From Zwartia hollandica (GTDB taxonomy: Bacteria > Pseudomonadota > Gammaproteobacteria > Burkholderiales > Burkholderiaceae_B): a stretch of DNA of 64,000 nt. The notes beneath the pieces are model-generated. The model was not told where the DNA came from. It saw only the letters and a list, made by a program, of their open reading frames with translations, and did not search any database. Where the stretch lies: positions 124,001 through 188,000 of the forward strand of contig NZ_JAHXRI010000004.1 of assembly GCF_019923725.1 (NCBI RefSeq), in the 5' to 3' direction. This document shows positions 1 through 64,000 of the stretch, in pieces. Positions within the stretch are counted from its first letter, which is position 1; every line of letters begins with the position of its first letter. Both the position numbers and the translations under genes were made by a program.

Positions 1-52
1 ACCTTTGCGTATTGAATTCAAGTCGTCGTACAACCCTTACGCTGATAATTAA
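1..52 (+). CDS. der: GTPase Der (EngA), C-terminal end only
   Basis: The reading frame entering at base 2 gives PLRIEFKSSYNPYADN and stops with TAA at 50-52. This matches the usual end of the ribosome-assembly GTPase Der, whose KH-like C-terminal domain finishes with a (T)PxRIxF...NPYA pattern. Only 16 codons lie in the window. The gene order der, hisC, hfq is typical of Burkholderiales, which supports the call. No catalytic part of the protein is visible here. Confidence 0.7.
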   Translation, partial: PLRIEFKSSYNPYADN

Positions 53-78
53 TGTTAACGCGCTAACAGCGAGCCCTT

Positions 79-1149
79 ATGAGTCGTTTCTGGAATAGCC
101 TAGTATCCAAGTTAGAGCCCTATGTGCCCGGTGAACAACCGCGCGTTCAAAATCTGATTAAGCTCAATACAAACGAGCATCCCTATGGGCCATCGCCTAA
201 GGTATTGGCGGCTATCGCTGGGCAAACCAATGACAACCTGCGTTTGTATCCCGATCCTACGGCGCAAGAACTGCGCGAGGTTATTGCGAGACGTTTTGGT
301 TTGACTGCCGCGCATGTGTTTGTCGGCAACGGATCGGATGAAGTGTTAGGTCATGCGTTTCATGCCCTACTCAAGCATGAAGCGCCGATTTTGTTTCCGG
401 ACATCACCTATAGTTTTTATCCGGTGTATTGCGGACTCTATGAGATTGCTTATAAGGCCATTGCTCTGGATGAGGAATTTAAAATTCGGGTGCAAGACTA
501 TCTACCCGATGGGCAAGCAAAAGCGGGTGGGATTATTTTTCCAAATCCTAATGCACCCACTGGGATTGCCCAGCCTCTGACCCAGATCGAACGCGTGATA
601 GCGGGTAACCCGGATATTGTGGTGGTGGTGGACGAGGCTTACGTTGACTTCGGTGCGCAAACTGCGGCGGGACTCATCGCCCGCTACCCTAACTTGCTTG
701 TCGTGCACACCATGTCCAAAGCCTACTCACTTGCTGGTTTGCGCGTAGGATTTGCACTTGGACATCCTGATCTGATTCAGGGTCTAGACAGAGTTAAGAA
801 TAGCTTTAACTCATACCCACTTGATCGACTTGCGCTAGCTGGGGCACAGGCGGCAGTGGAGGATCAGATTTACTTTGAACAGGCGCGCGATGCGGTGGTA
901 CGCAGCCGAGAAGCACTCACGCGCGATTTACAAAGCTTGGGCTTCGTGGTGTTGCCCTCGGCGGCAAACTTTATTTTTGTACGCCATCCGGCGCATACTG
1001 GTGAATCGTTGGCGAGTGCCTTGCGGGCCCGTCATATTCTCGTGAGACATTTCAAGCTTCCGCGCATCTCGAATCATCTGCGTATCACGATCGGAACAGA
1101 TGAGCAGTGCAATCAATTGGTAGCTGCTTGTCGAGAAATATTAAAGTAA
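79..1149 (+). CDS. hisC: Histidinol-phosphate aminotransferase HisC
   Basis: PLP-dependent enzyme of histidine synthesis that interconverts imidazole-acetol phosphate and histidinol phosphate. At 356 residues it has the usual family length. Visible marks are the N-terminal [12 protein letters not shown] substrate segment, PNPNAPTG near residue 155, DEAYVDFG near 185, the PLP lysine in SKAYSLAG near K214, and a C-terminal RITIGTDEQ segment. The ATG at 79 lies 26 bp after the der stop, with a small inverted repeat (TGTTA/TAACA, 53-68) between and only a weak ribosome site. It lies apart from any other his gene except hisZ 4 kb downstream. hisC paralogues are common, so this may be one of several copies. 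Confidence 0.93.
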
Positions 1150-1356
1150 TTTATTAAAATATAATTATAAGTTATTGATTTAAATATATATTAATCATGT
1201 AAAGTGTAAGTGAGCTTTAGTGAGTATATTTAGTAATAATTTGTGTATGTCACTAGCATCCCGAGGGAAAACCCTGTAGAGTATTACTTAAGATTTCGTC
1301 GCACAACGCAGCTTAGGTGAGGCGTAGTCGCTAACAACAATATAAGGAGCCTGCCA
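1150..1356 (+). promoter_or_regulatory. AT-rich leader and likely promoter region of hfq
   Basis: This 207-bp gap has a very AT-rich first half (about 1150-1250, runs such as AAATATATATTAA) unlike the flanking genes, then a more balanced second half ending in AAGGAG (1343-1348), eight bases before the hfq ATG. Several TATAAT-like words are present, so no single promoter can be chosen. The AT-rich block is probably a promoter with upstream elements for hfq-hflX-hflK-hflC. Confidence 0.35.
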
Positions 1357-1605
1357 ATGAGCAACAAAGGGCAAACTTTGCAAGATCCCTTCTTGAACGC
1401 TTTGCGTAAAGAGCACATCCCAGTGTCTATATATCTGGTGAATGGGATCAAACTCCAGGGTCAGGTCGAGTCCTTCGACCAGTACGTTGTTCTACTGCGC
1501 AACACGGTAACCCAAATGGTGTACAAGCACGCAATCTCGACAGTAGTACCTGCACGCGCTGTCAGTCTGCCCACAGAGGGCGTTGGCGAAACTGCTGCTG
1601 AATAA
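1357..1605 (+). CDS. hfq: RNA chaperone Hfq
   Basis: Sm-like hexameric RNA chaperone that pairs small RNAs with mRNAs. The 82-residue protein starts [14 protein letters not shown] and carries the Sm1 motif ([19 protein letters not shown]) and the Sm2 motif [10 protein letters not shown] near residues 55-64, with the RNA-binding KH pair in it. The C-terminal tail is short and acidic (about 15 residues), as in other betaproteobacteria and unlike the long E. coli tail. A strong AAGGAG ribosome site precedes the ATG. hflX starts 18 bp downstream, so the two are probably co-transcribed. Confidence 0.97.
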
Positions 1606-1623
1606 CTCGTCCGGAGTCAGCGC

Positions 1624-2730
1624 ATGCGTGCGTTGATTGTTAGCGTCGACCTTGGTTCGCCAGATTATCAGGCACATGCACAAGAGTTCGAAATGTTGGC
1701 GACTGGTGCCGGGGCTGTGCTCGTCGGTACGCTTAAGGCTCGGCGTCAGCGTCCTGACGCAGCCTACTTCATTGGGTCGGGCAAGGTGCAGGAAGGTGTC
1801 CTGCTTGCCGAACAGGGCGAAGCTGAAGTGGTCTTGTTTGACCAGCCTTTGTCTCCGGCCCAGCAGCGCAACCTAGAGCGGCAATTTAATTTGCGTGTGG
1901 TTGATCGCGTCGCTCTAATTTTGGATATTTTTGCACTGCGTGCCAAAAGCCATGAGGGAAAGCTTCAAGTCGAGCTTGCTCAGTTACAGCACCTGTCTAC
2001 ACGATTGACGCGAATGTGGTCCCACCTCGAGCGTCAGCGCGGTGGCATCGGAATGCGAGGTCCGGGCGAATCCCAGCTCGAGATGGATCGCCGGATGATC
2101 GGCGCCAAAGTGCGGGTATTACGCGAGCGACTCGAACGTGTCCAGAGGCAACGCACCACACAGCGTCGCTCTCGTGCTCGCGGTGCGACACTTTCTGTAT
2201 CGTTGGTGGGTTACACCAACGCAGGTAAATCAACGTTATTTAATGCGATGACGCGAGCAGGTGCTTATGCCGCGGACCAGCTCTTTGCCACGCTTGACAC
2301 GACAACGCGACGCGTATGGATTGAGGGGGCAGGGCAAATTACCCTCTCGGATACTGTGGGCTTTATTCGCGATTTACCCACTACACTGATCGCCGCTTTT
2401 AGAGCAACGCTCGAAGAAGCCATTCACGCGGACTTATTGCTGCATATTGTTGATGCCGCAAGCCCTCAGCGCGATGAGCAGATTCACGAAGTGAACAAGG
2501 TTTTAAGGGAGATCGGCGCAGCGGATATCCCTTGTATCTTGGTCTACAACAAGATCGACCTGGTAGGGCTTGAGCCGCGGGTCGAGCAAGATGAGCATGG
2601 TACGATTTGCCGTGTGTTTTTAAGTGCCCAGCAACGCGACGGCCTAGGTGGCTTACGCGAAGCAATCAGTCAATTTGCTTTACTTTCGGATAACAATGCG
2701 ATTTCTAACCAGAATATTCAACCTGAATGA
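1624..2730 (+). CDS. hflX: GTPase HflX
   Basis: Ribosome-associated GTPase that splits stalled or stress-damaged 70S ribosomes. The 368-residue protein has the N-terminal glycine-rich HflX domain, with the HLERQRGGIGMRGPGE signature near residues 138-153. The G domain has Walker A GYTNAGKST near 195, a DTVGFIRDLP G3 segment and NKIDL as G4. The C-terminal domain is short. It lies between hfq and hflK as in most proteobacteria. Its last 35 bases overlap the start chosen for hflK, which suggests coupled translation. Confidence 0.96.
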   Translation: MRALIVSVDLGSPDYQAHAQEFEMLATGAGAVLVGTLKARRQRPDAAYFIGSGKVQEGVLLAEQGEAEVVLFDQPLSPAQQRNLERQFNLRVVDRVALILDIFALRAKSHEGKLQVELAQLQHLSTRLTRMWSHLERQRGGIGMRGPGESQLEMDRRMIGAKVRVLRERLERVQRQRTTQRRSRARGATLSVSLVGYTNAGKSTLFNAMTRAGAYAADQLFATLDTTTRRVWIEGAGQITLSDTVGFIRDLPTTLIAAFRATLEEAIHADLLLHIVDAASPQRDEQIHEVNKVLREIGAADIPCILVYNKIDLVGLEPRVEQDEHGTICRVFLSAQQRDGLGGLREAISQFALLSDNNAISNQNIQPE

Positions 2731-4000
2731 TCCCGGCTGGGGCCGTGGCCAGAATGGTGGGGGCAATGAGCCTCCCAAAGACGGGAATCAGCCGCCCCGT
2801 CGTCCGTCACAACAAAATGGCCCCCCAGACTTGGACCAAGTTTGGCGAGATTTCAGTGAGCGTTTGGGCGGTTTGTTTGGTCGCAAACAAGGTGGCGGCA
2901 ATCGAGCTCCTTCGCAGGGACCGAGCGGCCCAACGCCTCGCCAATCTAAAATTGGTCTGGGTGTAATCGCTGCTGCTGCGTTGGCCTTGTGGTTGGCGAG
3001 CGGCTTTTTTATTGTTCAGGAAGGTCAGGTCGCGGTCTTGACCCAGTTCGGTAAATACAAGTCGACGGCCTTGGCTGGCTTCCAATGGCGTATGCCTTTC
3101 CCGATTCAGGCTCACGAAATCGTCAATCTGTCCCAGTTGCGGACGTTCGAAGTGGGTTTTCGCAGCACGGCGCGCAATCGTGTGTTGCCCGAATCTTTGA
3201 TGTTGACTGATGACGAGAACATTGTTGATGTTCAATTCGTTGTGCAATATCGTCTGCGTGCTGACGGCGCGCCAGACTATCTCTTTAAGACCAAAGATCC
3301 AGACGAGTCGGTGCGTCAAGCCGCACAGACCGCAATGCGGGAAGTTGTAGGTAAACGTCCGATGGATGTTGTCCTTTACGAGGGACGTACTGCTGTTGCA
3401 GTGGATGTACAAAAGCTGATGCAACAGATCCTAGATCGTTACGAAACGGGTGTTCAAGTTAGTAGCGTGGCCATCCAAAACGTACAGCCACCGGAGCAGG
3501 TTCAAGCGGCATTTGATGACGCGGTGAAAGCAGGGCAAGATCGCGAACGTCAGATCAACGAAGGGCAAGCCTATCGTAATCAAATCGTTCCGATGGCTGC
3601 CGGACAATCTTCACGGATGCTTGAGCAAGCAGAAGGCTACCGTGCACGTATCGTCGGTAATGCGGTGGGTGACGCTGCACGCTTTACAAGCGTCTTAGCG
3701 GAATACAAAAAATCGCCTTTGGTGATTCGTGAACGTATGTATCTGGAGACGATGCAACAGATGTACACCAGTGCAAGCAAAATATTGGTGGATACCAAGG
3801 GGTCGACCAACATGCTTTATTTGCCGCTGGATAAGTTGGCTCAGCAAGCGGCACAGGGCGCAGCGCGTCCCGTGACAGCGCCTTCGATGCCGTCTACCGC
3901 TCCGGTTATGCCACCACCTTTTGTTCCGCCCGCTCCCGCACAGCGTCCGGCGGCGCAAGGTCCCACCAACACACTGACGCGTGATCGCGGCAGTCGCTAA
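2696..4000 (+). CDS. hflK: FtsH protease modulator subunit HflK
   Basis: Membrane-anchored SPFH/band 7 protein that joins HflC in a large periplasmic complex around the FtsH protease. The ATG at 2696 (MRFLTRIFNLNDPGWGRG) is preferred because SLNDPGWG-type starts are usual in the family; an in-frame ATG at 2648 would lengthen the overlap with hflX. The 434 residues show a Gly/Pro/Asn-rich cytoplasmic segment, one transmembrane helix (about IGLGVIAAAALALWLASG), the SPFH domain, a long coiled coil, and a Pro/Ala-rich tail that is longer than in E. coli. hflC follows after 14 bp. Confidence 0.95.
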   Translation: MRFLTRIFNLNDPGWGRGQNGGGNEPPKDGNQPPRRPSQQNGPPDLDQVWRDFSERLGGLFGRKQGGGNRAPSQGPSGPTPRQSKIGLGVIAAAALALWLASGFFIVQEGQVAVLTQFGKYKSTALAGFQWRMPFPIQAHEIVNLSQLRTFEVGFRSTARNRVLPESLMLTDDENIVDVQFVVQYRLRADGAPDYLFKTKDPDESVRQAAQTAMREVVGKRPMDVVLYEGRTAVAVDVQKLMQQILDRYETGVQVSSVAIQNVQPPEQVQAAFDDAVKAGQDRERQINEGQAYRNQIVPMAAGQSSRMLEQAEGYRARIVGNAVGDAARFTSVLAEYKKSPLVIRERMYLETMQQMYTSASKILVDTKGSTNMLYLPLDKLAQQAAQGAARPVTAPSMPSTAPVMPPPFVPPAPAQRPAAQGPTNTLTRDRGSR

Positions 4001-4014
4001 GCAGAGGATCGATC

Positions 4015-4887
4015 ATGAATAGATTACTTCCCCTGTTGATCGCTTTAGTTATTGCGGTCGTCGCTTTTTCCTCGTCGGTGTTTGTCGTGCGCGAACGCGA
4101 CTACGCTCTGGTGTTTGCATTAGGTGAGGTCAAGAGAGTTATTTCTGAGCCTGGTCTCTATTTCAAACTGCCACCGCCTCTTCAAAATGTGGTTACTCTT
4201 GATAAGCGTTTGTTGACGATCGACTTGCAAGAAGCCGAGCGGATTCAAACCTCGGAAAAGAAGAACCTTCTTATCGATTCGTTTGTGAAGTGGCGCGTTG
4301 TGGATCCGAGGTTGTATTACGTGACCTTCGGTGGCAATGAGCGCGCAGCGCGTGAGCGTCTGCAGGCGCAGATCCGCGACGCATTGAACGCTTCGGTCAA
4401 CGTGCGCACGGTGAAAGATGTGGTTTCATTAGAGCGTGATGTCATCATGCAAGAAGTGCTCACCAACGTAGCAAAACGTGCCGAAGGGCTGGGGGTACAG
4501 ATCGTAGACGTGCGCCTCAAGCGTATTGAGTTTGCGCCAGAAATTGCTGAGTCCGTGTATCGGCGGATGGAGTCTGAGCGAATTCGAGTCGCTAACGAGC
4601 AACGTTCAATTGGTGCAGCCGAGGGCGAAAAAATCCGTGCTGAAGCGGATCGTCAGCGTGAGCAGATTGTCGCTGAAGCGTACGGTCGCGCTCAAGCCAT
4701 CATGGGCGAGGGCGATGCCCAAGCTGCAGGGATTTACGCAAAAGCCTATGGCGAAGATCTTGGCTTCTACAGCTTTTACAAGAGCTTAGAGGGTTACAAA
4801 GCATCTTTTGGTAAGCCTGGTGATGTCTTGGTCGTTGACCCGAGCTCCGACTTTTTCAAGTACTTAAAGTCATCTTCGGGTAAGTAG
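4015..4887 (+). CDS. hflC: FtsH protease modulator subunit HflC
   Basis: Partner of HflK in the complex that encloses and modulates FtsH. The 290-residue protein has an N-terminal signal-anchor helix (residues 5-25), an SPFH domain beginning FVVRERDYALVFALGEV, and a helical segment rich in Glu, Arg and Ala (EKIRAEADRQREQIVAEA). Length and layout are normal. It is the last gene of the hfq-hflX-hflK-hflC block: a clear intrinsic terminator follows the stop codon directly. The small DUF2065 gene that often follows hflC is absent here. Confidence 0.96.
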   Translation: MNRLLPLLIALVIAVVAFSSSVFVVRERDYALVFALGEVKRVISEPGLYFKLPPPLQNVVTLDKRLLTIDLQEAERIQTSEKKNLLIDSFVKWRVVDPRLYYVTFGGNERAARERLQAQIRDALNASVNVRTVKDVVSLERDVIMQEVLTNVAKRAEGLGVQIVDVRLKRIEFAPEIAESVYRRMESERIRVANEQRSIGAAEGEKIRAEADRQREQIVAEAYGRAQAIMGEGDAQAAGIYAKAYGEDLGFYSFYKSLEGYKASFGKPGDVLVVDPSSDFFKYLKSSSGK

Positions 4888-4911
4888 AAAAGGGGGCTTT
4901 AGCCCCCTTTT
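4888..4911 (+). terminator. Rho-independent terminator after hflC
   Basis: AAAAGGGGGCT (4888-4898) pairs perfectly with AGCCCCCTTTT (4901-4911) across a two-base TT loop and ends in a T-rich tract. It begins one base after the hflC stop and separates the hfl genes from hisZ. Confidence 0.92.
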
Positions 4912-4941
4912 CGTTTGTCCAAACAGAGCGCACATAATAGG

Positions 4942-4947
4942 TATAAT
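4942..4947 (+). promoter_or_regulatory. Candidate -10 box for hisZ-purA
   Basis: A perfect TATAAT lies between the hflC terminator and the hisZ start. No good -35 sits at 16-18 bp: TTGTCC at 4915-4920 is 21 bp away. Activity would need another factor or a weak -35. The box would place the start of RNA just upstream of the leader hairpin at 4975-5004. Confidence 0.45.
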
Positions 4948-4974
4948 GCGCTGTAAGCTTTATCGATTGTTCTG

Positions 4975-5012
4975 GCGGCTTGCCGGGCTTACGCCCCAAG
5001 CCGCTTTTGTTT
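4975..5012 (+). terminator. Terminator-like hairpin in the hisZ leader (possible attenuator)
   Basis: GCGGCTTG (4975-4982) pairs with CAAGCCGC (4997-5004). Inside it GGGC (4985-4988) pairs with GCCC (4993-4996) around a TTAC loop. TTTTGTTT follows (5005-5012). The structure lies downstream of the TATAAT at 4942 and 13 bases before the hisZ ATG, so it would act on RNA started there. It could also be a second terminator for hflC read-through. No short histidine-rich leader peptide was seen. Confidence 0.6.
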
Positions 5013-5025
5013 GGGTATTCGTTTT

Positions 5026-6189
5026 ATGAAAGGCAATTGGTTGCTGCCCGAAAGTCTGGCTGATATGTTGCCAGCCGAGGCACGACGCATCGAAGACCTG
5101 CGACGCATACTACTTGACTCGTTCCGTACCTACGGCTTCGAGCTGGTCGCGCCGCCCTTGGTCGAATACATTGAGTCGCTGCTTTCCGGCACGGGCAGCG
5201 ACCTGAATCTGCGCACCAGCAAGTTGGTGGACCAGTTATCTGGTCGCACCTTAGGGATCCGCGCAGATATGACACCGCAAGTCACTCGCATTGATGCCCA
5301 TTTGCTCAATCGGTTAGGCGTCACGCGCTTGTGTTACTGCGGCCCCGTGTTACATGCTCGTCCCGCCGGCTTGCTCGCAAACCGTGAGCTGCTCCAGATC
5401 GGGGCTGAGATATACGGCCACGCTGGGTTCGAGGCGGACCTCGAGATTATTCATTTAGCGCTTGATAGCGTGCGGTTGGCCGGAGTCCAGACTTTGCGCC
5501 TTGATCTTTGTCATGCAGGTCTGGTGCGCAGTTTGATTGAAACAGATCCTAAGGCTGTGTCTCGTGCGGACGAGATCATGGCGTTGCTGCGTGATAAAGA
5601 CCTACCTGGGTTGACACAGTTAGGTACGGGCAGCGACGCCTTATTGCCCGCAACGGTTGGGGCATTGGTCCGTTTGCCTCAGCTCTATGGCGATTTAACG
5701 GTGCTTGAGCGCGCGCGCAAAGAGCTTCCGCGTTTGCCTGGTGTTGTTGCGGCGCTAGACACACTCGAGCACCTGCTGGGTGCGCTCGATGATGTATCTG
5801 TCGGTATTGATCTGGCGGATGTAGGCACATATGGCTATCACTCGGGCGTAACTTTTTCCGTTTATGCACAAGGCTGGCACGATGCGATCGTACAAGGCGG
5901 ACGTTACGACGACGTGAGCCGCGCCTTTGGACGCGCACGTCCCGCAACGGGCTTTAGTCTGGATCTACGAAAGCTTGTAGATGGTTTGGTACCTGCGCGC
6001 CCAGCACCAGCAATTCGTGCGCCGGCAGGACAAGATGCAGCATTGCGACAGGCTATTTACGCTCTGCGCCAGACTGGCAATATTGTCGTTCAGGTCTTTC
6101 CTGGCGAGGTTGCTACGCATGATGAATTTATGTTTGACCGACAGCTTGTCTTGCTCGATGGTCAATGGGTTGTGCAACAGGTTTTATAG
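5026..6189 (+). CDS. hisZ: ATP phosphoribosyltransferase regulatory subunit HisZ
   Basis: Catalytically inactive HisRS-like paralogue that forms a complex with the short form of HisG and controls the first step of histidine synthesis. The chosen ATG gives [10 protein letters not shown], the usual family start; an upstream in-frame TTG at 5011 falls in the leader T-tract and is unlikely. The 387 residues keep the class II synthetase motifs (LRADMTPQ-like [19 protein letters not shown]) but not the tRNA-binding domain. Its position next to purA is standard in betaproteobacteria. Its presence implies that a short-form hisG lies elsewhere. Confidence 0.94.
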
Positions 6190-6256
6190 GCCCCGAGGCC
6201 ATTCACTGCATAGCTTTGCGGTGAACTCTCGGTGAGAACGTTAGTTCAAAACTTAA

Positions 6257-7569
<1,313 letters not shown>

Positions 7570-7570
<1 letters not shown>

Positions 7571-8097
7571 TGAGCTCAGCCGAACAAAGCAACACCGACC
7601 TGTGGGTGGATTGGGATCAGTATCATCGTTTGATCGAGCAGTTGATCGTCCAGGTACACCAGTCTGGCTGGGAGTTCGATCAGATCCTCTGTCTGGCGCG
7701 CGGTGGGATGCGCGTTGGGGATATTTTCTCGCGTGTATTTGATCGACCTCTGGCGACACTCGCTACGAGCAGCTACCGGGAAGAGGCGGGTACGAAGCAA
7801 GGTAGTCTGGCCATAGCGCCTTTTGTGACGATGGCGAATGGAACCTTGACTGGCCGGATTTTGATCGTTGATGATATGGTCGATTCTGGGCAAACCTTCG
7901 ATCTGATCCGAGCACACTTGTTACGAACCTATCCGTCGATCACCGAATTGCGCTCTGCCGTGCTTTGGTACAAAGCGCACTCGGTGGTTACACCTGATTA
8001 TTTTGTGCAAAAACTGGACCATAATCCCTGGATTCATCAGCCCTTTGAGGCCTATGACGAGATGGATGTGCAGGATTTAGTCAAAAAGTGGTCTTAA
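7570..8097 (+). CDS. Phosphoribosyltransferase family protein (purine salvage type)
   Basis: Type I phosphoribosyltransferase fold of 175 residues. The PRPP-binding motif LIVDDMVDSGQTF lies near residues 97-109, and an ILCLARGGMRVGDIFSR segment near 38-54 matches the N-terminal loop of COG2236-type enzymes related to xanthine/hypoxanthine phosphoribosyltransferases. The base specificity cannot be read from the sequence. It overlaps the purA stop by one base (TGATG), so it is made together with PurA. That pairing suggests a role in balancing purine synthesis and salvage; this role is an inference. Confidence 0.85.
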
Positions 8098-8120
8098 CCC
8101 CTGCGAAATTAGCGGTTTCA

Positions 8121-8129
8121 TGCTATGAT
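8121..8129 (+). promoter_or_regulatory. Extended -10 promoter of rpsU-dnaG-rpoD
   Basis: TGCTATGAT matches the extended -10 consensus (TGN then TATGAT at 8124-8129) and lies about 50 bases before the rpsU ATG. No good -35 is present, which is acceptable for extended -10 promoters. It would drive the macromolecular synthesis operon. Confidence 0.5.
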
Positions 8130-8179
8130 GACAGGCTATTTTGCTGTTTAACCGTTGTTATTTTTACGTCAAGCATCCT

Positions 8180-8392
8180 ATGCCTATCGTTCGTCTGAAA
8201 GAAAACGAGCCCTTCGAAGCCGCACTGCGTCGCTTCAAGCGCACCATCGAAAAAACCGGTCTGTTGACTGAGTTGCGTGCTCGCGAGTTCTACGAAAAAC
8301 CCACTGCTGAGCGCAAGCGCAAGCAGGCTGCAGCCGTTAAGCGTCATTACAAGCGCATCCGCAGCCAGCAATTGCCTCCGCGCATGTACTAA
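8180..8392 (+). CDS. rpsU: 30S ribosomal protein bS21
   Basis: Small basic ribosomal protein of the 30S platform, needed for pairing of the Shine-Dalgarno sequence. The ATG at 8180 gives the standard 70-residue protein [16 protein letters not shown] with a Lys/Arg-rich second half; upstream in-frame codons give a non-homologous extension and were not used. It is the first gene of the rpsU-dnaG-rpoD operon, conserved across proteobacteria. A hairpin separates it from dnaG, consistent with much higher expression of rpsU than of the primase gene. Confidence 0.96.
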
Positions 8393-8396
8393 TCCT

Positions 8397-8415
8397 CGGC
8401 GCAGCTCTTGCGCCG
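8397..8415 (+). terminator. Hairpin between rpsU and dnaG
   Basis: CGGCGCA (8397-8403) pairs with TGCGCCG (8409-8415) around a GCTCT loop. No T tract follows, so it is more likely a partial stop or an RNA-stability or processing element than a full terminator. A leaky terminator at this site is known in E. coli. Confidence 0.5.
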
Positions 8416-8434
8416 ATCACGTATGGTCTGATCG

Positions 8435-10390
8435 TTGATCCCAGATTCCTTTATCCAGGATCTCCTTAACCGCGTTGACGTCGCGGATGTGGTCGGACGG
8501 TATGTTCAGTTAAAGAAAGGCGGTATTAACCTTCTCGGTTTGTGCCCCTTTCATAACGAAAAATCCCCTTCATTTACTGTTAGCCCAACTAAGCAGTTCT
8601 ATCACTGTTTCGGTTGCGGAGCCCATGGTAGTGCCATCACGTTCTTGATGGAACACACGGGCGCGAGTTTTCCTGAGGCGGTGCGCACACTTGCGGGCGC
8701 CATCGGGATGACGGTACCTGAAGAAAATCGCAGCCCTGGTCAGCAGGCTGCAACGGCCCGTCGGCGTGAAGAGGTGTCCCAACACACTAAAGCGCTCGAT
8801 GCCGCCCAAAAGCATTATCTGGCTCAACTTCGTGACAGCCCCGCGGCCATTCGCTATCTCAAACAGCGCGGTCTGACTGGAATCATCGCGAAAGAGTTTG
8901 GGCTAGGGTGGGCGAGTGCTGATCGGCAGGCCTTGTCAAAGGTTTTTCCCCACTACGACGATCCAATCCTTGTCGAGTCCGGTCTTGTGATCGAGTCAGA
9001 AGACGGTCGGCGTTATGACCGCTTCCGCGAACGTGTCATGTTTCCGATTCGTAACGTGAAGGGCGAGATTGTTGGATTTGGCGGACGCATTATCGGAAAA
9101 GGTGAGCCCAAGTACCTTAACTCCCCTGAGACCCCGGTTTTTTCTAAGGGTAATGAGCTCTACGGTCTGTTTGAGGCCCGTGCTGCGATCCGCTCTGAAG
9201 GGGCGGTGATCGTCGTTGAGGGCTATATGGATGTGGTTGGGCTTGCCCAGCTTGGTGTGCGGAATGCGGTGGCCACCTTGGGTACGGCCACGACACCCAC
9301 GCATATTCAGAAGTTATTGCGCGCAAGCGACAAAATAATATTTAGTTTTGATGGTGACTCTGCTGGTAAGCGTGCCGCCTGGCGCGCCTTGCAGGCATGT
9401 CTTCCCTTGCTGCGTGATGATATTTCTATCCGGTTTTTATTTTTACCAACAGAGCACGATCCAGATAGTTATATCCGGGAATTTGGCGAAGAAGCGTTTC
9501 GTGCTTGCCTCAAGGAATCGGATGCGTTGTCGACGTTCTTTCTGAATGAGTTGGCCTCGCGGCATTCGGTTAAAGAGGTGGAGGGGCGTTCGGCGCTGGT
9601 GCATGAGGCGCGCCCACTGCTTGCGCAGGTGCCGGCTATAACGCTCAAAATTCAATTGCAGAACGAACTGGCGCGGCTGGTGCAACTGACGCCGGAAGAG
9701 TTGGCTCAGTTAATGGCCCAGCTGCCGCCCCCTACGATGGCCGGCTTGCCCGATGCGGGTGGGGCACGTTTTGGCTCTGACCGCACAGGCTACCCGACAG
9801 GGAATCGCAACCCAGAGCAAGAAGCGGCACGTGGGCAGGACCCTGCTGAGGCGGGTGCCTATCGGGGTGAGCCCCTTGGTGGGCGCGAGTCCTTCGGTGG
9901 GCGTTCAAACGCTCGGCAACGAGGGGGCCCTGCGGTTGGAACCAGCAGGCGTTCAGTGACACCGCTTGCTCGGCGATTGCTGCGCTTGTTTTTGACGCAC
10001 CCGGAGCTGATTGATGATTTAGGCGAGCAACAGCTTGAGATTCTCCATCGAGGCCCCAACTTAGAGATGGTACGAGAGTTAATCGTGTTGGCTCAGGCCA
10101 CTGGAGCGCGCCACGTGGGGGCTCTCATACAAGTGGCAGACCCAGGGGCTGATCTTGGTGTGTTGCTGGCGTCGGTTGCGGCCGACTTGATGGCTCAGGA
10201 AACCTTGCCCAACCCTCAGGCAGAATGGGAAGATGCAGTCCGCCGTATCGAATTAGAGAGTTTGAAGGCTGAGCAAGAGGCATTAATTGCACAAGGTTTA
10301 AATAATTTGCAATCTCAGCAAAATTATCAGGAACTTTCTGGACGCATCTCCCGTCTAATAAAGGTAATCGAATCAGTGAAGGCTAGCTGA
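8435..10390 (+). CDS. dnaG: DNA primase DnaG
   Basis: Makes RNA primers at the replication fork. Of 651 residues, the N-terminal CHC2 zinc finger (CPFH at about 38-41 paired with CFGC about 20 residues later) is followed by the RNA polymerase domain, then a TOPRIM core (VVEGYMDVVG near 258, FSFDGDSAGK near 304). A Gly/Arg/Pro-rich linker (about 430-510) and the DnaB-binding C-terminal helices come last. The start is a rare TTG: the only nearby upstream ATG (8423) opens a two-codon frame that ends at once. A poor ribosome site plus TTG predicts low translation, as expected for primase. Confidence 0.95.
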   Translation: MIPDSFIQDLLNRVDVADVVGRYVQLKKGGINLLGLCPFHNEKSPSFTVSPTKQFYHCFGCGAHGSAITFLMEHTGASFPEAVRTLAGAIGMTVPEENRSPGQQAATARRREEVSQHTKALDAAQKHYLAQLRDSPAAIRYLKQRGLTGIIAKEFGLGWASADRQALSKVFPHYDDPILVESGLVIESEDGRRYDRFRERVMFPIRNVKGEIVGFGGRIIGKGEPKYLNSPETPVFSKGNELYGLFEARAAIRSEGAVIVVEGYMDVVGLAQLGVRNAVATLGTATTPTHIQKLLRASDKIIFSFDGDSAGKRAAWRALQACLPLLRDDISIRFLFLPTEHDPDSYIREFGEEAFRACLKESDALSTFFLNELASRHSVKEVEGRSALVHEARPLLAQVPAITLKIQLQNELARLVQLTPEELAQLMAQLPPPTMAGLPDAGGARFGSDRTGYPTGNRNPEQEAARGQDPAEAGAYRGEPLGGRESFGGRSNARQRGGPAVGTSRRSVTPLARRLLRLFLTHPELIDDLGEQQLEILHRGPNLEMVRELIVLAQATGARHVGALIQVADPGADLGVLLASVAADLMAQETLPNPQAEWEDAVRRIELESLKAEQEALIAQGLNNLQSQQNYQELSGRISRLIKVIESVKAS

Positions 10391-10450
10391 TTCGGTTAAA
10401 ATCAAAGGCTTTCTCGGCACATCTCACAGACAACTCAGACAAGAGCAATC

Positions 10451-13135
10451 ATGACTCAGCACGTTGGCAAAAAAACATCTCTGGCAGCCGCAAAGCCTAA
10501 ACCCAAAGCGGCCGTCAAGCCAGCGGCAAAAAAGCCCGCAGCAAAAGCGGCGAAACCTGTGCCGAAGTCGTCAGCCAAATCCCCCAAGGCAAGCAAGCCC
10601 GCGGCAAAGCCAGTGGCCAAGCCCAGTAAGGGGACTGCTGCCAAACCGAATAAACCAGCGGCTAAGCCCTCAGCGGCAAAGCCTGTTTCAAAAACGGCAA
10701 AACCTGCCGCTAAATCAGTTAAGGATTCAATGAAGTCGGCTTCACCCAGCAAATCAAAACCCGTTGCGCCCAAAGCACCTGCCGCCAAGACGCCTGTAAA
10801 GGTCGGCGTTGCAAAAGCAGCATCCAAAGCCCCAGCTAAAACACCCGCCAAAACACCGGCTCCTGTCGCAAAAACTGCGGCAGTCAAAACTGCAGTTAAG
10901 CCCGTTGCAAAAGCAGTCGCGAAGGACTCCCCAAAAGTTGAACCAAAAGTGGTCGATGCCAAGCCGGTAGCAAAACCCGCTGCCGGTAAGACCGCGGTTG
11001 CCAAACCTGCGCCCGATCGTGTCGCGCCTGCCGCCCCTGTATCCGCTAAGGCTCCCGGCAAAGTTGATGTGTCCAAGCCTGCTCCGGCACCGGACGATGG
11101 TTCGCCCCCCGCCAAGAAAGCGGGACGCCCGCCCGGCGGTACAGGACGGCGTCCAGGACGTCCTTCCAAAAATCCGAATAACGGGGATGGTGACTTCGGT
11201 GATGCCGGTGATGGTGAGCACGAAGTTGAAGTTATTCCAGACATCAAGCCTGTCAAGCGCGGTAAACGCGGTAAAGGCGATGCGAAGGACCTGATTGCAC
11301 GTGGTCCCGTTACGCCTGAAGAATACGAGGCACGTCGTAATCGTCTCAAGCTTTTGATCAAGCTCGGTAAAGATCGTGGTTACCTCACTTATGGCGAGAT
11401 TAACGATCACCTGCCAGACGATCTGGTCGATGCAGAAGCTATCGATGGCATTATCAGCACGTTTGGCGATATGGGCATTGCCGTGTATGACCAAGCCCCT
11501 GATGCAGAAACACTGTTGCTAGGTGAGAACGCACCGGTTGCCACCTCCGACGATGATGTCGAAGACGAAGCCGAAGCTGCGCTCACCACAGTGGATTCCG
11601 ACTTTGGTCGTACGACTGACCCTGTTCGTATGTATATGCGAGAGATGGGCACTGTCGAACTCTTGACACGTGAAGGCGAAATTGAAATCGCCAAGCGTAT
11701 TGAGGGTGGCTTAAAAGATATGGTCAAAGCGATCTCGACATGTCCCACCACAATCAACGAGATCTTGAACCACGTGCAGCGCGTGCGCGAAGCACAGGCT
11801 CAGATTGATGAAGTCGTAGACGGTCTGGTCGATGACGACGGCGCAGAATACGCCGGTGCAGGTGTCTCTGACGAAGCCGATGAAGATGGTCCAGCAGGTG
11901 GGATGAGCAGTAAACAGCTCGAAGATCTGCGCATCAAAGGCCTGGCCAAGTTTGAGACCGTCGCGACCCATTTCGTGAAGATGCGCGCAGCCTACGAGAA
12001 AGACGGCTACCGCTCCAAGCCTTACATGGCTGCGCAGGAAATCATTCAGAATGAATTGATGGGCATTCGCTTTACCGCCAAAATGGTTGAGCGTTTGGCT
12101 GATACCTTGCGCCAGCAGGTTGAAGAGGTTCGCAAGATTGAACGTGCTGTACTGCACACCTGCGTTGACCGCGCCGGTATGCCACGTACCCACTTCATTA
12201 AAGTGTTCCCAGGTAACGAAACAAATCTTGAGTGGGTCTTGGGCGAGATCGCTGCTGAGGCAGAGTACGCCCATACGCTCAAGCGTCATGTCCCTGCGGT
12301 TCAGGAGCTCCAGCAAAAGTTGATCGACTTGCAGGTGAGGGTGGTATTGCCACTCAAAGACCTGAAAGACGTCAACAAGAAAATGGCAACCGGCGAAGCG
12401 AAGGCACGTAAAGCTAAGCGCGAAATGACGGAAGCCAACTTGCGTTTGGTGATCTCGATTGCTAAAAAATACACAAACCGCGGTCTGCAGTTCTTGGATC
12501 TGATTCAAGAAGGCAACATCGGTTTGATGAAGGCGGTCGATAAGTTCGAATACCGCCGTGGTTACAAGTTCTCAACGTATGCAACATGGTGGATTCGTCA
12601 GGCCATCACGCGCTCGATCGCTGATCAGGCCCGCACGATCCGTATCCCTGTGCACATGATCGAGACGATTAACAAGATGAACCGTATCAGTCGTCAGATT
12701 TTGCAGGAGACAGGTGCTGAGCCGGATCCCGCAACACTGGCCTCCAAGATGGACATGCCTGAAGACAAGATCCGCAAGATCTTGAAGATCGCAAAAGAGC
12801 CGATTTCGATGGAAACACCGATTGGCGATGATGACGATTCACATTTAGGTGATTTCATTGAGGACTTGGCGACCCTGGCGCCCGCCGATGCGGCTCTGCA
12901 TGGTTCGATGCGCGATGTGGTCAAAGAAGTCCTCGACTCCTTGACGCCACGCGAAGCGAAAGTGTTGCGCATGCGTTTCGGTATCGAGATGAGCACTGAT
13001 CAGACCTTGGAAGAGGTAGGTAAGCAGTTTGACGTGACCCGTGAGCGCATACGCCAAATAGAGGCTAAAGCGTTACGTAAGCTGCGTCATCCAAGCCGCT
13101 CTGATAAATTGAAGAGTTTTCTCGAAGGGCAATAA
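10451..13135 (+). CDS. rpoD: RNA polymerase primary sigma factor RpoD with long basic N-terminal tail
   Basis: Housekeeping sigma-70. The conserved part has region 1.1 (around 295-340), region 1.2 starting [11 protein letters not shown] near 390, an acidic non-conserved insert, region 2 with the -10-binding [13 protein letters not shown] segment near 690-710, and region 4.2 with the helix-turn-helix [20 protein letters not shown] near 855-875. The first ~215 residues are a low-complexity tail of Lys, Ala and Pro. It is followed by GRP-type AT-hook-like words at residues 225-227 and 236-238, then an acidic Gly/Asp patch. At 894 residues it is far longer than the E. coli protein (613). Such tails occur in Burkholderiales RpoD. 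Confidence 0.96.
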
Positions 13136-13149
13136 GTCCTTCGATTAAA

Positions 13150-13228
<79 letters not shown>

Positions 13229-13234
13229 GTACAC

Positions 13235-13263
13235 AAAGGCTCACAGCGATGTGGGCCTTTTTT
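13235..13263 (+). terminator. Rho-independent terminator of the rpsU-dnaG-rpoD-tRNA unit
   Basis: AAAGGCTCACA (13235-13245) pairs with TGTGGGCCTTT (13250-13260) with one G-T pair and a GCGA tetraloop, then a run of six T. It lies seven bases after the tRNA CCA end. Confidence 0.93.
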
Positions 13264-13338
13264 ATTGATATCGACACATTGGATCGTTAGGCAGTGGATG
13301 AATTTAAGCATCAGCACTTGACAGACATAAAATAAGTG

Positions 13339-13355
13339 GATATCTTTTAGATATC
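13339..13355 (+). promoter_or_regulatory. Candidate operator of the MazF-like toxin-antitoxin pair
   Basis: GATATCT (13339-13345) and AGATATC (13349-13355) form a 7-bp inverted repeat with a TTT centre, 16 bases before the antitoxin ATG. A third GATATC sits at 13265-13270. Inverted repeats next to the start are usual for autoregulated toxin-antitoxin operons. Binding is inferred. Confidence 0.45.
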
Positions 13356-13371
13356 TAATAGTGAGGATCCT

Positions 13372-13659
13372 ATGCCTGCACGTGCCATGACCAACCAAAT
13401 TGCCTTTCGTTATCGAAGTGTCGATAGCGCAACTGGTATTACGCGAGAAACAGCTAAACGCCTGGCCGAGCAACTTGGAGTTGATGAGACACAGGCAATC
13501 CATAGGGCGTTGCATGACTTGGCGGTCAAACTGCTGCCTCAGTACGAGGCCGATGATGGGTCTTTGACAAGCGCTCAGGTCCGTCAGATCAAAAAGAGTG
13601 TGCCGCAGGGTGTTAAGCGTTCGGTACGCTCAAGCCTGTTTGACAGCGAGGCTGCATGA
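13372..13659 (+). CDS. Putative antitoxin paired with a MazF/PemK-like toxin
   Basis: A 95-residue protein not recognised by family from sequence alone. The middle (RETAKRLAEQLGVDETQAIHRALHDLA) looks like a helical DNA-binding or dimerisation unit. The second half is polar, with QVRQIKKSVPQG, as expected for a flexible toxin-neutralising tail. A GAGG ribosome site precedes the ATG. It overlaps the next gene by four bases (ATGA), the layout of antitoxin-toxin operons. It does not show the AbrB-type start of classic MazE/PemI, so it may be a different antitoxin type. The assignment rests mainly on its neighbour. Confidence 0.6.
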   Translation: MPARAMTNQIAFRYRSVDSATGITRETAKRLAEQLGVDETQAIHRALHDLAVKLLPQYEADDGSLTSAQVRQIKKSVPQGVKRSVRSSLFDSEAA

Positions 13660-14066
13660 CAGTGGCTTGGTGGCCAGAGCCAACGGCCGGTGATATCGTG
13701 TGGTGCCATTTTCCAGACAACATCAATCCCAAGCCCAAACCTCGGCCTGCACTGATTCTTAAAGTATTTGATGACGAGACGCCGCAGTTTCACGTAAGCG
13801 TTGCGTACGGTACGAGTCAGCGGACCACGACTCTTTATGGCGGTGAGTTTTCGATTTTGAGAGAGCGTAATCCTACGGCTTATCAAACAGCCGGGTTGAG
13901 CTACGACACCAAGTTCAATTTGAAGCAAGCGATCGATCTACCGTACAACACGGACTGGTTCTCGGTACCACCCGCAGCACCCCAGGGGCAGATACCCAAT
14001 CTCGGTACGTTGCATGCTTCGCTCGTGCCGGCGGTTCAGGCTGCTTACCGCGCAGCAAGAGCCTGA
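13656..14066 (+). CDS. MazF/PemK-like toxin (putative endoribonuclease)
   Basis: The 136-residue protein has the N-terminal GDIVWCHFPDN...KPRPALIL pattern of the PemK/MazF SH3-like barrel, with the usual basic Pro/Lys loop between the first two strands, then VSVAYGTSQ in the third strand. It is somewhat longer than MazF (about 110 residues), with an extra C-terminal segment of roughly 25 residues after a Pro/Gly-rich stretch. MazF toxins cut mRNA at short motifs. The 4-bp overlap with the upstream antitoxin-like gene supports the pair. The catalytic Arg and Thr/Ser could not be assigned with certainty. Confidence 0.65.
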   Translation: MTVAWWPEPTAGDIVWCHFPDNINPKPKPRPALILKVFDDETPQFHVSVAYGTSQRTTTLYGGEFSILRERNPTAYQTAGLSYDTKFNLKQAIDLPYNTDWFSVPPAAPQGQIPNLGTLHASLVPAVQAAYRAARA

Positions 14067-14095
14067 GTCTGCTTAGACTCTCGCATGAAGGCATT

Positions 14096-14116
14096 ACAGT
14101 TTGCCCTTTAAACTGT
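14096..14116 (+). promoter_or_regulatory. Inverted repeat upstream of the TPP-enzyme gene
   Basis: ACAGTTT (14096-14102) and AAACTGT (14110-14116) form a 7-bp inverted repeat with a 7-base centre, 31 bases before the ATG at 14148. It could be an operator or a weak terminator of the toxin gene; there is no T tract. Confidence 0.35.
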
Positions 14117-14147
14117 CTTACAACTCATTAATTTATCGGAAATTTTC

Positions 14148-15833
14148 ATGACTTCAATCCCCGTTACCGTTGCAGAGTACGTTGTTAACCGTTTGGCGGA
14201 TCTAGGTATCGATCGGGTCTTTGGGGTTCCGGGCGATTATTCGTTTCCCTTTGATGATGCCATTGAGGCGTGCGAGCGCCTGCAGTGGATTGTTTGTGCC
14301 AATGAGTTAAACGCTGCGTATGCGGCGGATGGCTATGCAAGGATCAATGGGGTGTCGATTTTGTCTACCACCTATGGGGTAGGCGAGCTCAGTGCTTTGA
14401 ATGGTGTGATGGGAGCCCGGGCACAGCGTTTGCCAGTTTTCCATATTGTTGGCGCACCGAGTACGCAAATTCAAAGACAAGGTTTGATTACGCATCACAC
14501 CTTAGGTGACGGCGTATTTAATAACTTCAAGGCTGCCTCTGAAGCTGCCTGTTGTGTCTCGGCCAATCTGACTCCCGACAACGTGATTGAAGAGATGGAG
14601 CGTGTCATTCGTGAAGCCTTGCGTTTAAGTGCTCCAGCCTATATTTCAGTTCCCATGGATTTGGGGAAAATGCCCATCATCGGCAAGCCAGTCAAAGGTG
14701 TGTCTCTATCGCAAATCAAAAGGACCCATAGCGATCCGGCGGTATTGGCTGCTGCCATTGATTTTGTTATCAACAAACTGCAGGCAAGCAAGAACACCAT
14801 CGCGTTGCCCACGCAGTTTGTGACCAATTACGGGTTAACAACTGCTTTGCTAAATTTTCTGAATACCTCAAATCTCCCTTTTGCCACCACTCCGATGGAC
14901 AAGGGTGTTTTGTCCGAGTCACATCCAGGCTACTTGGGCATCTATAGCGGGATGGGTTCCAGCCCAGTAGATTTGAAAGCGACGGTTGAAGGTGCAGAGC
15001 TGGTGCTGGATATTGGTGGTGTGGTGTTTGAAGATTTCAACACGACGTTTTGGACTGACAATATCGCCTCGACAAAATTGATCGTCTTGGGCGATCAGTT
15101 CGTTCGCATGGGCAGCACTATTTTCACAGGTGTTACCTTGGGTGACATGCTCGAAGGTTTAACTAAGCGTGTGAGTGCTAGGCCTAACTTGTCCGTCAAG
15201 TCTTCCCAGTCTGTCATGCCAATCGTCGGTGCAGATACCGATCCAACATCATCAGATAATTTCTATCCTCGCTTACAAAGCCTGTTGAAGTCGGGCGACG
15301 TCTTAGTTGTCGAGACGGGCACCTGCATTATGTATACCACCCCCATGTTATTGCCTGACGGAGTGGGTTTTCAAACGCAGACCTTATGGGGTTCTATTGG
15401 TTGGGCGACGCCGGCAGCAGAGGGCGTCTGCATGGCTAATAAAAATGGTAGAACGATTCTGGTGACAGGCGATGGGTCTCATCAGTTAACCGCAAATGAA
15501 ATCGGTGTGATGGGGCGCTATGGGATTAAGCCGATCATTTTTGTGTTGAATAACAATATTTTTGGCGTCGAGAACGTGCTCAGCGAAATAGGGCCTTCTT
15601 ACGATGAATTGGCAAAGTGGAAGTATGCACAGATCCCCGCTGCAATGGGTTGCGATACTTGGTTTGCTGCAAGGGTGAGCACAGTGGCGGAGCTAGACGC
15701 TGCAATCAAAAAAGCTAATACGTATGACGGGGCCTCGTACATTGAGGTGATGATTCCGGCTTCAGAGAGTCAGCCCATACCTTTAAACGTTCAAAATCAA
15801 ATTTATAAAACTAATATTCCAGGAAAGTCATAA
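14148..15833 (+). CDS. TPP-dependent 2-keto acid decarboxylase (pyruvate/indolepyruvate decarboxylase family)
   Basis: Thiamine diphosphate enzyme of 561 residues, the normal length for pyruvate or indolepyruvate decarboxylases. Family marks are the cofactor-activating Glu in ANELNAAYAADGYAR (E53), the paired histidines of THHTLGDG (H116-H117), the GDGSHQLT magnesium/TPP motif near 442, and NNNIFGVE near 468-475 with the conserved Glu (E475). The substrate loop reads IFGVE where pyruvate decarboxylases have GYTIE, so the keto acid may differ. The product would be an aldehyde plus CO2. The next gene starts two bases after its stop, so they form an operon. No transport or amino-transfer partner is adjacent. 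Confidence 0.85.
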   Translation: MTSIPVTVAEYVVNRLADLGIDRVFGVPGDYSFPFDDAIEACERLQWIVCANELNAAYAADGYARINGVSILSTTYGVGELSALNGVMGARAQRLPVFHIVGAPSTQIQRQGLITHHTLGDGVFNNFKAASEAACCVSANLTPDNVIEEMERVIREALRLSAPAYISVPMDLGKMPIIGKPVKGVSLSQIKRTHSDPAVLAAAIDFVINKLQASKNTIALPTQFVTNYGLTTALLNFLNTSNLPFATTPMDKGVLSESHPGYLGIYSGMGSSPVDLKATVEGAELVLDIGGVVFEDFNTTFWTDNIASTKLIVLGDQFVRMGSTIFTGVTLGDMLEGLTKRVSARPNLSVKSSQSVMPIVGADTDPTSSDNFYPRLQSLLKSGDVLVVETGTCIMYTTPMLLPDGVGFQTQTLWGSIGWATPAAEGVCMANKNGRTILVTGDGSHQLTANEIGVMGRYGIKPIIFVLNNNIFGVENVLSEIGPSYDELAKWKYAQIPAAMGCDTWFAARVSTVAELDAAIKKANTYDGASYIEVMIPASESQPIPLNVQNQIYKTNIPGKS

Positions 15834-15835
15834 GA

Positions 15836-16936
15836 ATGCGCCAGTCATCACGACGTGATTTCATAAAAGGCTCTGCTGCATCTGTTGCTGCGGTCGCTAG
15901 CACGCAGGCCTTAGGTCAACCCACAACTCAAGCATGCACAAGCACTGCTGATTTTCAGGCAGCAGCGGCGAAGCAGCTTCAGGCGACGACCTCTGGGTGG
16001 AACGATGGCCTAGCTCATCCCATTCCGTACAAAAACGCTCCGGGTCAGGGCAAAGACAGGGCAATTGTTCTGGGTGGCGGTTCAGAGTACATGAGTTCCT
16101 TTTTAGTCGGGTATTTCCATGCCATGCTAAGCAACGGTGTCGATCTACGTTTGGCGGATATTGTGGTGGGAACATCAGCGGGTGCAGTGTTGGGTAGTGC
16201 TTTACTGGGCGGTCGCCTTGATCTTTTTTCTGCAGAGTTTAATCTTTTGGCTTCCTATCCAAAGATCATGGCTAAGTTAGTGCCAACAAAGTCCTTCTCG
16301 CCTAGCCAAGAGCGTGTGATGAAGATGGGTATTGAAGCTAAAGACGGAAGCCCATCCACCATTCAGGCAATTGGACATGCGGCCATGGCGGCCAAGTCTA
16401 TTTCTTCAGAAAAGTTTGAAACGAATATCAAAGTTTTTTTGGGTGATATGAAACATATGCCTAAAAAAATGTACATCACAACGATCGATTGCTATACCGC
16501 TGAGCGTTTAGTTATTGCACCTGACTCAGGTGTTTCCGTCATTACAGCATGCTCAGCCAGCGCGTCCGCGCCAGGTGTGACTGGTCCGACTTGGGTGAAA
16601 GATCGCGTCTGCATGGATGGCAGCATCGGTTCAACCGAAACACATTGCGATATCGTGGCAGGCTCAAAGAGGGCACTGGTGGTTGCCTTAGCCGATACGA
16701 TTGAGCAGGAAAAAGAAGGGCTTCGTTTAAATCGGTTGCCTAATACGATTTTGCAGGAAGTTAAAGATCTCGAGGCAGCTGGCACCAAGACAAAGCTCGT
16801 CGTTGTTGGAATGCTACCCGGCAGAAAAACACTCAGTGTTGTCGACCCAGAAATCATGGAGCCTGCAATCAAATACGGGTATGAGCGCGGAATGCAAGAT
16901 TTACCCGAGATGAAGCGGTTTTGGATGTCGGCGTAA
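15836..16936 (+). CDS. Tat-exported patatin-like phospholipase
   Basis: Predicted lipid acyl hydrolase of 366 residues with a twin-arginine signal (SRRDFIK at residues 5-11, then a hydrophobic stretch ending ALGQ). The patatin dyad is visible: oxyanion loop GGGSEYMSS near 81, nucleophile GTSAGA (S114), and the aspartate in DGSIG (D261). Tat export places the folded enzyme in the periplasm or outside. It is translationally coupled to the decarboxylase, an unusual partner. Function could be phospholipase, lipase or turnover of a storage or cell-envelope lipid; the sequence does not decide. Confidence 0.8.
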   Translation: MRQSSRRDFIKGSAASVAAVASTQALGQPTTQACTSTADFQAAAAKQLQATTSGWNDGLAHPIPYKNAPGQGKDRAIVLGGGSEYMSSFLVGYFHAMLSNGVDLRLADIVVGTSAGAVLGSALLGGRLDLFSAEFNLLASYPKIMAKLVPTKSFSPSQERVMKMGIEAKDGSPSTIQAIGHAAMAAKSISSEKFETNIKVFLGDMKHMPKKMYITTIDCYTAERLVIAPDSGVSVITACSASASAPGVTGPTWVKDRVCMDGSIGSTETHCDIVAGSKRALVVALADTIEQEKEGLRLNRLPNTILQEVKDLEAAGTKTKLVVVGMLPGRKTLSVVDPEIMEPAIKYGYERGMQDLPEMKRFWMSA

Positions 16937-17092
16937 AGTCATTTTTTCTAGCGTAGATGCCCGCTGGAGCTATTTGTATGTAGTTTGATTTGCGTCAATT
17001 GTGCTTTGTGTGGAACCAATAGAATGGGTTCTACCTAGCACTTCCGGCTTTAGTCAGAAATGCGCCGTAGTCAATTAGTGACGGAGCTCAAC

Positions 17093-19066
17093 ATGACAGA
17101 CGGATACAAACTGCTCGATACGCCGAATTACAAGCAAAGCCGGCGACAATTCATGATGTATTCGGTCAGTAGCATTGCCTTGTCTTATTCTGGCGTGACT
17201 GTGGCGGAAGCAACCAAGCAGGTAACCACATATCCAATCTCGGATGAAGTGTTGACCTCGGTCGATCGAATGCTGTCATTTTTAATGCCAGAGAAGCTCA
17301 AGAAATCTGACGTCGAAAAAGGGCTTATTCCCACTGAACTCCATCATGTAGATCAATATCGCCACTATGGTTACGGTGACTATACCTACGGCCCAGGTTT
17401 GCCGATTGAGCGCCGCTTTGATTTGATGCCTGCCGGCTATAAGGCGCAAGATGTCAATCAACTCAGTCGCCTAAGTTCATTCTTTACCTTGAGCGACATT
17501 CATTTAACCGATAAGCAGGCGGGTAATCAGCTTATTGCTATTCAGCAGCTAGATGCTGAATTTGGCGCGCCGATGACCTCCATCTACTCACCCACCATGC
17601 TCACCACTACCCAGGTGCTGGATGCTGCGATTCAAACAGTGAACGCCTTGCATGCCGTGGCATCTTTTGATTTTGGTCTCTCACTGGGCGATACCTGTAA
17701 CTCAACGCAATATAACGAGACACGTTGGTACTTAGATATTTTTGATGGAAAAGTCATTCATCCCAACACAAGTGACGATGCTTCTCAAGATGGAGTCTCC
17801 TATCAACGGCCTTTTAAAGCAGCAGGCCTATCGCCTGATATTGCGTGGTACCAGGTAAACGGCAATCACGATCTATTTATGATTGGAAGCGTCGCTGTCG
17901 ATGCGGATCCAACGTTAAAGCTACGAGAGTCTTACCTCAGTAATCAGATTTGGGCGATAGGCAATGTGCTTCAGCCCATCAAGGGATTTCCATACTTTCC
18001 ATGCTTGTTTGATACGACTAAGGCCTTAAAGTCGCCTGCTATTTATATGGGTACCATTAATGGTGCCTCTGAGGTAGGTGAGATTGTTGGGGCTGGGCTG
18101 GTCAGTGGCTTTAACACGCCACCCATGAATTCACCTAATTCAAATCGTCGCTCTCTAACTAAAAAAGAATGGATTGCTGAATTTTTTAATACAAGTTCGT
18201 TGCCCAAGGGGCACGGGTATCACTTGGTGGATCCTCAATACGCCCAAGAGGAGCCGGACTTTTCTTGTTATAGCTTCTTGCCGAAGGCGGACGTACCCTT
18301 GCGAGTGATCGTGTTGGATAACGTACAAGACCCCAGGGATCAGAGTCATGATATTCATGGCCATGGCTATTTGAGTGCCACGCGCGTTAAGTGACTACGT
18401 AACGAGCTGAAGCAAGCCAAGCAGCGTAATGAACTCATCATCATTGCCTCGCATGTTCCGCTTGCCGTCGCACCAATCGGTAGTGAAATGGAATGGTGGG
18501 AATCTGCTCGCGATCCGAATGCAATATTACATAATGCAACAACCCTATCAGACTTAATTGAGGACATTCAAGAAAATGGTAATGTGATCTGTCTGCTCGC
18601 TGGTCACCGTCACGTCAACACGATTAAGGCATTTAAGGCCCCGCCTGAGGCGCCACCCGAGTATGGGTTTTGGCAAATTGAAACGAGCTCTCTGCATGAT
18701 TTTCCACAACAGTTTCGCACGCTACAGGTTTACTTAAATAGCGACTACACAGTCTCAATCGTTACTGTCAATGTCGATCCTGCAGTCAGAGAGGGCACCC
18801 CCGCTGACAGCGCAAGACGCATGGCTATTGCTGCGCAGCAGATTATTCAGAATGATATGCGACCCAATACACCTAATTTGGAGCGAGCCTTTGGGGCCAT
18901 TCCCGTCTCATCAATGGATCCCACTCGACCACAGAACAACTCAGTCGATGAATCAATTCGGTATGGCGAGGTAGCTGGCATACCTTATTGCGCTTCGTAC
19001 AACGCTGAACTGTTCAAGCCGCTTAGTCCGAACATGGTTCAGATATTAAAAAAGAGATTTGCTTAA
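17093..19066 (+). pseudogene. Metallophosphoesterase with Tat-like signal, interrupted by one in-frame TGA
   Basis: Calcineurin-type metallophosphoesterase resembling the TIGR03768 group. The ATG at 17093 is chosen for its GGAG site six bases upstream; 17060 is an alternative. A twin-arginine-like SRRQFM precedes a hydrophobic stretch. Metal motifs run DIH (D135, H137), GD (D200), GNHD (257-260), then H454 (SHVP) and GHRH (H505, H507). TGA at 18392-18394 (codon 434) splits the frame, but the same frame continues uninterrupted to TAA at 19064-19066, 657 codons in all. Family alignment by eye puts tryptophan (TGG) at the TGA. The 433-residue product lacks three metal-binding histidines and should be inactive unless the stop is read through. 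Confidence 0.8.
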
Positions 19067-19302
19067 TGAGACGAGGTCTTGGCTTTAACGTTGTAAGAAC
19101 GCCGTTTGCGACGCGGACTAAGTTGACGATACGGTTGGCTGAGTTGCTCTTTCTTTTAGTTGGAATATCTGCTGGTGGAGGCCTATGGGCAGGGGCTCCA
19201 TCTGATCCGTTAACTGCAGGACAAAGTCTGGGCATTTACATGGGAATGAAATTGTTGCTCAACCCGATAGGATTCCTTCAGCTGTTAACTATATTAGGTT
19301 GA
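19066..19302 (+). CDS. Small hypothetical protein, possibly decayed N-terminus of a secreted phosphatase
   Basis: A 78-codon frame starts at an ATG sharing a base with the TAA of the metallophosphoesterase (TAATG). It contains a hydrophobic stretch (LAELLFLLVGISAGGG) that could be a signal peptide or membrane helix, then a second hydrophobic C-terminal run. No family is recognised. Because the tyrosine phosphatase remnant directly downstream lacks its own export signal, this frame may be its displaced N-terminal part. Weak evidence that it is a real protein. Confidence 0.25.
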   Translation: MRRGLGFNVVRTPFATRTKLTIRLAELLFLLVGISAGGGLWAGAPSDPLTAGQSLGIYMGMKLLLNPIGFLQLLTILG

Positions 19303-19701
19303 ACGTGATGGAGGATGAGAATTTAATCGTAACGCCTGCTCAAATAGAAGCGCTGTTTAAGAATCCTAAACTGACAAATGAAAATTTGGATGGGTCGGTT
19401 GGTGTTGAGGCGAGCTTTCTTGCACTTTATAAGGACCTAGTGTCGTTACCTAGTGCGCAGTAATGAATATTTATTACCTATGCACGAAAAAGAGTCGAGT
19501 GAATTTATCTTGGGCGGAGGTGACCCTGGCATACCAGATGCGCTGTTTGGGGTGAAGAAAAATTATTTAGAATCTTCTTTTGCTGAGGTGTATCGGCGCT
19601 ACGGTACGATCGAACGCTATTTCTCAGAGGGATTAAAAATCAATTCCAAACAGCAACAACAACTGCAAGACCTGTACTTAGTCGTCCTAAGCCATCAATA
19701 A
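19206..19701 (+). pseudogene. Remnant of a protein tyrosine phosphatase (Y_phosphatase3 type) lacking the catalytic loop
   Basis: Two frames carry adjoining pieces of one family. The first (19206-19463) reads ...AQPDRIPSAVNYIRL... and ...FLALYKDLVSLPSAQ, the segment that precedes the active site. The second, reachable from GTG 19453 to TAA 19701, reads RSNEYLLP...GGGDPGIPDALFGVKKNYLE...YGTIERYFSEGL, the segment that follows it. The expected middle of about 50-60 residues, including the HCxxGKDRTG phosphatase loop, is missing at the junction near 19463, and the frame changes there. Upstream of 19206 the frame has a stop, so the N-terminal part is also lost. A deletion has removed the catalytic core. 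Confidence 0.6.
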
Positions 19702-19804
19702 GGTGCTGGAGCACATTGGTCTGAGGGCAAGGTGGACGGATTATGTCGCGCTTCGGCTATCACTCAGGTAGGATGTAAACTCTTAAAAACCTGCGGAGAT
19801 ACGC

Positions 19805-20025
19805 ATGAAACGGTTGAAATTACTGGTGTGTTGTGTCGCCTTAGCCTTGGCGGGTTGTGCTGACGTTGCGAACTATCAAGCCAACCTGCAAACCTGGGTT
19901 GGACGCAGCGAGCAAACGCTAGAAGCCACCTGGCGAGCTCCGACGTCTATCACGCAGAATGGGAATGTTCGAATGGTTTAATCACCCACGCGCAGTTCGA
20001 AGGCAATGAGTGCGTTGCATACTAA
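19805..20025 (+). pseudogene. Frameshifted small outer-membrane lipoprotein
   Basis: ATG 19805 with a GGAG site opens a 58-codon frame with a lipoprotein signal (lipobox LAGC, Cys18) and the segment WVGRSEQTLEATWRAP, then stops at 19981. In another frame the DNA continues AEWECSNGLITHAQFEGNECVAY to TAA at 20023-20025. This matches the Cys-containing C-terminal end of the same kind of small betaproteobacterial lipoprotein, whose members pair a W-G-x-x-E-x-x-L...W-x-x-P segment with such an end. A frameshift, probably with loss of a central segment near 19945-19965, is the simplest reading. The family link is from memory of the motif pattern. Confidence 0.5.
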
Positions 20026-20034
20026 CAATCCTGC

Positions 20035-20463
20035 TTACTCAGGTACGACCCGGTAGTGCAAGCCGTTCTGGCCGTAGAGTGGGCGTACACGATAGCCTGC
20101 ACACTGATAGAAGTTAATGTTGTTGCGCGGCGCCAATACACAGCCTGCGGGCAATGTCGGATAGATTGAGCCAATAGGTGGAACTGAGCTGTACTCCACG
20201 ACGGGTGCCGGTGGTGCGTAGGGTGGAGCCGCAACGACTGCGCCACCGACCGCACCGGCTACCACTGCTGGGGCGACCCAACCAGGACCGGCCCAGCCAG
20301 GACCGCGCCAGCCAGGGCCGCCGCAGCGCCAGCCGCATCCCCAGCCTGGATGATAGAAGCCACCACCACCCCAGTAGCGTCCATGCCAATAGGCTTGAGC
20401 TTCGTTAGGCATTGTCGTGAGACCTGCGAGCGCCAGCAAAATAAATGCGAATAGCTTTTTCAT
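20035..20463 (-). CDS. Exported Gly/Trp-rich protein of unknown function
   Basis: The 142-residue protein has a cleavable signal peptide (MKKLFAFILLALAGLTT...AQA), then a Gly/Trp/Pro-rich block (HPGWGCGW, repeated PGW words, about residues 30-62), an Ala/Val-rich hydrophobic stretch (about 63-80), and a C-terminal part with two cysteines (AGCVLAP, QCAGYRV) likely to form a disulfide. The function is unknown; it is probably periplasmic or envelope-associated. It follows the DUF2092 gene by 18 bp on the same strand, with an AAGGAG site before its ATG, so the two are likely one operon. Confidence 0.75.
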   Translation of the reverse strand: MKKLFAFILLALAGLTTMPNEAQAYWHGRYWGGGGFYHPGWGCGWRCGGPGWRGPGWAGPGWVAPAVVAGAVGGAVVAAPPYAPPAPVVEYSSVPPIGSIYPTLPAGCVLAPRNNINFYQCAGYRVRPLYGQNGLHYRVVPE

Positions 20464-20481
20464 GTTTTTTCTCCTTGGCGA

Positions 20482-21282
20482 CTAATTTAGGGGCGCATCA
20501 ATACGCGCGAAGTCGACTTTGATGGCATCCTTCACTTTCTCGAGGCTGAACCGCTTTGGATCGACCGAGTGATTGACTTTCCAATCCCTAAATTCGAGTG
20601 TGACGCGAGGGCGATTAGGCTCTTTGGTGTAGATCATCGTCATCATGTAGGGCAGCTTATCTTGCGAGCCAATCCAGAATTGGCCTTCGACACCGCTACC
20701 GGCTAGGACGACAACATCGGTTTCGACGCCACCAACTAGTTTCGATTTTTCGACAATGAAGGCAGCGCGCAGATCACCTGTGATGTTGGCGTAGGGGTCA
20801 GACAGCAGGATCATGCCGCCGGGGAAATAAATGCCGGCCTTTTCAAAAATGAACTGCGCCATGGCATCAATGTCGCTCGGCGCCTTGCTGAATGCGACAA
20901 GATCTGAATCTGGTGTGATGACCGCAACGGATTTCCCGTCATAGATCAACTCGCTAGGATTACCTTGGCCAGTGCGGACAGCTGTTAATTTGTTTGGGCG
21001 CTGCAAGGTAAATTCAGAATTCGAGGTGTAGATCACCGCGATGCCATCAATGGATGGTGCTTCTGACTGAACGCGTACCTGAAACTGAAGTGTTTTTGCG
21101 CCCGCCAGTTTTGCACTCATGCCCTTGACGATATCCAGAGCACCTTGCTCAATCGCTGGAATTTGCTTGGGTGGAGCCTTCAATGCAGGTGCTGCCTGTT
21201 GCGCCATGGTCGAACCCATGCCAAAACTCGTCGCGAGTATGAGCGCTACGCCAGCCAGTCTCATCGATTTCATAGCCTTCAT
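20482..21282 (-). CDS. Exported DUF2092 family protein (LolA-like fold)
   Basis: A 266-residue protein with a signal peptide ending near MAQQAA. The body carries the pattern RPNKLTAVRTGQG...LIYDGKSVAVITPD and FWIGSQDKLPYMMTMIYTKE...VTLEFRDWKVN, as in DUF2092 proteins, which share a half-barrel with the lipoprotein carrier LolA. No reaction is known. An AAGGAG site sits eight bases upstream of the chosen ATG. It is first in a two-gene operon with the Gly/Trp-rich exported protein, so the pair may act together in the cell envelope. Confidence 0.8.
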   Translation of the reverse strand: MKAMKSMRLAGVALILATSFGMGSTMAQQAAPALKAPPKQIPAIEQGALDIVKGMSAKLAGAKTLQFQVRVQSEAPSIDGIAVIYTSNSEFTLQRPNKLTAVRTGQGNPSELIYDGKSVAVITPDSDLVAFSKAPSDIDAMAQFIFEKAGIYFPGGMILLSDPYANITGDLRAAFIVEKSKLVGGVETDVVVLAGSGVEGQFWIGSQDKLPYMMTMIYTKEPNRPRVTLEFRDWKVNHSVDPKRFSLEKVKDAIKVDFARIDAPLN

Positions 21283-21423
21283 CGGTGTCTCCTTAAAGAG
21301 TCCTTCTTGCTTGCGTGATTATCCACGTAAGAAGTAGGGTTGAATGTAGCACCGGTTCAAGGTCTGGCCGTTGGGCTTTACCCTTGGTTGAACAAATAAT
21401 GGTGTTGTATTTCGATTTAAAAG

Positions 21424-22212
21424 TTATTCAGGTAACTCAATCCCGCAATAAGCATAGCCGCCATCTACCCGCAAGACAGTTCCCGTCATGTAGCTCGATG
21501 CCGTCGAAGCAAGCAAGAGTAGAGGACCTGCCAATTCGGATGGCTCTGCAGCACGCCCCATGGGAATGGCGGCACGCCAATTCTTACCGTTTGGTCCATT
21601 TAGTATTCCTTCAACCATCGGTGTATTCATCCAGCCAGGTGCTAAGCAATTTACGCGGATTTGATATTGGACCAACTCCATCGCCATGTTACGTGTCAGG
21701 TGCTCCACCGCAGCTTTAGAGCTTGCATAGGGCACGCGCTTGAGTTGTGCGCGCAATCCGAGCGAAGATGAAATGTTGATAATTCTGCCCTTGATATGCT
21801 GCGCAACCATATATTGAGAGATGTGGGTGGCGGCCATCCAGCTCCCTTTTAAGTTCACATCAAAGACGCGATCCCAATCTTCTGCCGTCTGATCGAATAA
21901 CGCTGCATCCGAACCCAACACGCCCGCACAGTTAACCAAGACATCAATTCTTTTGAAATGATTGTTTGTCTGCTCAATCAGAAAAAGAATATCCTGCTCG
22001 TTGGTCACGTCGCATTGTTGAATGCGCACTCTCTCGCCCGAAGGATCGGTTGCCTGTAAGAGCAATCGCAGGCTCGCTTCATCCGTATCCGCAAGAACCA
22101 GATACGCGCCAGCATCGAATAATATTTTGACGAGTTCTCGGCCTAATCCCCCTGCGGCACCTGTCACGACGGCGACCTGATTTTCCAGGGAAAATTGTTT
22201 TATCCAGTTCAT
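21424..22212 (-). CDS. Short-chain dehydrogenase/reductase
   Basis: Classical SDR oxidoreductase of 262 residues. The NAD(P) motif TGAAGGLG lies near residues 17-24, NCAG near 92, and the catalytic Ser-Tyr-Lys set is in SSSLGLRAQ...PYASSKAA. The C-terminal VDGG segment is present. The start at 22212 (MNWIKQFSLENQ) is chosen because the longer frame to 22341 is read antisense through the 84-bp aminotransferase-like remnant and has no homology to SDRs. The residue after the first Rossmann strand (ADTD) points to NAD rather than NADP. The substrate is unknown. Confidence 0.88.
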   Translation of the reverse strand: MNWIKQFSLENQVAVVTGAAGGLGRELVKILFDAGAYLVLADTDEASLRLLLQATDPSGERVRIQQCDVTNEQDILFLIEQTNNHFKRIDVLVNCAGVLGSDAALFDQTAEDWDRVFDVNLKGSWMAATHISQYMVAQHIKGRIINISSSLGLRAQLKRVPYASSKAAVEHLTRNMAMELVQYQIRVNCLAPGWMNTPMVEGILNGPNGKNWRAAIPMGRAAEPSELAGPLLLLASTASSYMTGTVLRVDGGYAYCGIELPE

Positions 22213-22235
22213 CGAGGTTGGCCTTTTAGGGTTCG

Positions 22236-22319
22236 TGGATGCGGTTGACGCCCCGATTATTCCTGCAATCGCCGCTTTAGTATGCGACAACCTGGGAACG
22301 ATTTCTTTAGGGCAGGGCG
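22236..22319 (+). pseudogene. 84-bp remnant of a second aminotransferase gene start
   Basis: Bases 22236-22319 match 23843-23926, the 5' end of the intact aminotransferase gene, at 76 of 84 positions in the same orientation. Of the eight differences, six are silent third-position or leucine-codon changes and two alter an amino acid (Arg to Cys, Pro to Leu). The similarity stops sharply after GGGCAGGGCG. This pattern points to a paralogue or transferred allele that diverged under selection before all but its start was lost. It also carries the upstream region of the leftward SDR gene. Confidence 0.75.
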
Positions 22320-22347
22320 GAGAGGCATAAGAATGCGCCAAATACGC

Positions 22348-23157
22348 TTACTCGCGCGGCAGTAGTCGTTCGACCGCGATACACACGGGTGTCAGATCAG
22401 GGATGATGAAACGCGTGAAGTGATCCAAGGCAGGGCGCATAGCTTGCACGTTAGCTGGTGCTGCCGGGACGGAGGGTAACATCGCCATTGCCTCGGTCTC
22501 TGCTGCGCGGCAGGCCGACGTGCTTGCTGCCAGCATAGCGGAGGGTGTGTATAAAGGCGCCAAACCGCTCGGAAAGTAATCGATTAATGCGGGCCAGCGT
22601 GCAAGTTCTAAATAAAGGCTCGGAATAATCCCCCCTTGTGCGCCGTCGTGCCGCAGTGCGAGCGCTTTGATGGCTTGTGCACGCTCCGGATCCAGAGAGT
22701 CGATGCGAGGTATGGGAGGCAAGGGCGCGGCAGCCTTTGGTGGTTCCGCAGAGACAAACACAGGCGTGGCACCTACAGCACCATCCAGCTTCAGTCTCAG
22801 CGCTGTGAGTGCGATCAGGTTGGTGCAGTTACCGCGCACATAGTTAGCAATCAAGTCGCGAAAATCATTCAGATCGGCGTCACTCAGACCCATGGCACGC
22901 CAAGCATCGATTGTTAGCGGATTGAGAGTAGGCAAGGCAATGTTTGCCATCACGCGTTGACGGGCAGCAATCATTTGTTCGGAAGCCACTAGCGGCCGCA
23001 CAGCATCCCAGGCCCAGTCAAGCACGCCAGGAAGTGCGGCGAAGTGCCGCCAGATCAGATTGACGAGCGATAAGCCGGAGGTCAGTCGGATATCGGCGTA
23101 GATCGCAGCGATTTCAGGAGGGGCGTTAAGAGGGTGGATTTCTGGGAGGTTGTTCAT
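22348..23157 (-). CDS. Putative DehI-like protein (halocarboxylic acid dehalogenase fold)
   Basis: The 269-residue protein begins with IAAIYADIR...VNLIWRHFAALPGVLDWAWDAVRP. A related pattern recurs in the second half (IPSLYLELARWPALIDYFPSGLAPLY), so it appears to be an internal duplication of about 130 residues. This two-repeat helical layout and the NLIWRHFAxxPGxLxWxW words resemble DehI, which hydrolyses both enantiomers of 2-haloacids. The catalytic Asp of DehI could not be confirmed by eye. It could be a non-dehalogenase relative. Confidence 0.5.
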   Translation of the reverse strand: MNNLPEIHPLNAPPEIAAIYADIRLTSGLSLVNLIWRHFAALPGVLDWAWDAVRPLVASEQMIAARQRVMANIALPTLNPLTIDAWRAMGLSDADLNDFRDLIANYVRGNCTNLIALTALRLKLDGAVGATPVFVSAEPPKAAAPLPPIPRIDSLDPERAQAIKALALRHDGAQGGIIPSLYLELARWPALIDYFPSGLAPLYTPSAMLAASTSACRAAETEAMAMLPSVPAAPANVQAMRPALDHFTRFIIPDLTPVCIAVERLLPRE

Positions 23158-23195
23158 TTTGGGGCTTTAGTGAGATAAATCGTTCAGAGACGGAT

Positions 23196-23224
23196 TTGAC
23201 TAAGCGTACGCTTTTGCGTACTAT
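23196..23224 (+). promoter_or_regulatory. Promoter and overlapping operator of the YefM/YoeB pair
   Basis: TTGACT (23196-23201) and TACTAT (23219-23224) are spaced by 17 bp. The spacer contains a perfect 12-bp palindrome AAGCGTACGCTT (23202-23213), and GCGTAC is repeated at 23216-23221, over the -10. Repressor binding there would block the promoter, as expected for an autoregulated toxin-antitoxin operon. GTAC-centred sites are known for YefM-YoeB. Confidence 0.65.
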
Positions 23225-23245
23225 ACAGGAAAAAGAGGTGAACTT

Positions 23246-23488
23246 ATGAACACAATAACCGCAAGCGAAGCAAGAGCAGGCCTTTATCGTTTGATTGATC
23301 AGACGGCGGAGTCACATAAGCCAGTCATCATTTCTGGTAAGCGGACAAATGCTGTTTTAGTTTCTGAGGAAGATTGGAGCGCGATCCAAGAAACGTTGTA
23401 TCTGTTAGCCATTCCTGGGATGCGAGAGTCGATTAAAGAAGCGATGGCTGAGCCTCTTGCAAAAAGTAAAAGGACGCTCAAATGGTAG
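23246..23488 (+). CDS. yefM: Antitoxin of the Phd/YefM family
   Basis: The 80-residue protein MNTITASEARAGLYRLIDQ has the Phd/YefM DNA-binding N-terminus and the PVIISGKR...AVLVSEEDWSAIQETLYLL segment of YefM antitoxins, with a C-terminal tail that would wrap the toxin. AAAGAGG lies at a good distance before the ATG. It overlaps the toxin gene by seven bases. It is expected to repress its own promoter from the palindrome at 23202-23213. Confidence 0.9.
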   Translation: MNTITASEARAGLYRLIDQTAESHKPVIISGKRTNAVLVSEEDWSAIQETLYLLAIPGMRESIKEAMAEPLAKSKRTLKW

Positions 23489-23748
23489 TTTGGGAGTTGG
23501 TTTATTCCAAATATGCCATTAAGGACGCAAAAAAACTCTCTGGGGCAGGGCTTAAAGCCAAAGCGCAGGCTTTGCTAGATATTTTAGAAGTTGATCCACT
23601 ACAAAATCCTCCGCCCTTTGAAAAGTTGGTGGGAGACCTGAATGGTGCATATTCACGTCGAATTAATATTCAACATCGCTTGGTATATGAAGTTTTTCGC
23701 AAAGAAAAGATAGTGCGTGTTTTGCGAATGTGGTCTCACTACGAATAA
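23482..23748 (+). CDS. yoeB: Toxin of the YoeB/Txe family (ribosome-dependent mRNA interferase)
   Basis: The 88-residue protein shows the YoeB core, including PPFEKLVGDLNGAYSRRIN, IQHRLVYEV and the C-terminal MWSHYE. The Glu of PPFEKL, the Arg of HRLVY and the terminal His-Tyr match the catalytic residues of YoeB, which cuts mRNA in the ribosomal A site. The gene appears intact and full length. It lies just upstream of the aminotransferase gene, with no terminator visible between them. Confidence 0.9.
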   Translation: MVVWELVYSKYAIKDAKKLSGAGLKAKAQALLDILEVDPLQNPPPFEKLVGDLNGAYSRRINIQHRLVYEVFRKEKIVRVLRMWSHYE

Positions 23749-23817
23749 AGTGGCTCTCGCGAGCTATCCGCGCAGTGTAGAATTTTAAGACCTTTGATCC
23801 CTGTAGCCCAGATTTAT

Positions 23818-25008
23818 ATGATGAAACGCCATTCCTCTCGCATGGATGCGGTTGACGCACCGATCATTCCCGCAATCGCCGCCTTGGTGCGCGACAACCC
23901 GGGAACGATTTCTTTAGGGCAGGGCGTTGTGAATTACGGCCCACCAGCCGAGGCCATTGCTGCGCTACCCAGTGCCATGGGGGATATTAATCTCAACAAA
24001 TACCAGTCAGTCTTTGGAATGCCGAGTTTGATTGAGGGGCTACAAACGAAACTCGCCACAGAAAATGACATCGTTGTCGGGTCTGATTCCATTGTGATGG
24101 CGACGGCAGGCAGCAACATGGCCTTCCTGAACTGTGTCATGGCCGTAGGCGACCCAGGCGATGAATTTATTTTGCCGATGCCGTTTTATTTCAATCAAGA
24201 AATGGCGATTCGAATGGTGGGCTGTGTGCCGGTCCCTGTGCCGACGAATGCAGACTGGAGTTTGAACGTAGAGGCGTTAGCTGCGGCGATCACACCGCGC
24301 ACCCGTGCAATTATCACGGTATCGCCTAACAACCCCACCGGTGCGGTCTATTCGCAAGAATCGCTCACTGCGGTCAATGCACTGTGTGCAGCGAAAGGTA
24401 TCTATCACTTTAGCGATGAAGCCTACGAATACTTTACGTATGAAGGCGTCAAGCATTTTTCACCCGCATCGCTTCCTGGCGCGCAGAAGCACACGCTGTC
24501 GTTCTTTTCAATGTCCAAGAACTACGGTATGGCCAGTTGGCGGTTAGGTTACGTTGTCTTTCCTGCCGACTTGTTCGATGCAATGAATAAAGTGCAGGAT
24601 ACAAACTTAATCTGCGCACCGATTCCATCCCAAATCTTGGCAGCCGAGGTCTTAAAGTTTGGTCGCGCCTGGGTGCAGCCCAAAGTGGACGCGTTGTCGA
24701 GCGTACGTAAAGACGTCTACGGCCTCTTAAGTGGCCTCGGTGAGCTGGCACAGTTTCCGCAAACGCAAGGCGCGTTTTATGTATTGATGAAACTGCCTGG
24801 TTTACCGAAGGGACAAGACCCGCTAGCTTTTAATCGTGCGATGGCAGAAAAGCACAAGGTTGTTTCCATACCCGGTTTCGCGTTTGGTTTGACGGATACG
24901 AGCGCAGCGAACTACCAGCGTTTGTCCTACGGTGCGTTGCAACCCGCCACTGTTACCCAAGGCGTTGAGCGCTATGTTCAAGCTGTGAAAGACTGGTACA
25001 AAAATTAA
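23818..25008 (+). CDS. PLP-dependent aminotransferase, class I/II
   Basis: Fold type I aminotransferase of 396 residues. SLGQGVVNYGPP and MATAGSNMAF lie in the N-terminal half, PNNPTG near residue 172, DEAYEYFTYEG near 204, the PLP lysine in SMSKNYGMASWRLGY (about K234), and a C-terminal RLSYGAL substrate Arg. The substrate is not evident; aspartate/aromatic or kynurenine-type enzymes share this layout. No clear ribosome site precedes the ATGs at 23818 and 23821. An 84-bp near-copy of its start lies 1.6 kb upstream. The next gene starts 24 bp downstream. Confidence 0.87.
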   Translation: MMKRHSSRMDAVDAPIIPAIAALVRDNPGTISLGQGVVNYGPPAEAIAALPSAMGDINLNKYQSVFGMPSLIEGLQTKLATENDIVVGSDSIVMATAGSNMAFLNCVMAVGDPGDEFILPMPFYFNQEMAIRMVGCVPVPVPTNADWSLNVEALAAAITPRTRAIITVSPNNPTGAVYSQESLTAVNALCAAKGIYHFSDEAYEYFTYEGVKHFSPASLPGAQKHTLSFFSMSKNYGMASWRLGYVVFPADLFDAMNKVQDTNLICAPIPSQILAAEVLKFGRAWVQPKVDALSSVRKDVYGLLSGLGELAQFPQTQGAFYVLMKLPGLPKGQDPLAFNRAMAEKHKVVSIPGFAFGLTDTSAANYQRLSYGALQPATVTQGVERYVQAVKDWYKN

Positions 25009-25032
25009 CTCTTTTAGAAAGGTCTTGTCCTC

Positions 25033-26196
25033 ATGACGCCTTTAAGCGCTTCGGTTCTACCCTCGGGCGTGCGGTCGCGCTTTATACCGAACGTCAATGG
25101 CATCACGTTTCATGTGCTTGAAGCCGGCTTTGAGACGCCAGAGCGTCCTTTGGTGCTGTTACTGCACGGGTTTCCAGAGCTTGCTTATAGTTGGCGTAAA
25201 GTCATGCAGCCGCTTGCGCAAGCAGGCTATCACGTGATCGCACCAGATGTGCGAGGCTATGGTCGCAGCGGTGGGACCGAGATCAAGTATGGCGACGATA
25301 TGCGTCCCTTTGGGTCGCTGAATAAAATCAACGATATGCTCGCCTTAGTCGCGGCACTCGGTTACAAGACTGTTGCAGGCGTGTTTGGTCATGATCAAGG
25401 CTCGCCTCTTGCAGGGTGGTGTGCGCTGACCCGACCCGATATCTTTCGCTCGGTCATTCTTATGAGCTCGCCTTTTCGTGGTGCGCCAGATCCGTGGCCG
25501 TTCGATACGATCAATAAGCCGGCTGCACCCGCCACCCCGAATCCGATCAATGAAGATTTGGCCAAACTTTCGCCGCCACGCAAGTATTACCAGGTGTACT
25601 ACGCCACAGAACCTGCTAACGAAAACATGTGGCACGCCAAGCAAGGGCTGCATAGTTTTTTGCGTGCCTACTATCACGTCAAAAGTGCGGATTGGCTTGA
25701 AAATAAGCCTTTCCCGTTGAAGGCGTTGATCGCAAGCGAATGGGAAAAGCTGCCTCGGTACTACGTAATGGATTTAAATCTGGGGATGGCTGAGTCCGTA
25801 GCTCCTGATATGCCCTCGGAGGCTGCGATCGCCGCCTGTAAGTGGCTACCGGACGCTGAACTGAAGGTCTACAGCGAAGAGTACGGTCGCAATGGCTTTC
25901 AGGGCGGCTTGCAAGGCTATCGAGTTGGGCGGCTTGACCGAGAGTTGCGAATCTTCGCTGGTCGCACAATCGATGTGCCGTGTATTTTCATCGGCGGCAA
26001 AAGCGACTGGGGTGTGTATCAGACACCTGGTGGTCTTGAGTCGGTACAAAAAACCTTGACCACCCAAATGCAAGGCACCCATCTGATCGAGGGTGCCGGG
26101 CATTGGGTGCAACAAGAACAGCCAGAGAAAGTCAGTGCGTTGTTTATTGACTTTCTCAGGCGTAACGTCTCTACATCTGGTTCGGTAACCAGGTGA
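25033..26196 (+). CDS. Alpha/beta hydrolase, soluble epoxide hydrolase type
   Basis: A 387-residue alpha/beta-fold enzyme. HGFPE (45-49) forms the oxyanion region, DVRGYGRS follows, and the nucleophile elbow is GHDQGS with Asp121. The catalytic base is probably the His of GAGHWVQQEQP near the C-terminus. A cap domain lies between (about 140-300) with several tyrosines. Asp rather than Ser at the elbow fits epoxide hydrolases and haloalkane dehalogenases; the HGFPE motif favours the former. Its last 26 bases overlap the end of the convergent TRAP permease gene, leaving no room for a terminator. Confidence 0.82.
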   Translation: MTPLSASVLPSGVRSRFIPNVNGITFHVLEAGFETPERPLVLLLHGFPELAYSWRKVMQPLAQAGYHVIAPDVRGYGRSGGTEIKYGDDMRPFGSLNKINDMLALVAALGYKTVAGVFGHDQGSPLAGWCALTRPDIFRSVILMSSPFRGAPDPWPFDTINKPAAPATPNPINEDLAKLSPPRKYYQVYYATEPANENMWHAKQGLHSFLRAYYHVKSADWLENKPFPLKALIASEWEKLPRYYVMDLNLGMAESVAPDMPSEAAIAACKWLPDAELKVYSEEYGRNGFQGGLQGYRVGRLDRELRIFAGRTIDVPCIFIGGKSDWGVYQTPGGLESVQKTLTTQMQGTHLIEGAGHWVQQEQPEKVSALFIDFLRRNVSTSGSVTR

Positions 26197-27463
26197 CGAT
26201 TTCTGGGAAGATCATCAGGAATATGGTGAAGAGGATGATGATAATCGCGTAGGGTAGAGCACCCCACATGACGTCCTCAATACCACCTTTGTCTGGTCGA
26301 ATGCCATGCACGACAAACAGGTTCATACCGACTGGGGGTGTGATCAAGCCTAGTTCGCACATCAGAATCACAAAGATGCCAAACCAGATGGGATCAATGC
26401 CTAGTGCAACAGCGATCGGGTAGGTCACGGGAATCGTTGCCACCATCATCGACAGCACATCCATGAACATACCCAAGAGCAGATAGAACAAGATCAATCC
26501 GAGTATCAGTGCCGTCGGAGACAGTCCCAGACCGGTTACCCACTTTGTCATGACTTCAGCGACACCCGTCAGGCTGATAGTCAGATTCAAAATAAACGCG
26601 GCGGCAATAATCAGGAGAATCATTCCCGACACACGAGCGGTCGAGATAAAACAGCCTCGTAAGAGTGCCCAATTTAAGCGGCCTGACTTCAACACAAACA
26701 AAACAACAGTAGTGACACCTAAGGCGGCACTCTCAGTCGCTGTCGCAATACCAAAATATAGACTTCCCATCACAACACCAAAAACAATCATCGGTGGAAT
26801 GAGATGCACAGATGCTTTTAACTTGTACTCGAGCGAGACTTTCTCCTCCCGCATGGCATTACCGCTAAGCAGACTAGTAATCGCGATGTACAGCATGAAA
26901 GAGCCGGTTAGTAATAACCCAGGAATGATGCCGGCAATGAACAGTTTGCCGATCGAGTTGCTCGTCAACGAGCCGTAGATAATCATGTTGACGCTAGGTG
27001 GGATAAGAATCCCCAGAGTCCCACCTGCCGCGATAGAGCCCAGCGACGGTCGAATCGGATAGCCGCGCTTCATCAGTGAGGGCAAAGCAACTGTCGAAAT
27101 CGTTGCAGCCGTCGCCACCGACGACCCGGAGGTTGCAGCAAACAACGCGCAACTACCGATGTTTGTGTGTAGTAACCCACCAGGCAGTCGACCAAACCAA
27201 GCAGAAAGTGCTAGGTACATTCTGTCTGCAATACCGGACCGAAGCAAAAGCTCCCCAAGCAAAATGAACATTGGAATGGAGGTCAGCAGATTCTCGTTTT
27301 GAACACCCCAAAGAACGGGCGCGATCGAGTTCATAAACGGTAGACCATAGACGGCCACGCCACCGACGATACCGACTAGGGCCATTGAGACAGCAATGGG
27401 GACGCCAGCGATCATCATGAAAACCATGATCAAAAACGCAATAATGATAATCGTTGGGCTCAT
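26171..27463 (-). CDS. TRAP transporter large permease subunit, DctM type (second system)
   Basis: Integral membrane protein of 430 residues with about 12 predicted helices, the ion-driven channel part of a TRAP transporter. Typical patterns are FILLGELLLRSGIADRMY, a Gly/Ser/Thr-rich loop GSSVATAATISTVALPSL, GILIPPSVNMIIYG, and a C-terminal ELGLITPPVGMNLFVVHG. It overlaps the small-subunit gene by four bases and is last in the leftward operon. Its stop lies inside the convergent hydrolase gene. Confidence 0.92.
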   Translation of the reverse strand: MSPTIIIIAFLIMVFMMIAGVPIAVSMALVGIVGGVAVYGLPFMNSIAPVLWGVQNENLLTSIPMFILLGELLLRSGIADRMYLALSAWFGRLPGGLLHTNIGSCALFAATSGSSVATAATISTVALPSLMKRGYPIRPSLGSIAAGGTLGILIPPSVNMIIYGSLTSNSIGKLFIAGIIPGLLLTGSFMLYIAITSLLSGNAMREEKVSLEYKLKASVHLIPPMIVFGVVMGSLYFGIATATESAALGVTTVVLFVLKSGRLNWALLRGCFISTARVSGMILLIIAAAFILNLTISLTGVAEVMTKWVTGLGLSPTALILGLILFYLLLGMFMDVLSMMVATIPVTYPIAVALGIDPIWFGIFVILMCELGLITPPVGMNLFVVHGIRPDKGGIEDVMWGALPYAIIIILFTIFLMIFPEIVTWLPNQM

Positions 27464-28047
27464 GATTTGTTTGTCAACTCGGAAATGTTGGATCTTTGTG
27501 CAAGGTCATCAAGCTCTTCTTTTATTTCTTCCTTGGCACTTTTCGGCTGGAACTCTTCATTGAGCTCGCTCAGTTGTCCCTTCGCTAAGAGAAGGGTGGC
27601 GCGGATCGCCCAGACGGTTGTGACACAGGCGAATATGACTAACCCGGCGTACCAGATTGATTGTGGATAAATTAGTGGAGTTGCCCAAGGCGTTTGCGCC
27701 GTACTGCTGTAGGCGATGGTGTCTGTTAGCACGTTGATCGTGACATAACATAAGAATATTGCGAATACAGCCATGCTAGTGGCCGCGAACCAATTCATCC
27801 ATGCCTTCATACGAGGAGAATAGCGCTCGTACAGAACGTCGACACGGATGTGATTTCTGCCAAACACGGCTAGACTGAAAGCGAGCGTTGAACCAACGGC
27901 TAACGCATAGCCTCCAAGTTCATCAGCACCTTGTAAGGAGACGTTAAAAACTTTTCGGACAATTGTCTCAATGGTGATAACAATCACCAAGAGTCCAAAA
28001 ATCCCGCCAAACAAGATACTTAAGATACTTTCTAGCCGTGTTTTCAT
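27460..28047 (-). CDS. TRAP transporter small permease subunit, DctQ type (second system)
   Basis: The 195-residue protein has four predicted membrane helices. The FNVSLQGADELGGYALAVGSTLAFSLA segment is typical of DctQ, and HIRVDVLYERYSP lies in the loop after the second helix. A charged cytoplasmic C-terminal tail (KSAKEEIKEELDDLA) is longer than usual. It follows the receptor gene by nine bases and overlaps the large permease gene by four, so the three are translated together. Confidence 0.9.
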   Translation of the reverse strand: MKTRLESILSILFGGIFGLLVIVITIETIVRKVFNVSLQGADELGGYALAVGSTLAFSLAVFGRNHIRVDVLYERYSPRMKAWMNWFAATSMAVFAIFLCYVTINVLTDTIAYSSTAQTPWATPLIYPQSIWYAGLVIFACVTTVWAIRATLLLAKGQLSELNEEFQPKSAKEEIKEELDDLAQRSNISELTNKS

Positions 28048-28056
28048 GCTGCTACC

Positions 28057-29106
28057 TTATTTCACGCCAAGGATTGGACCAACGGCCTTCTTCCAATCTG
28101 CTGAGCAGGTTGGATTGGTCTTGTCGCATACTGGTGCCCAAGCAGGGAACGACAGTCTGTCCACCACACTACCAACAAGCTTGATGTCAGCTGGGGATAC
28201 GGGCGATGTGATCACTTTAAACTTTTTACCTGTTGTGCAGGGATCCTTGCCTTCGTTACAACGCAACGCGTCTTGATATAGCTCTTCGGAGTATTTCCAA
28301 ATATCATTGGTCAACTCTGTAAACGCTGCTTGCAGTTTGACTTGCTGGTCCGGTTTCAGACGGGTCCATGTTTTGAGTGAAATGGCATACCCGTTAAAGC
28401 CCATTTGGAAACCGAGCGGTAACTGATGGGTGACAATTTCAGTCCATGAAGCCGAGTTTGCTGAGCTTGGGCCGGTGACGGCACAATCGACAACACCCAA
28501 CGACAGTGCCTGATGCACATCGCTAAAGCCCATTGGTACAGGTGTGGCACCCAGTGACTCTAGGAACTTAGCCATGATTTGGTCGGTTACTCGGACTTTC
28601 ATCCCTTTTACGTCAGAAAGCTGAGTGATTGGTTTTTTACAGAACAACATTTGGGGGCCAAAAGGCCAGTGGCCGAGCAGCTTGATGCCGAATTGCTTTT
28701 GCAGGCGTGCATCGAGCACAGGAGACCAAGCGTCAGCTGCTTTGCGGCTCGTGGCGTAGTCTGGGCTACCACCAACTAGGTCTAAACCAATCAAGGAGGG
28801 CTCATCGCGAGAGTTCTGTGAAAAACGTAGCGAAACCAAGTCAAACAAGCCGGTCTTCATCACACGCAACTGCTCAGTATCTTTGATTCCAAGCGTATCC
28901 ATGGGCTTGTATTCAACGGTGATGGGCAGACCAGTTTTGGCAGCCAGCTGTTCAAAGAACGGTTGCTCACGGTTCTTTTGAATGTTGCCAGTCGCCAGAG
29001 GCTGACCAATCACTTTGATGGTGATGTTTTGAGCATAAGTCGTTGGCATTGCTAGAACCATGCTGCTCAACGCAAGTGGTGCGAGATATCGTTTAATCAA
29101 AGACAT
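28057..29106 (-). CDS. TRAP transporter solute receptor, DctP type (second system)
   Basis: Periplasmic binding protein of 349 residues with a signal peptide ending near TYAQN. DctP features are DVKGMKVRVTDQ, with the carboxylate-binding arginine, and GVVDCAVTGPSSA followed by the long hinge helix. The C-terminal half has an extra segment with several cysteines (RCNEGKDPC, CDKTNPTC) that could form disulfides; these are not common in the family. It heads the second TRAP set, 30 bp after the first set's large permease. The ligand is unknown, probably a carboxylate. Confidence 0.88.
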   Translation of the reverse strand: MSLIKRYLAPLALSSMVLAMPTTYAQNITIKVIGQPLATGNIQKNREQPFFEQLAAKTGLPITVEYKPMDTLGIKDTEQLRVMKTGLFDLVSLRFSQNSRDEPSLIGLDLVGGSPDYATSRKAADAWSPVLDARLQKQFGIKLLGHWPFGPQMLFCKKPITQLSDVKGMKVRVTDQIMAKFLESLGATPVPMGFSDVHQALSLGVVDCAVTGPSSANSASWTEIVTHQLPLGFQMGFNGYAISLKTWTRLKPDQQVKLQAAFTELTNDIWKYSEELYQDALRCNEGKDPCTTGKKFKVITSPVSPADIKLVGSVVDRLSFPAWAPVCDKTNPTCSADWKKAVGPILGVK

Positions 29107-29136
29107 AAAGAACTCCGGTGAGGGAAGGGAATATTG

Positions 29137-30417
29137 TCAGTAACCCATTGCGCGAGGCAGGGTCGTCACAATCGCAGGAAAAAACAGGCAAAGCAAAAGA
29201 ACGGCATACATCCATGCAACAAAAGGCCAAATATTTGTGACGAGCTCACGCATACGCACGCCAGTGACGCCACAGACAACAAAGAGTACAACGCCAACAG
29301 GTGGCGTAAGCATCCCAATAACCAAGTTAAGAACAAAGAGGAAACCGAAGTGCAAGGGGTCAATGCCGTACTGAATCGCAATGGGATGCAGCAGCGGAAC
29401 GAGCATGATGTAGGCAGAGTTTGACTCGAGGAACATGCCGACAATGAAGAGCAGGACCGTCACCAAAAGTAGATAAATGATCGGATCTTTCGTAATAGAG
29501 AAGAGCAGTGCTGATAGCTTTTGTGGCATGAGATCGACCGTCATCAAGTAAGTGATGACGGAGGCGAACGCAATTAACGCGCACACAACGGCTGTTGTGA
29601 TGGCGGCACGCAAAATGATGCCAGGTAAATCGGAGAGTTTTAGCGTCCTGGTGATACCAAACCCTAGAATCAAGGCGTAAATCACTGAGACGGCAGAACC
29701 CTCCGTTGCAGTGAAGGCGCCGCCGATAATCCCACCGATAATGAGCAAGGGCATAAACAACACAATAGCGGAGCGCTTGAGTTCGCTAAAAAGCCGTCCC
29801 CATTTAAATGCTTCGCCCGTAGTAGTCCAACCCCGACGCGTCGCAATCCACGAACACAATCCCATGAACCCTATGGTAATCAATACGCCCGGCACGACAC
29901 CTGCCATGAACATCCCGCCAACGGATACAGAGGGTCCCGCCATAAACGCATATACGATCATTGCAGCGGAGGGGGGAATGATTGGTCCCAGGTTAGCCGC
30001 GGCAGCAACGATGGCCGTGGCGAAACCCTTGTCGTAGATTTTTGATAATGAGGGGACAAGGATTGCAGACAACGCGCTGGCGTCAGAGACTGCAGTGCCC
30101 GATACGGTGGCCAGACCAGCGCCCGATAACATTGTGACGTGTGCAAGCCCACCGCGTACTCTCCCTACGAGAGCGTTGGCAAATGAGATCAAGCGCTCTA
30201 TGATGCCCGCCTTGATCATTAACTCACCGGACAGCATGAAAAAGGGGATGGCCATTAGCGGGAAAGAGTTGACCGAGTACATCATCCTCTGCGGAATGAT
30301 CGATAGGTCAATGCCGGCAAACCAGATGGCGATAATGGCACTCAATCCCATCGCGAAAGCGATCGGAACGCCGAGCAGTGCAATGGCCATAAAGCCAACA
30401 ACGACGAGCGTACTCAT
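29137..30417 (-). CDS. TRAP transporter large permease subunit, DctM type (first system)
   Basis: Membrane permease of 426 residues and about 12 helices. Patterns include PFFMLSGELMIKAGIIERLI, GAGLATVSGTAVSDASALSAILVP, GPIIPPSAAMIVYAF and a C-terminal GMLTPPVGVVLFVVCG, all typical of DctM. It overlaps the DctQ gene upstream by four bases. It differs clearly from the DctM at 26171-27463, so the two transporters are distinct systems and not a recent duplication. Confidence 0.92.
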   Translation of the reverse strand: MSTLVVVGFMAIALLGVPIAFAMGLSAIIAIWFAGIDLSIIPQRMMYSVNSFPLMAIPFFMLSGELMIKAGIIERLISFANALVGRVRGGLAHVTMLSGAGLATVSGTAVSDASALSAILVPSLSKIYDKGFATAIVAAAANLGPIIPPSAAMIVYAFMAGPSVSVGGMFMAGVVPGVLITIGFMGLCSWIATRRGWTTTGEAFKWGRLFSELKRSAIVLFMPLLIIGGIIGGAFTATEGSAVSVIYALILGFGITRTLKLSDLPGIILRAAITTAVVCALIAFASVITYLMTVDLMPQKLSALLFSITKDPIIYLLLVTVLLFIVGMFLESNSAYIMLVPLLHPIAIQYGIDPLHFGFLFVLNLVIGMLTPPVGVVLFVVCGVTGVRMRELVTNIWPFVAWMYAVLLLCLFFPAIVTTLPRAMGY

Positions 30418-30935
30418 TCAGCGTCTCCCAATTTCTTTAAGGGAGGGGCTGTCAACGCAATACGCGTCAGATGCAAGGCTGTCATTACCATGCCTAAACC
30501 GACTGGAACAAAGAAATAGGCGACGCTTATGTCGAGAGTTGCCATTTTTTCATCCCACTGATCTTTGCAGAGTTCGATGCAGGACCAAGCAATGGCATAG
30601 CAGAGAGCCGCACACAGACCACAGGATAGTTTCCTAATGATGGCCTGGTGGGTCGGTGAAAATTTGTCAACAAATAAATCTATCCCAATATGCGCCCCGT
30701 GAGAGGCGGCTACTGGTATAGCAAGAAAAACGACCCAAACGAATGCGAGGCGCCCAGATTCGTCAGCCCAGTCGATGGACATGTTGAGTCCGTAGCGCAA
30801 AGCGACTTGCGCTGAGACGATACCAACCATAAAGCAAAAAATTGCGACAATTGCAGCGATGAGTACGAAGTCAATGCCCTTGAACAACTTGCCAAGTAAC
30901 GTCGTCGTGTCATAGGGCATCGAAATCGTATTCAT
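30414..30935 (-). CDS. TRAP transporter small permease subunit, DctQ type (first system)
   Basis: The 173-residue membrane protein has four predicted helices and the DctQ pattern NMSIDWADESGRLAFVWVVFLAIPVAASHGAHIGIDL. It starts 23 bp after the receptor stop and overlaps the large permease gene by four bases. It belongs with the DctP at 30959-31963. Confidence 0.9.
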   Translation of the reverse strand: MNTISMPYDTTTLLGKLFKGIDFVLIAAIVAIFCFMVGIVSAQVALRYGLNMSIDWADESGRLAFVWVVFLAIPVAASHGAHIGIDLFVDKFSPTHQAIIRKLSCGLCAALCYAIAWSCIELCKDQWDEKMATLDISVAYFFVPVGLGMVMTALHLTRIALTAPPLKKLGDAE

Positions 30936-30958
30936 TTTCTAATCTGCTTATGCTGTAT

Positions 30959-31963
30959 TTATTTCGATGTCTCGGCTAAAACCTGGTTTACCAGATCTGC
31001 GCCCGCTCTCTTTTTGACACTCTCAACAACGGGGGCCGTTAATTCACGCATTTTTGCGAAAGTTTCTGGTGGGATTTCTGTATAGGTCATTTTTGTTTTG
31101 AGGTTATCTAACGCTTTTTGCTCGTCTTCTGCAGCCAGGCTACGTTGATACGCAACCGTTTTTGCCATTGCCTGCCGCACGGCAGTTTGATTGGCAGGAC
31201 TCATTTTGTCGAACACGCGCTTACTAGCGACCACAACAATAAAGTCAAAAAAGTGTGATGAGTTCGATAGGTGTCTTTGTACTTCGGCAAAACGGTTGGC
31301 ATTAATCACTGTATAGGGGTTCTCTTGGCCGTCTACCACTTTCTGCTCGAGGGCTGAATAGAGTTCCTTCACATCCATTGCAATCGGGTTCGCTCCAAGG
31401 GCCCTAAACGAAGCAAGGTGTGTTTCGTTTGGCTGCATGCGAATCTTCATGCCTTTCAAGTCATCGACAGTCTTGATGGGGCCTTTGCTGTTGGTCACAT
31501 GACGCATGCCAAGTTCCATCCAGCCGAGTACAACGAAGCCTTTCTCGAGCAGTTTTTGATCAATTGCCTTACCGACAGGACCATCGATTACACGGTAGGC
31601 GGACTCACGATTCTTGAAGACGAAGGGAAGGCTCACTGCTTCAATCTCAGGTGCGATACGTGACATGAAAGCCGCGCCCACCCAAGTCAAGCCTAAGGTT
31701 CCTGCGCGCACGCCGTCGACGTTCTCTTTTGCCCCACCTAGCTGCATCGCGGGAAATACATCCACCTGAAGGGTATTGTTAGTGAGGCGTGCGACTTCGG
31801 CTTTGAATATTTTTTCGACCGCAACACTGCTTGGGTGAGATGTTGCAAAGTTACCAGCAATCTGCAGCTTGTCTTGCGCGATGGCTTGTAGGCAGGTAGC
31901 CGAAAGTAGCAGTGCCCCGATGGTAGCAGTTAGACGGGTAACGGCGGTAGGTTGGCTGTTCAT
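30959..31963 (-). CDS. TRAP transporter solute receptor, DctP type (first system)
   Basis: Periplasmic receptor of 334 residues with a signal peptide ending at about AIAQD. It shows the full DctP pattern: DLKGMKIRMQPNETHL, with the substrate-clamping arginine, then VDGQENPYTVINANRFAEVQ and FDKMSPANQTAVRQAM. This form usually binds C4-dicarboxylates, 2-keto or hydroxy acids. Its ATG overlaps the stop of the racemase-like gene (ATGA), which ties transport to the hydantoinase and racemase genes. Confidence 0.92.
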   Translation of the reverse strand: MNSQPTAVTRLTATIGALLLSATCLQAIAQDKLQIAGNFATSHPSSVAVEKIFKAEVARLTNNTLQVDVFPAMQLGGAKENVDGVRAGTLGLTWVGAAFMSRIAPEIEAVSLPFVFKNRESAYRVIDGPVGKAIDQKLLEKGFVVLGWMELGMRHVTNSKGPIKTVDDLKGMKIRMQPNETHLASFRALGANPIAMDVKELYSALEQKVVDGQENPYTVINANRFAEVQRHLSNSSHFFDFIVVVASKRVFDKMSPANQTAVRQAMAKTVAYQRSLAAEDEQKALDNLKTKMTYTEIPPETFAKMRELTAPVVESVKKRAGADLVNQVLAETSK

Positions 31964-32742
31964 GATGCGTCCTTTAAGTTGGCTTGAAGTCGTTGGTGCC
32001 CGTTCGTGAGCAAAGTGTCGATCGAGGTTGGTAGGCCTGCGTTCGGTTTTTGTGGAGGTGGTGAAAAGCTACCTATGGTCGTTTGCCCAGCGTTTAGGCG
32101 AATGAGAGTTTCGGCATGCCGAACAGCGCTAGACACCCCATCCACGACAGGTACAGGAAGTTTTCCCGACAAGCTGCGCGCAAGCCCTGCCAAGGGGGCA
32201 CCCGCTAAGATAATGACATCGGCACCGTCCTCACTGACACAAAGGTTTGCAGTGGCAAGAAGACTGGCTGCTTTATCTTCCTGAACCGACCCAATGTTAG
32301 GAAGGGGTTCGTCAAGGCTGCGGATACTGACAAGCCGGCTACCCAACCCATAAGAATCGACGGTTTCTTGATACCAGGCGCGGATGCGGCGCGAAATTGC
32401 GACAATGGAGATGCGGTTGCCGAGCAAGCAGGCACTCGCGAGTGCGGCTTGTGTCAGTCCAACGACAGGACAGGGAAGTACCTCTTTCAGGCCGGTAAGC
32501 CCTGGATCTCCAAAGGCTGCAACCACCACCGCATCATAGTTGCCAGCATGCTCTCCGGCGAGTTGGGCGGCTGCATAAGCACCAATGAGTGCTTCAAAAC
32601 GGGTTTCGATATACGCAACGCCGAAGGAAGCGGTAACGGTTTGAATGGCTGTATCCGCGGATGCAGATCGCTTTGCTTCTGCGTCGATCAGTTCCGAAAC
32701 GCTTGCGGAAATGTTTGGATTGATCAGCAAGATACGCATCAT
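31960..32742 (-). CDS. Asp/Glu/hydantoin racemase family protein without the usual cysteines
   Basis: The 260-residue protein has the hydantoin/Asp-Glu racemase layout: MMRILLINPNISASVSE at the start, VVAAFGDPGL near 73-82, and DVIILAGAPLAGLA near 176-188. In cysteine-dependent racemases both of these loops carry a catalytic Cys. Here the positions appear to be Ala76 and Gly181, so simple two-base racemisation is doubtful. It lies six bases after the hydantoinase stop and overlaps the TRAP receptor gene. It may be an isomerase of another type, a hydrolase or a binding protein. Confidence 0.78.
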   Translation of the reverse strand: MMRILLINPNISASVSELIDAEAKRSASADTAIQTVTASFGVAYIETRFEALIGAYAAAQLAGEHAGNYDAVVVAAFGDPGLTGLKEVLPCPVVGLTQAALASACLLGNRISIVAISRRIRAWYQETVDSYGLGSRLVSIRSLDEPLPNIGSVQEDKAASLLATANLCVSEDGADVIILAGAPLAGLARSLSGKLPVPVVDGVSSAVRHAETLIRLNAGQTTIGSFSPPPQKPNAGLPTSIDTLLTNGHQRLQANLKDAS

Positions 32743-32748
32743 GTCTTC

Positions 32749-34167
32749 CTAGCGAGCAGAGGTCATGAGGGTTGGCTTGCCGCAGGTCAGGAATTTCCCC
32801 TTGCCTAAGCGTGGCAGGAAATTTTTACCATCCCACACCACTTCACCGTTACTGAGTGTTAAACCTGGCCACGCCTTTAATTGGATGCCCTCATAAGGGG
32901 TGTAGTCGACTGCATGATGCAACGCGCTGTTATGGATCGTGATGTCTTTCTCGTCCCAGATGACAAGGTCTGCATCGGCGCCGGGCGCGATGGTTCCTTT
33001 GCGTGGGTGCAGTCCGTAGGCTTTTGCAGGATTGGTGGAAGTTAGTTCGACAAATTTATTCAAAGAGAGTCGGCCAGTCAGTACGCCTTCGGAATACAGT
33101 AAAGGCATACGCGTTTCGAGTCCGGGTATGCCGTTGGGTATGTGGCGAAACGGTTGCTCTTTCCCGTCAAGCTTTTTACCTTCTGGGCTGTCGTAATTGA
33201 AGGGCGCGTGATCCGAGGAGAAGACCGAAAACAAGCCATCTCTCAACGCGTTCCAAATGACTTCTTGATTGCTCCGGTCTCTGGGAGGTGGACTGCAGAT
33301 ACATCGTGCACCCACATAACTATCATCGATGCCCAAGTCCTCGGCGGTGAGGAACAAGTATTGGGGACAGGTTTCAGCAAAGATCTGTAGGCCATGGCCG
33401 CGAGCCCATCGGATTTGCTCGACGGCCTCTTTGCCCGAGACGTGGACAATCAGGATAGGCACATCGACCAACTCAGATAGGGCGATTGCGCGGTGTGTGG
33501 CTTCACGCTCGACAAGCATGGGCCGTGAGTGTGCGTGAAAACGGGGCGCAGTTTGCCCTGCCGCCTCAAGCCTGCGAGTCAGCCATTCGATGCAGTCTGC
33601 GTTCTCGGCATGAATCATTGCCATCGCGCCGTGTTGTCTGGCCACAGACAGCACATCTAGAATTTGACCATCGTTGAGCTTGAGGTCGTCATAGGTCATG
33701 TAGATCTTGAAAGATGTGTACCCCTCTGCAATCAATGCAGGGAGTTCTTCGTTAAGCACGGCGGGTGTTGGGTCACTGACGATAAGGTGGAAGGTGTAGT
33801 CAACGTGGGCGCGGCCGTCGGAGCGGCGATGATAGTCCCGAACGGCGTCGCGAAGTGACTGGCCTTTTTCTTGAGCCGCAAAGGGAATCACCGTCGTTGT
33901 GCCGCCACAGGCTGCCGATCGTGTGCCGGTCTCGAAGTCATCGGCCATTTTCATCGGAGCGGGCATTGGCTGGTCAAGGTGACAGTGCGCATCGACCCCG
34001 CCTGGTGTGACGACTCGGCCTGCCGCATCGATTGTTTTCTTTGCGGGAGGCAGGAAGCTACCTACGACGACGATTTTGCCGTCTTTGATCCCGATGTTGG
34101 CGTCAAAGGTATCGGCTGCAGTGGCGACGCGGGCATTGGTAATGACGAGATCTAGTAAATCAGACAT
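32749..34167 (-). CDS. Dihydropyrimidinase / D-hydantoinase
   Basis: Amidohydrolase-superfamily enzyme that opens cyclic ureides such as dihydropyrimidines and 5-substituted hydantoins to N-carbamoyl amino acids. Metal ligands visible in the 472 residues are H61 and H63 (DAHCHLDQP), the carbamylated lysine K154 (SFKIYMTY), H186 (IHAEN), H242 (HVSGKEA) and D319 (SSDHAPF). Length is normal. HCH replaces the common HTH without affecting ligands. It is the first gene of an eight-gene leftward operon with a racemase-like gene and two TRAP systems. No N-carbamoylase gene was found nearby. Confidence 0.92.
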   Translation of the reverse strand: MSDLLDLVITNARVATAADTFDANIGIKDGKIVVVGSFLPPAKKTIDAAGRVVTPGGVDAHCHLDQPMPAPMKMADDFETGTRSAACGGTTTVIPFAAQEKGQSLRDAVRDYHRRSDGRAHVDYTFHLIVSDPTPAVLNEELPALIAEGYTSFKIYMTYDDLKLNDGQILDVLSVARQHGAMAMIHAENADCIEWLTRRLEAAGQTAPRFHAHSRPMLVEREATHRAIALSELVDVPILIVHVSGKEAVEQIRWARGHGLQIFAETCPQYLFLTAEDLGIDDSYVGARCICSPPPRDRSNQEVIWNALRDGLFSVFSSDHAPFNYDSPEGKKLDGKEQPFRHIPNGIPGLETRMPLLYSEGVLTGRLSLNKFVELTSTNPAKAYGLHPRKGTIAPGADADLVIWDEKDITIHNSALHHAVDYTPYEGIQLKAWPGLTLSNGEVVWDGKNFLPRLGKGKFLTCGKPTLMTSAR

Positions 34168-34228
34168 ACGAGAATTTTCCGTTTGTAGCGGGCACGGGTG
34201 CTGGATTCCCCATTTTGGGGCAGATAAA

Positions 34229-34236
34229 TGTCAACA
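34229..34236. promoter_or_regulatory. TGTNNACA site 1 (candidate GntR operator)
   Basis: TGTCAACA in the divergent control region, nearest the hydantoinase gene. It is the reverse complement of site 3. The GT-NN-AC core fits sites bound by FadR/VanR-type GntR repressors. Confidence 0.45.
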
Positions 34237-34307
34237 ACAGTGCATACATAATGATGTTTCATTTCCTGTTACGAGTGCCACGTCATGCGTGAGACCTTCA
34301 AACAGTT

Positions 34308-34348
34308 GGCACAGCATTTGCTTGGAATACACAAGCAAAAGCCGTGCC
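34308..34348. repeat. 41-nt imperfect inverted repeat in the divergent control region
   Basis: GGCAC, GC and TTTGCTTG on the left (34308-34324) pair with CAAGCAAA, GC and GTGCC on the right (34332-34348). That gives 15 bp with two single mismatches and a 7-base centre. No T tract follows on either strand, so an intrinsic terminator is unlikely. It could be a large operator or a cruciform/RNA hairpin near the transcription start of the hydantoinase operon. Confidence 0.75.
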
Positions 34349-34383
34349 AGAGCATGGTATGTTGAATAGTAATTAAGTAATAT

Positions 34384-34395
34384 ATTGTCGACAAT
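34384..34395. promoter_or_regulatory. Perfect palindrome, TGTNNACA site 2 (candidate GntR operator)
   Basis: ATTGTCGACAAT is a perfect 12-bp palindrome containing TGTCGACA (34386-34393), 37 bases before the GTG of the rightward operon. A gene for a GntR/FCD regulator lies in that operon, so autoregulation is likely. Confidence 0.6.
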
Positions 34396-34409
34396 GGTAT
34401 TTACACTAA

Positions 34410-34417
34410 TGTTGACA
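34410..34417. promoter_or_regulatory. TGTNNACA site 3 (candidate GntR operator)
   Basis: TGTTGACA, 24 bases downstream of site 2 start to start and just upstream of the GGAG ribosome site at 34423-34426. It also contains a TTGACA word, but this is too close to the gene to serve it as a -35. Confidence 0.4.
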
Positions 34418-34431
34418 TATTTGGAGTGATT

Positions 34432-35157
34432 GTGGATAAGCCAATTCGAATTGGGGTGCTGACCCCTTCTTCCAATACCGCACTAGAGCCTTTGACGAGT
34501 TCGATCGTTTCGGTGATTCCTGGCGTAACGGCGCATTTCGGTCGCTTTCGAGTTACACAAATATCTCTTTCAGATCAGGCACTTGGGCAATTTGATGATA
34601 GTAAAATCTTAAGTACTGCAGAACTGCTCGCCGATGCAAATCCTGACGTGATTACCTGGAGTGGAACGTCCGCTGGTTGGATGGGCTTCGAGAAAGACGC
34701 TCTACTGTGTGACAGGATTACTGAGCGCACAGGGATTCGTGCGTCGACGGCAATTCTTGCATTAAATGAGTTGTTGGCGATTAAGAAGGTCAAGCGTTTG
34801 GGTTTAGTGACACCGTACACCAGTGACGTCCAGGAAAAGATTATTGCGAATTACGCGAAGATTGGGATCGAAGTGGTCGCAGAGACGCACCGTCAGATTT
34901 CTGTGAACTTTGACTTTGCGTTGGTTGAGCCCACAGACATAGAGTCTGATTTACTGCAAGTTAGCCGGGCGCAGCCCCAAGCGATCGTGACGTATTGCAC
35001 GAACTTGCGGGCCGCTCACTTAGCCGATCGGTTTGAGTTCCAAACCAGTATTCCATTACTCGACACCGTGAGTACGACGGTTTGGGGTGCACTGCGCGCC
35101 GTGGGCGCGGATCCAGCTGGCATAAAAGGCTGGGGACAATTATTTGAATGGAAGTAG
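34432..35157 (+). CDS. Arylmalonate decarboxylase-like protein (Asp/Glu racemase superfamily)
   Basis: A 241-residue member of the maleate isomerase/arylmalonate decarboxylase group. IGVLTPSSNTALEP near the N-terminus, ITWSGTSAGW near 75-84 and IVTYCTNLRAAHLAD near 185-199 are the two active-site loops. The first has Gly78 where maleate isomerases have Cys; the second keeps Cys189. Gly plus one Cys is the pattern of arylmalonate decarboxylase (G74/C188), so decarboxylation of a malonate-type acid is a better guess than isomerisation. The GTG at 34432 is chosen for its GGAG site; GTG 34426 is also in frame. It opens the rightward operon. Confidence 0.75.
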   Translation: MDKPIRIGVLTPSSNTALEPLTSSIVSVIPGVTAHFGRFRVTQISLSDQALGQFDDSKILSTAELLADANPDVITWSGTSAGWMGFEKDALLCDRITERTGIRASTAILALNELLAIKKVKRLGLVTPYTSDVQEKIIANYAKIGIEVVAETHRQISVNFDFALVEPTDIESDLLQVSRAQPQAIVTYCTNLRAAHLADRFEFQTSIPLLDTVSTTVWGALRAVGADPAGIKGWGQLFEWK

Positions 35158-35192
35158 GCCTGTGATGAAAACAAGCAACGCTCGAGGCGACT

Positions 35193-35888
35193 ATGCAATC
35201 TAAGGTAACGGCTCGATTGCAGAGAGAGAACACGCAAGACGAGATCTATGAAAAGATTTACGGTGCGATTCTCGAACATCGTTTGCATCCCGGGACCAAG
35301 CTCGTAGAGGAACGGTTGGCGGAGATATTTAAGGTCAGCCGAGCCCGGATACGTGAGGTGCTTGCGCGCTTGGCGCATGAGCAAGTTGTTGATATGTATC
35401 CGCAGCGTGGCGCGTACGTCGCACGTCCGACGATCGAGCAAGCTGTCCATGTGTTTGAGGCACGTCGCCTCATCGAGCCTGAACTGGTCCGACGTCTAAT
35501 AGAAAATCTCACGCCGGAACGTATCGAGCGGTTGCGGCAGCACTGCTCGCTTGAGCAAGACGCCCGGCGTCGTGAAGACAAGCGCATGATTGTTCGTCTG
35601 TCTGGCGAGTTTCATATGCTGATCTCTGAGTTAGCAGGCAATCAGGCGTTGATGCGAACGATGCGCGAGCTTTCTTCTCTGACCTGCCTGATCATTATCT
35701 TGTACGACGCACCGACTGCGTCAAGTTGTCGCGCGGATGAACATAGTCTGATCACGGATGCGATTGCTAAGCGTGACATCGAGGGCGCACAAAAGATGAT
35801 GCTCGAACACCTTGCACATATTGAAGGCAGCTTGAACTTAGAGCCAGCCGATTCCGAAGTCGACCTTGCAACCATTTTTGCTGAATGA
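35193..35888 (+). CDS. GntR family transcriptional regulator (FadR subfamily, FCD domain)
   Basis: The 231-residue regulator has an N-terminal winged helix (DEIYEKIYGAILEHRLHPGTKLVEERLAEIFKVSRARIREVLARLAHE) and a C-terminal helical FCD effector domain. Three metal-binding histidines appear in FHMLISELAGN, ADEHSLI and LEHLAHIEG. FCD domains usually bind small carboxylates with a metal. RARIREV replaces the more common RTPVREA in the recognition helix. It sits second in the rightward operon and probably binds the TGTNNACA sites between the two operons. It overlaps the next gene by four bases. Confidence 0.93.
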   Translation: MQSKVTARLQRENTQDEIYEKIYGAILEHRLHPGTKLVEERLAEIFKVSRARIREVLARLAHEQVVDMYPQRGAYVARPTIEQAVHVFEARRLIEPELVRRLIENLTPERIERLRQHCSLEQDARRREDKRMIVRLSGEFHMLISELAGNQALMRTMRELSSLTCLIIILYDAPTASSCRADEHSLITDAIAKRDIEGAQKMMLEHLAHIEGSLNLEPADSEVDLATIFAE

Positions 35889-36631
35889 TCATGAAAATCC
35901 TTTTGATTAATCCAAATACGAGCCAGCATGTGACCGAGCGCATGCGAGCCAACGCCCAGCAGGCTGTGGGTGAGGCGGCGACAATTCATGCCTTTACCGC
36001 GCAATCGGGCCCGGCGATTATTAGTAGTCGTTCAGAGAATGCGATTGCTTTGGCCGAGATGCTCCGATTAGCGGCGTGTCATCAGGACGGGCATGATGCA
36101 CTCATGCTTGGAGTGTCGATTGACACGGGCCTGCAAGCGCTGCGAGAGATGTTGGATATCCCGGTGGTGGGAATGGCGGAGGCTGCACTGCTCACGGCTA
36201 GTATGTTGGGTGGGAAAATCGGTTGTTTAACGCTTGGTGCTGCGATGGTGCCGGTCTATGAAGAACTGACTGCTAGTTACGGCTTGTCCTCGCGCGTATC
36301 AAAATGGCGTGCGATAGAGGTGCCTAGTGCTTTTAAAGTGACGGATGCCGATCCAGTAGTCGAGCGAGCTTTGATTGAAGCCTCAAAGCAATTGGTGCAA
36401 CAGGATGGTTCAGACGTCATTATTCTGTGCGGTGCGGTGCTTGCTGGCTACGCACGACAAGTCTCAACAGCGGTTGGCGTTCCTGTTGTTGATCCGGCTC
36501 AAGCCGCCGCACTACAAGCGCTGACGTTGGCGAGAATGCGGCCGGCTAAGCAGGTTAGTGGAAGCTTCGCACGCCCGAAGGGTCGACTATTTTCTGGAAT
36601 CGATCCTGATATTGCCGCGTTATATAAATAG
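35885..36631 (+). CDS. Asp/Glu/hydantoin racemase family protein (second copy)
   Basis: The 248-residue protein shares the layout MKILLINPNTSQHVTERM, LMLGVSIDTGL near 73-83 and DVIILCGAVLAGYA near 177-190 with the protein at 31960-32742, but the two are distant. The first canonical Cys position appears to be Val77. A Cys is present near the second (Cys182), but shifted by one place relative to the usual loop by eye. The start may be ATG 35885, overlapping the regulator stop, or ATG 35891. It is probably involved in isomerising or processing the ring-opened product; activity is uncertain. Confidence 0.78.
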   Translation: MIMKILLINPNTSQHVTERMRANAQQAVGEAATIHAFTAQSGPAIISSRSENAIALAEMLRLAACHQDGHDALMLGVSIDTGLQALREMLDIPVVGMAEAALLTASMLGGKIGCLTLGAAMVPVYEELTASYGLSSRVSKWRAIEVPSAFKVTDADPVVERALIEASKQLVQQDGSDVIILCGAVLAGYARQVSTAVGVPVVDPAQAAALQALTLARMRPAKQVSGSFARPKGRLFSGIDPDIAALYK

Positions 36632-36664
36632 CAATCAGACAAGCGTAGAGGTCATGAGGAGCGC

Positions 36665-37567
36665 ATGATGGATCGTAGAGATTTGTATGGGTACCGAGAC
36701 CAACGTCCACAGGCACAATGGCCTGGTGGTGCAAGCGTTGCGCTGAACTTTGTGCTCAACGTAGAAGAGGGCGCGGAGTTGAGTCTCGCTGATGGTGATG
36801 CATCTAACGAGCCTATGCATGAGGTCACTAGCAAGGTCACGACCGAACCGGATTTGTGTCGGGAGTCGCATTTTGAGTTTGGCTTGCGAACAGCCTACTG
36901 GCGCGTATTGCGTGAGTTTGATGAAGCTGGTCTGCCCTGTACCCTAAACGTGTGCGGACGCGTGGCAGAGCGCACCCCAGCGTTGTTAAAAGAGGCCGTC
37001 GGCCGCGGCCATGATGTTTGTGCGCATGGTTGGCTCTGGCAATCGCCGGCTGGCATGAATAGAACTCAAGAGCGTGCCATGATGCTCAAAACTTTGGATG
37101 CGATCGAGCTTGCGAGTGGGGTGCGACCCACAGGCTGGCATTGCAAATCAACGCCAACGGTCAACACGCGCGAACTCGCGTGCGAACTTGGTCTGCTGTA
37201 TGACAGTGACGCCTACAACGACGAGCTACCTTATTGGGCCCCCATCGGGCAGGGACAGGCACTCGTCTTGCCGTATCAGTTTGATACCAATGACATGCGT
37301 TTTTTTGGTGAGTCTCCCGCCTTTGTACAGGGGCGCGATTTTTCAAACTATGTGATCGAGACGCTTAAGCGCCTACTGTACGAGGGTGACAAGTGGCAGT
37401 CTCAGTCGATGCTGACCGTTGGGCTACATCTGCGCATTATTGGCAGGCCTGGGCGGGTGCAGGCGTTGCATGACATTCTTAACTTTGTCCGCAGTGATGC
37501 GCGTATTTGGACGACGACTCGTACATCTATTGCGCAACACTGGCTATCGCATCACCCAGTTCGCTAG
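36665..37567 (+). CDS. Polysaccharide deacetylase-fold hydrolase, PuuE allantoinase / cyclic imidase type
   Basis: The 300-residue protein has the NodB-like barrel of the PuuE group. It begins GYRDQRPQAQWPGGASVALNFVLNVEEGAE, where carbohydrate deacetylases have an Asp-Asp metal pair, and HDVCAHGWLW carries the His motif. The SESHFEFG-like ESHFEFGLRTAYWR segment is typical. Enzymes of this group hydrolyse allantoin or cyclic imides, not sugars. With the hydantoinase this suggests that two types of cyclic amide are opened here. GGAG lies before the ATG pair at 36665/36668. Its stop overlaps the convergent gene by four bases. Confidence 0.85.
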   Translation: MMDRRDLYGYRDQRPQAQWPGGASVALNFVLNVEEGAELSLADGDASNEPMHEVTSKVTTEPDLCRESHFEFGLRTAYWRVLREFDEAGLPCTLNVCGRVAERTPALLKEAVGRGHDVCAHGWLWQSPAGMNRTQERAMMLKTLDAIELASGVRPTGWHCKSTPTVNTRELACELGLLYDSDAYNDELPYWAPIGQGQALVLPYQFDTNDMRFFGESPAFVQGRDFSNYVIETLKRLLYEGDKWQSQSMLTVGLHLRIIGRPGRVQALHDILNFVRSDARIWTTTRTSIAQHWLSHHPVR

Positions 37568-38355
37568 GGTTTGACGCGCGGGAACCGTTCAATGAGTCTA
37601 GCGCGCCAGGCGGCGTTAGGCTTTAGTAGCTTATGCAGTGCTGTCGTGTCATCTTCGGCACCTTTAGCCATCTGATTGATTTGCCAAGCCATACAGAAAT
37701 TTGAAGAGATCGCGGGCATTCCTAAATCAGACAATGTCATGATCGGACCGAGAGTGGGCATACCTGCGCCCGCTAGCAAGATGAGGTCTGGCTTGTGCAC
37801 GAGTAGTCGCTTCGCAGCATCCAGTACTGACGCATTGCGCATGGTGTAAATGTTGTGAAATCCACCTGGTGTTTCAGGCCCGTCGATGGCGCAAATCTCT
37901 ACACCACAGCGTTTCCAGTACGTCGCACTTTTTTGTGTCAACCAGTCAGGGTAGGGGCTCACCAACCCGATTCGCTTTGCATTAAGGCATGCGAAAGCTC
38001 TGCGAATTGATTGTGCCGCCGAGACCACTGGATACCCATAACGTGTGCTTAACGCAGCGAAATGTGCATCTTCTTGCTCAGGCGTGAGGTGATAGGTTGA
38101 GCCGGTAATCAGGAAGCCCAGACCACTGAGTGGTGCGTTAGAGAATGTTGATACAAATCCATCGATGCCCGTCAAGAAGTCTTCGAGCCGTTCCTTCATT
38201 TCTGGTTGCGGGCTTGTCAGACGCCCAGTCAGTAGGGCAATATCCGTATCAAGCAGTGCCTGCACCTCTGGTTCGGCCGTTGTGTTGGCTTGAGGTACGA
38301 GTAACCCTAAGGTTCCTCGGGCGCCGTATTCGACTTCATCGGTTAATGTAGGCAT
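37564..38355 (-). CDS. Maleate isomerase / arylmalonate decarboxylase-like protein lacking both active-site cysteines
   Basis: The 263-residue protein has LGLLVPQANTTAEPEVQALL at the N-terminus, which marks the maleate isomerase/AMDase group. The loops that hold the two catalytic cysteines read FLITGSTYHL (about 81-90) and LILLAGAGM (about 191-199), with Gly85 and Ala195 where Cys is expected. It may bind a similar acid without isomerising it, or use other residues. It converges on the PuuE-like gene (4-bp overlap) and diverges from the Bug receptor gene with only 16 bp between start codons. Confidence 0.72.
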   Translation of the reverse strand: MPTLTDEVEYGARGTLGLLVPQANTTAEPEVQALLDTDIALLTGRLTSPQPEMKERLEDFLTGIDGFVSTFSNAPLSGLGFLITGSTYHLTPEQEDAHFAALSTRYGYPVVSAAQSIRRAFACLNAKRIGLVSPYPDWLTQKSATYWKRCGVEICAIDGPETPGGFHNIYTMRNASVLDAAKRLLVHKPDLILLAGAGMPTLGPIMTLSDLGMPAISSNFCMAWQINQMAKGAEDDTTALHKLLKPNAAWRARLIERFPRVKP

Positions 38356-38371
38356 TTAGGAGACTCTCGAA

Positions 38372-39337
38372 ATGAAAAAAATAATTATGTGTACGGTCGC
38401 TGCGCTCGGTGCACTGCTGGCTGCCACAGCTACGGCCCAAACCTGGCCTTCCAAACCCATTCGTTTGATCAATCCGTACGCTCCGGGTGGCTTTGGGGAC
38501 ACAGTGGCCCGGCCGATGTTTGATCAGTTGGCGCAGTCACTTGGGCAACCCATCATAGTTGAAAGCCAGGCGGGCGCCAACGGCACACTGGCGTCGAACG
38601 TCGTTGCCAAAGCGGCACCGGATGGTTACACGATACTGATTGCAAACCTTGGGCCGATCGCGATGAATCCGGTGTTGTATCCCGCGACCACAGCCGATCC
38701 ACTAAAAGTCTTTGTTCCGATCACGCAATTGGTGTCGGGGCCGCTTGTGATCCTCGCACATCCCGATTTTCCCGCCAAGACCTTGCAGGAGCTGATGGAC
38801 TACGCGCGCGCTAATCCCGGCAAAGTGAGCTATGGCTCGGTCGGCCCCGGCAGTACGACGCATCTAGCGGGCGAACTACTCGCGCTTAAGGGTAAGTTAG
38901 ATTTATTGCATGTTCCGTTTAAGGGGGCTGCACCCGTCATTACCAACTTGCTAGGTAAACAAGTCGATATCGGGATTGTGAATATCTCTCTGGCCAAGCC
39001 ACACATTGATGCCGGTCGACTACGACCCATTGCGGTGACCACGCTCAAACGCTCTAGCATTTTTCCTGCAGTGCCCACGGTCGCTGAGGCGCTACCAGGG
39101 TTTGAGGTGAATCCCTGGTGGGGGCTGATGGCCCCGGTTGGAACACCCAGTCAGGTCATTACACGGGTCGAGCAAGAGATGATTCGTATTCTAAAAATTC
39201 CCGCGATCGCAGCAAAGTTACGTGAGAGCGGCTTGGAGCCTGAGGGAACCACGGCGTCAGCGTACGGCAAAGTGATTGCGGCGGACATCGATCAGTGGCG
39301 CGAGGTTGTGAAAGCGAACAAGATCTCCTTGCAATGA
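38372..39337 (+). CDS. Bug/TctC family solute receptor
   Basis: Periplasmic binding protein of the tripartite tricarboxylate transporter receptor family, 321 residues, with a signal peptide ending ATATAQ. Family marks are WPSKPIRLINPYAPGG, ESQAGANGTLASNVVAKAAPDGYTI and VPFKGAAPVITNLLG. No TctA or TctB membrane gene is near, as is usual for Bug proteins of Alcaligenaceae. GGAG precedes the ATG. It follows the catabolic cluster and may bind one of its substrates or serve as a sensor input; the ligand is unknown. Confidence 0.9.
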   Translation: MKKIIMCTVAALGALLAATATAQTWPSKPIRLINPYAPGGFGDTVARPMFDQLAQSLGQPIIVESQAGANGTLASNVVAKAAPDGYTILIANLGPIAMNPVLYPATTADPLKVFVPITQLVSGPLVILAHPDFPAKTLQELMDYARANPGKVSYGSVGPGSTTHLAGELLALKGKLDLLHVPFKGAAPVITNLLGKQVDIGIVNISLAKPHIDAGRLRPIAVTTLKRSSIFPAVPTVAEALPGFEVNPWWGLMAPVGTPSQVITRVEQEMIRILKIPAIAAKLRESGLEPEGTTASAYGKVIAADIDQWREVVKANKISLQ

Positions 39338-39347
39338 TTCGCGCGCG

Positions 39348-40697
39348 CTACTTTTTAAACCATGTCCCCATGGCCACTGCGTAAAGGATGATTGCGCCGT
39401 AAAGAAACATGGCGATCGCAGAGATGGCATAGAACCAGGTGAGTGACCCACCCAAGTGGAGCACCCACCAGCCGCCCAGTACTGCGATCGCGATTCGAAC
39501 CCCACCTGCTGCCAAGGGCCAGACGAGCTTGCGTGCGCCCTGCGATGCAAAATAAAGCGTGAAGCCTAGACCAAAGAATCCGAAGACTGGTCCGACGATT
39601 TGTAGGTAGATCACGCCTGTTTCGACCATTGCTGGTTCGGTGCCAAAGAGATTCATCCAGGCGTAGGGCCAAAATGCAGCACTCAGGCCAATGATTTCTG
39701 CCACGACAAAGGCCATGGCACCACCCGTTAATGCGATGCGCAGCGCGCGCTCCGGTTGGCCTGCACCAAGGTTCGAGGCCACCATTGCAACGAGTGGTGC
39801 ACCGATGCCGAAGGCAACGGGAAAAATCAGATATTCGAGTCTGGCCGCCGTGCCGTAGCCTGCCAAGGCGATTGTTCCAGCATACGCACCGATCAGTGCC
39901 GTCGTGGAGGCAATCAAGCCATTGGTGAGCAGCGGGTTGATTATTGCAAAGCCACCTACGCCAAGGATGTTGCGCATGGGGGCCCACGATATGCTGCCGA
40001 GCTCGAGCCGAGCGAGACTTCTACCGCTTACGCAATACCAAAGAAGAATCGCGCAGCCAACACCGAAATAAATCATCAGTGCCCAGCCCGCTCCTGCAAT
40101 GCCTAGGGCTGGCACGGGGCCCCAGCCAAAGATGAGGCCAGCCGAAACAGGCACCAGCGCAATGGCACCACCACAGATGACAGCGCCCGGGATCATCATG
40201 TTGCCCGTGCCCCGAATTGCGCTGGCTAACGCGTTCATGATCCACATCAACGTTAACGCGCAGTAGGCAATGCCCGAATACGTCATTGCTGCCTCTAAGG
40301 CAGCGCCACTTGCACCCATTAACGTGAACACGGGTTCGCGAAAGATCCACAGTGTGGCTGAACAGAGCACACCAAGCCCAGCGGTTAAGACAACGGCATG
40401 AAGCACCAGGCGATTGGCAAGTGCCTGATCACCCGCGCCGAGTGCGCGCGCCACTGCGGCAGAGATCCCGCCACCCATGGCGCCTTGTGACATGCTTTGC
40501 ATCAGCATAAGGATGGGCATGACTAGCGCCGCACCCGCTAAGGCGTCAACACCTAGGTGTGAGATGAACCAGGTCTCCAGTAAGACGGTGCTGGATTGGG
40601 CCACCATCATTAACAGATTGGGCCAGGCAAGCCCAAGCAGCGTCAAAAAGATTGGCCCGCTCAGCATTGCCTGCAGGCGGGCATCACGCTTACTCAT
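39348..40697 (-). CDS. MATE family multidrug/metabolite exporter
   Basis: A 449-residue membrane protein with about 12 predicted helices in two similar halves, starting MSKRDARLQAMLSGP and containing the MATE-type GLAWPNLLMMVAQSSTVLLETWFISHLG segment. The start at 40697 is chosen because its ATG overlaps the TGA of the dehydrogenase gene (ATGA); an upstream in-frame start at 40742 would overlap further. It probably exports a cationic or organic compound using Na+ or H+. It is coupled to the dehydrogenase gene in a two-gene operon. Confidence 0.9.
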   Translation of the reverse strand: MSKRDARLQAMLSGPIFLTLLGLAWPNLLMMVAQSSTVLLETWFISHLGVDALAGAALVMPILMLMQSMSQGAMGGGISAAVARALGAGDQALANRLVLHAVVLTAGLGVLCSATLWIFREPVFTLMGASGAALEAAMTYSGIAYCALTLMWIMNALASAIRGTGNMMIPGAVICGGAIALVPVSAGLIFGWGPVPALGIAGAGWALMIYFGVGCAILLWYCVSGRSLARLELGSISWAPMRNILGVGGFAIINPLLTNGLIASTTALIGAYAGTIALAGYGTAARLEYLIFPVAFGIGAPLVAMVASNLGAGQPERALRIALTGGAMAFVVAEIIGLSAAFWPYAWMNLFGTEPAMVETGVIYLQIVGPVFGFFGLGFTLYFASQGARKLVWPLAAGGVRIAIAVLGGWWVLHLGGSLTWFYAISAIAMFLYGAIILYAVAMGTWFKK

Positions 40698-41563
40698 TTG
40701 CCGGATTGCACGCGGCGCTGTCGTTGCATCAGGCTGCACCAATCTGCGTTCTCGAGGCCCATGGCCGATACGTCCGACAGAAGTTGTGCAACCAGTCCCG
40801 TGACAGGGAGCGACACATCCGCACGGCGTGCTTCGTCCATGACCAAGCCTAGGTCTTTACGCATTAGGGTCGTTGAGAAACCAAAATCAAACTTTCCCTC
40901 AATCATGGTCTCAGCGCGGTTTTCCATCATCCAGGAGGTCGACGAGCCTTTGAGCATGACGTCCAGGACCTTGCGCGGATCGAGTCCGTTATGCTCGGCA
41001 AAAGCAAGACCTTCTGCCAGTGCTTGGCCAATGCCGGCAACACATATTTGGTTAGACATTTTGGTGAGCTGCCCCGCTCCTGGCTCGCCGATCAAGGAGC
41101 AGCGCTGAGCGTAGGCGGCCATGACGGGTTCGACGACCTTCCAGGCAACGGGGTCTGCGCCAGCCATGATGGCCAAGGTGCCTTTCTCTGCTCCGACCGT
41201 ACCGCCCGAGACGGGTGCGTCAATAAAGTGGCGTCCTTCAGCAGCAGCGATTTTGGCCAAGCGTCTGGCGATTTCAGCTGAGGTGGTTGAGTGGTCAACC
41301 CAGATGGCGCCGGGTGCCAGGGTGGGTTGGGCTAGTTCCCAGACGGCGGAGAGCGCCGCATCGGCAGGTAAGGAGGTCATCACGAGCTCTGCACGTATGA
41401 CCGCTTCGGCAATCGATGCGGCTGCGTGGCCGCCAAAGGCCTTCGCCCAGTCTGCGGGCAAGGTGGGTGAGGTGTCGTAGACAGATAAGGTGTGACCCGC
41501 ACGCTGCAGATGTGCTGCCATATGCCAACCCATTCGTCCCAGGCCAATAAATGCGATCTTCAT
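40694..41563 (-). CDS. NAD(P)-dependent beta-hydroxyacid dehydrogenase (3-hydroxyisobutyrate dehydrogenase family)
   Basis: The 289-residue enzyme shows the Rossmann motif FIGLGRMGWHMAAHLQRAGH, the substrate motif DAPVSGGTVGAEKGTLAIMAGAD, the catalytic lysine in KMSNQ (K168) and the cofactor-side GLDPRKVLDV. Family members oxidise 3-hydroxyisobutyrate or reduce tartronate semialdehyde; the exact substrate is not visible. It is first in an operon with the MATE gene. Confidence 0.88.
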   Translation of the reverse strand: MKIAFIGLGRMGWHMAAHLQRAGHTLSVYDTSPTLPADWAKAFGGHAAASIAEAVIRAELVMTSLPADAALSAVWELAQPTLAPGAIWVDHSTTSAEIARRLAKIAAAEGRHFIDAPVSGGTVGAEKGTLAIMAGADPVAWKVVEPVMAAYAQRCSLIGEPGAGQLTKMSNQICVAGIGQALAEGLAFAEHNGLDPRKVLDVMLKGSSTSWMMENRAETMIEGKFDFGFSTTLMRKDLGLVMDEARRADVSLPVTGLVAQLLSDVSAMGLENADWCSLMQRQRRVQSGK

Positions 41564-41776
41564 AGCAGTCTCTCAAAGCGATCAGGTAAACCAAGATGAT
41601 AGTAGGGTTAGTAGGGTGAGCAAGCGAGAAAGTATAGGAAACAGACTTTTTTAAACCGTTTGTGCTTATATTTCTTTTGGTTATAAGAAGATGATAAAAA
41701 TATCCTTTTGTGCAAGTTGTTTTATGGGCACAATCGACACACTGTTTTTTAATTTCCCCTATGTAGCAGCCAAAAA
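41564..41776 (+). promoter_or_regulatory. Divergent control region between dehydrogenase and rhodanese genes
   Basis: This 213-bp gap is AT-rich in its right half (about 41640-41760), with stretches such as TTATATTTCTTTTGG and GATAAAAATATCC. Promoters for both directions must lie here. No convincing -35/-10 pair, palindrome or terminator was found. Confidence 0.3.
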
Positions 41777-42709
41777 ATGAAAAAAATTGCATTAGCCGTC
41801 ATGGCATTGTTTGCCTCTTTTTCTGTCTGGGCAGCAGAGCCCTTGCTCAATCCTCAAGCGGTAAAAGCTGCACAAGCGGACGCGAAGACGCGAGTATTGG
41901 ATATTCGCGATCCGAAGTCCTACGCTGCGAATCACATCCCTGGTGCATTAAATGCGCCGTATGGGTCATGGCGCGGTCCTGAATCCAATCCAGGCGAGCT
42001 ACCGAGCGTGGAAAAACTTGCCGCGAATGTGCAGCGTTTGGGTATCACGCCTGACACCCACGTGATCGTGGTGTCTAGCGGCGCAAACGATACGGACTTC
42101 GGTGCGGCTGCTCGGGTGTATTGGACACTCAAGGTACTGGGTGTCAAAAACCTGTCGGTCTTGAATGGGGGACTCAAAGCATGGCAGGCAGCGGGATTAT
42201 CGTTAGATAACCAACCCGTGAGCGTACAGCCCAGCACGTTCTCCCCAAAGATCGATCAAAGCATGATTGCAACGCGTGAGGACGTGATCAACAGCACCAA
42301 AACCGGTAAGACGTTGCTGGTTGATGCGCGTCCAGCAGCTTTTTATGATGGTTCAACACGTCACCAAGTCGCAAAGACACCCGGCACACTTAAGGGCGCG
42401 GTAAACGTTGAGCACTCCACCTGGTTCGAGCCAAAGAGCTCATTGGTTGTGTCGGCGAGTGAAGCCAAGAAACTTGCCGCAGCAACTCCTTTGAAAGACG
42501 ATACCGAGACGATCTCGTTCTGTAACACTGGGCACTGGGCGGCGACAAACTGGTTTGTCATGTCAGAACTCGTTGGGCAAAAGAACGTGAAGTTGTATGC
42601 TGGTTCGATGGTGGACTGGACGCGCTCAGACAGTCCCTTGCCGATGGATAACGTGCCTAATCGTGTTAGACAGTTGTTAATTGATTTTCAGCTCTACACC
42701 TCGAAGTAA
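41777..42709 (+). CDS. Periplasmic thiosulfate sulfurtransferase (two rhodanese domains)
   Basis: Signal peptide (cut near SVWA-AEP) followed by two rhodanese domains, 310 residues. The N-terminal domain has VVSSGANDTDFGAA where a catalytic loop would be and no Cys, as in inactive first domains. The second has the active loop FCNTGHWAATNW with Cys249. The enzyme transfers sulfur from thiosulfate or 3-mercaptopyruvate to an acceptor in the periplasm. It lies six bases before a YeeE/YedE transporter gene, so it may deliver or trim sulfur for uptake. Confidence 0.9.
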   Translation: MKKIALAVMALFASFSVWAAEPLLNPQAVKAAQADAKTRVLDIRDPKSYAANHIPGALNAPYGSWRGPESNPGELPSVEKLAANVQRLGITPDTHVIVVSSGANDTDFGAAARVYWTLKVLGVKNLSVLNGGLKAWQAAGLSLDNQPVSVQPSTFSPKIDQSMIATREDVINSTKTGKTLLVDARPAAFYDGSTRHQVAKTPGTLKGAVNVEHSTWFEPKSSLVVSASEAKKLAAATPLKDDTETISFCNTGHWAATNWFVMSELVGQKNVKLYAGSMVDWTRSDSPLPMDNVPNRVRQLLIDFQLYTSK

Positions 42710-42715
42710 TTTTGT

Positions 42716-43789
42716 ATGAAACGTCTGCCACTGAGTTTTGCGCTTCTCGCTTTTTTTGTTTACTTAGCACTAAGTGTCTCAATTCGGCAGGCGGTTTTGT
42801 TCTTGGTTGGGATTGGAATGGGTGCCGCACTGGCGGGCGCCCGTTTTGGTTTTACGACGGGATGGCGGCAGCTCCTTGAGCAGCGTGATCCACGTGGAGT
42901 GACTGGTCAACTCGTGTTGTTGGCGCTTGCCTCGGTCTTATGTTTGCCTCTTCTTTCCCAGTACCCTGAGCTCACCGCAGCCCTGGGGCCACCCAGCGTC
43001 AGCTTATTGATTGGCGCTTTTGTGTTTGGCTTAACCATGCAAATCGCGGATGGCTGTGGCTCAGGCACCTTATACAAGGCGGGTCTGGGGATACCCCTCA
43101 ATATGGGCATCCTTCCTTTGTTTGCGTTTGGAAGCTTTTTAGGTTCGGTGCACGTGGGTGACTGGTTAAGTCTCGGGCAACTCGAGCCGATTGGTCTGGT
43201 GGCCGTTTTTGGTGGTTCCCAGGCTTTGCTCATCACGCTCGCGGGTTTGCTTGTTGCTGGCTTGCTAGTGCGCGCGTGGGTCGGACCTGGACGCGCTTGG
43301 TGGGATCGCAAGTGGTTGTTGGGCGCCGTGGCCTTAGCTGTCTTGGCTGCACTTAACCTTGTGATCGCAGGTCAGCCCTGGGGAGTTGTCTATGGCTTTG
43401 GTTTGTGGGCCGCAAAGATTGTGAATGCGGCGGGTTTTTTTGACCCGACCGCCAATGCGTTTTGGAGCCAAGCCGGTAACGCTCAGCGTTTGACTGAGTC
43501 TGTGCTGATGGACATCACCTCCATTACAAATATTGGTATCTTGGGTGGCGCTCTGTGGATCTCTGCCAAGGCAACGACGGCAGCACAGCCCTTGACGACT
43601 CAACAGTGGGCTGTTGGATTGCTTGCAGGATTTTTAATGGGCTATAGCTCCAGGCTGGCATTCGGCTGCAATATCGGGGCGATGCTCAGTGGTATCTCTA
43701 CGGGCAGCGTGCACGGATGGATTTGGGTGCCACTCGCTTTGATGGGCACGATGATCGGCATAAGAGTTCGCCGTCACTATCAGTTCTAG
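42716..43789 (+). CDS. YeeE/YedE family sulfur transporter (TsuA-like)
   Basis: The 357-residue membrane protein has about nine helices in two repeats. Each repeat carries a conserved Cys motif: IADGCGSGTLYKAGLGIPLN in the first half and LAFGCNIGAMLSGISTGS in the second. Such cysteines pass thiosulfate across the membrane in TsuA. The gene directly follows the periplasmic rhodanese, which supports a role in sulfur uptake. A small TM protein gene follows 15 bp downstream. No TusA-like partner was seen. Confidence 0.9.
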   Translation: MKRLPLSFALLAFFVYLALSVSIRQAVLFLVGIGMGAALAGARFGFTTGWRQLLEQRDPRGVTGQLVLLALASVLCLPLLSQYPELTAALGPPSVSLLIGAFVFGLTMQIADGCGSGTLYKAGLGIPLNMGILPLFAFGSFLGSVHVGDWLSLGQLEPIGLVAVFGGSQALLITLAGLLVAGLLVRAWVGPGRAWWDRKWLLGAVALAVLAALNLVIAGQPWGVVYGFGLWAAKIVNAAGFFDPTANAFWSQAGNAQRLTESVLMDITSITNIGILGGALWISAKATTAAQPLTTQQWAVGLLAGFLMGYSSRLAFGCNIGAMLSGISTGSVHGWIWVPLALMGTMIGIRVRRHYQF

Positions 43790-43804
43790 GTTTAGGTGAC
43801 TAAG

Positions 43805-43978
43805 ATGACGAAAGTATCCAACACAAAACTGAGCGTGGTCTTTTGGAGCGTCTTGGTGCTGTTTCTTGCGTGGGACACGGTCGTATCTGCACCGATTGAC
43901 CTACGCAATGAACCACCGCTGATCGCTGCGGGTTCAGGTAAGGCGTCCGTTGGCGGTCATTGCGCAATTGCGAAATGA
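43805..43978 (+). CDS. Small single-helix exported or membrane-anchored protein with one cysteine
   Basis: A 57-residue protein: a short basic N-terminus, one hydrophobic helix (about 8-28, LSVVFWSVLVLFLAWDTVVSA), then a 28-residue periplasmic tail ending GGHCAIAK with a single Cys. The ATG at 43805 follows an AGGTGA site by five bases. No family is recognised. It is third in the rhodanese-YeeE operon, so the Cys may take part in sulfur handling; this is a guess. Its last codons form one arm of a strong hairpin. Confidence 0.6.
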   Translation: MTKVSNTKLSVVFWSVLVLFLAWDTVVSAPIDLRNEPPLIAAGSGKASVGGHCAIAK

Positions 43979-43981
43979 CCG
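43954..43981. terminator. Near-perfect palindrome at the end of convergent genes
   Basis: CGGTCATT (43954-43961) pairs with AATGACCG (43974-43981), and the palindrome CGCAATTGCG (43963-43972) extends the stem with one G/A mismatch. It covers the stop of the small protein gene and ends 11 bases before the stop of the convergent Bug gene. There is no T tract, so it may act as a bidirectional 3'-end structure. Confidence 0.5.
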
Positions 43982-43991
43982 TTCGGGATAA

Positions 43992-44978
43992 TTACTGCGC
44001 TTTAAACCCGCTCGCCTCAATGATACGTGCCCAATTCTTCGTGTAAGCGCTCTCACGTTGAGAGAGTGCTTGGCTTGACATGTATTCCACAGTCAGCCCC
44101 ATTGCCACGAGGCGTTGTCTCACCTGAGACATCTCCAGCACCTTTGCAAGTGCGTTACCTAAGCGCTCAATGGTAGCGGGTGGTGTTCCCTTGGGTGCAA
44201 AAATACCGTAGTAGGGTAGGTCTTCAAATCCTTTAATGCCAAGCTCCGCAAAAGTGGGCGTGTCTGGAATTACGTCCTGACGTTTAGAACCCATTACAGC
44301 CACCATGCGTACCTTGCCGGCTTTTTGAAACTCGATGAAGTCTGGTACGGAAGCAACCCCTGCCGGAATTTGATTCCCCAGCATATCCGCCAACATGGGG
44401 GCGCTGCCGCGATAGGGTACTGAGACTAGATCGACCTTGTATTGTGCGGCTAATACTTTGACAAGAAACTCTGGAACAGAATTCGGTGCGGGCACTCCGA
44501 TAGAGGCCTTGCCCTGTCGCTGCTCACGGACCGCTTTGATAAATTGTTCGAGTGAGGTGTCAGGTACTGCGCCTGATAGTGCGATACCGTTAGCAAAGGT
44601 CGCGAAGCCCGCGACGGGTACAAAGTCAGTGTCTGGCTTAAACCCGGGTGCCTTGGTGACTAGAGGCAGGATTGATATGGTGTGATCATGCGATAAGAAT
44701 AATACCGTGCCATCAGCGGGAGCCGCCTTGAGTGCCTGCGCGGCAATTTGACCGCCGGCTCCTGCGCGATTATCTACAACGACTGGGGTACCAAGTACTT
44801 GGCTCAGCTGCTCACCGAGTACACGGGCAATAACGTCTGTACCACCCCCTGGGGGGAAGCCTACCATCAGCTTAATGGAGTTACTCTGGGCAAAACTCGT
44901 TGCGCTGGTGAGCAAAAGCGCACAGCTAACCGCATTGAATATTTTGCGTTTTAGTGGGCTTGTAAGCAGAGAAGACAT
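43992..44978 (-). CDS. Bug/TctC family solute receptor
   Basis: The 328-residue receptor has a signal peptide ending ATSFAQ and the family patterns LMVGFPPGGGTDVIAR, VVDNRAGAGGQIAAQAL and VSVPYRGSAPMLADMLG. The segment after DGYT-type positions reads PADGTVLFLSHDHTI, a variant of the usual PDGYTLL. The ligand is unknown. It ends in a hairpin shared with the sulfur operon and is followed upstream by a cupin gene on the same strand. Confidence 0.88.
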   Translation of the reverse strand: MSSLLTSPLKRKIFNAVSCALLLTSATSFAQSNSIKLMVGFPPGGGTDVIARVLGEQLSQVLGTPVVVDNRAGAGGQIAAQALKAAPADGTVLFLSHDHTISILPLVTKAPGFKPDTDFVPVAGFATFANGIALSGAVPDTSLEQFIKAVREQRQGKASIGVPAPNSVPEFLVKVLAAQYKVDLVSVPYRGSAPMLADMLGNQIPAGVASVPDFIEFQKAGKVRMVAVMGSKRQDVIPDTPTFAELGIKGFEDLPYYGIFAPKGTPPATIERLGNALAKVLEMSQVRQRLVAMGLTVEYMSSQALSQRESAYTKNWARIIEASGFKAQ

Positions 44979-45032
44979 GTGTGCTCCCGAGGTCGGTAGA
45001 TTGTTAGAGAAAAGGGGTCTTGGTCTGCACGG

Positions 45033-45422
45033 CTACCGCCTCACGCGATCAGGATGTTCGCCATAAGGCGGTCCGTAAATCACGAGCACGCGAGCAGGTT
45101 CGTCGCTAGTTACTGAAAATACATGCATCGCATCGGCAGGAAAAAAACAAGTGTCGCCTGCAACCATGTCGAAAGCTTCACCGTTGACCTCGACACGGGC
45201 AGTGCCGTGCAGCAAGTAACAAACCTGCTCCAGTCCAGGGTGTGCATGAGGTAGCGCACCACCGCCACGCGAGATGGTGCCGAGAATCATCTCAAGGTTC
45301 TTCGCGCCAACATTATCAGCGCCAATCAAGCGGCGATTACTGGTTTCGTGGTGATTCGCGGGCGAGTAGGCTTGAACTGAATCTTCGCGGATGAGATATT
45401 TTGAAGTCATGGTTATGGACAT
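45033..45422 (-). CDS. Single-domain cupin protein
   Basis: The 129-residue protein has cupin motif 1 (PHAHPGLEQVCYLLHGTARVEV), with the His/His/Glu metal ligands, and motif 2 (CFFPADAMHVFSVT), with the last His. It may be a small dioxygenase, isomerase or binding protein. The start may be 45422 or the ATG four codons in (45410); no clear ribosome site separates them. It lies three bases after the stop of the Bug gene at 45426-46385, so they form an operon. Confidence 0.82.
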   Translation of the reverse strand: MSITMTSKYLIREDSVQAYSPANHHETSNRRLIGADNVGAKNLEMILGTISRGGGALPHAHPGLEQVCYLLHGTARVEVNGEAFDMVAGDTCFFPADAMHVFSVTSDEPARVLVIYGPPYGEHPDRVRR

Positions 45423-45425
45423 TTA

Positions 45426-46385
45426 TTACTGTGGTTTCACGCCAGCGTTGCGAAGCATTTCACCCCAGTGCTTGAGTTGAAAGTCGACGTATTTCGCAAA
45501 CTCTTCTGGTGTCTTTGTTGGGTCAAGCTCGAAACCTGTTGCAGCAATTTTTGCCTGGAAGTCCTTGTCTGCAAATACGGCCTGCATCTCTGTGTTGATT
45601 TTGTCGACAATGGGGCGCGGTAGATTGGCTGGTCCGAATATGCCATTCCAGGAAACTAAGTCAAAGCCCTTGACGACACTTGCGATCGCTGGCGTGCCGG
45701 GAAAGCTTTGAGATCCTTTAGCGGTTGTCACTGCCAATAAACGGACGCGATCTGATTTGAGTGATGCCATGCCTGAGCCGAGGTCGACGACATAGACCTG
45801 CACCTCACCAGAGATGAGGTCTGTCATGGCCTGCGGGCTTGCTTTGTACGGGACACCTACGATATCCAAACCAGCGATATTTTTGATTGTTTCCATTGCC
45901 ACCAGTGATGTGCTGTTCGGTGTCGCATAAGCCAACTTACCTGGTGTCTTCTTTGCGTAGTCAATGAATTCTTGTAAGGTTTTAGCAGGTATCTTTGGGT
46001 TGATCGCGAGCGCAAAAGGGAGCTCGCCCACACGCACGATTGGCGTGAAATCCTTGATTGGATCGTAGTTCAGCGTCTTAAACATCCATGGGTTGGCAGA
46101 ATGCGACGTGTTTGTGGTCATGAACAAGGTGTACCCGTCGGGGGCTGCCTTCGCGACGAACTGAGCGGCAATTTGCGCGCTCGCGCCGGCTTTGTTGTCT
46201 ACGACAACGGGTTGCTTTAGACGCTCAGAAAGCTTTTGTGCCACCGTGCGGGCTACAAAATCTGTGCCGCTACCGGCAGCAAAAGGGATGACCAGGGTGA
46301 TGGGTTTGTTGGGATAGTTCTGCGCCATTGCACCGCTTGAGCAAACCAGTGCTGCGATTCCGACCCATTTTTTTATGAAATGCAT
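45426..46385 (-). CDS. Bug/TctC family solute receptor
   Basis: The 319-residue receptor has a signal peptide ending GAMAQ, then YPNKPITLVIPFAAGSGTDFVAR, VVDNKAGASAQIAAQFVAKAAPDGYTLF and VGVPYKASPQAMTDLISGEV. It is first in a likely operon with the cupin and a second Bug gene (43992-44978). It diverges from trhO across a 74-bp gap. Confidence 0.9.
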   Translation of the reverse strand: MHFIKKWVGIAALVCSSGAMAQNYPNKPITLVIPFAAGSGTDFVARTVAQKLSERLKQPVVVDNKAGASAQIAAQFVAKAAPDGYTLFMTTNTSHSANPWMFKTLNYDPIKDFTPIVRVGELPFALAINPKIPAKTLQEFIDYAKKTPGKLAYATPNSTSLVAMETIKNIAGLDIVGVPYKASPQAMTDLISGEVQVYVVDLGSGMASLKSDRVRLLAVTTAKGSQSFPGTPAIASVVKGFDLVSWNGIFGPANLPRPIVDKINTEMQAVFADKDFQAKIAATGFELDPTKTPEEFAKYVDFQLKHWGEMLRNAGVKPQ

Positions 46386-46459
46386 GTATGTCTCCGTGAT
46401 TTAGCTTTCGTGCACAAATGTTAACGCACTCTTAGCGCAGTCAGGCTTAAAATAACGAT

Positions 46460-47410
46460 ATGAAACCACACAAATTTCTGACAGTCGCATTTTATAAATT
46501 TGTCGAGTTGCCGGACGTTGAGTCGCGCAAAGAGCCGCTGTTGGCGTTCTGTGAGCAGCAGGGTGTGAAGGGGCTCATTTTGCTTGCGCGAGAGGGGATT
46601 AACAGTACGATTGCGGGGGCTGAGGATGCGATCCGGGCTGTGCTCGCATATTTGCGCACAGACCCAAAGTTTGCAGACTTGCAGCACAAGGAGTCTTGGT
46701 CAGAGTTGCCCCCTTTCCGTCGCATGCGCGTTCGCCTGAAGAAAGAAATTGTGACCTCGGGTGTTCCTGAGGTGAGTCCTTCCACGATGGCGGGAACCTA
46801 TGTGAAGCCGGAGGACTGGAACGCGCTAATTAGTGATCCAGAAGTCGTGTTAATTGATACTCGGAATGATTATGAAGTTGACCTTGGTACCTTCGAACGA
46901 GCAATCGATCCAAGACTACAGACGTTTTCCCAGTTGCCGGCTTGGGTTGATGAGGCGGATGCATTAAAAGTCGTTGATGGCAAGCGCCCAAAAGTTGCGA
47001 TGTTTTGTACCGGCGGCATACGATGTGAAAAGTCGACCGCGATGATGCGTGCCAAAGGCTACCAGGAGGTTTATCACCTTGAAGGCGGGATATTGAAATA
47101 TCTCGAAACCATCTCGCCAGAGAATAGTCTCTGGCGGGGTGAGTGTTTTGTGTTTGATGAGCGAGTGGCAGTCAAGCATGGCCTCGAACGGGGTGAAAGC
47201 CGTTTATGTCGCTGCTGCCGACAACCGTTTCCGAAGGGCACCTTTGAGTCTGATAAGTACGAGCTCGGGGTTAGTTGCCCCAGGTGTTTTGATCGTACAA
47301 CACCCGAGCAAAAGCGCACTGCACGCGAGCGGCAACGTCAGTGTGAGTTGGCAGACGCTAGGAAAAAGCAACATATTGGCGCTAAGATGCCAATGCATCA
47401 ACAGCCATAA
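46460..47410 (+). CDS. trhO: tRNA uridine(34) hydroxylase TrhO (rhodanese-domain protein YceA)
   Basis: Oxygen-dependent hydroxylation of uridine 34 in tRNA, the first step to 5-methoxy/carboxymethoxy-uridine. The 316 residues have an N-terminal ferredoxin-like domain (VEDxL-type start through EGINSTIAG), a rhodanese domain with the active loop MFCTGGIRCEK (Cys183), and a C-terminal four-cysteine zinc-like motif (CRCCRQPFP...CPRC). The length is normal. The following Bug gene starts 12 bp after its stop; the two are probably only neighbours in function. Confidence 0.92.
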   Translation: MKPHKFLTVAFYKFVELPDVESRKEPLLAFCEQQGVKGLILLAREGINSTIAGAEDAIRAVLAYLRTDPKFADLQHKESWSELPPFRRMRVRLKKEIVTSGVPEVSPSTMAGTYVKPEDWNALISDPEVVLIDTRNDYEVDLGTFERAIDPRLQTFSQLPAWVDEADALKVVDGKRPKVAMFCTGGIRCEKSTAMMRAKGYQEVYHLEGGILKYLETISPENSLWRGECFVFDERVAVKHGLERGESRLCRCCRQPFPKGTFESDKYELGVSCPRCFDRTTPEQKRTARERQRQCELADARKKQHIGAKMPMHQQP

Positions 47411-47422
47411 ATTAAGACTGGA

Positions 47423-48409
47423 ATGAAAATGAAAAAAAATATTTTGACGGCACTTATTGCCGCTGCAGCAACCTTAGGTTTGATGGGTAGTCAGGCTTTA
47501 GCGCAGGAGTTTCCGCCTTCCAAAGGGGTCACGCTGTATGTGGGCTTTCCTCCGGGGGGTGCCAATGACATCGCCGCGCGCGTGATAGGTAAAAAGTTAT
47601 CTGAGAACCTGGGTATTAAAGTCGTCGTGGATAACAAGCCGGGTGCAGGTGGCAACATTGCGACCAATACCGTTGTGACTGGGCCCGCCGATGGTTCGGT
47701 CATCATGCTAGGTTCGATAGGTCCGTTGTCTATCGCCTCCCATTTAATGAAGATTCCCTACGATCCGGTCAAGGATATCGCACCGCTTGCCATGGGTGGA
47801 AGCTTTCCGAACGTGTTGTTAGTCTCTCCAGAATCGGGTATTAAAACGTTGAAAGACTTGGTGGATCTCGCAAAAAAGGAGCCGGGTAAGTTGACCTTTG
47901 CTTCGACGGGTGCCGGTTCGGCCTCGCATTTGCAAGGTGAGTTGTTTAACCAGCGTGCTGGTGTTGATATTGTTCACGTACCTTACAAGGGTGGTGGCGC
48001 TGCGACGGTCGACGTGATTGGTAACCGCGTGACCGTCTATTACTCGGCGTTACCCTCGTCGGTCGCGCATATCCGCTCGGGTAAGTTGATTCCAATCGCA
48101 GTGACTAGCGCAAAGCGTGCAGAGTTATTTCCGGAGATCCCAACAATCGCTGAGTCCGGTTATCCAGGCTTTGATGCGGACAACTGGTATGCCTTCATCG
48201 CGTCAGCCAAGACACCGCCCGCGATACTTGAACGTTGGAATCAGGAATTGATTAAAGTGATCACTGATCCAGTCACGTCAAAAGAGCTGCTTGAAAAAGG
48301 CTTGACACTGACACCAGGCTCGCGTGACGACTTAGCAAAATACATTGCCAAGGAATCAGACACCTGGGGCAAAATCATTCGTGATCGTAAGATTACCGTT
48401 CAGCAATAA
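47423..48409 (+). CDS. Bug/TctC family solute receptor
   Basis: The 328-residue receptor has a Lys-rich signal peptide ending QALAQ and the patterns LYVGFPPGGANDIAAR, VVDNKPGAGGNIATNTV and VHVPYKGGGAATVDVIG. A second ATG two codons in could be the start. It converges on the aspartoacylase-family gene with 10 bp between stops. The ligand is unknown. Confidence 0.9.
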   Translation: MKMKKNILTALIAAAATLGLMGSQALAQEFPPSKGVTLYVGFPPGGANDIAARVIGKKLSENLGIKVVVDNKPGAGGNIATNTVVTGPADGSVIMLGSIGPLSIASHLMKIPYDPVKDIAPLAMGGSFPNVLLVSPESGIKTLKDLVDLAKKEPGKLTFASTGAGSASHLQGELFNQRAGVDIVHVPYKGGGAATVDVIGNRVTVYYSALPSSVAHIRSGKLIPIAVTSAKRAELFPEIPTIAESGYPGFDADNWYAFIASAKTPPAILERWNQELIKVITDPVTSKELLEKGLTLTPGSRDDLAKYIAKESDTWGKIIRDRKITVQQ

Positions 48410-48419
48410 GATGTAGGAC

Positions 48420-49385
48420 TTAGTCTTCGAAACGTCCAAAACGTACGGTGGTTGCTCCTACACGTACGTTGGACGTTGACGGCATCACAAGCACGGTGTC
48501 GTCGTAGGGGGCAACGATGCGTTGATCCCCATCTGTGGCAATCAAATCGCCTTTCTTTGCGATCACTTCCAAGCCTGTGTAGGCTTTATTAAAGGTGAAG
48601 GCTGTGGATTTGGCGACAACGGCCTCTGTCACACGGATGATGCGTTGTCTGGCTGGCAGTGGTTGCCGTAAGTGGGCTTGCGCGAAAGCCGCATCGATCA
48701 CACCGAAGTGTTTGAGAAACAGTAAGAGAGAGTCATTGGCAACATCAACCGATGACTTCTCCCAGTGCTGACCGCACTCAATCAGCAGACCCGTACGCGA
48801 GTCATTGGGCTTGCCAAAACCGCCGCGCTCAATCATGCGCAGACCAGCAGGGTGCCCGGTGTCGATCAGCAGATTTTCTGGGAGTCCAAGCAGCTTGGAA
48901 AGCGCTGCGCTTTTCTCGCCGCCTTGTCCGGTTGCGCCACACACCATAATGGGGGCGCACGGCTCTGACATCGAGTGGATATCTAGCAAGTAATCACAGT
49001 CATCCACGAATGGGTGCAACGCACGAGCGCGTCGTAATTCAGCCGAATCACGACTGCCCAGCAATACGTCATCACCCCAGACGCGATTGTAATCTTCGTC
49101 TACAAAACGACTTTTGCTGGGGTTCAGTGGATCCCAGTTGGCGAAGGCCAACATGTTAGCGAACGCAATTGTGAGTCGTCCCACGTTGGGGCGTATATTT
49201 TGCCGCATGAACCAATCAACCACGATTGCGCCACAAATCTCATTGCCGTGCGTCAACGCTTGGACCATGACATGGGGACCTGGTTTGCCGGAGTCGAAGC
49301 TCCAAACGTAGGGCACGTCTGTGTTTGAGTTTTCCCAGGCGCTTAAGTCTGGGGCTTGCAATTCAACTGGATGTGTTCGTTTCAT
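48420..49385 (-). CDS. Succinylglutamate desuccinylase / aspartoacylase family hydrolase
   Basis: Zinc carboxypeptidase-like (M14 fold) deacylase of 321 residues. Zinc ligands are H46 and E49 (LTHGNEICG) and H137 (DIHSM); the catalytic Glu is probably E203 (LLIECGQH). It removes acyl groups from N-acyl amino acids. A C-terminal beta-domain is present. It lies three bases after the last gene of a Dpp-type ABC operon on the same strand, which suggests that the imported compound is an N-acylated amino acid or peptide. Confidence 0.88.
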   Translation of the reverse strand: MKRTHPVELQAPDLSAWENSNTDVPYVWSFDSGKPGPHVMVQALTHGNEICGAIVVDWFMRQNIRPNVGRLTIAFANMLAFANWDPLNPSKSRFVDEDYNRVWGDDVLLGSRDSAELRRARALHPFVDDCDYLLDIHSMSEPCAPIMVCGATGQGGEKSAALSKLLGLPENLLIDTGHPAGLRMIERGGFGKPNDSRTGLLIECGQHWEKSSVDVANDSLLLFLKHFGVIDAAFAQAHLRQPLPARQRIIRVTEAVVAKSTAFTFNKAYTGLEVIAKKGDLIATDGDQRIVAPYDDTVLVMPSTSNVRVGATTVRFGRFED

Positions 49386-49388
49386 GAT

Positions 49389-50372
49389 TTAGGCAATAGG
49401 ATCGTTTAAGTGACAGGCTGACAGCCTTCCGGGACTAATCTCGCGCAGCATGGGCACTTCTTGTGCACAGCGCGCGGTTGCACTAGGGCAACGCGGATGA
49501 AAATGACAGCCCGAGGGCGGCGCGAGGGGCGAGGGGATTTCACCCCGGATCGGTACAAACGTTCTGTGCGTCCGATCAATGCGTGGGATTTCCTGCAGCA
49601 AAGCCTGTGTGTACGGATGGTTAGGCTCTGCAAAGAGTTCTTCTGTTGGTGCAATTTCAGCGACACGACCGAGATACATCACAACCACTCGGTTGGAAAG
49701 ATGTCTAACTACGCCCAAATCGTGACTGATGAACATGTAGGTCAAACCGAGGTCGTCACGCAAATCCATGAACAGATTCAGGACTTGCGCCTGGATCGAT
49801 ACATCGAGCGCTGCGACGGCCTCGTCGCACACCAAGAACTCTGGTTTCACCGCCAGAGCGCGAGCAATGCCGATACGCGCGCGCTGGCCGCCAGAGAATT
49901 GATGCGGATAGCGTTGCATATACGTGGGATCTAAGCCAACTTGCTTAAGCAAATTCGCCACGTAATCACTGACCTCTGCTCGGTCAATCAAACCGTGTAC
50001 GCGCGGCGCTTCTCCAACAATATCAAGCACACGCATACGCGGGTTAAGCGAGGCAAAGGGATCTTGAAAAATAAGTTGTATGGGTCGACGAATCCCGCTG
50101 TGTGTTTCGAGCGGCAGTCCGCGATAGCGGACCGTACCCTCGGTTGGAGTGTGTAAGCCACAACCTAATCTGCCCAGCGTTGACTTGCCGCAGCCCGACT
50201 CCCCCACAAGACCAACGACCTCCCCATCATGAATACTGAACGACACGTGATCGACGGCGTGCACGGTGTGGGCTTGAATATCTGCGCCAATTGTTCGCGC
50301 AATTTTTTCAAAAATATCCAGCTTTCGACCAAAGCGCTTTGATACCTTTTCAAACGTTAATAACTCAGTCAT
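49389..50372 (-). CDS. Peptide-type ABC transporter ATP-binding protein (DppF/OppF)
   Basis: The 327-residue ATPase has Walker A GESGCGKST, the Q-loop, signature FSGGQRARIGIA, Walker B FLVCDEAVAALDVS, and a C-terminal oligopeptide-type extension with an iron-sulfur or Cys cluster (GCHFHPRCPSATARC). It overlaps the DppD-type gene by four bases. It is the fifth gene of the leftward operon. Confidence 0.93.
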   Translation of the reverse strand: MTELLTFEKVSKRFGRKLDIFEKIARTIGADIQAHTVHAVDHVSFSIHDGEVVGLVGESGCGKSTLGRLGCGLHTPTEGTVRYRGLPLETHSGIRRPIQLIFQDPFASLNPRMRVLDIVGEAPRVHGLIDRAEVSDYVANLLKQVGLDPTYMQRYPHQFSGGQRARIGIARALAVKPEFLVCDEAVAALDVSIQAQVLNLFMDLRDDLGLTYMFISHDLGVVRHLSNRVVVMYLGRVAEIAPTEELFAEPNHPYTQALLQEIPRIDRTHRTFVPIRGEIPSPLAPPSGCHFHPRCPSATARCAQEVPMLREISPGRLSACHLNDPIA

Positions 50373-51364
50373 CGCGAAACCTCGCTATGCTTTGTCACAT
50401 GCCCAGGCATCAAAGGGTGCCAACAGCGCACCTGATGTGCACCAAGCGACGACATCTCGGGCATCTGAGTGCAAGCAGTTTGAACATAGTTACAGCGTGC
50501 AGCAAAGGCACACGAGGCACCCAGTTCGGTGATGGAAGGTGTCGCACCAGGAATTTGTCTTAAGCGCATGCCAGGTGTTGTCGTGGTGGGTACGGAGTCA
50601 AGAAGTCCGCGCGTATAGGGATGGCGCGGATCATTTAATACGGCTTCAGCCGTGCCGTATTCGACAATTCGACCCGCGTACATCACGGCAATATGGTCGG
50701 CTAAGCCCGCCACCACAGCAAGGTCGTGTGTAATCCAAATCAGGGCTGTGCCAGAGTTACTAACGAGCTGTTGCATCTCGTACAGAATTTGGCCTTGTAC
50801 CGTGACATCAAGCGCAGTGGTTGGCTCGTCGGCGATGATGAGGTCTGGACGATGAAGCATGGCAATCGCGATCGCAACGCGTTGACGCATCCCACCAGAA
50901 AACTGATGAGGATATTGTCCAATTCGCTCGGAGGGCGAGGCAATGCCCACTTTACCCAAGACTTCAACCGCACGGCTGCGGGCAACCGCCTTACTGACAG
51001 CTTCGTGCGCGAGCACAGTTTCGACCATCTGCGTCTCGACGGTCAGAACAGGATTGAGTGTCATCATCGGATCTTGAAAAATCATGGCGATACGCTTGCC
51101 ACGCAACTTTCTCAGAGATTCTTGATCACACCCTACAAGTTCTTGTCCATCAAAGATAACGCTGCCCGAGGCGATACGCCCGGGCAGATCCACGAGTCCG
51201 AGAATAGAAAAGCCTGTCACCGATTTGCCCGAACCTGATTCACCCACCAGTCCAAGCACTTGACCGCGCGCGAGCTCAATCGAGACATCCGCTACCGCAG
51301 GGAGTAAGCCGTTGCGGGTATCAAATTCCGTTCGTAAATTCTTAATGGAGAGTAAGTTTGTCAT
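50369..51364 (-). CDS. Peptide-type ABC transporter ATP-binding protein (DppD/OppD)
   Basis: The 331-residue ATPase has Walker A GESGSGKSV, signature FSGGMRQRVAIA, Walker B LIIADEPTTALDVT, and the C-terminal GASCAFAARCNYVQTAC cysteine motif typical of Dpp/Opp ATPases. It overlaps both neighbouring genes by four bases. Confidence 0.93.
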   Translation of the reverse strand: MTNLLSIKNLRTEFDTRNGLLPAVADVSIELARGQVLGLVGESGSGKSVTGFSILGLVDLPGRIASGSVIFDGQELVGCDQESLRKLRGKRIAMIFQDPMMTLNPVLTVETQMVETVLAHEAVSKAVARSRAVEVLGKVGIASPSERIGQYPHQFSGGMRQRVAIAIAMLHRPDLIIADEPTTALDVTVQGQILYEMQQLVSNSGTALIWITHDLAVVAGLADHIAVMYAGRIVEYGTAEAVLNDPRHPYTRGLLDSVPTTTTPGMRLRQIPGATPSITELGASCAFAARCNYVQTACTQMPEMSSLGAHQVRCWHPLMPGHVTKHSEVSR

Positions 51365-52263
51365 CGTGAGAGCCTCGGATTCAGGATGTCACGTAACTGA
51401 TCACCAACAAGATTGATCGCGAGGATTGTTATCAACAAGGCGATCCCAGGATAAACGCTGATCCAGTATTTTCCAGACAGCAAATATTCATAGCCGTTCG
51501 AAATCAATAAACCTAAAGAGGGTTCCGTTGCAGGCAAGCCAAGGCCCAGGAAGGAAAGGGTGGCCTCTAATGCGATCGCATGCGCGACTTGGACTGTACC
51601 AACAACGATCAGGGGCGCCATGGCGTTGGGAAGCAAGTGCCGCAACACAATGCGCGAACCTTTGAGACCAAGCGAACGTGCGGCCTCGACATACTCTTTG
51701 CCACGTTCGACAAGAGCGGCTGAGCGAGCGGTTCGCGCGTAGTAGGCCCATTGCACGCTTACCAAAGCGATGATGATTTTGTCGACACCTTTGCCCAATA
51801 CGGCAAGCAACACAAGTGCGACTAGTATGGCTGGAAAACCAAGTTGAATATCGACGATGCGCATGATGATTTGTTCAAACCGCCCACCGAGGTGAGCAGC
51901 CAACACTCCCAGCACACTGCCAATCACGAGCGCAATGATGCCACTCGTTAAACCGACATACAGCGAAACGCGGAGCCCGTAAAAAATGGCGGAAACCATA
52001 TCGCGTCCTTGACCATCGGTGCCGAGCAGATAGTGTTGCCCACCCAGTCCGATTTCACCAGGGGCTAAGCGAGCATCCATAAGATCTAGTTTGGATAGAT
52101 CATAGGGGTTCTGCGGAGAGATGAGCGGCGCAAACACCGCAATAAAGATCACTGCAACCAGAACGACTAAGCCAACTAAGGCGACGGGGCTCTCGGCAAA
52201 CTGACTGCAAAGGCGTTTGAAAGGCGTTTGAACCTTTGCTATTTTCTGCACTTGTTCGGTCAT
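51361..52263 (-). CDS. Peptide-type ABC transporter permease (DppC)
   Basis: The 300-residue membrane protein has six predicted helices. The EAA loop EAARSLGLKGSRIVLRHLLPNAMAPL contacts the ATPases. The N-terminus carries the OppC_N helix, and the TDGQGRDM segment is typical of DppC/NikC. It overlaps both neighbours by four bases. Confidence 0.93.
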   Translation of the reverse strand: MTEQVQKIAKVQTPFKRLCSQFAESPVALVGLVVLVAVIFIAVFAPLISPQNPYDLSKLDLMDARLAPGEIGLGGQHYLLGTDGQGRDMVSAIFYGLRVSLYVGLTSGIIALVIGSVLGVLAAHLGGRFEQIIMRIVDIQLGFPAILVALVLLAVLGKGVDKIIIALVSVQWAYYARTARSAALVERGKEYVEAARSLGLKGSRIVLRHLLPNAMAPLIVVGTVQVAHAIALEATLSFLGLGLPATEPSLGLLISNGYEYLLSGKYWISVYPGIALLITILAINLVGDQLRDILNPRLSR

Positions 52264-53237
52264 CCGTGTTGCTCCGATATGCGAACGCGCGGATCGAGCA
52301 AGGAGTAGAGGATGTCGACGACAAGGTTAATAATGATGTACATGCACACAACCACTAAAAGGTAAGCCACCACAATCGGTCTGTCGAGCTGAAAGATAGA
52401 GTCGATAACGAGTTTGCCCATGCCAGGCCACGCAAAAATCGTCTCTGTCACAATCGCGTAAGCAATCACGGAGCCAAGCTCTAGCCCAATCACGGTTACC
52501 AACGGGATAAGAATATTTTTCAGGAGATGCACCCCGATCACACGAGAGGTTCTCAAGCCCTTCGCGCGAGCAAATTTAATGTAATCAAGCAAGCTTTGTT
52601 CTCGTGTCTGTGCCCGTGTGAGTCGAATAATCAGTGCGAGTTTTAACAGGGCTAAATTCAAAGCAGGGAGCAATGCGTATTTCAAGCCCTCGAGACTAAA
52701 AATAGAAAGCTGAAGGCCGAAAATATCTTCGGTAGGACCTCGTCCCGTTGAGGGTAGCCAACCGAGGGTTACCGCAAACAACAAGATCAGCAATAAACCC
52801 ACCCAAAAAGTGGGTAACGAGAAACAAACAATGGACCCGGTCATGATGCTGCGGGATATGAAAGAGTTCGGCCTAAGCCCCGCATAGAGTCCTAGAGGAA
52901 TGCCCAGCACGATCGAGATCAGCATTGCCAATACGGCAAGCTCCATTGTGGCTGGCATGCGTTCGAAAATAACATCAAGTGCAGGACGCGCATAGACAAA
53001 GGACTTGCCTAGGTTGCCCGTCACCGCCCCTTTGAGAAAGGTCAGGTATTGCTCAACCAAAGGCTTATCTAGTCCCAGGGCGACGCGTGCGCGGTCTCTT
53101 TCAATCTGATCTGCTTCGGGGTGGACGAGTATCTCGATGGGGTCACCAACGAGATACAAGCCTCCGAATACTAAAATTGACGTGACAAACAGAACGAATA
53201 CGGCTTGAGCCAAACGACGAATTACGAAAGCTGTCAC
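52260..53237 (-). CDS. Peptide-type ABC transporter permease (DppB)
   Basis: The 325-residue membrane protein has six predicted helices. The start MTAFVIRRLAQAVFVLF and the EAA-type loop FARAKGLRTSRVIGVHLLKNILIP are standard for DppB/NikB. It is followed with a 4-bp overlap by the DppC-type gene and preceded by the receptor gene 50 bp upstream. Confidence 0.93.
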   Translation of the reverse strand: MTAFVIRRLAQAVFVLFVTSILVFGGLYLVGDPIEILVHPEADQIERDRARVALGLDKPLVEQYLTFLKGAVTGNLGKSFVYARPALDVIFERMPATMELAVLAMLISIVLGIPLGLYAGLRPNSFISRSIMTGSIVCFSLPTFWVGLLLILLFAVTLGWLPSTGRGPTEDIFGLQLSIFSLEGLKYALLPALNLALLKLALIIRLTRAQTREQSLLDYIKFARAKGLRTSRVIGVHLLKNILIPLVTVIGLELGSVIAYAIVTETIFAWPGMGKLVIDSIFQLDRPIVVAYLLVVVCMYIIINLVVDILYSLLDPRVRISEQHG

Positions 53238-53287
53238 GGATCAATGCCTTTTCTTGATATTGGGTTGAAGCTCAAACGACTTGTTGG

Positions 53288-54916
53288 TTACTTGCCGGCA
53301 AGCTTGGCATCTTGGGCCAACGTATATTGATCTGCGCGTCCCGTGTAGCTGATTCCTTTGCGCGTGGCCCAAGTGCTGACCTCGTAATGCAATGGGATCA
53401 GTCCCATGAGCTCAATAGCTTTTTCACTTGCTAGTGCCAGTGCGGCGTCGCGTTGCTTGTCATCAATAATCACAACAGCTTTGGCAATCAGTGCATCAAG
53501 TTCTGGGCTAGAAAAACGGCCACGGTTGGCGGCGCCCATACCAGCTTTCGCGTCATAGGTGGCCAACAGTGATCGCAAGGGTGATGAGGTGTCACCAGAG
53601 GAGGCTCCCCAGCCAGCTAGGATGAATGAGAACTCTTGCTTACTTGCCCGCGTGAAAAATATATTGGAAGGCATGGTGTCAACTTTCGTTGGGATGCCAT
53701 TGCGAGACAAAAACTGGGCAACAGCTTGTGCAGTTGCACCGTCGTTAATGTAGCGATTGTTGGGAGAGTGCAAGGTTAGGCCGAATCCGTTCGGATAGCC
53801 GGCTTCTGCCATCAGCTTCTTTGCTCCTGCAGGGTCGTAAGCGTCGGGCTTGAGTTTCTTGCTCGTTCCAAAAAACGACTCGTCGAGTAACTGGCCCGCA
53901 GCGATCGCTTGACCTTCCATGACGCGCGACACAATTGCATTGCGATCAATCATCTTGCTTAAGGCACGGCGTACGCGCGCATCACGCAGGGGGTTGGCTT
54001 CAAGTGGCTTACCATCTGCCGTGGTCACAAAAGGAGAGTTCTTCTCCCGATTGCTGTCTAGATGCAGATAGATCATGCGGTTCGATACGGCGTTTGAAAC
54101 AGTGACTCGTGCATCTTTGTTGAGTTTTGCTGCGTCAGCGGTAGGAACACCTTCAATCATGTGCACATCGCCTGAGAGCAGCGCGGCAACACGCGCAGGC
54201 GCACTGGTAATGATACGGAACGTGACCTTATCCCAGCTCTGTTGAGCGTCGTAATAATCTTTATTGCGTACCAAAATGATTCGATCACCGGAGACATATT
54301 CTTGAAAGCGGAATGGACCGGTTCCAATCATTGCTTTGCCAGAGTTAAAGTCCTCTGTTTTTGCAGTCTCGGCCACCGTCTTAGGAACGATCGCAACCGA
54401 AACCATGTCCGTGGGCAGTAAAGGGTAGGTCGTGGCTGTTGTGAAACGAATGGTGTGCGGGTCTACGATCTTGACCTCTTTGATTGCTCGAACGAACACC
54501 GCAAACGAGGCGGGGCTGTTTGGCACGTTCGGAATACGCTTAATGGTGGCCGCGACATCTTCTGCTGTGAAGGGCTCGCCGTTATGCCACTTAACGTTTT
54601 TACGTAGTTTAAATTCCCACTCAGTATCCGATAAGGCTTTCCATGACTCTGCGAGTCCTGGGTAGGTTTTAAGGCTTGCGTCGGCTTTCACGAGCGTTTC
54701 AAACACGTGCGCGGCCATCGCGTTATTTGGCGTCAGATTATGAAAGTGGGGATCAACCGTCGTGACCGGAGTCGACAGGGCGATGGTCAGGTCCTTGTTC
54801 TGAGCCAACGTCGTTGTGCTCCAACAGGCGAGTGTGAGCGATCCCGTCAGCGCTAAACTGAGCAGACCGCGGCGTAAGCCGTTAAACCCGTGTGTGTGTG
54901 ACTTGACTGTCGTCAT
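53288..54916 (-). CDS. Peptide-type ABC transporter substrate-binding protein (SBP family 5)
   Basis: The 542-residue periplasmic receptor has a long signal peptide (MTTVKSHTHGFNGLRRGLLS..., cut near TTLAQ). SBP_5 marks are TTVDPHFHNLTPNNAM, ETLVKADASLKTYPGLAESW and WEFKLRKNVKWHNGEPFTAEDV. It leads the operon receptor-DppB-DppC-DppD-DppF-aspartoacylase. Such receptors bind di- or oligopeptides, opines, nickel or glutathione; the ligand is unknown. Confidence 0.92.
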   Translation of the reverse strand: MTTVKSHTHGFNGLRRGLLSLALTGSLTLACWSTTTLAQNKDLTIALSTPVTTVDPHFHNLTPNNAMAAHVFETLVKADASLKTYPGLAESWKALSDTEWEFKLRKNVKWHNGEPFTAEDVAATIKRIPNVPNSPASFAVFVRAIKEVKIVDPHTIRFTTATTYPLLPTDMVSVAIVPKTVAETAKTEDFNSGKAMIGTGPFRFQEYVSGDRIILVRNKDYYDAQQSWDKVTFRIITSAPARVAALLSGDVHMIEGVPTADAAKLNKDARVTVSNAVSNRMIYLHLDSNREKNSPFVTTADGKPLEANPLRDARVRRALSKMIDRNAIVSRVMEGQAIAAGQLLDESFFGTSKKLKPDAYDPAGAKKLMAEAGYPNGFGLTLHSPNNRYINDGATAQAVAQFLSRNGIPTKVDTMPSNIFFTRASKQEFSFILAGWGASSGDTSSPLRSLLATYDAKAGMGAANRGRFSSPELDALIAKAVVIIDDKQRDAALALASEKAIELMGLIPLHYEVSTWATRKGISYTGRADQYTLAQDAKLAGK

Positions 54917-55064
54917 GGCGGTTTCCTGAATAGATTGAATAACAACTCGAACTATAGCGGCTGCCCTGCGCTGTTACAAGCGATATGACCAATGGTTTGC
55001 CCGAGGGTAGAATCAAATTGCTGCCTTTAATTGTTTTAAATGGCAAGACTCAAATAGGATTCAC

Positions 55065-56156
55065 ATGAAGCTGTTATCCCCCGTTTCGCTTGGCGCACTC
55101 TCACTCAAAAATAGAGTAGTGATGGCCCCGTTGACCCGCATGCGTGCAGGCGCAGAGGACGTTCCTGGCGACCTAGCTGCGCAATACTACGCGCAGCGCT
55201 CGAGTGCTGGATTGATCATTTCCGAGGCGGCGCAAATCTCTTCTCAGGGCAAGGGATACCCTGCCACGCCGGGTATTTACTCGGATGCTCAGGTTGCAGG
55301 TTGGCAAAAGGTGACCGATGCCGTGCATGCTGCGGGTGGAACAATTGTTTGCCAGTTGTGGCATGTTGGTCGGATTTCCCATTCTTCGCTGCATCCATCT
55401 GAGGGTTTACCCGTAGCGCCATCTGCCATCGCGCCCCAAGGCAAGGTGTACACCGCAACGTGGGAGCTCGCTCCTTTTGAGACGCCACGCGCTTTGGCCC
55501 TCGATGAAATGCCTGCTTTGATTGCGAGCTATGTTCAAGCTGCCAAGCAAGCGAAAGCCGCTGGGTTTGACGGGGTTGAAGTGCATGGCGCCAATGGTTA
55601 CTTGCTGGATCAGTTCTTGCATGACGGATCAAACAAGCGCAAGGATCAATATGGTGGTTCGATTGAAAATAGAGCACGCTTGCTTCTAGAGGTGATGCAA
55701 GCGGTTGCGACGGTGTGGTCGACTGATCGAATCGGTGTGCGTCTGTCACCCTATGGCACCTTTAATGATATGTCTGATCAAGACACGATCGGCTTGTTCA
55801 CGCATGTCATCAAGGCGCTCGATAAATTGAATCTAGCGTATCTGCATTTGATCGAACCTCGTTCGACAATGGCGGGCGGGACGGATAAGGTGAAAGACGA
55901 TCAGCCCAGTGCGTCGGCGTTGTTTCGGCCATTTTTCTCAGGCAAGATTCTGGCTGCAGGGGGATACGATAAGGTCGGCGCCGAGGCCGCTTTGGCTGGG
56001 GGCCAGGCAGATGCTGTTGCCTTTGGTCGCTTCTTCATTTCCAACCCTGATCTACCAAAGCGTTTTGAGACCGGTGCTGCACTGACACCTTATGACCGCG
56101 CGACCTTTTATGGTGGCGGAGCAAAGGGTTATGTAGATTACCCCTCAATCAGCTGA
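55065..56156 (+). CDS. Old Yellow Enzyme family alkene reductase (NemA-like)
   Basis: FMN-dependent ene reductase of 363 residues. Typical patterns are NRVVMAPLTRMRA, CQLWHVGRISH, DGVEVHGANGYLLDQFLHDGSN and RYGG-like QYGGSIENR, with the His/Asn substrate pair in HGAN. These enzymes reduce activated C=C bonds and nitro compounds with NADPH. It diverges from the ABC operon across 148 bp and precedes the crotonase/CoA-transferase pair on the same strand (36 bp gap). Confidence 0.93.
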   Translation: MKLLSPVSLGALSLKNRVVMAPLTRMRAGAEDVPGDLAAQYYAQRSSAGLIISEAAQISSQGKGYPATPGIYSDAQVAGWQKVTDAVHAAGGTIVCQLWHVGRISHSSLHPSEGLPVAPSAIAPQGKVYTATWELAPFETPRALALDEMPALIASYVQAAKQAKAAGFDGVEVHGANGYLLDQFLHDGSNKRKDQYGGSIENRARLLLEVMQAVATVWSTDRIGVRLSPYGTFNDMSDQDTIGLFTHVIKALDKLNLAYLHLIEPRSTMAGGTDKVKDDQPSASALFRPFFSGKILAAGGYDKVGAEAALAGGQADAVAFGRFFISNPDLPKRFETGAALTPYDRATFYGGGAKGYVDYPSIS

Positions 56157-56192
56157 TACATTTACTGAAGTTTTATTCAAACTAATCTACGG

Positions 56193-56981
56193 ATGAATGA
56201 CATGTCGGAAATCTTATTGCAGTCCCGTGAAGGTGATATTGTCACTCTCACAATTAACCGGCCAGAAAAGCTGAATGCAATGACTAAGCCGCTTTGGGGT
56301 GAGCTTGGGGATGCCATGGTTGCGTTGTCTGAACAGGAAGATGTGCGCTGCATTATTTTGCGTGGTGCCGGTGAGAAGGCGTTTTCACCTGGTAACGATA
56401 TTAGCGAGTTTGAAACGCAGCGCTCCAACAAGGCGCAAGCCACAGAGTACGGTCACTTCATGCATCAGACCGTCAAGAAGATAAAAAGCTGTCGTCATCC
56501 CGTTGTCGCACAGATTCATGGAATTTGTGTCGGTGGTGGCATGGAGATTGCTGCGCTTGCAGACATTCGTATCTGTGGTGCGTCGAGTCGCTTCGGTGCG
56601 CCGATCAAGAACTTGGGCCTCGTGATGGCCTACGACGAAATGGAACCGATTGCCTCGCTCATTGGCTCATCCAAAGCCTTGGAACTGTTGCTGGAAGGTC
56701 GGATCATTGATGCGCAAGAGGCTTTACGCATTGGCCTCGTTTCGCGCGTGGTACCCGATGAGCAGGTCGCAGGTGAAGCGCTCGCTACAGCACAGCGGAT
56801 TGCGTCGGGTGCACCGTTGGTTGCGCGTTGGCACAAGCAGTTTGCGCGCCGTTTAAAAGACGCTACGCCCTTGACTGACAAAGAGAGAGAAGAGTGTTTT
56901 GATTGTTTTGATACGGAAGATTTCCGTATTGGCTACAAATCATTTCTTGCCAAGCAGCCTCCTAAATTCGTAGGTCGATAA
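56193..56981 (+). CDS. Enoyl-CoA hydratase/isomerase family protein
   Basis: Crotonase-fold protein of 262 residues with the oxyanion-hole segments RGAGEKAFSPGNDISEF and IHGICVGGGMEIAALADIRI. The first catalytic Glu of classical hydratases (in FGxPE) is replaced: the loop reads FGAPIKNLGL. A Glu at the second position (ALELLLEG) remains. It may therefore be an isomerase, hydrolase or decarboxylase rather than a hydratase. The CoA-transferase gene starts four bases after its stop, so both likely act on one acyl-CoA. ATG 56202 is an alternative start. Confidence 0.87.
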   Translation: MNDMSEILLQSREGDIVTLTINRPEKLNAMTKPLWGELGDAMVALSEQEDVRCIILRGAGEKAFSPGNDISEFETQRSNKAQATEYGHFMHQTVKKIKSCRHPVVAQIHGICVGGGMEIAALADIRICGASSRFGAPIKNLGLVMAYDEMEPIASLIGSSKALELLLEGRIIDAQEALRIGLVSRVVPDEQVAGEALATAQRIASGAPLVARWHKQFARRLKDATPLTDKEREECFDCFDTEDFRIGYKSFLAKQPPKFVGR

Positions 56982-56985
56982 CGCA

Positions 56986-58215
56986 ATGAGTCAAAACGAC
57001 GTAAAGACCGCCGCGCCAACGGGTCCTCTCGCAGGTATTCGTGTGCTTGAGCTTTCTCAGATTATGGCGGGTCCGACCTGCGGCCTGATGTTGGCTGACA
57101 TGGGTGCAGATGTCATCAAGATAGAAAAATTGCCCAAAGGCGACGATTCGCGCGGCTATCAAGATCCGCAGATCAATGGTGTCTCGGCGCCATTTTTGAT
57201 TTTGAATCGGAACAAACGCGGTATGGGCCTTGATTTGAAGAATCCGAAAGGTGCGGATGTACTCAAACGTATGGTTGTACACGCAGATGTTCTGACAGAG
57301 AACTATCGACGTGGCACGATGGAGAAGCTCGGCGTCGGTTACGACGTGTTGAAGGCGGTCAACCCAGGTCTGATTTATGCCGTTGTGTCAGGCTATGGCC
57401 GAACGGGCCCGCTTGCCGACAAAGGTGGCTTTGATTTGATAGCGCAGGGCTTTGGTGGCCTCATGAGTATTACCGGTCACCCAGGTGGTCCGCCCGCTAA
57501 GACCGGTAATCCTGTCTCGGATATCAATGCTGGGATCTTATCTTGCGTAGGCGTGCTGGCAGCACTGATCGAACGCGGTAAGTCTGGGGTTGGGCAGATT
57601 GTCGACACCTCGTTGATGGAAGCCGCGATGCAACAGACCTATTGGCAAGCAGCCATGTTTTTTGCGACAGGGTTGTCAGCAGGTCCCGGTGGATCGGCGC
57701 ATCCCTTGACTGCTCCCTATCAGGCTTTTAAGACCGCTAACGGCTATCTCAATATCGGTGGCGCGAATCAGGCCAATTGGGAGCGCGTTGCCGAAACGCT
57801 TGGTCATCCTGAGTGGAAGACGGACCCACGCTTTGAGAACAACACGATTAGGCTAGCCAATCGCGAAGTGCTCGAGCAGTTGATCGAAGCCGAACTTTGC
57901 AAAAAGACAACTGCAGAGTGGATCGCTGTATTTGACAAGACTGGCGTCCCCGCGGGCCCTGTGCACACCATTGAGGAAGCCCTCACGCATCCACAGGCGT
58001 TAGCACGCGAGATGGTGGTTGAGTCGGTTCATCCGCAAGCAGGCCTGGTAAAAGGGGTGGGCTTCCCAGTGAAGTTTTCTGAGCAGCCTCGCACTCCCGC
58101 CACGCCCGCTCCGGGTCTCGGTCAGCATACTGTTCAAGTATTGCGAGAGTTCGGGTTTCGTGATGACGAAATCACAGATCTTGTGAGTGATAGGGTGGTG
58201 CTGGACGCCTCGTAG
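56986..58215 (+). CDS. Class III CoA-transferase (CaiB/BaiF family)
   Basis: The 409-residue protein shows LAGIRVLELSQIMAGPTCGLMLADMGADVIKIE, NRNKRGMGLDLK and SGYGRTGPLADKGGFD. The catalytic Asp is probably D179 in NPVSDINAG, which forms an acyl-enzyme anhydride. It moves CoA between carboxylic acids. The tight link to the crotonase gene suggests that a carboxylic acid is activated and then transformed at its alpha-beta carbons. The substrate is unknown. Confidence 0.9.
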   Translation: MSQNDVKTAAPTGPLAGIRVLELSQIMAGPTCGLMLADMGADVIKIEKLPKGDDSRGYQDPQINGVSAPFLILNRNKRGMGLDLKNPKGADVLKRMVVHADVLTENYRRGTMEKLGVGYDVLKAVNPGLIYAVVSGYGRTGPLADKGGFDLIAQGFGGLMSITGHPGGPPAKTGNPVSDINAGILSCVGVLAALIERGKSGVGQIVDTSLMEAAMQQTYWQAAMFFATGLSAGPGGSAHPLTAPYQAFKTANGYLNIGGANQANWERVAETLGHPEWKTDPRFENNTIRLANREVLEQLIEAELCKKTTAEWIAVFDKTGVPAGPVHTIEEALTHPQALAREMVVESVHPQAGLVKGVGFPVKFSEQPRTPATPAPGLGQHTVQVLREFGFRDDEITDLVSDRVVLDAS

Positions 58216-58254
58216 TTTTCAAGTCGTGGCCTCCTAGTCGTTCAAACGTCTGCA

Positions 58255-59034
58255 CTACTTGAGTGATTTAACGAACTGACGACAGTTGCCGAGGATTGTG
58301 TCGCTGGCTTTAGCGAGCAATCCTTGGTCTGAGCCCAAGCCGACCATTTTGTAGCCCCACTCAAGATAGCGCTGCACATCCGCTTCGTTTGCGGCAAGGA
58401 TCCCGATCGACTTGCCGTGTTTTGCAGCGATGCCGGGCAAAGTCTGGATTGCGCGCTGAACGTCTGGATGATGCTGTTGTCCCAAGAATCCCATGCTTGC
58501 AGCCATGTCATTAGGGCCAATGAACGCGCCATCGACCCCGTCAACAGCGATGATGCTGTCAAAGAATTTAACGCCATCAGCTGATTCAATTTGCACCAAG
58601 ACGCAGATTTGCTCAGAAGCAGTTTGCGCATAGTCTGCGATACGGCCCCAGCGGTTGGCCCGGTGTTGACCGGCCACACCTCGGATACCTTGGTGCGGGT
58701 AACGCGTTGCTTGCACAATTTCTTTGGCCTGATCCGCGGATTCAACATTGGGAAGAATGAGTGTCCGTACGCCCATGTCCAAATATTGTTTAACCAGATC
58801 TTTGTCAAACTTAACGAGTCTGACAGCAGGTTCGAGCGGGTATGCGCCGAGCATTTGTAGCTGCGTCAGCACGCTATTCAAGTCGTTGGGTGAGTGCTCC
58901 ATGTCTAGGGTGAGCCAGTCGTAGCCTGAGCCCGCAACGATCTCTGTCGAATAGGAGTTAGATAGCGCGCACCACAAGCCGAGTTGTATTTGCTTGTTAT
59001 GGAGGGCTATTTTGAGTGTGTTTGGCTTCAACAT
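58255..59034 (-). CDS. HpcH/HpaI aldolase family protein
   Basis: Class II, metal-dependent aldolase of the 2,4-dihydroxyhept-2-enedioate aldolase group. The start MLKPNTLKIAL (259 residues) fits family length; longer starts at 59049 and 59136 add unrelated residues. Marks are DMEHS with the catalytic His, QIESADG with the metal Glu, GPNDMAASMG with the metal Asp, and a GIRGVAGQHRANRWG loop. Such enzymes split or form 2-keto-4-hydroxy acids to pyruvate or a similar keto acid and an aldehyde. It converges on the CoA-transferase gene. Confidence 0.9.
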   Translation of the reverse strand: MLKPNTLKIALHNKQIQLGLWCALSNSYSTEIVAGSGYDWLTLDMEHSPNDLNSVLTQLQMLGAYPLEPAVRLVKFDKDLVKQYLDMGVRTLILPNVESADQAKEIVQATRYPHQGIRGVAGQHRANRWGRIADYAQTASEQICVLVQIESADGVKFFDSIIAVDGVDGAFIGPNDMAASMGFLGQQHHPDVQRAIQTLPGIAAKHGKSIGILAANEADVQRYLEWGYKMVGLGSDQGLLAKASDTILGNCRQFVKSLK

Positions 59035-59186
59035 GGCGAGACGGCTCATTGGCGAGTGGATCGGAGGATTGCCCGAGCATGGTAGTGCAGAATCGGACTT
59101 TTGAGTACTGCTAATAGGCGTGGTATTTCTAGGCACGAGTGCTGAAAGGTGCTAAGGTTTGTGCACAAAAATTATGGAGAACCAGA

Positions 59187-60212
59187 ATGCTTTTCCCCAC
59201 CACGATCGTTGGAAGTTACCCGCAACCTGATTGGCTGATTGACCGCGAGAAGCTTGCCGGACGCTTTCCGCCCCGCGTGAGAGCGAAAGAATTGTGGCGT
59301 GTGCAGGAACCGTATCTGCAACAAGCCATGGAGGATGCGACAGTATTGGCCATTCGTGCGCAAGAGCAGGCGGGTTTAGACATCATCACGGATGGTGAAA
59401 TTCGTCGTGAGAGCTATTCAAACAGAATTGCAACGGCGTTGGCTGGCGTGGATATTGATAATCCAGGAACAGCGTTAGACCGTTCTGGGCATCCTAATCC
59501 CGTCCCGCGTATCGTTGGGAAAATTAAACGTATTAAGCCGATTGAAGTCGAGGATCTTCTGTTTTTAAAAGCGCATACGGATCGAAAGGTAAAGATCACG
59601 GTGCCTGGCCCCTTCACGATGTTGCAACAGGCGCAAAATGACTTTTACGCGTCTGAAGAAGAGGCGGCGATGGATTATGCAGTTGCGCTGAACGAAGAAA
59701 TTAAAGATTTGTTTGCCAACGGTGCAGATGTTGTACAGATTGATGAGCCCTACATGCAGGCACGCCCCGAAAAAGCGCGTCAGTACGGCATCAACGCGTT
59801 GAATCGTGCGTTGGAAGGGATCAAGGGCCAAACAGCTGTGCATATATGCTTTGGCTACGCGGCCGTTATCCATGCGCGTCCCTCTGGCTATGATTTCTTA
59901 CCCGAGCTGGCACAGTGTTCCTGTAACCAGGTGTCCATCGAGACCGCGCAATCGAGCCTAGACTGCAAAATCCTTGAAACTCTGGGTGACAAGCAGGTGA
60001 TGGTCGGTTGTCTCGACTTGAGTGATATGAAAGTCGAACCGGCAGAGCTAGTTGCCATGCGCATTCGACGCGCACTCAAGCACATCAAGCCTGAGCAAGT
60101 GATTCTCGCTCCAGATTGTGGAATGAAGTACTTGCCACGTGAGGTTGCGGACGGTAAGTTGAAGTCTATGGTGCAAGCAGCGCAGATGCTGCGCAAGGAA
60201 TATGCCAAGTGA
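59187..60212 (+). CDS. MetE C-terminal-domain-like methyltransferase
   Basis: A 341-residue protein equivalent to the catalytic half of cobalamin-independent methionine synthase. TTIVGSYPQPDW starts the barrel, DIITDGEIRRESY and QIDEPYMQ follow, and zinc ligands H219 and C221 (VHICFGYA) and C311 (APDCGMKYL) are in place. The ATG at 59187 is chosen for its GGAG site. Stand-alone copies act as methyltransferases or in cleaving alkyl groups from thiols. Its stop overlaps the GTG of the maleate isomerase-type gene, so the two are made together. The substrate is unknown. Confidence 0.85.
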   Translation: MLFPTTIVGSYPQPDWLIDREKLAGRFPPRVRAKELWRVQEPYLQQAMEDATVLAIRAQEQAGLDIITDGEIRRESYSNRIATALAGVDIDNPGTALDRSGHPNPVPRIVGKIKRIKPIEVEDLLFLKAHTDRKVKITVPGPFTMLQQAQNDFYASEEEAAMDYAVALNEEIKDLFANGADVVQIDEPYMQARPEKARQYGINALNRALEGIKGQTAVHICFGYAAVIHARPSGYDFLPELAQCSCNQVSIETAQSSLDCKILETLGDKQVMVGCLDLSDMKVEPAELVAMRIRRALKHIKPEQVILAPDCGMKYLPREVADGKLKSMVQAAQMLRKEYAK

Positions 60213-60931
60213 TTGACTACGGCTCCCGTTTGCGGCTCGGTGTGATCGTACCGTCAGGTAATGTGATCGCTGAGCCACAGATCCATGCGATGTTGCCAGA
60301 GGGGGTCGTGGCGTACATGACCCGCCTTGAACTCAGAGGCAGCTCGGAGCCGGAGTTGCTTGAAATGAGCCGGCATGTCGAGTCCGGCGCCAAGTTGTTG
60401 TCTGATGCACAAGTCGATGCGGTGGTGTTTCACTGTACGGCTGTGAGCACCTTCAGTCCCAGCATGGGTGAAGACATTGAAGCTCGTATTGCCAAGGCGA
60501 GTGGCTTACCAGCTATATCAACTTCTGAAGCGATTTTGACTGCCTTGCGTGCGCTTAAGGCGAAGAAAATTGTATTGCTCACGCCATATATCGATTCTGT
60601 TAATGCCCGAGAAGTCGCTTTCTTGCAGCACCATGGTTTTGAGGTGCTTGAGGAGGTCGGACTTGGCGTGAACACGAACGCAGAGATGGCAAAGCTCTCT
60701 CCGCAGATCTGGGTTGATCTCGCAAGTAAGCATCAGCGCGAAGATGCAGATGCTTACTTCATAAGCTGCACCGCAGTGCGTTCTGCCGAAGTCATTGAAG
60801 AGATCGAAGCGCTCGTTGGACGTCCGGTGATTACTAGCAACCAGGCCATGGTTTGGTATGCATTAAGAAAAAATGCGATTGCAAACCAGCAGCCTGGATT
60901 CGGCTCGCTATTTTCGATTACGTCGATTTAG
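60209..60931 (+). CDS. Maleate cis-trans isomerase family protein with both catalytic cysteines
   Basis: The 240-residue Asp/Glu racemase-superfamily protein starts at a GTG that overlaps the previous stop. LGVIVPSGNVIAEP marks the maleate isomerase group. Both active-site cysteines are present, C76 in FHCTAVS and C187 in ISCTAVRS, matching the cysteine pair of maleate isomerase, which turns maleate to fumarate without cofactor. Among the five superfamily members in this window it is the only one with both. It may isomerise maleate or a substituted maleate made in this cluster. Confidence 0.85.
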   Translation: MIDYGSRLRLGVIVPSGNVIAEPQIHAMLPEGVVAYMTRLELRGSSEPELLEMSRHVESGAKLLSDAQVDAVVFHCTAVSTFSPSMGEDIEARIAKASGLPAISTSEAILTALRALKAKKIVLLTPYIDSVNAREVAFLQHHGFEVLEEVGLGVNTNAEMAKLSPQIWVDLASKHQREDADAYFISCTAVRSAEVIEEIEALVGRPVITSNQAMVWYALRKNAIANQQPGFGSLFSITSI

Positions 60932-60947
60932 TAAGTGTGATGCGTGA

Positions 60948-61610
60948 TCACTTATGCCAGGTTGTGAAGGCATCGACGTCCATCCGCGTGCTCTTGTAGC
61001 TGTTGAGCGGCGCTTGCATGTCGGGGTAGCCCAGCGACATGCTGACGATGAGCCGTTTTGTTGAGGGTACACCCAAGAAATTTCGAATAGCGTTTGGATA
61101 ACCAGATACCGACGCTTGCATACAGGTGCCAAGACCTGCGCCATGCGCGGCCAGAGTGAAGGTCTGTAAAAATAGACCCATGTCCAGGGTAGACCAGGGC
61201 GTAAGTGAGTCGTCCATAAAAAAGAAGACGGCGACTGGGGCTCCAAAAAATTCAAAGTTCCTCAGGCGCAACTGATTGCGCAAGGTGGCATCGTCCCGCC
61301 CGATACCCAAGGCATTGAAGCGACGTGTTCCATGATCCTTGGCGCGGAAGTCCAGCGCTTCGGGCCAGGTCGGGGGATCTGGAATATCGTAATCAGGACG
61401 TGTTCCGGTGCTTGCCAGGTCAAACAGGATTTTGCTGAGTGCATCGCGCTTTTCGCCCGACACGATTGCGACTTCCCATGGCTGCGTATTTTTGTATGAC
61501 GGACTGCGGCCAGCAGCATGGAGCACTTCTCGCAGCAAGGCCTCAGGCACGGGAGTTGATTGAAAACCTCTGATGCTCTGTCGACTATTGATGCCTTGCA
61601 GCAATTCCAT
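60948..61610 (-). CDS. Nitroreductase family FMN protein
   Basis: The 220-residue protein has the N-terminal RQSIRGFQSTPVPEALLREVLHAAGRSPSYKNTQPWEVAIV with FMN-contact Arg and Ser/Asn residues, and a C-terminal SMSLGYPD...NSYKSTRMDVD segment. It reduces nitroaromatics or quinones with NAD(P)H. It converges on the maleate isomerase-type gene with 16 bp between stops, which contain a 6-bp inverted repeat (60932-60937/60949-60954). Confidence 0.88.
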   Translation of the reverse strand: MELLQGINSRQSIRGFQSTPVPEALLREVLHAAGRSPSYKNTQPWEVAIVSGEKRDALSKILFDLASTGTRPDYDIPDPPTWPEALDFRAKDHGTRRFNALGIGRDDATLRNQLRLRNFEFFGAPVAVFFFMDDSLTPWSTLDMGLFLQTFTLAAHGAGLGTCMQASVSGYPNAIRNFLGVPSTKRLIVSMSLGYPDMQAPLNSYKSTRMDVDAFTTWHK

Positions 61611-61694
61611 GGTGATTCTTCCTTTACTTCCATATGTATGTGGCGCAATGGTTTAAAGTAGCATCAATCAAATATTTTTTCATGGAGACGCGCG

Positions 61695-62663
61695 ATGTCG
61701 CATAAAACGCTAAAAACAATTTTGGGAGCTTTGGGGTTCTGTGCTGTGACTGCGGTGCAAGCTGCATATCCGGAGCGTCCCATCACGCTAGTCGTGACGT
61801 ATCCACCAGGCGGAACGGCTGACCGCGTTGCACGCCTCGTCGCGCCAGAGCTTGCCAAAGAGCTCGGACAGAATGTGGTGGTGGACAATCGCGGTGGCGC
61901 GGGTGGCATGATCGGCGCTGCGTTTGTGGCAAAGGCGCCTTCAGATGGTTACACGATCATGCTCGATGCGGCTAACCATGTGCAGAATCCTGCGCTGCGC
62001 GGTTCAATGCAATTCGATACGCTGAAAGATTTTTCGTCAGTGATGTTGCTGCAGCGTGTGCCGAATGTGTTGGTGGCGAACCCTGGTTTTGCCCCCAAGA
62101 CCGTGGCAGAGGTCATTGCTCTCACCAAGCCCAAGACGCCTGTTGTCCATTACGGTACATCGGGCGCAGGTAGCGCGCAGCATTTGGCTGGAGCACTTTT
62201 TAATGCCTTGGCTGGCACACATCTAGAAGCGGTTAACTACAAGGGTGGCGCCTTAGCGATCACAGACGTGCTGTCTGGCCAAATACCGTTGGCATTCGCA
62301 ACAGTCGGGACGATTTTGCCGCATGTTAAGTCGGGCAAGCTACGCGTAATCGCCTCGGGCGGCGAGAAGCGCTCCGCCGTTCTACCGGACGTCCCAACCA
62401 TGATTGAAGGTGGAGTGGCTGGTTATTCTAGTTATGAGTGGAATGCGATCTTCGCGCCTGCAGGAACTCCTGCCGCGGTGATTACACGCTTAAATCAAGC
62501 GTTGGCCAAGGTGATGAAGCAACCTTCGGTTATGACTGGCATTGCAGCGTTTAGCGGTGAAATCATTGCTTCATCGCCTCAAGAGTTGGAATCCTTTCGA
62601 CGCGCTGAAATTAGTAAATGGCAGCGCGTCGCAAAGGAATACAGCATCAAGCTGGATCAATAG
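61695..62663 (+). CDS. Bug/TctC family solute receptor
   Basis: The 322-residue receptor has a signal peptide ending AVQAA and the patterns YPERPITLVVTYPPGGTADRVAR, VVDNRGGAGGMIGAAFVAKAPSDGYTI and VNYKGGALAITDVLSGQ. GGAG precedes the ATG. Its stop TAG (62661-62663) directly abuts the stop of the convergent Bug gene, with no base between them. Confidence 0.9.
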   Translation: MSHKTLKTILGALGFCAVTAVQAAYPERPITLVVTYPPGGTADRVARLVAPELAKELGQNVVVDNRGGAGGMIGAAFVAKAPSDGYTIMLDAANHVQNPALRGSMQFDTLKDFSSVMLLQRVPNVLVANPGFAPKTVAEVIALTKPKTPVVHYGTSGAGSAQHLAGALFNALAGTHLEAVNYKGGALAITDVLSGQIPLAFATVGTILPHVKSGKLRVIASGGEKRSAVLPDVPTMIEGGVAGYSSYEWNAIFAPAGTPAAVITRLNQALAKVMKQPSVMTGIAAFSGEIIASSPQELESFRRAEISKWQRVAKEYSIKLDQ

Positions 62664-63632
62664 TTATTCTGGCTTGAGTCCCGCATCGGCAAAGGCTTGT
62701 GCCCAAGCTTTGAGTTGATCTTGCACGAAGCTGCCGAGCTCTTTAGGGGTTGAGCCACCAAGATCGAAACCTTGTTTAGCGATGCGGTCTCGCACGTCTG
62801 GCCTCGCCATCGCTGCGTTGATCGCTTCGCTCATTTTGGTTGCGAGTTCGGCCGGCATGTTTGCTGGGCCAAACAGTGCTGCCCAAGTGCCCGCCTCAAG
62901 TGTTGGAATACCGGCTTCGGCAGCCGTCGGGACGTCAGGGAGCAATGCGGAGCGCTTTGGGAGTAGCACTGCCATCGCACGAAGTTTTTCGGCACTGATG
63001 TGCGAGAGGGTACTGGTTGGCGTGGCGAAGGTGAACTGTACATGTCCGCCAAGCATGTCGTTGATGGTCGGACCTTCTCCTTTGTAGGGGATCAGATTGG
63101 TATCAATCTTGGCCTCTTTCGTCAGCTTCGTGTGCATGAGCTGCGTTACACCGCTGTAGCTACCGTAGTTCAGCTTCCCAGGATTCTTGCTTGCGAACTC
63201 AAGAAGTTCCTTGGCATTTTTTGCAGGTACATTCGGGTTGGCGACTAACACATACACATAGCGCCCAACCATAGAAATAGGGGTAAAGTTTTTAACCGGG
63301 TCGTAAGGTGGTTTTTTGCGCAGAAGCGGAACCTGCATCATCGGAGTGTTTGAAGCTAGGAAGAACGTATAGCCGTCAGGATCTGAACGCATGACGTATT
63401 CGGCGGCAATCGCGCCATCTGCACCTGGTTTGTTCTCGACCACGACAGGCTGCCCAAGGGCAGTTGTCATCGACTGAGCCAGGATGCGGGCCACAACGTC
63501 AGTTGAGCCCCCGGGTGGGAACTGCAAGACAATCCGAACGGGCTTTGTGGGCCAGTTTTGGGCACTCGCCAAGGTGGAAAACATTGACAGAGAGGCAATT
63601 GCAACAATTTTGCGTAAGAGTGTGAAGGTCAT
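62664..63632 (-). CDS. Bug/TctC family solute receptor
   Basis: The 322-residue receptor has a signal peptide ending ASAQN and the patterns WPTKPVRIVLQFPPGGSTDVVAR, VVENKPGADGAIAAEYVMRSDPDGYTF and IPYKGEGPTINDMLGG. It is convergent with one Bug gene and divergent from the next across 148 bp, which makes a set of three receptors in alternating orientation. Confidence 0.9.
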   Translation of the reverse strand: MTFTLLRKIVAIASLSMFSTLASAQNWPTKPVRIVLQFPPGGSTDVVARILAQSMTTALGQPVVVENKPGADGAIAAEYVMRSDPDGYTFFLASNTPMMQVPLLRKKPPYDPVKNFTPISMVGRYVYVLVANPNVPAKNAKELLEFASKNPGKLNYGSYSGVTQLMHTKLTKEAKIDTNLIPYKGEGPTINDMLGGHVQFTFATPTSTLSHISAEKLRAMAVLLPKRSALLPDVPTAAEAGIPTLEAGTWAALFGPANMPAELATKMSEAINAAMARPDVRDRIAKQGFDLGGSTPKELGSFVQDQLKAWAQAFADAGLKPE

Positions 63633-63780
63633 TTTTCTTTTCGTAGATAGTTAAGTTGTCTCGTGAAGTACTTTCGTTGTTTTACTATAGCAAGACGCTG
63701 ACGGATCTAGTGGTATGCCCTAGCGTAGCCGGGCAGGCAACAAATTACGCTTTATAGTCATAAAAAATCAGGAGAGACGC

Positions 63781-64000
63781 ATGAAATTTCTTACTATGCT
63801 GGCCGCAGCTGCAGTCGTTGGTGCGCCGTTCGCATCGGTCGCGCAAGATAAATGGCCGGTCCAAAACATTACCTTTCTGGTGCCATTTCCGCCAGGAGGT
63901 CCGACGGACATCATGGCGCGACTGCTTTCGACGCCGTTGGGTGCAAAGCTGGGTACGACTGTCGTCGTCGAGAACCGTGCTGGGGCAAGTGGCAATATTG
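63781..64000 (+). CDS. Bug/TctC family solute receptor, 5' part (runs off the window)
   Basis: ATG 63781 with a GGAG site opens an uninterrupted frame to the window edge, 73 codons. The product starts MKFLTMLAAAAVVGAPFASV with cleavage near VAQD, then ITFLVPFPPGGPTDIMARLL and VVVENRAGASGNI, the standard N-terminal third of a Bug receptor. The rest of the gene lies outside the window. Confidence 0.85.
   Translation, partial: MKFLTMLAAAAVVGAPFASVAQDKWPVQNITFLVPFPPGGPTDIMARLLSTPLGAKLGTTVVVENRAGASGNI

Follow-up and report, generated by a model that had tools for sequence, protein, structure and literature searches.

The window, a 64,000-nucleotide stretch of the Zwartia hollandica genome, carries at 26171-37567 a divergent cluster in which a hydantoinase-family enzyme and relatives of racemases and arylmalonate decarboxylase (AMDase) stand beside two TRAP transporters. 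Which compound would such a set of genes take up and degrade, and by which steps? The answer that we favor, with confidence about evenly balanced, is a GntR/FCD-controlled, plasmid-mobile catabolic module for an anionic cyclic ureide or imide, acting by the pathway proposed below.

Gene content of the divergent cluster

An earlier note, based on the sequence alone, had described a leftward operon with a hydantoinase, a racemase-like protein and two full TRAP systems, and a rightward operon with an AMDase-like protein, a GntR/FCD regulator, a second racemase-like protein and a PuuE-like hydrolase. The open reading frames and family-model scores across the region bear out both operons:

T2M, 26171..27463, minus strand: TRAP large permease 2 (PF06808, 291.9 bits)
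T2Q, 27460..28047, minus strand: TRAP small permease 2 (PF04290, 72.4 bits)
T2P, 28057..29106, minus strand: TRAP receptor 2, a divergent DctP (PF03480, 78.3 bits)
T1M, 29137..30417, minus strand: TRAP large permease 1 (PF06808, 350.7 bits)
T1Q, 30414..30935, minus strand: TRAP small permease 1 (PF04290, 101.9 bits)
T1P, 30959..31963, minus strand: TRAP receptor 1, DctP (PF03480, 258.6 bits)
RacA, 31960..32742, minus strand: Asp/Glu/hydantoin racemase fold, neither racemase cysteine (PF01177, 138 bits)
HYD, 32749..34167, minus strand: hydantoinase/dihydropyrimidinase-family cyclic amidohydrolase (PRK13404, 775.8 bits, cut-off 647)
AMD, 34426..35157, plus strand: AMDase/maleate-isomerase/EutA-like protein, single conserved active-site cysteine C191 (PF17645, 53.6 bits, cut-off 25.9)
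GntR/FCD regulator, 35193..35888, plus strand (PF07729, 84.9 bits; PF00392, 55 bits)
RacB, 35885..36631, plus strand: another racemase-fold protein, likewise lacking both racemase cysteines (PF01177, 144.1 bits)
PUUE, 36665..37567, plus strand: PuuE-like (polysaccharide-deacetylase family) cyclic amide/imide hydrolase (PuuE model, 260.6 bits; PDB 3cl6, E=1.1e-66)
AMD2, 37564..38355, minus strand: second Amdase-family protein, no cysteine at either active-site position (PF17645, 33.6 bits); doubtful member
TctC, 38372..39337, plus strand: orphan receptor (PF03401, 242.8 bits); doubtful member

Four adjacent gene pairs (RacA/T1P, T1Q/T1M, T2Q/T2M and GntR/RacB) overlap by 4 bases. AMD2 and then TctC directly adjoin the cluster; AMD2 (89% identity) accompanies it only in L093-L095, the three closest of 80 named loci. 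DctP, DctQ and DctM occur together twice, all six proteins scoring over their Pfam cut-offs, and the two TRAP systems are indeed dissimilar, with identities of 25% between the receptors (191 aligned positions) and 31% between the large permeases. HYD also exceeds the D-hydantoinase cut-off (TIGR02033, 525.6 vs 393.25 bits) and stays under that of the allantoinase model (259 vs 357.85 bits). PUUE does not reach the PuuE equivalog cut-off of 424.6 bits, and we rejected it as a PuuE allantoinase on that score.

Conservation and separable modules

The same gene set, sought in other genomes, proved to be conserved: within 9 kb of AMD we found HYD in 100, GntR in 79 and RacA in 71 of 115 AMD-anchored loci. 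Searches starting from RacA or HYD in 250 genomes of the family agree with this result (RacA near HYD in 22 of 29 cases, AMD near HYD in 33 of 41, HYD near AMD in 33 of 52). The neighbourhood recurs in many Burkholderiales genera (as judged by record title) and in Alphaproteobacteria, and it also occurs on one plasmid from Klebsiella and one from Actinomycetota; the five-gene cassette MFS-GntR-RacA-hydA-AMD is carried by an Arthrobacter plasmid. Relatives of AMD are encoded in at least 566 stretches of the genome collection.

The transporter near AMD varies (T2P in 49 of the 115 loci, an MFS protein in 43, T1P in 18, an NMT1-type ABC receptor in 12), so that the constant part is HYD plus AMD, in most cases joined by RacA and GntR. 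Acid symporters come closest to the MFS protein (TIGR00893, a model named for a D-galactonate transporter, 236 bits, below the cut-off of 395), and the transporter classes by themselves would suggest an acid group on the substrate. T1 travels with HYD and RacA, and T2 with AMD: HYD-RacA-T1 stands without AMD in L199 and L200, of the 15 loci without HYD (some of them at contig ends) 7 have T2P with AMD, and in genome G052 the two parts are on different contigs (L200 and L070). Two uptake/enzyme modules that can occur apart are supported. HYD stands without AMD in 19 of the 52 HYD places in the family genomes, and 9 of the 12 such places fetched pair it with a TRZ/ATZ-type amidohydrolase, mostly plus oligopeptide-type ABC genes, which indicates that the role of HYD need not include AMD. 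That ABC class has no specificity for acids.

PUUE and RacB, each present in only 16 of the 115 loci, look like an add-on branch; two different ring types may be opened. A family-model scan detected no N-carbamoylase among the 12 cluster genes, nor was one of M20 type found among the recurrent neighbour families scanned, a set outside which most single neighbour genes fall. The claim that there is no N-carbamoylase therefore holds locally but not genome-wide, since four TIGR01879 N-carbamoylase homologs above cut-off are encoded elsewhere in the genome. An amidase-signature protein is encoded no more than 9 kb from AMD in 32 of the 115 loci; among the 16 loci with PUUE, 9 have such a gene. Two neighbour families were rejected as candidates: d10, considered as an N-carbamoylase, proved to be a serine hydrolase of the beta-lactamase fold, and e3, considered as an amidase, is a TRZ/ATZ-type amidohydrolase.

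Active-site residues

In 98 aligned HYD sequences (the window and 97 loci) the residues at 1k1d positions H58, H60, K150, Y155, H183, H239, S288, D315 and N337 are kept without exception; they are the metal ligands, the carboxylated lysine, the catalytic Asp and the Tyr, Ser and Asn that bind the ureide ring in hydantoinases. All the catalytic and ring-binding residues tested are retained in this alignment despite an altered pocket, in which F152 is replaced by Tyr and A154 by Thr in all 98 and nothing aligns to F159.

RacA and RacB are 36% identical. Ala and Gly occupy the two cysteine positions in each of 71 RacA sequences (the window and 70 loci), and none of 16 RacB sequences (the window and 15 loci) has a cysteine at either position, although in six a cysteine stands one or two positions from the second site. 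PMC12661438 reports both catalytic cysteines of OpaE as essential. Among racemase-fold proteins of the same genome, the controls L001 and L002 hold both cysteines; L005, a PF01177 protein, also lacks both, so the lack of the cysteines is not confined to this cluster. A deposited Pseudomonas allantoin racemase chain, possibly not wild type (5lfd), has Gly at the first position. We dropped the classical racemase role on the missing cysteines and the two-cysteine controls: "racemase-like" stands for the fold family, but RacA and RacB are, from their sequences, probably not classical two-cysteine racemases.

In AMD, C191, N17, Y131 and N161 are invariant in 112 aligned sequences (the window and 111 loci), as are the equivalents of AMDase Gly74, Thr75, Tyr126 and Cys188 (G80, T81, Y131 and C191); S82, equivalent to AMDase Ser76, varies (84 Ser, 28 Ala). 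G80/T81 belonged to one of the two search patterns that found the 80 named loci, but a whole-protein search gave 36 family sequences, all at 45% identity or more, that have them too (its other 4 regions out of 40, with under 45%, were omitted). AMD keeps one cysteine but departs in part from the published AMDase pattern: it has C-T-N (C-S-N in one) for C-G-G at the Gly189 dioxyanion-hole motif ILLSCGGL, and 49 bits against the cut-off of 225 of the NCBIfam AMDase equivalog. Further AMDase features are Pro14-Pro15 and a hydrophobic pocket (L40, V43, Y48, V156, M159); inspected by eye, the N terminus of AMD has T-P-S-S-N against the published V-P-P-A. At the first of the two maleate-isomerase cysteine positions it has Gly. 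We dropped membership of AMD among true AMDases on the score and the C-T-N motif, and among true maleate isomerases on the first cysteine, keeping both as working analogies. AMD retains maleate isomerase residues, which puts isomerisation roughly level with decarboxylation in plausibility.

A predicted operator in the shared promoter region

Each of the 43 divergent regions examined between HYD and AMD, that of the window included, contains the motif TGTNNACA (2.7 expected), and 39 have at least two copies; the motif was picked after inspecting these same regions, which share ancestry (63 AMD pairs of at least 90% identity). The window has three sites:

TGTCAACA, 34229..34236: predicted operator, HYD side
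TGTCGACA, 34386..34393: predicted operator, core of the palindrome ATTGTCGACAAT at 34384-34395
TGTTGACA, 34410..34417: predicted operator, 24 bp from the site at 34386..34393

Operator-like sites occur in 56 of 1340 random 300-bp pieces, in 8 of 11 regions of other architectures (1.44 expected) and in 12 of 21 MFS-type upstream regions (1.33 expected), being missing from the other nine, and in only 1 of 6 plasmid loci. The motif is likely to be the operator of the GntR regulator. With up to two mismatches it is not enriched in the window (4 vs 2.69) and its genome-wide count is close to that of the control (43 vs 31), so no regulon was drawn; a near match at window position 45600 was discarded, as it lies inside a TctC ORF. 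The common regulatory site and the conserved gene set indicate that the catabolic-looking unit is real.

Proposed pathway and alternatives

The earlier interpretation is supported in part: the catabolic unit stands, with a common site and separable modules, while "racemase-like" should not mean the classical kind and the absence of N-carbamoylase is only local. Gene content, conservation, residue patterns and the repeated DNA site are observed; substrate class, reaction order, the reactions of AMD and RacA and the action of GntR we infer as follows. The substrate would be a hydantoin- or dihydropyrimidine-like ring bearing an acid group, imported by T1 and hydrolysed by HYD at a ring C-N bond, in an active site with two metals and a carboxylated lysine. 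RacA, related to hydantoin racemases but without their cysteines, would act on the substrate or the product of HYD, not via two-cysteine racemisation. AMD would receive a dicarboxylate, made from the product of ring opening or taken up through T2, and would most probably decarboxylate it without a cofactor, or else isomerise it, its one cysteine serving as proton donor and its Gly-Thr-Ser loop binding a carboxylate. In the add-on branch PUUE may open the second ring type, with RacB in the role of RacA. The GntR/FCD protein would repress both operons via the TGTYRACA sites in the common promoter region, until a pathway intermediate lifts the repression.

A variant form of the usual hydantoin route, in which HYD yields an N-carbamoyl amino acid, the N-carbamoylase is encoded elsewhere and AMD and RacA are accessory, would be in line with the D-hydantoinase and PRK13404 scores, the four homologs elsewhere in the genome and the amidase-signature genes near AMD. 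We find it unlikely: the recurrent neighbour families scanned lack an M20-type N-carbamoylase, RacA and RacB lack the racemase cysteines, and the Arthrobacter cassette has no N-carbamoylase by annotation. Similarly doubtful is a cyclic-imide route, in which HYD and/or PUUE would form a half-amide, an amidase encoded outside the window cluster would free ammonia and AMD would isomerise or decarboxylate the dicarboxylate. The maleate isomerases as best solved relatives of AMD and the amidase-signature genes at PUUE loci speak for it, whereas AMD lacks the first maleate-isomerase cysteine, HYD retains the residues by which hydantoinases bind the ureide ring, and the cluster and its near flanks hold no amidase-signature gene. 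PMC9304392 relates the cyclic imidase HxnM, and also the cyclic imide hydrolase of Pseudomonas putida, to PuuE-type proteins, which likewise favors this route.

Somewhat less improbable, though still on the unlikely side, are two independent units side by side, HYD-RacA-T1 and AMD-T2(-PUUE-RacB), with one regulator and separate pathways. The separate occurrence of the two modules argues for this, but 30 of the 115 loci, with HYD and RacA near AMD, an MFS protein and no TRAP receptor, and likewise the Arthrobacter plasmid, combine the three enzymes with just one transporter, of MFS type, in agreement with one pathway. That common genes came together by chance, in an organism with many transporters and racemase-fold proteins (10 PF01177 and 8 PF17645 matches at E<=0.001, in overlapping lists), deserves next to no credence and was ruled out by conservation: the set recurs at over 100 loci and reaches another phylum, and the promoter regions have a common DNA site.

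The module that we prefer, then, belongs to a gene set that is common (HYD lies near AMD in most loci examined), carried on plasmids and present in two phyla. Neither a substrate for it nor a description of the set was found in the papers searched, any hits of searches aimed at the set seeming unrelated by title and opening of the abstract, in keeping with the suggestion that it may be undescribed; the literature searched yielded no paper naming both a hydantoinase and arylmalonate decarboxylase. It is tempting to speculate, as a long shot, that this is an undescribed, horizontally mobile pathway for a widespread natural compound, an anionic cyclic ureide or imide, in which a hydantoinase works with two racemase-fold enzymes that have new functions: AMD, which would decarboxylate or isomerise with one cysteine, and RacA/RacB, which would do without cysteine; a separate N-carbamoylase would not be needed, because RacA or AMD would perform its step. 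Solving the pathway would assign functions to many genes whose annotation now stops at hydantoinase, racemase or TRAP transporter. It would also establish, within the Asp/Glu racemase superfamily, a branch without the cysteines, and could reveal a nitrogen-ring nutrient that has been overlooked. Direct tests are possible because the modules occur apart and an operator is predicted.

Comparison with known systems

Hydantoin utilisation (hyu) clusters contain a hydantoinase, a hydantoin racemase and an N-carbamoylase. The present cluster resembles them in placing a D-hydantoinase-family enzyme next to a hydantoin-racemase relative and a transporter, but differs in the absence of N-carbamoylase from the cluster, in a racemase-fold protein without both cysteines and in an AMDase-like protein as frequent partner. 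From the purine route, allantoin racemase is a solved relative of RacA and RacB, which have lost its cysteines, and PuuE allantoinase is a solved relative of PUUE. By sequence, the best solved relatives of AMD are in the maleate isomerase/EutA branch (2xec, E=1.5e-10); EutA is its best NCBIfam model, far under cut-off (56.1 vs 318 bits). AMD and 2xec have in common the Asn17, Tyr131 and Asn161 positions and the second cysteine, whereas the first catalytic cysteine is Gly in AMD. According to PMC4996985, in whose text the term GntR does not occur, AMDases show the same single cysteine, Gly for the other racemase cysteine, Thr-Ser loop and tyrosine, and the TRAP genes beside AMD recall the TRAP, TTT or ABC transporters of AMDase loci. 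The differences are Cys-Thr-Asn here for Cys-Gly-Gly there, and the pairing of AMD with a hydantoinase.

Gene content and operon layout

The two operons are as first described in the earlier note, since open reading frames and family matches in the source genome (3.22 Mb, 25 contigs, 99.7% complete) agree with that account. The left operon encodes the hydantoinase-family protein HYD, the racemase-fold protein RacA and two TRAP systems, T1P-T1Q-T1M and T2P-T2Q-T2M (receptor, small and large permease, respectively), and the right operon the AMDase-like protein AMD, a GntR/FCD regulator, a further racemase-fold protein, RacB, and the PuuE-like hydrolase PUUE. Four adjacent gene pairs of the cluster overlap by 4 bases, which suggests that their translation is coupled. 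Both TRAP sets are distant from each other (receptors 25% identical over 191 positions, large permeases 31%).

AMD2 (37564-38355, minus strand), a second Amdase-family protein and a doubtful member of the cluster, is without either active-site cysteine and divergent from an orphan TctC receptor (together 37564-39337); among the best 80 of at least 566 AMD relatives, AMD2 accompanies the cluster only in the closest ones. Elsewhere in the window, an Amdase/EutA-type protein (60209-60931, plus strand; 113.7 bits) has cysteines at both active-site positions. Upstream of its gene is one resembling cobalamin-independent methionine synthase (59139-60212), and CoA-transferase III and enoyl-CoA hydratase genes lie nearby.

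Conservation and predicted regulation

A search for AMD in 250 genomes of the family (E<=1e-30) gave 41 places in 39 genomes, the window's own included, and the regions around the other 40 were retrieved; a profile scan of named genomes gave at least 566 AMD relatives, the best 80 of which were used. After removal of 5 duplicates and with the window itself left out, 115 loci were analyzed, four more pairs with AMD identity of at least 98% being retained. With neighbours called within 9 kb of AMD at per-gene identity lines of 30-50%, HYD was found in 100/115 loci, GntR in 79, RacA in 71, T2P in 49, an MFS gene in 43, an amidase (AMIDASE) in 32, T1P in 18, RacB and PUUE in 16 each and an NMT1-type receptor in 12, some absences being contig ends (e.g. 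L126, L132, L154); AMD's own 40% line was passed in 112/115. The closest relatives by AMD (94-95%; among the best 80 of at least 566) are three metagenome bins, two entitled uncultured beta proteobacterium and one Bordetella parapertussis. Because these loci had been chosen by AMD, the anchor was reversed in the 250 family genomes: HYD and AMD were each near 22 of the 29 RacA places, while HYD was near 33/41 AMD places and AMD near 33/52 HYD places.

The motif TGTNNACA, its centre mostly C/T then G/A, is present in every divergent HYD/AMD intergenic region that could be excised at a length of 80-700 bp (43/43, the window included; 2.7 expected from mononucleotide shuffles). At least two such sites are present in 39/43 regions, most commonly spaced by 12, 39 or 24 bp. 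In the window, motif matches predict these operator sites:

34229, predicted operator site
34386, predicted operator site
34410, predicted operator site

As the motif had been picked after inspecting the same regions, it was tried on other architectures. It was found in 8/11 HYD (or T1P)-GntR regions without AMD (1.44 expected; one of these, an 8-kb stretch, is not a true intergenic region) and in 12/21 stretches of 350 bp upstream of MFS (1.33 expected), compared with 56/1340 random 300-bp pieces from the same loci, counts that are not independent since the loci share ancestry. Among plasmid loci it was found in 1/6, that of Diaphorobacter. The cluster's GntR protein would bind these sites. 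The gene set is almost certainly a conserved, co-regulated catabolic unit.

Enzymes of the left and right operons

All nine metal, catalytic and ring-binding positions compared in HYD are invariant across 98 aligned sequences, that of the window and those of 97/100 HYD loci, three having been too short. Throughout these 98, Tyr and Thr stand at F152 and A154 of the hydantoinase structure 1k1d, and F159 has no aligned residue; these three positions line the substituent pocket. With its core residues intact and this pocket altered, HYD probably functions as a cyclic amidohydrolase on a substrate class of its own. Acid-taking transporter families are represented at the loci by TRAP systems and by an MFS protein whose best match, below the cut-off, is to acid symporters. 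Together with the intact ring site of HYD, this makes an anionic cyclic ureide or imide a somewhat better than even candidate for the substrate, judged from sequence.

Fourteen further regions comprise 12 of the 19 AMD-free HYD places, one other RacA copy (L203) and one PUUE (L204). A TRZ/ATZ-type amidohydrolase (family e3, identified from members scanned in L191, L199, L203 and L177) is present in 9/12 AMD-free HYD regions, and an SBP_bac_5 receptor (family e6; receptor and permeases identified from one member each) in 8 of those 9. The e3 amidohydrolases may be deaminases supplying ring compounds to HYD. The single e3 homolog of the source genome lies at L177 (C1:412843-422843), possibly a related pathway. 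There it stands together with genes for TctC receptors, a two-cysteine racemase and another PuuE-like protein, 46% identical to PUUE.

At the two racemase cysteine positions RacA has Ala and Gly (71/71) and RacB Ile/Val/Met and Gly (16/16), the window included in both; the comparison racemase genes L001 and L002 of the same genome keep both cysteines, which are reported as essential in OpaE (PMC12661438). RacA is very probably not a two-cysteine racemase. A PF01177 protein outside the cluster (L005, C22:577850-581443) likewise has no cysteine at either position. An arbitrarily rooted FastTree phylogeny combined L001, L002 and the structures 3qvj and 5lfd with 17 RacB rows and 19 RacA, the latter sampled from every fourth locus plus the window. 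RacA (0.979) and RacB (1.0) form one clade each in it; as these adjoin, the cysteine loss looks ancestral to both. RacA occurs without RacB in 66 of the 115 loci, RacB without RacA in 11 and both in 5, the window's closest relatives carrying both, and 14/16 PUUE loci have RacB. Since RacA and RacB mostly alternate and PUUE tracks RacB, PUUE/RacB seems to be a secondary branch with RacB standing in for RacA.

One pathway or two modules

A serious rival is that the cluster joins two separate uptake and enzyme modules, HYD-RacA-T1 and AMD-T2. HYD-RacA-T1 occurs without AMD in two loci (L199, L200), 7 of the 15 loci without HYD pair T2P with AMD, and one genome (G052) splits the modules over contigs, AMD-T2 in L070 and HYD-RacA-T1 in L200. 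RacA accompanies T1P in 15/18 loci, the remaining three (L075, L076, L078) being distant homologs (41-43%), and both modules adjoin in L071, where HYD, T1M and T2M are each two ORFs through decay or sequencing error. However, 30/115 loci combine HYD, RacA and an MFS gene with neither TRAP receptor, and the five-gene cassette MFS-GntR-RacA-hydA-AMD on the Arthrobacter sp. ZXY-2 (Actinomycetota) plasmid pZXY21 has a single MFS gene. These MFS-only loci and the cassette favour a single pathway with interchangeable uptake systems. The plasmid is typed conjugative (PLSDB), two transposase genes lie upstream of the cassette, and identities to the cluster proteins are 54% for RacA, 53% for MFS, 43% for AMD and only 33% for the hydantoinase.

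Other loci vary around this set. A Klebsiella michiganensis plasmid (L221) has the same core in Enterobacterales plus extra dehydrogenases, RacA-GntR being divergent from an ABC-oxidoreductase-SDR-AMD-hydA-FAA hydrolase operon. On Caballeronia sp. NK8 plasmid pNK83 (L224), an AMD homolog with no annotated hydantoinase within 9 kb adjoins genes for a PRK12393/8-oxoguanine-deaminase-like amidohydrolase, a nucleobase symporter and UbiD/UbiX. Thirteen loci have beta-lactamase-fold serine hydrolases within or close to the operon: immediately 3' of HYD in L150, L155, L163, L170 and L172, some as tandem pairs, and before AMD or more distant in the other eight.

Comparison with known systems

No description of the gene set was found in the open-access literature, to which the search was confined, nor did any paper searched there mention hydantoinase together with arylmalonate decarboxylase or maleate isomerase. 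In AMD, C191, N17, Y131 and N161 are conserved in 112/112 aligned sequences (the window and 111 loci). G80 and T81 were part of one of the two search patterns behind the 80 named loci, whereas the 36 family sequences came from a whole-protein search. The published AMDase criteria (PMC4996985) include Gly74, Thr75, Tyr126, Cys188, Gly189, a CGG motif, a proline pair and a hydrophobic pocket. AMD has counterparts of Gly74, Thr75, Tyr126 and Cys188 but lacks Gly189 and the CGG motif. Unlike maleate isomerase, AMD has Gly at the first cysteine position. We give decarboxylation by AMD an even chance. Among known kinds, the cluster is best called a hydantoinase-based catabolic cluster.
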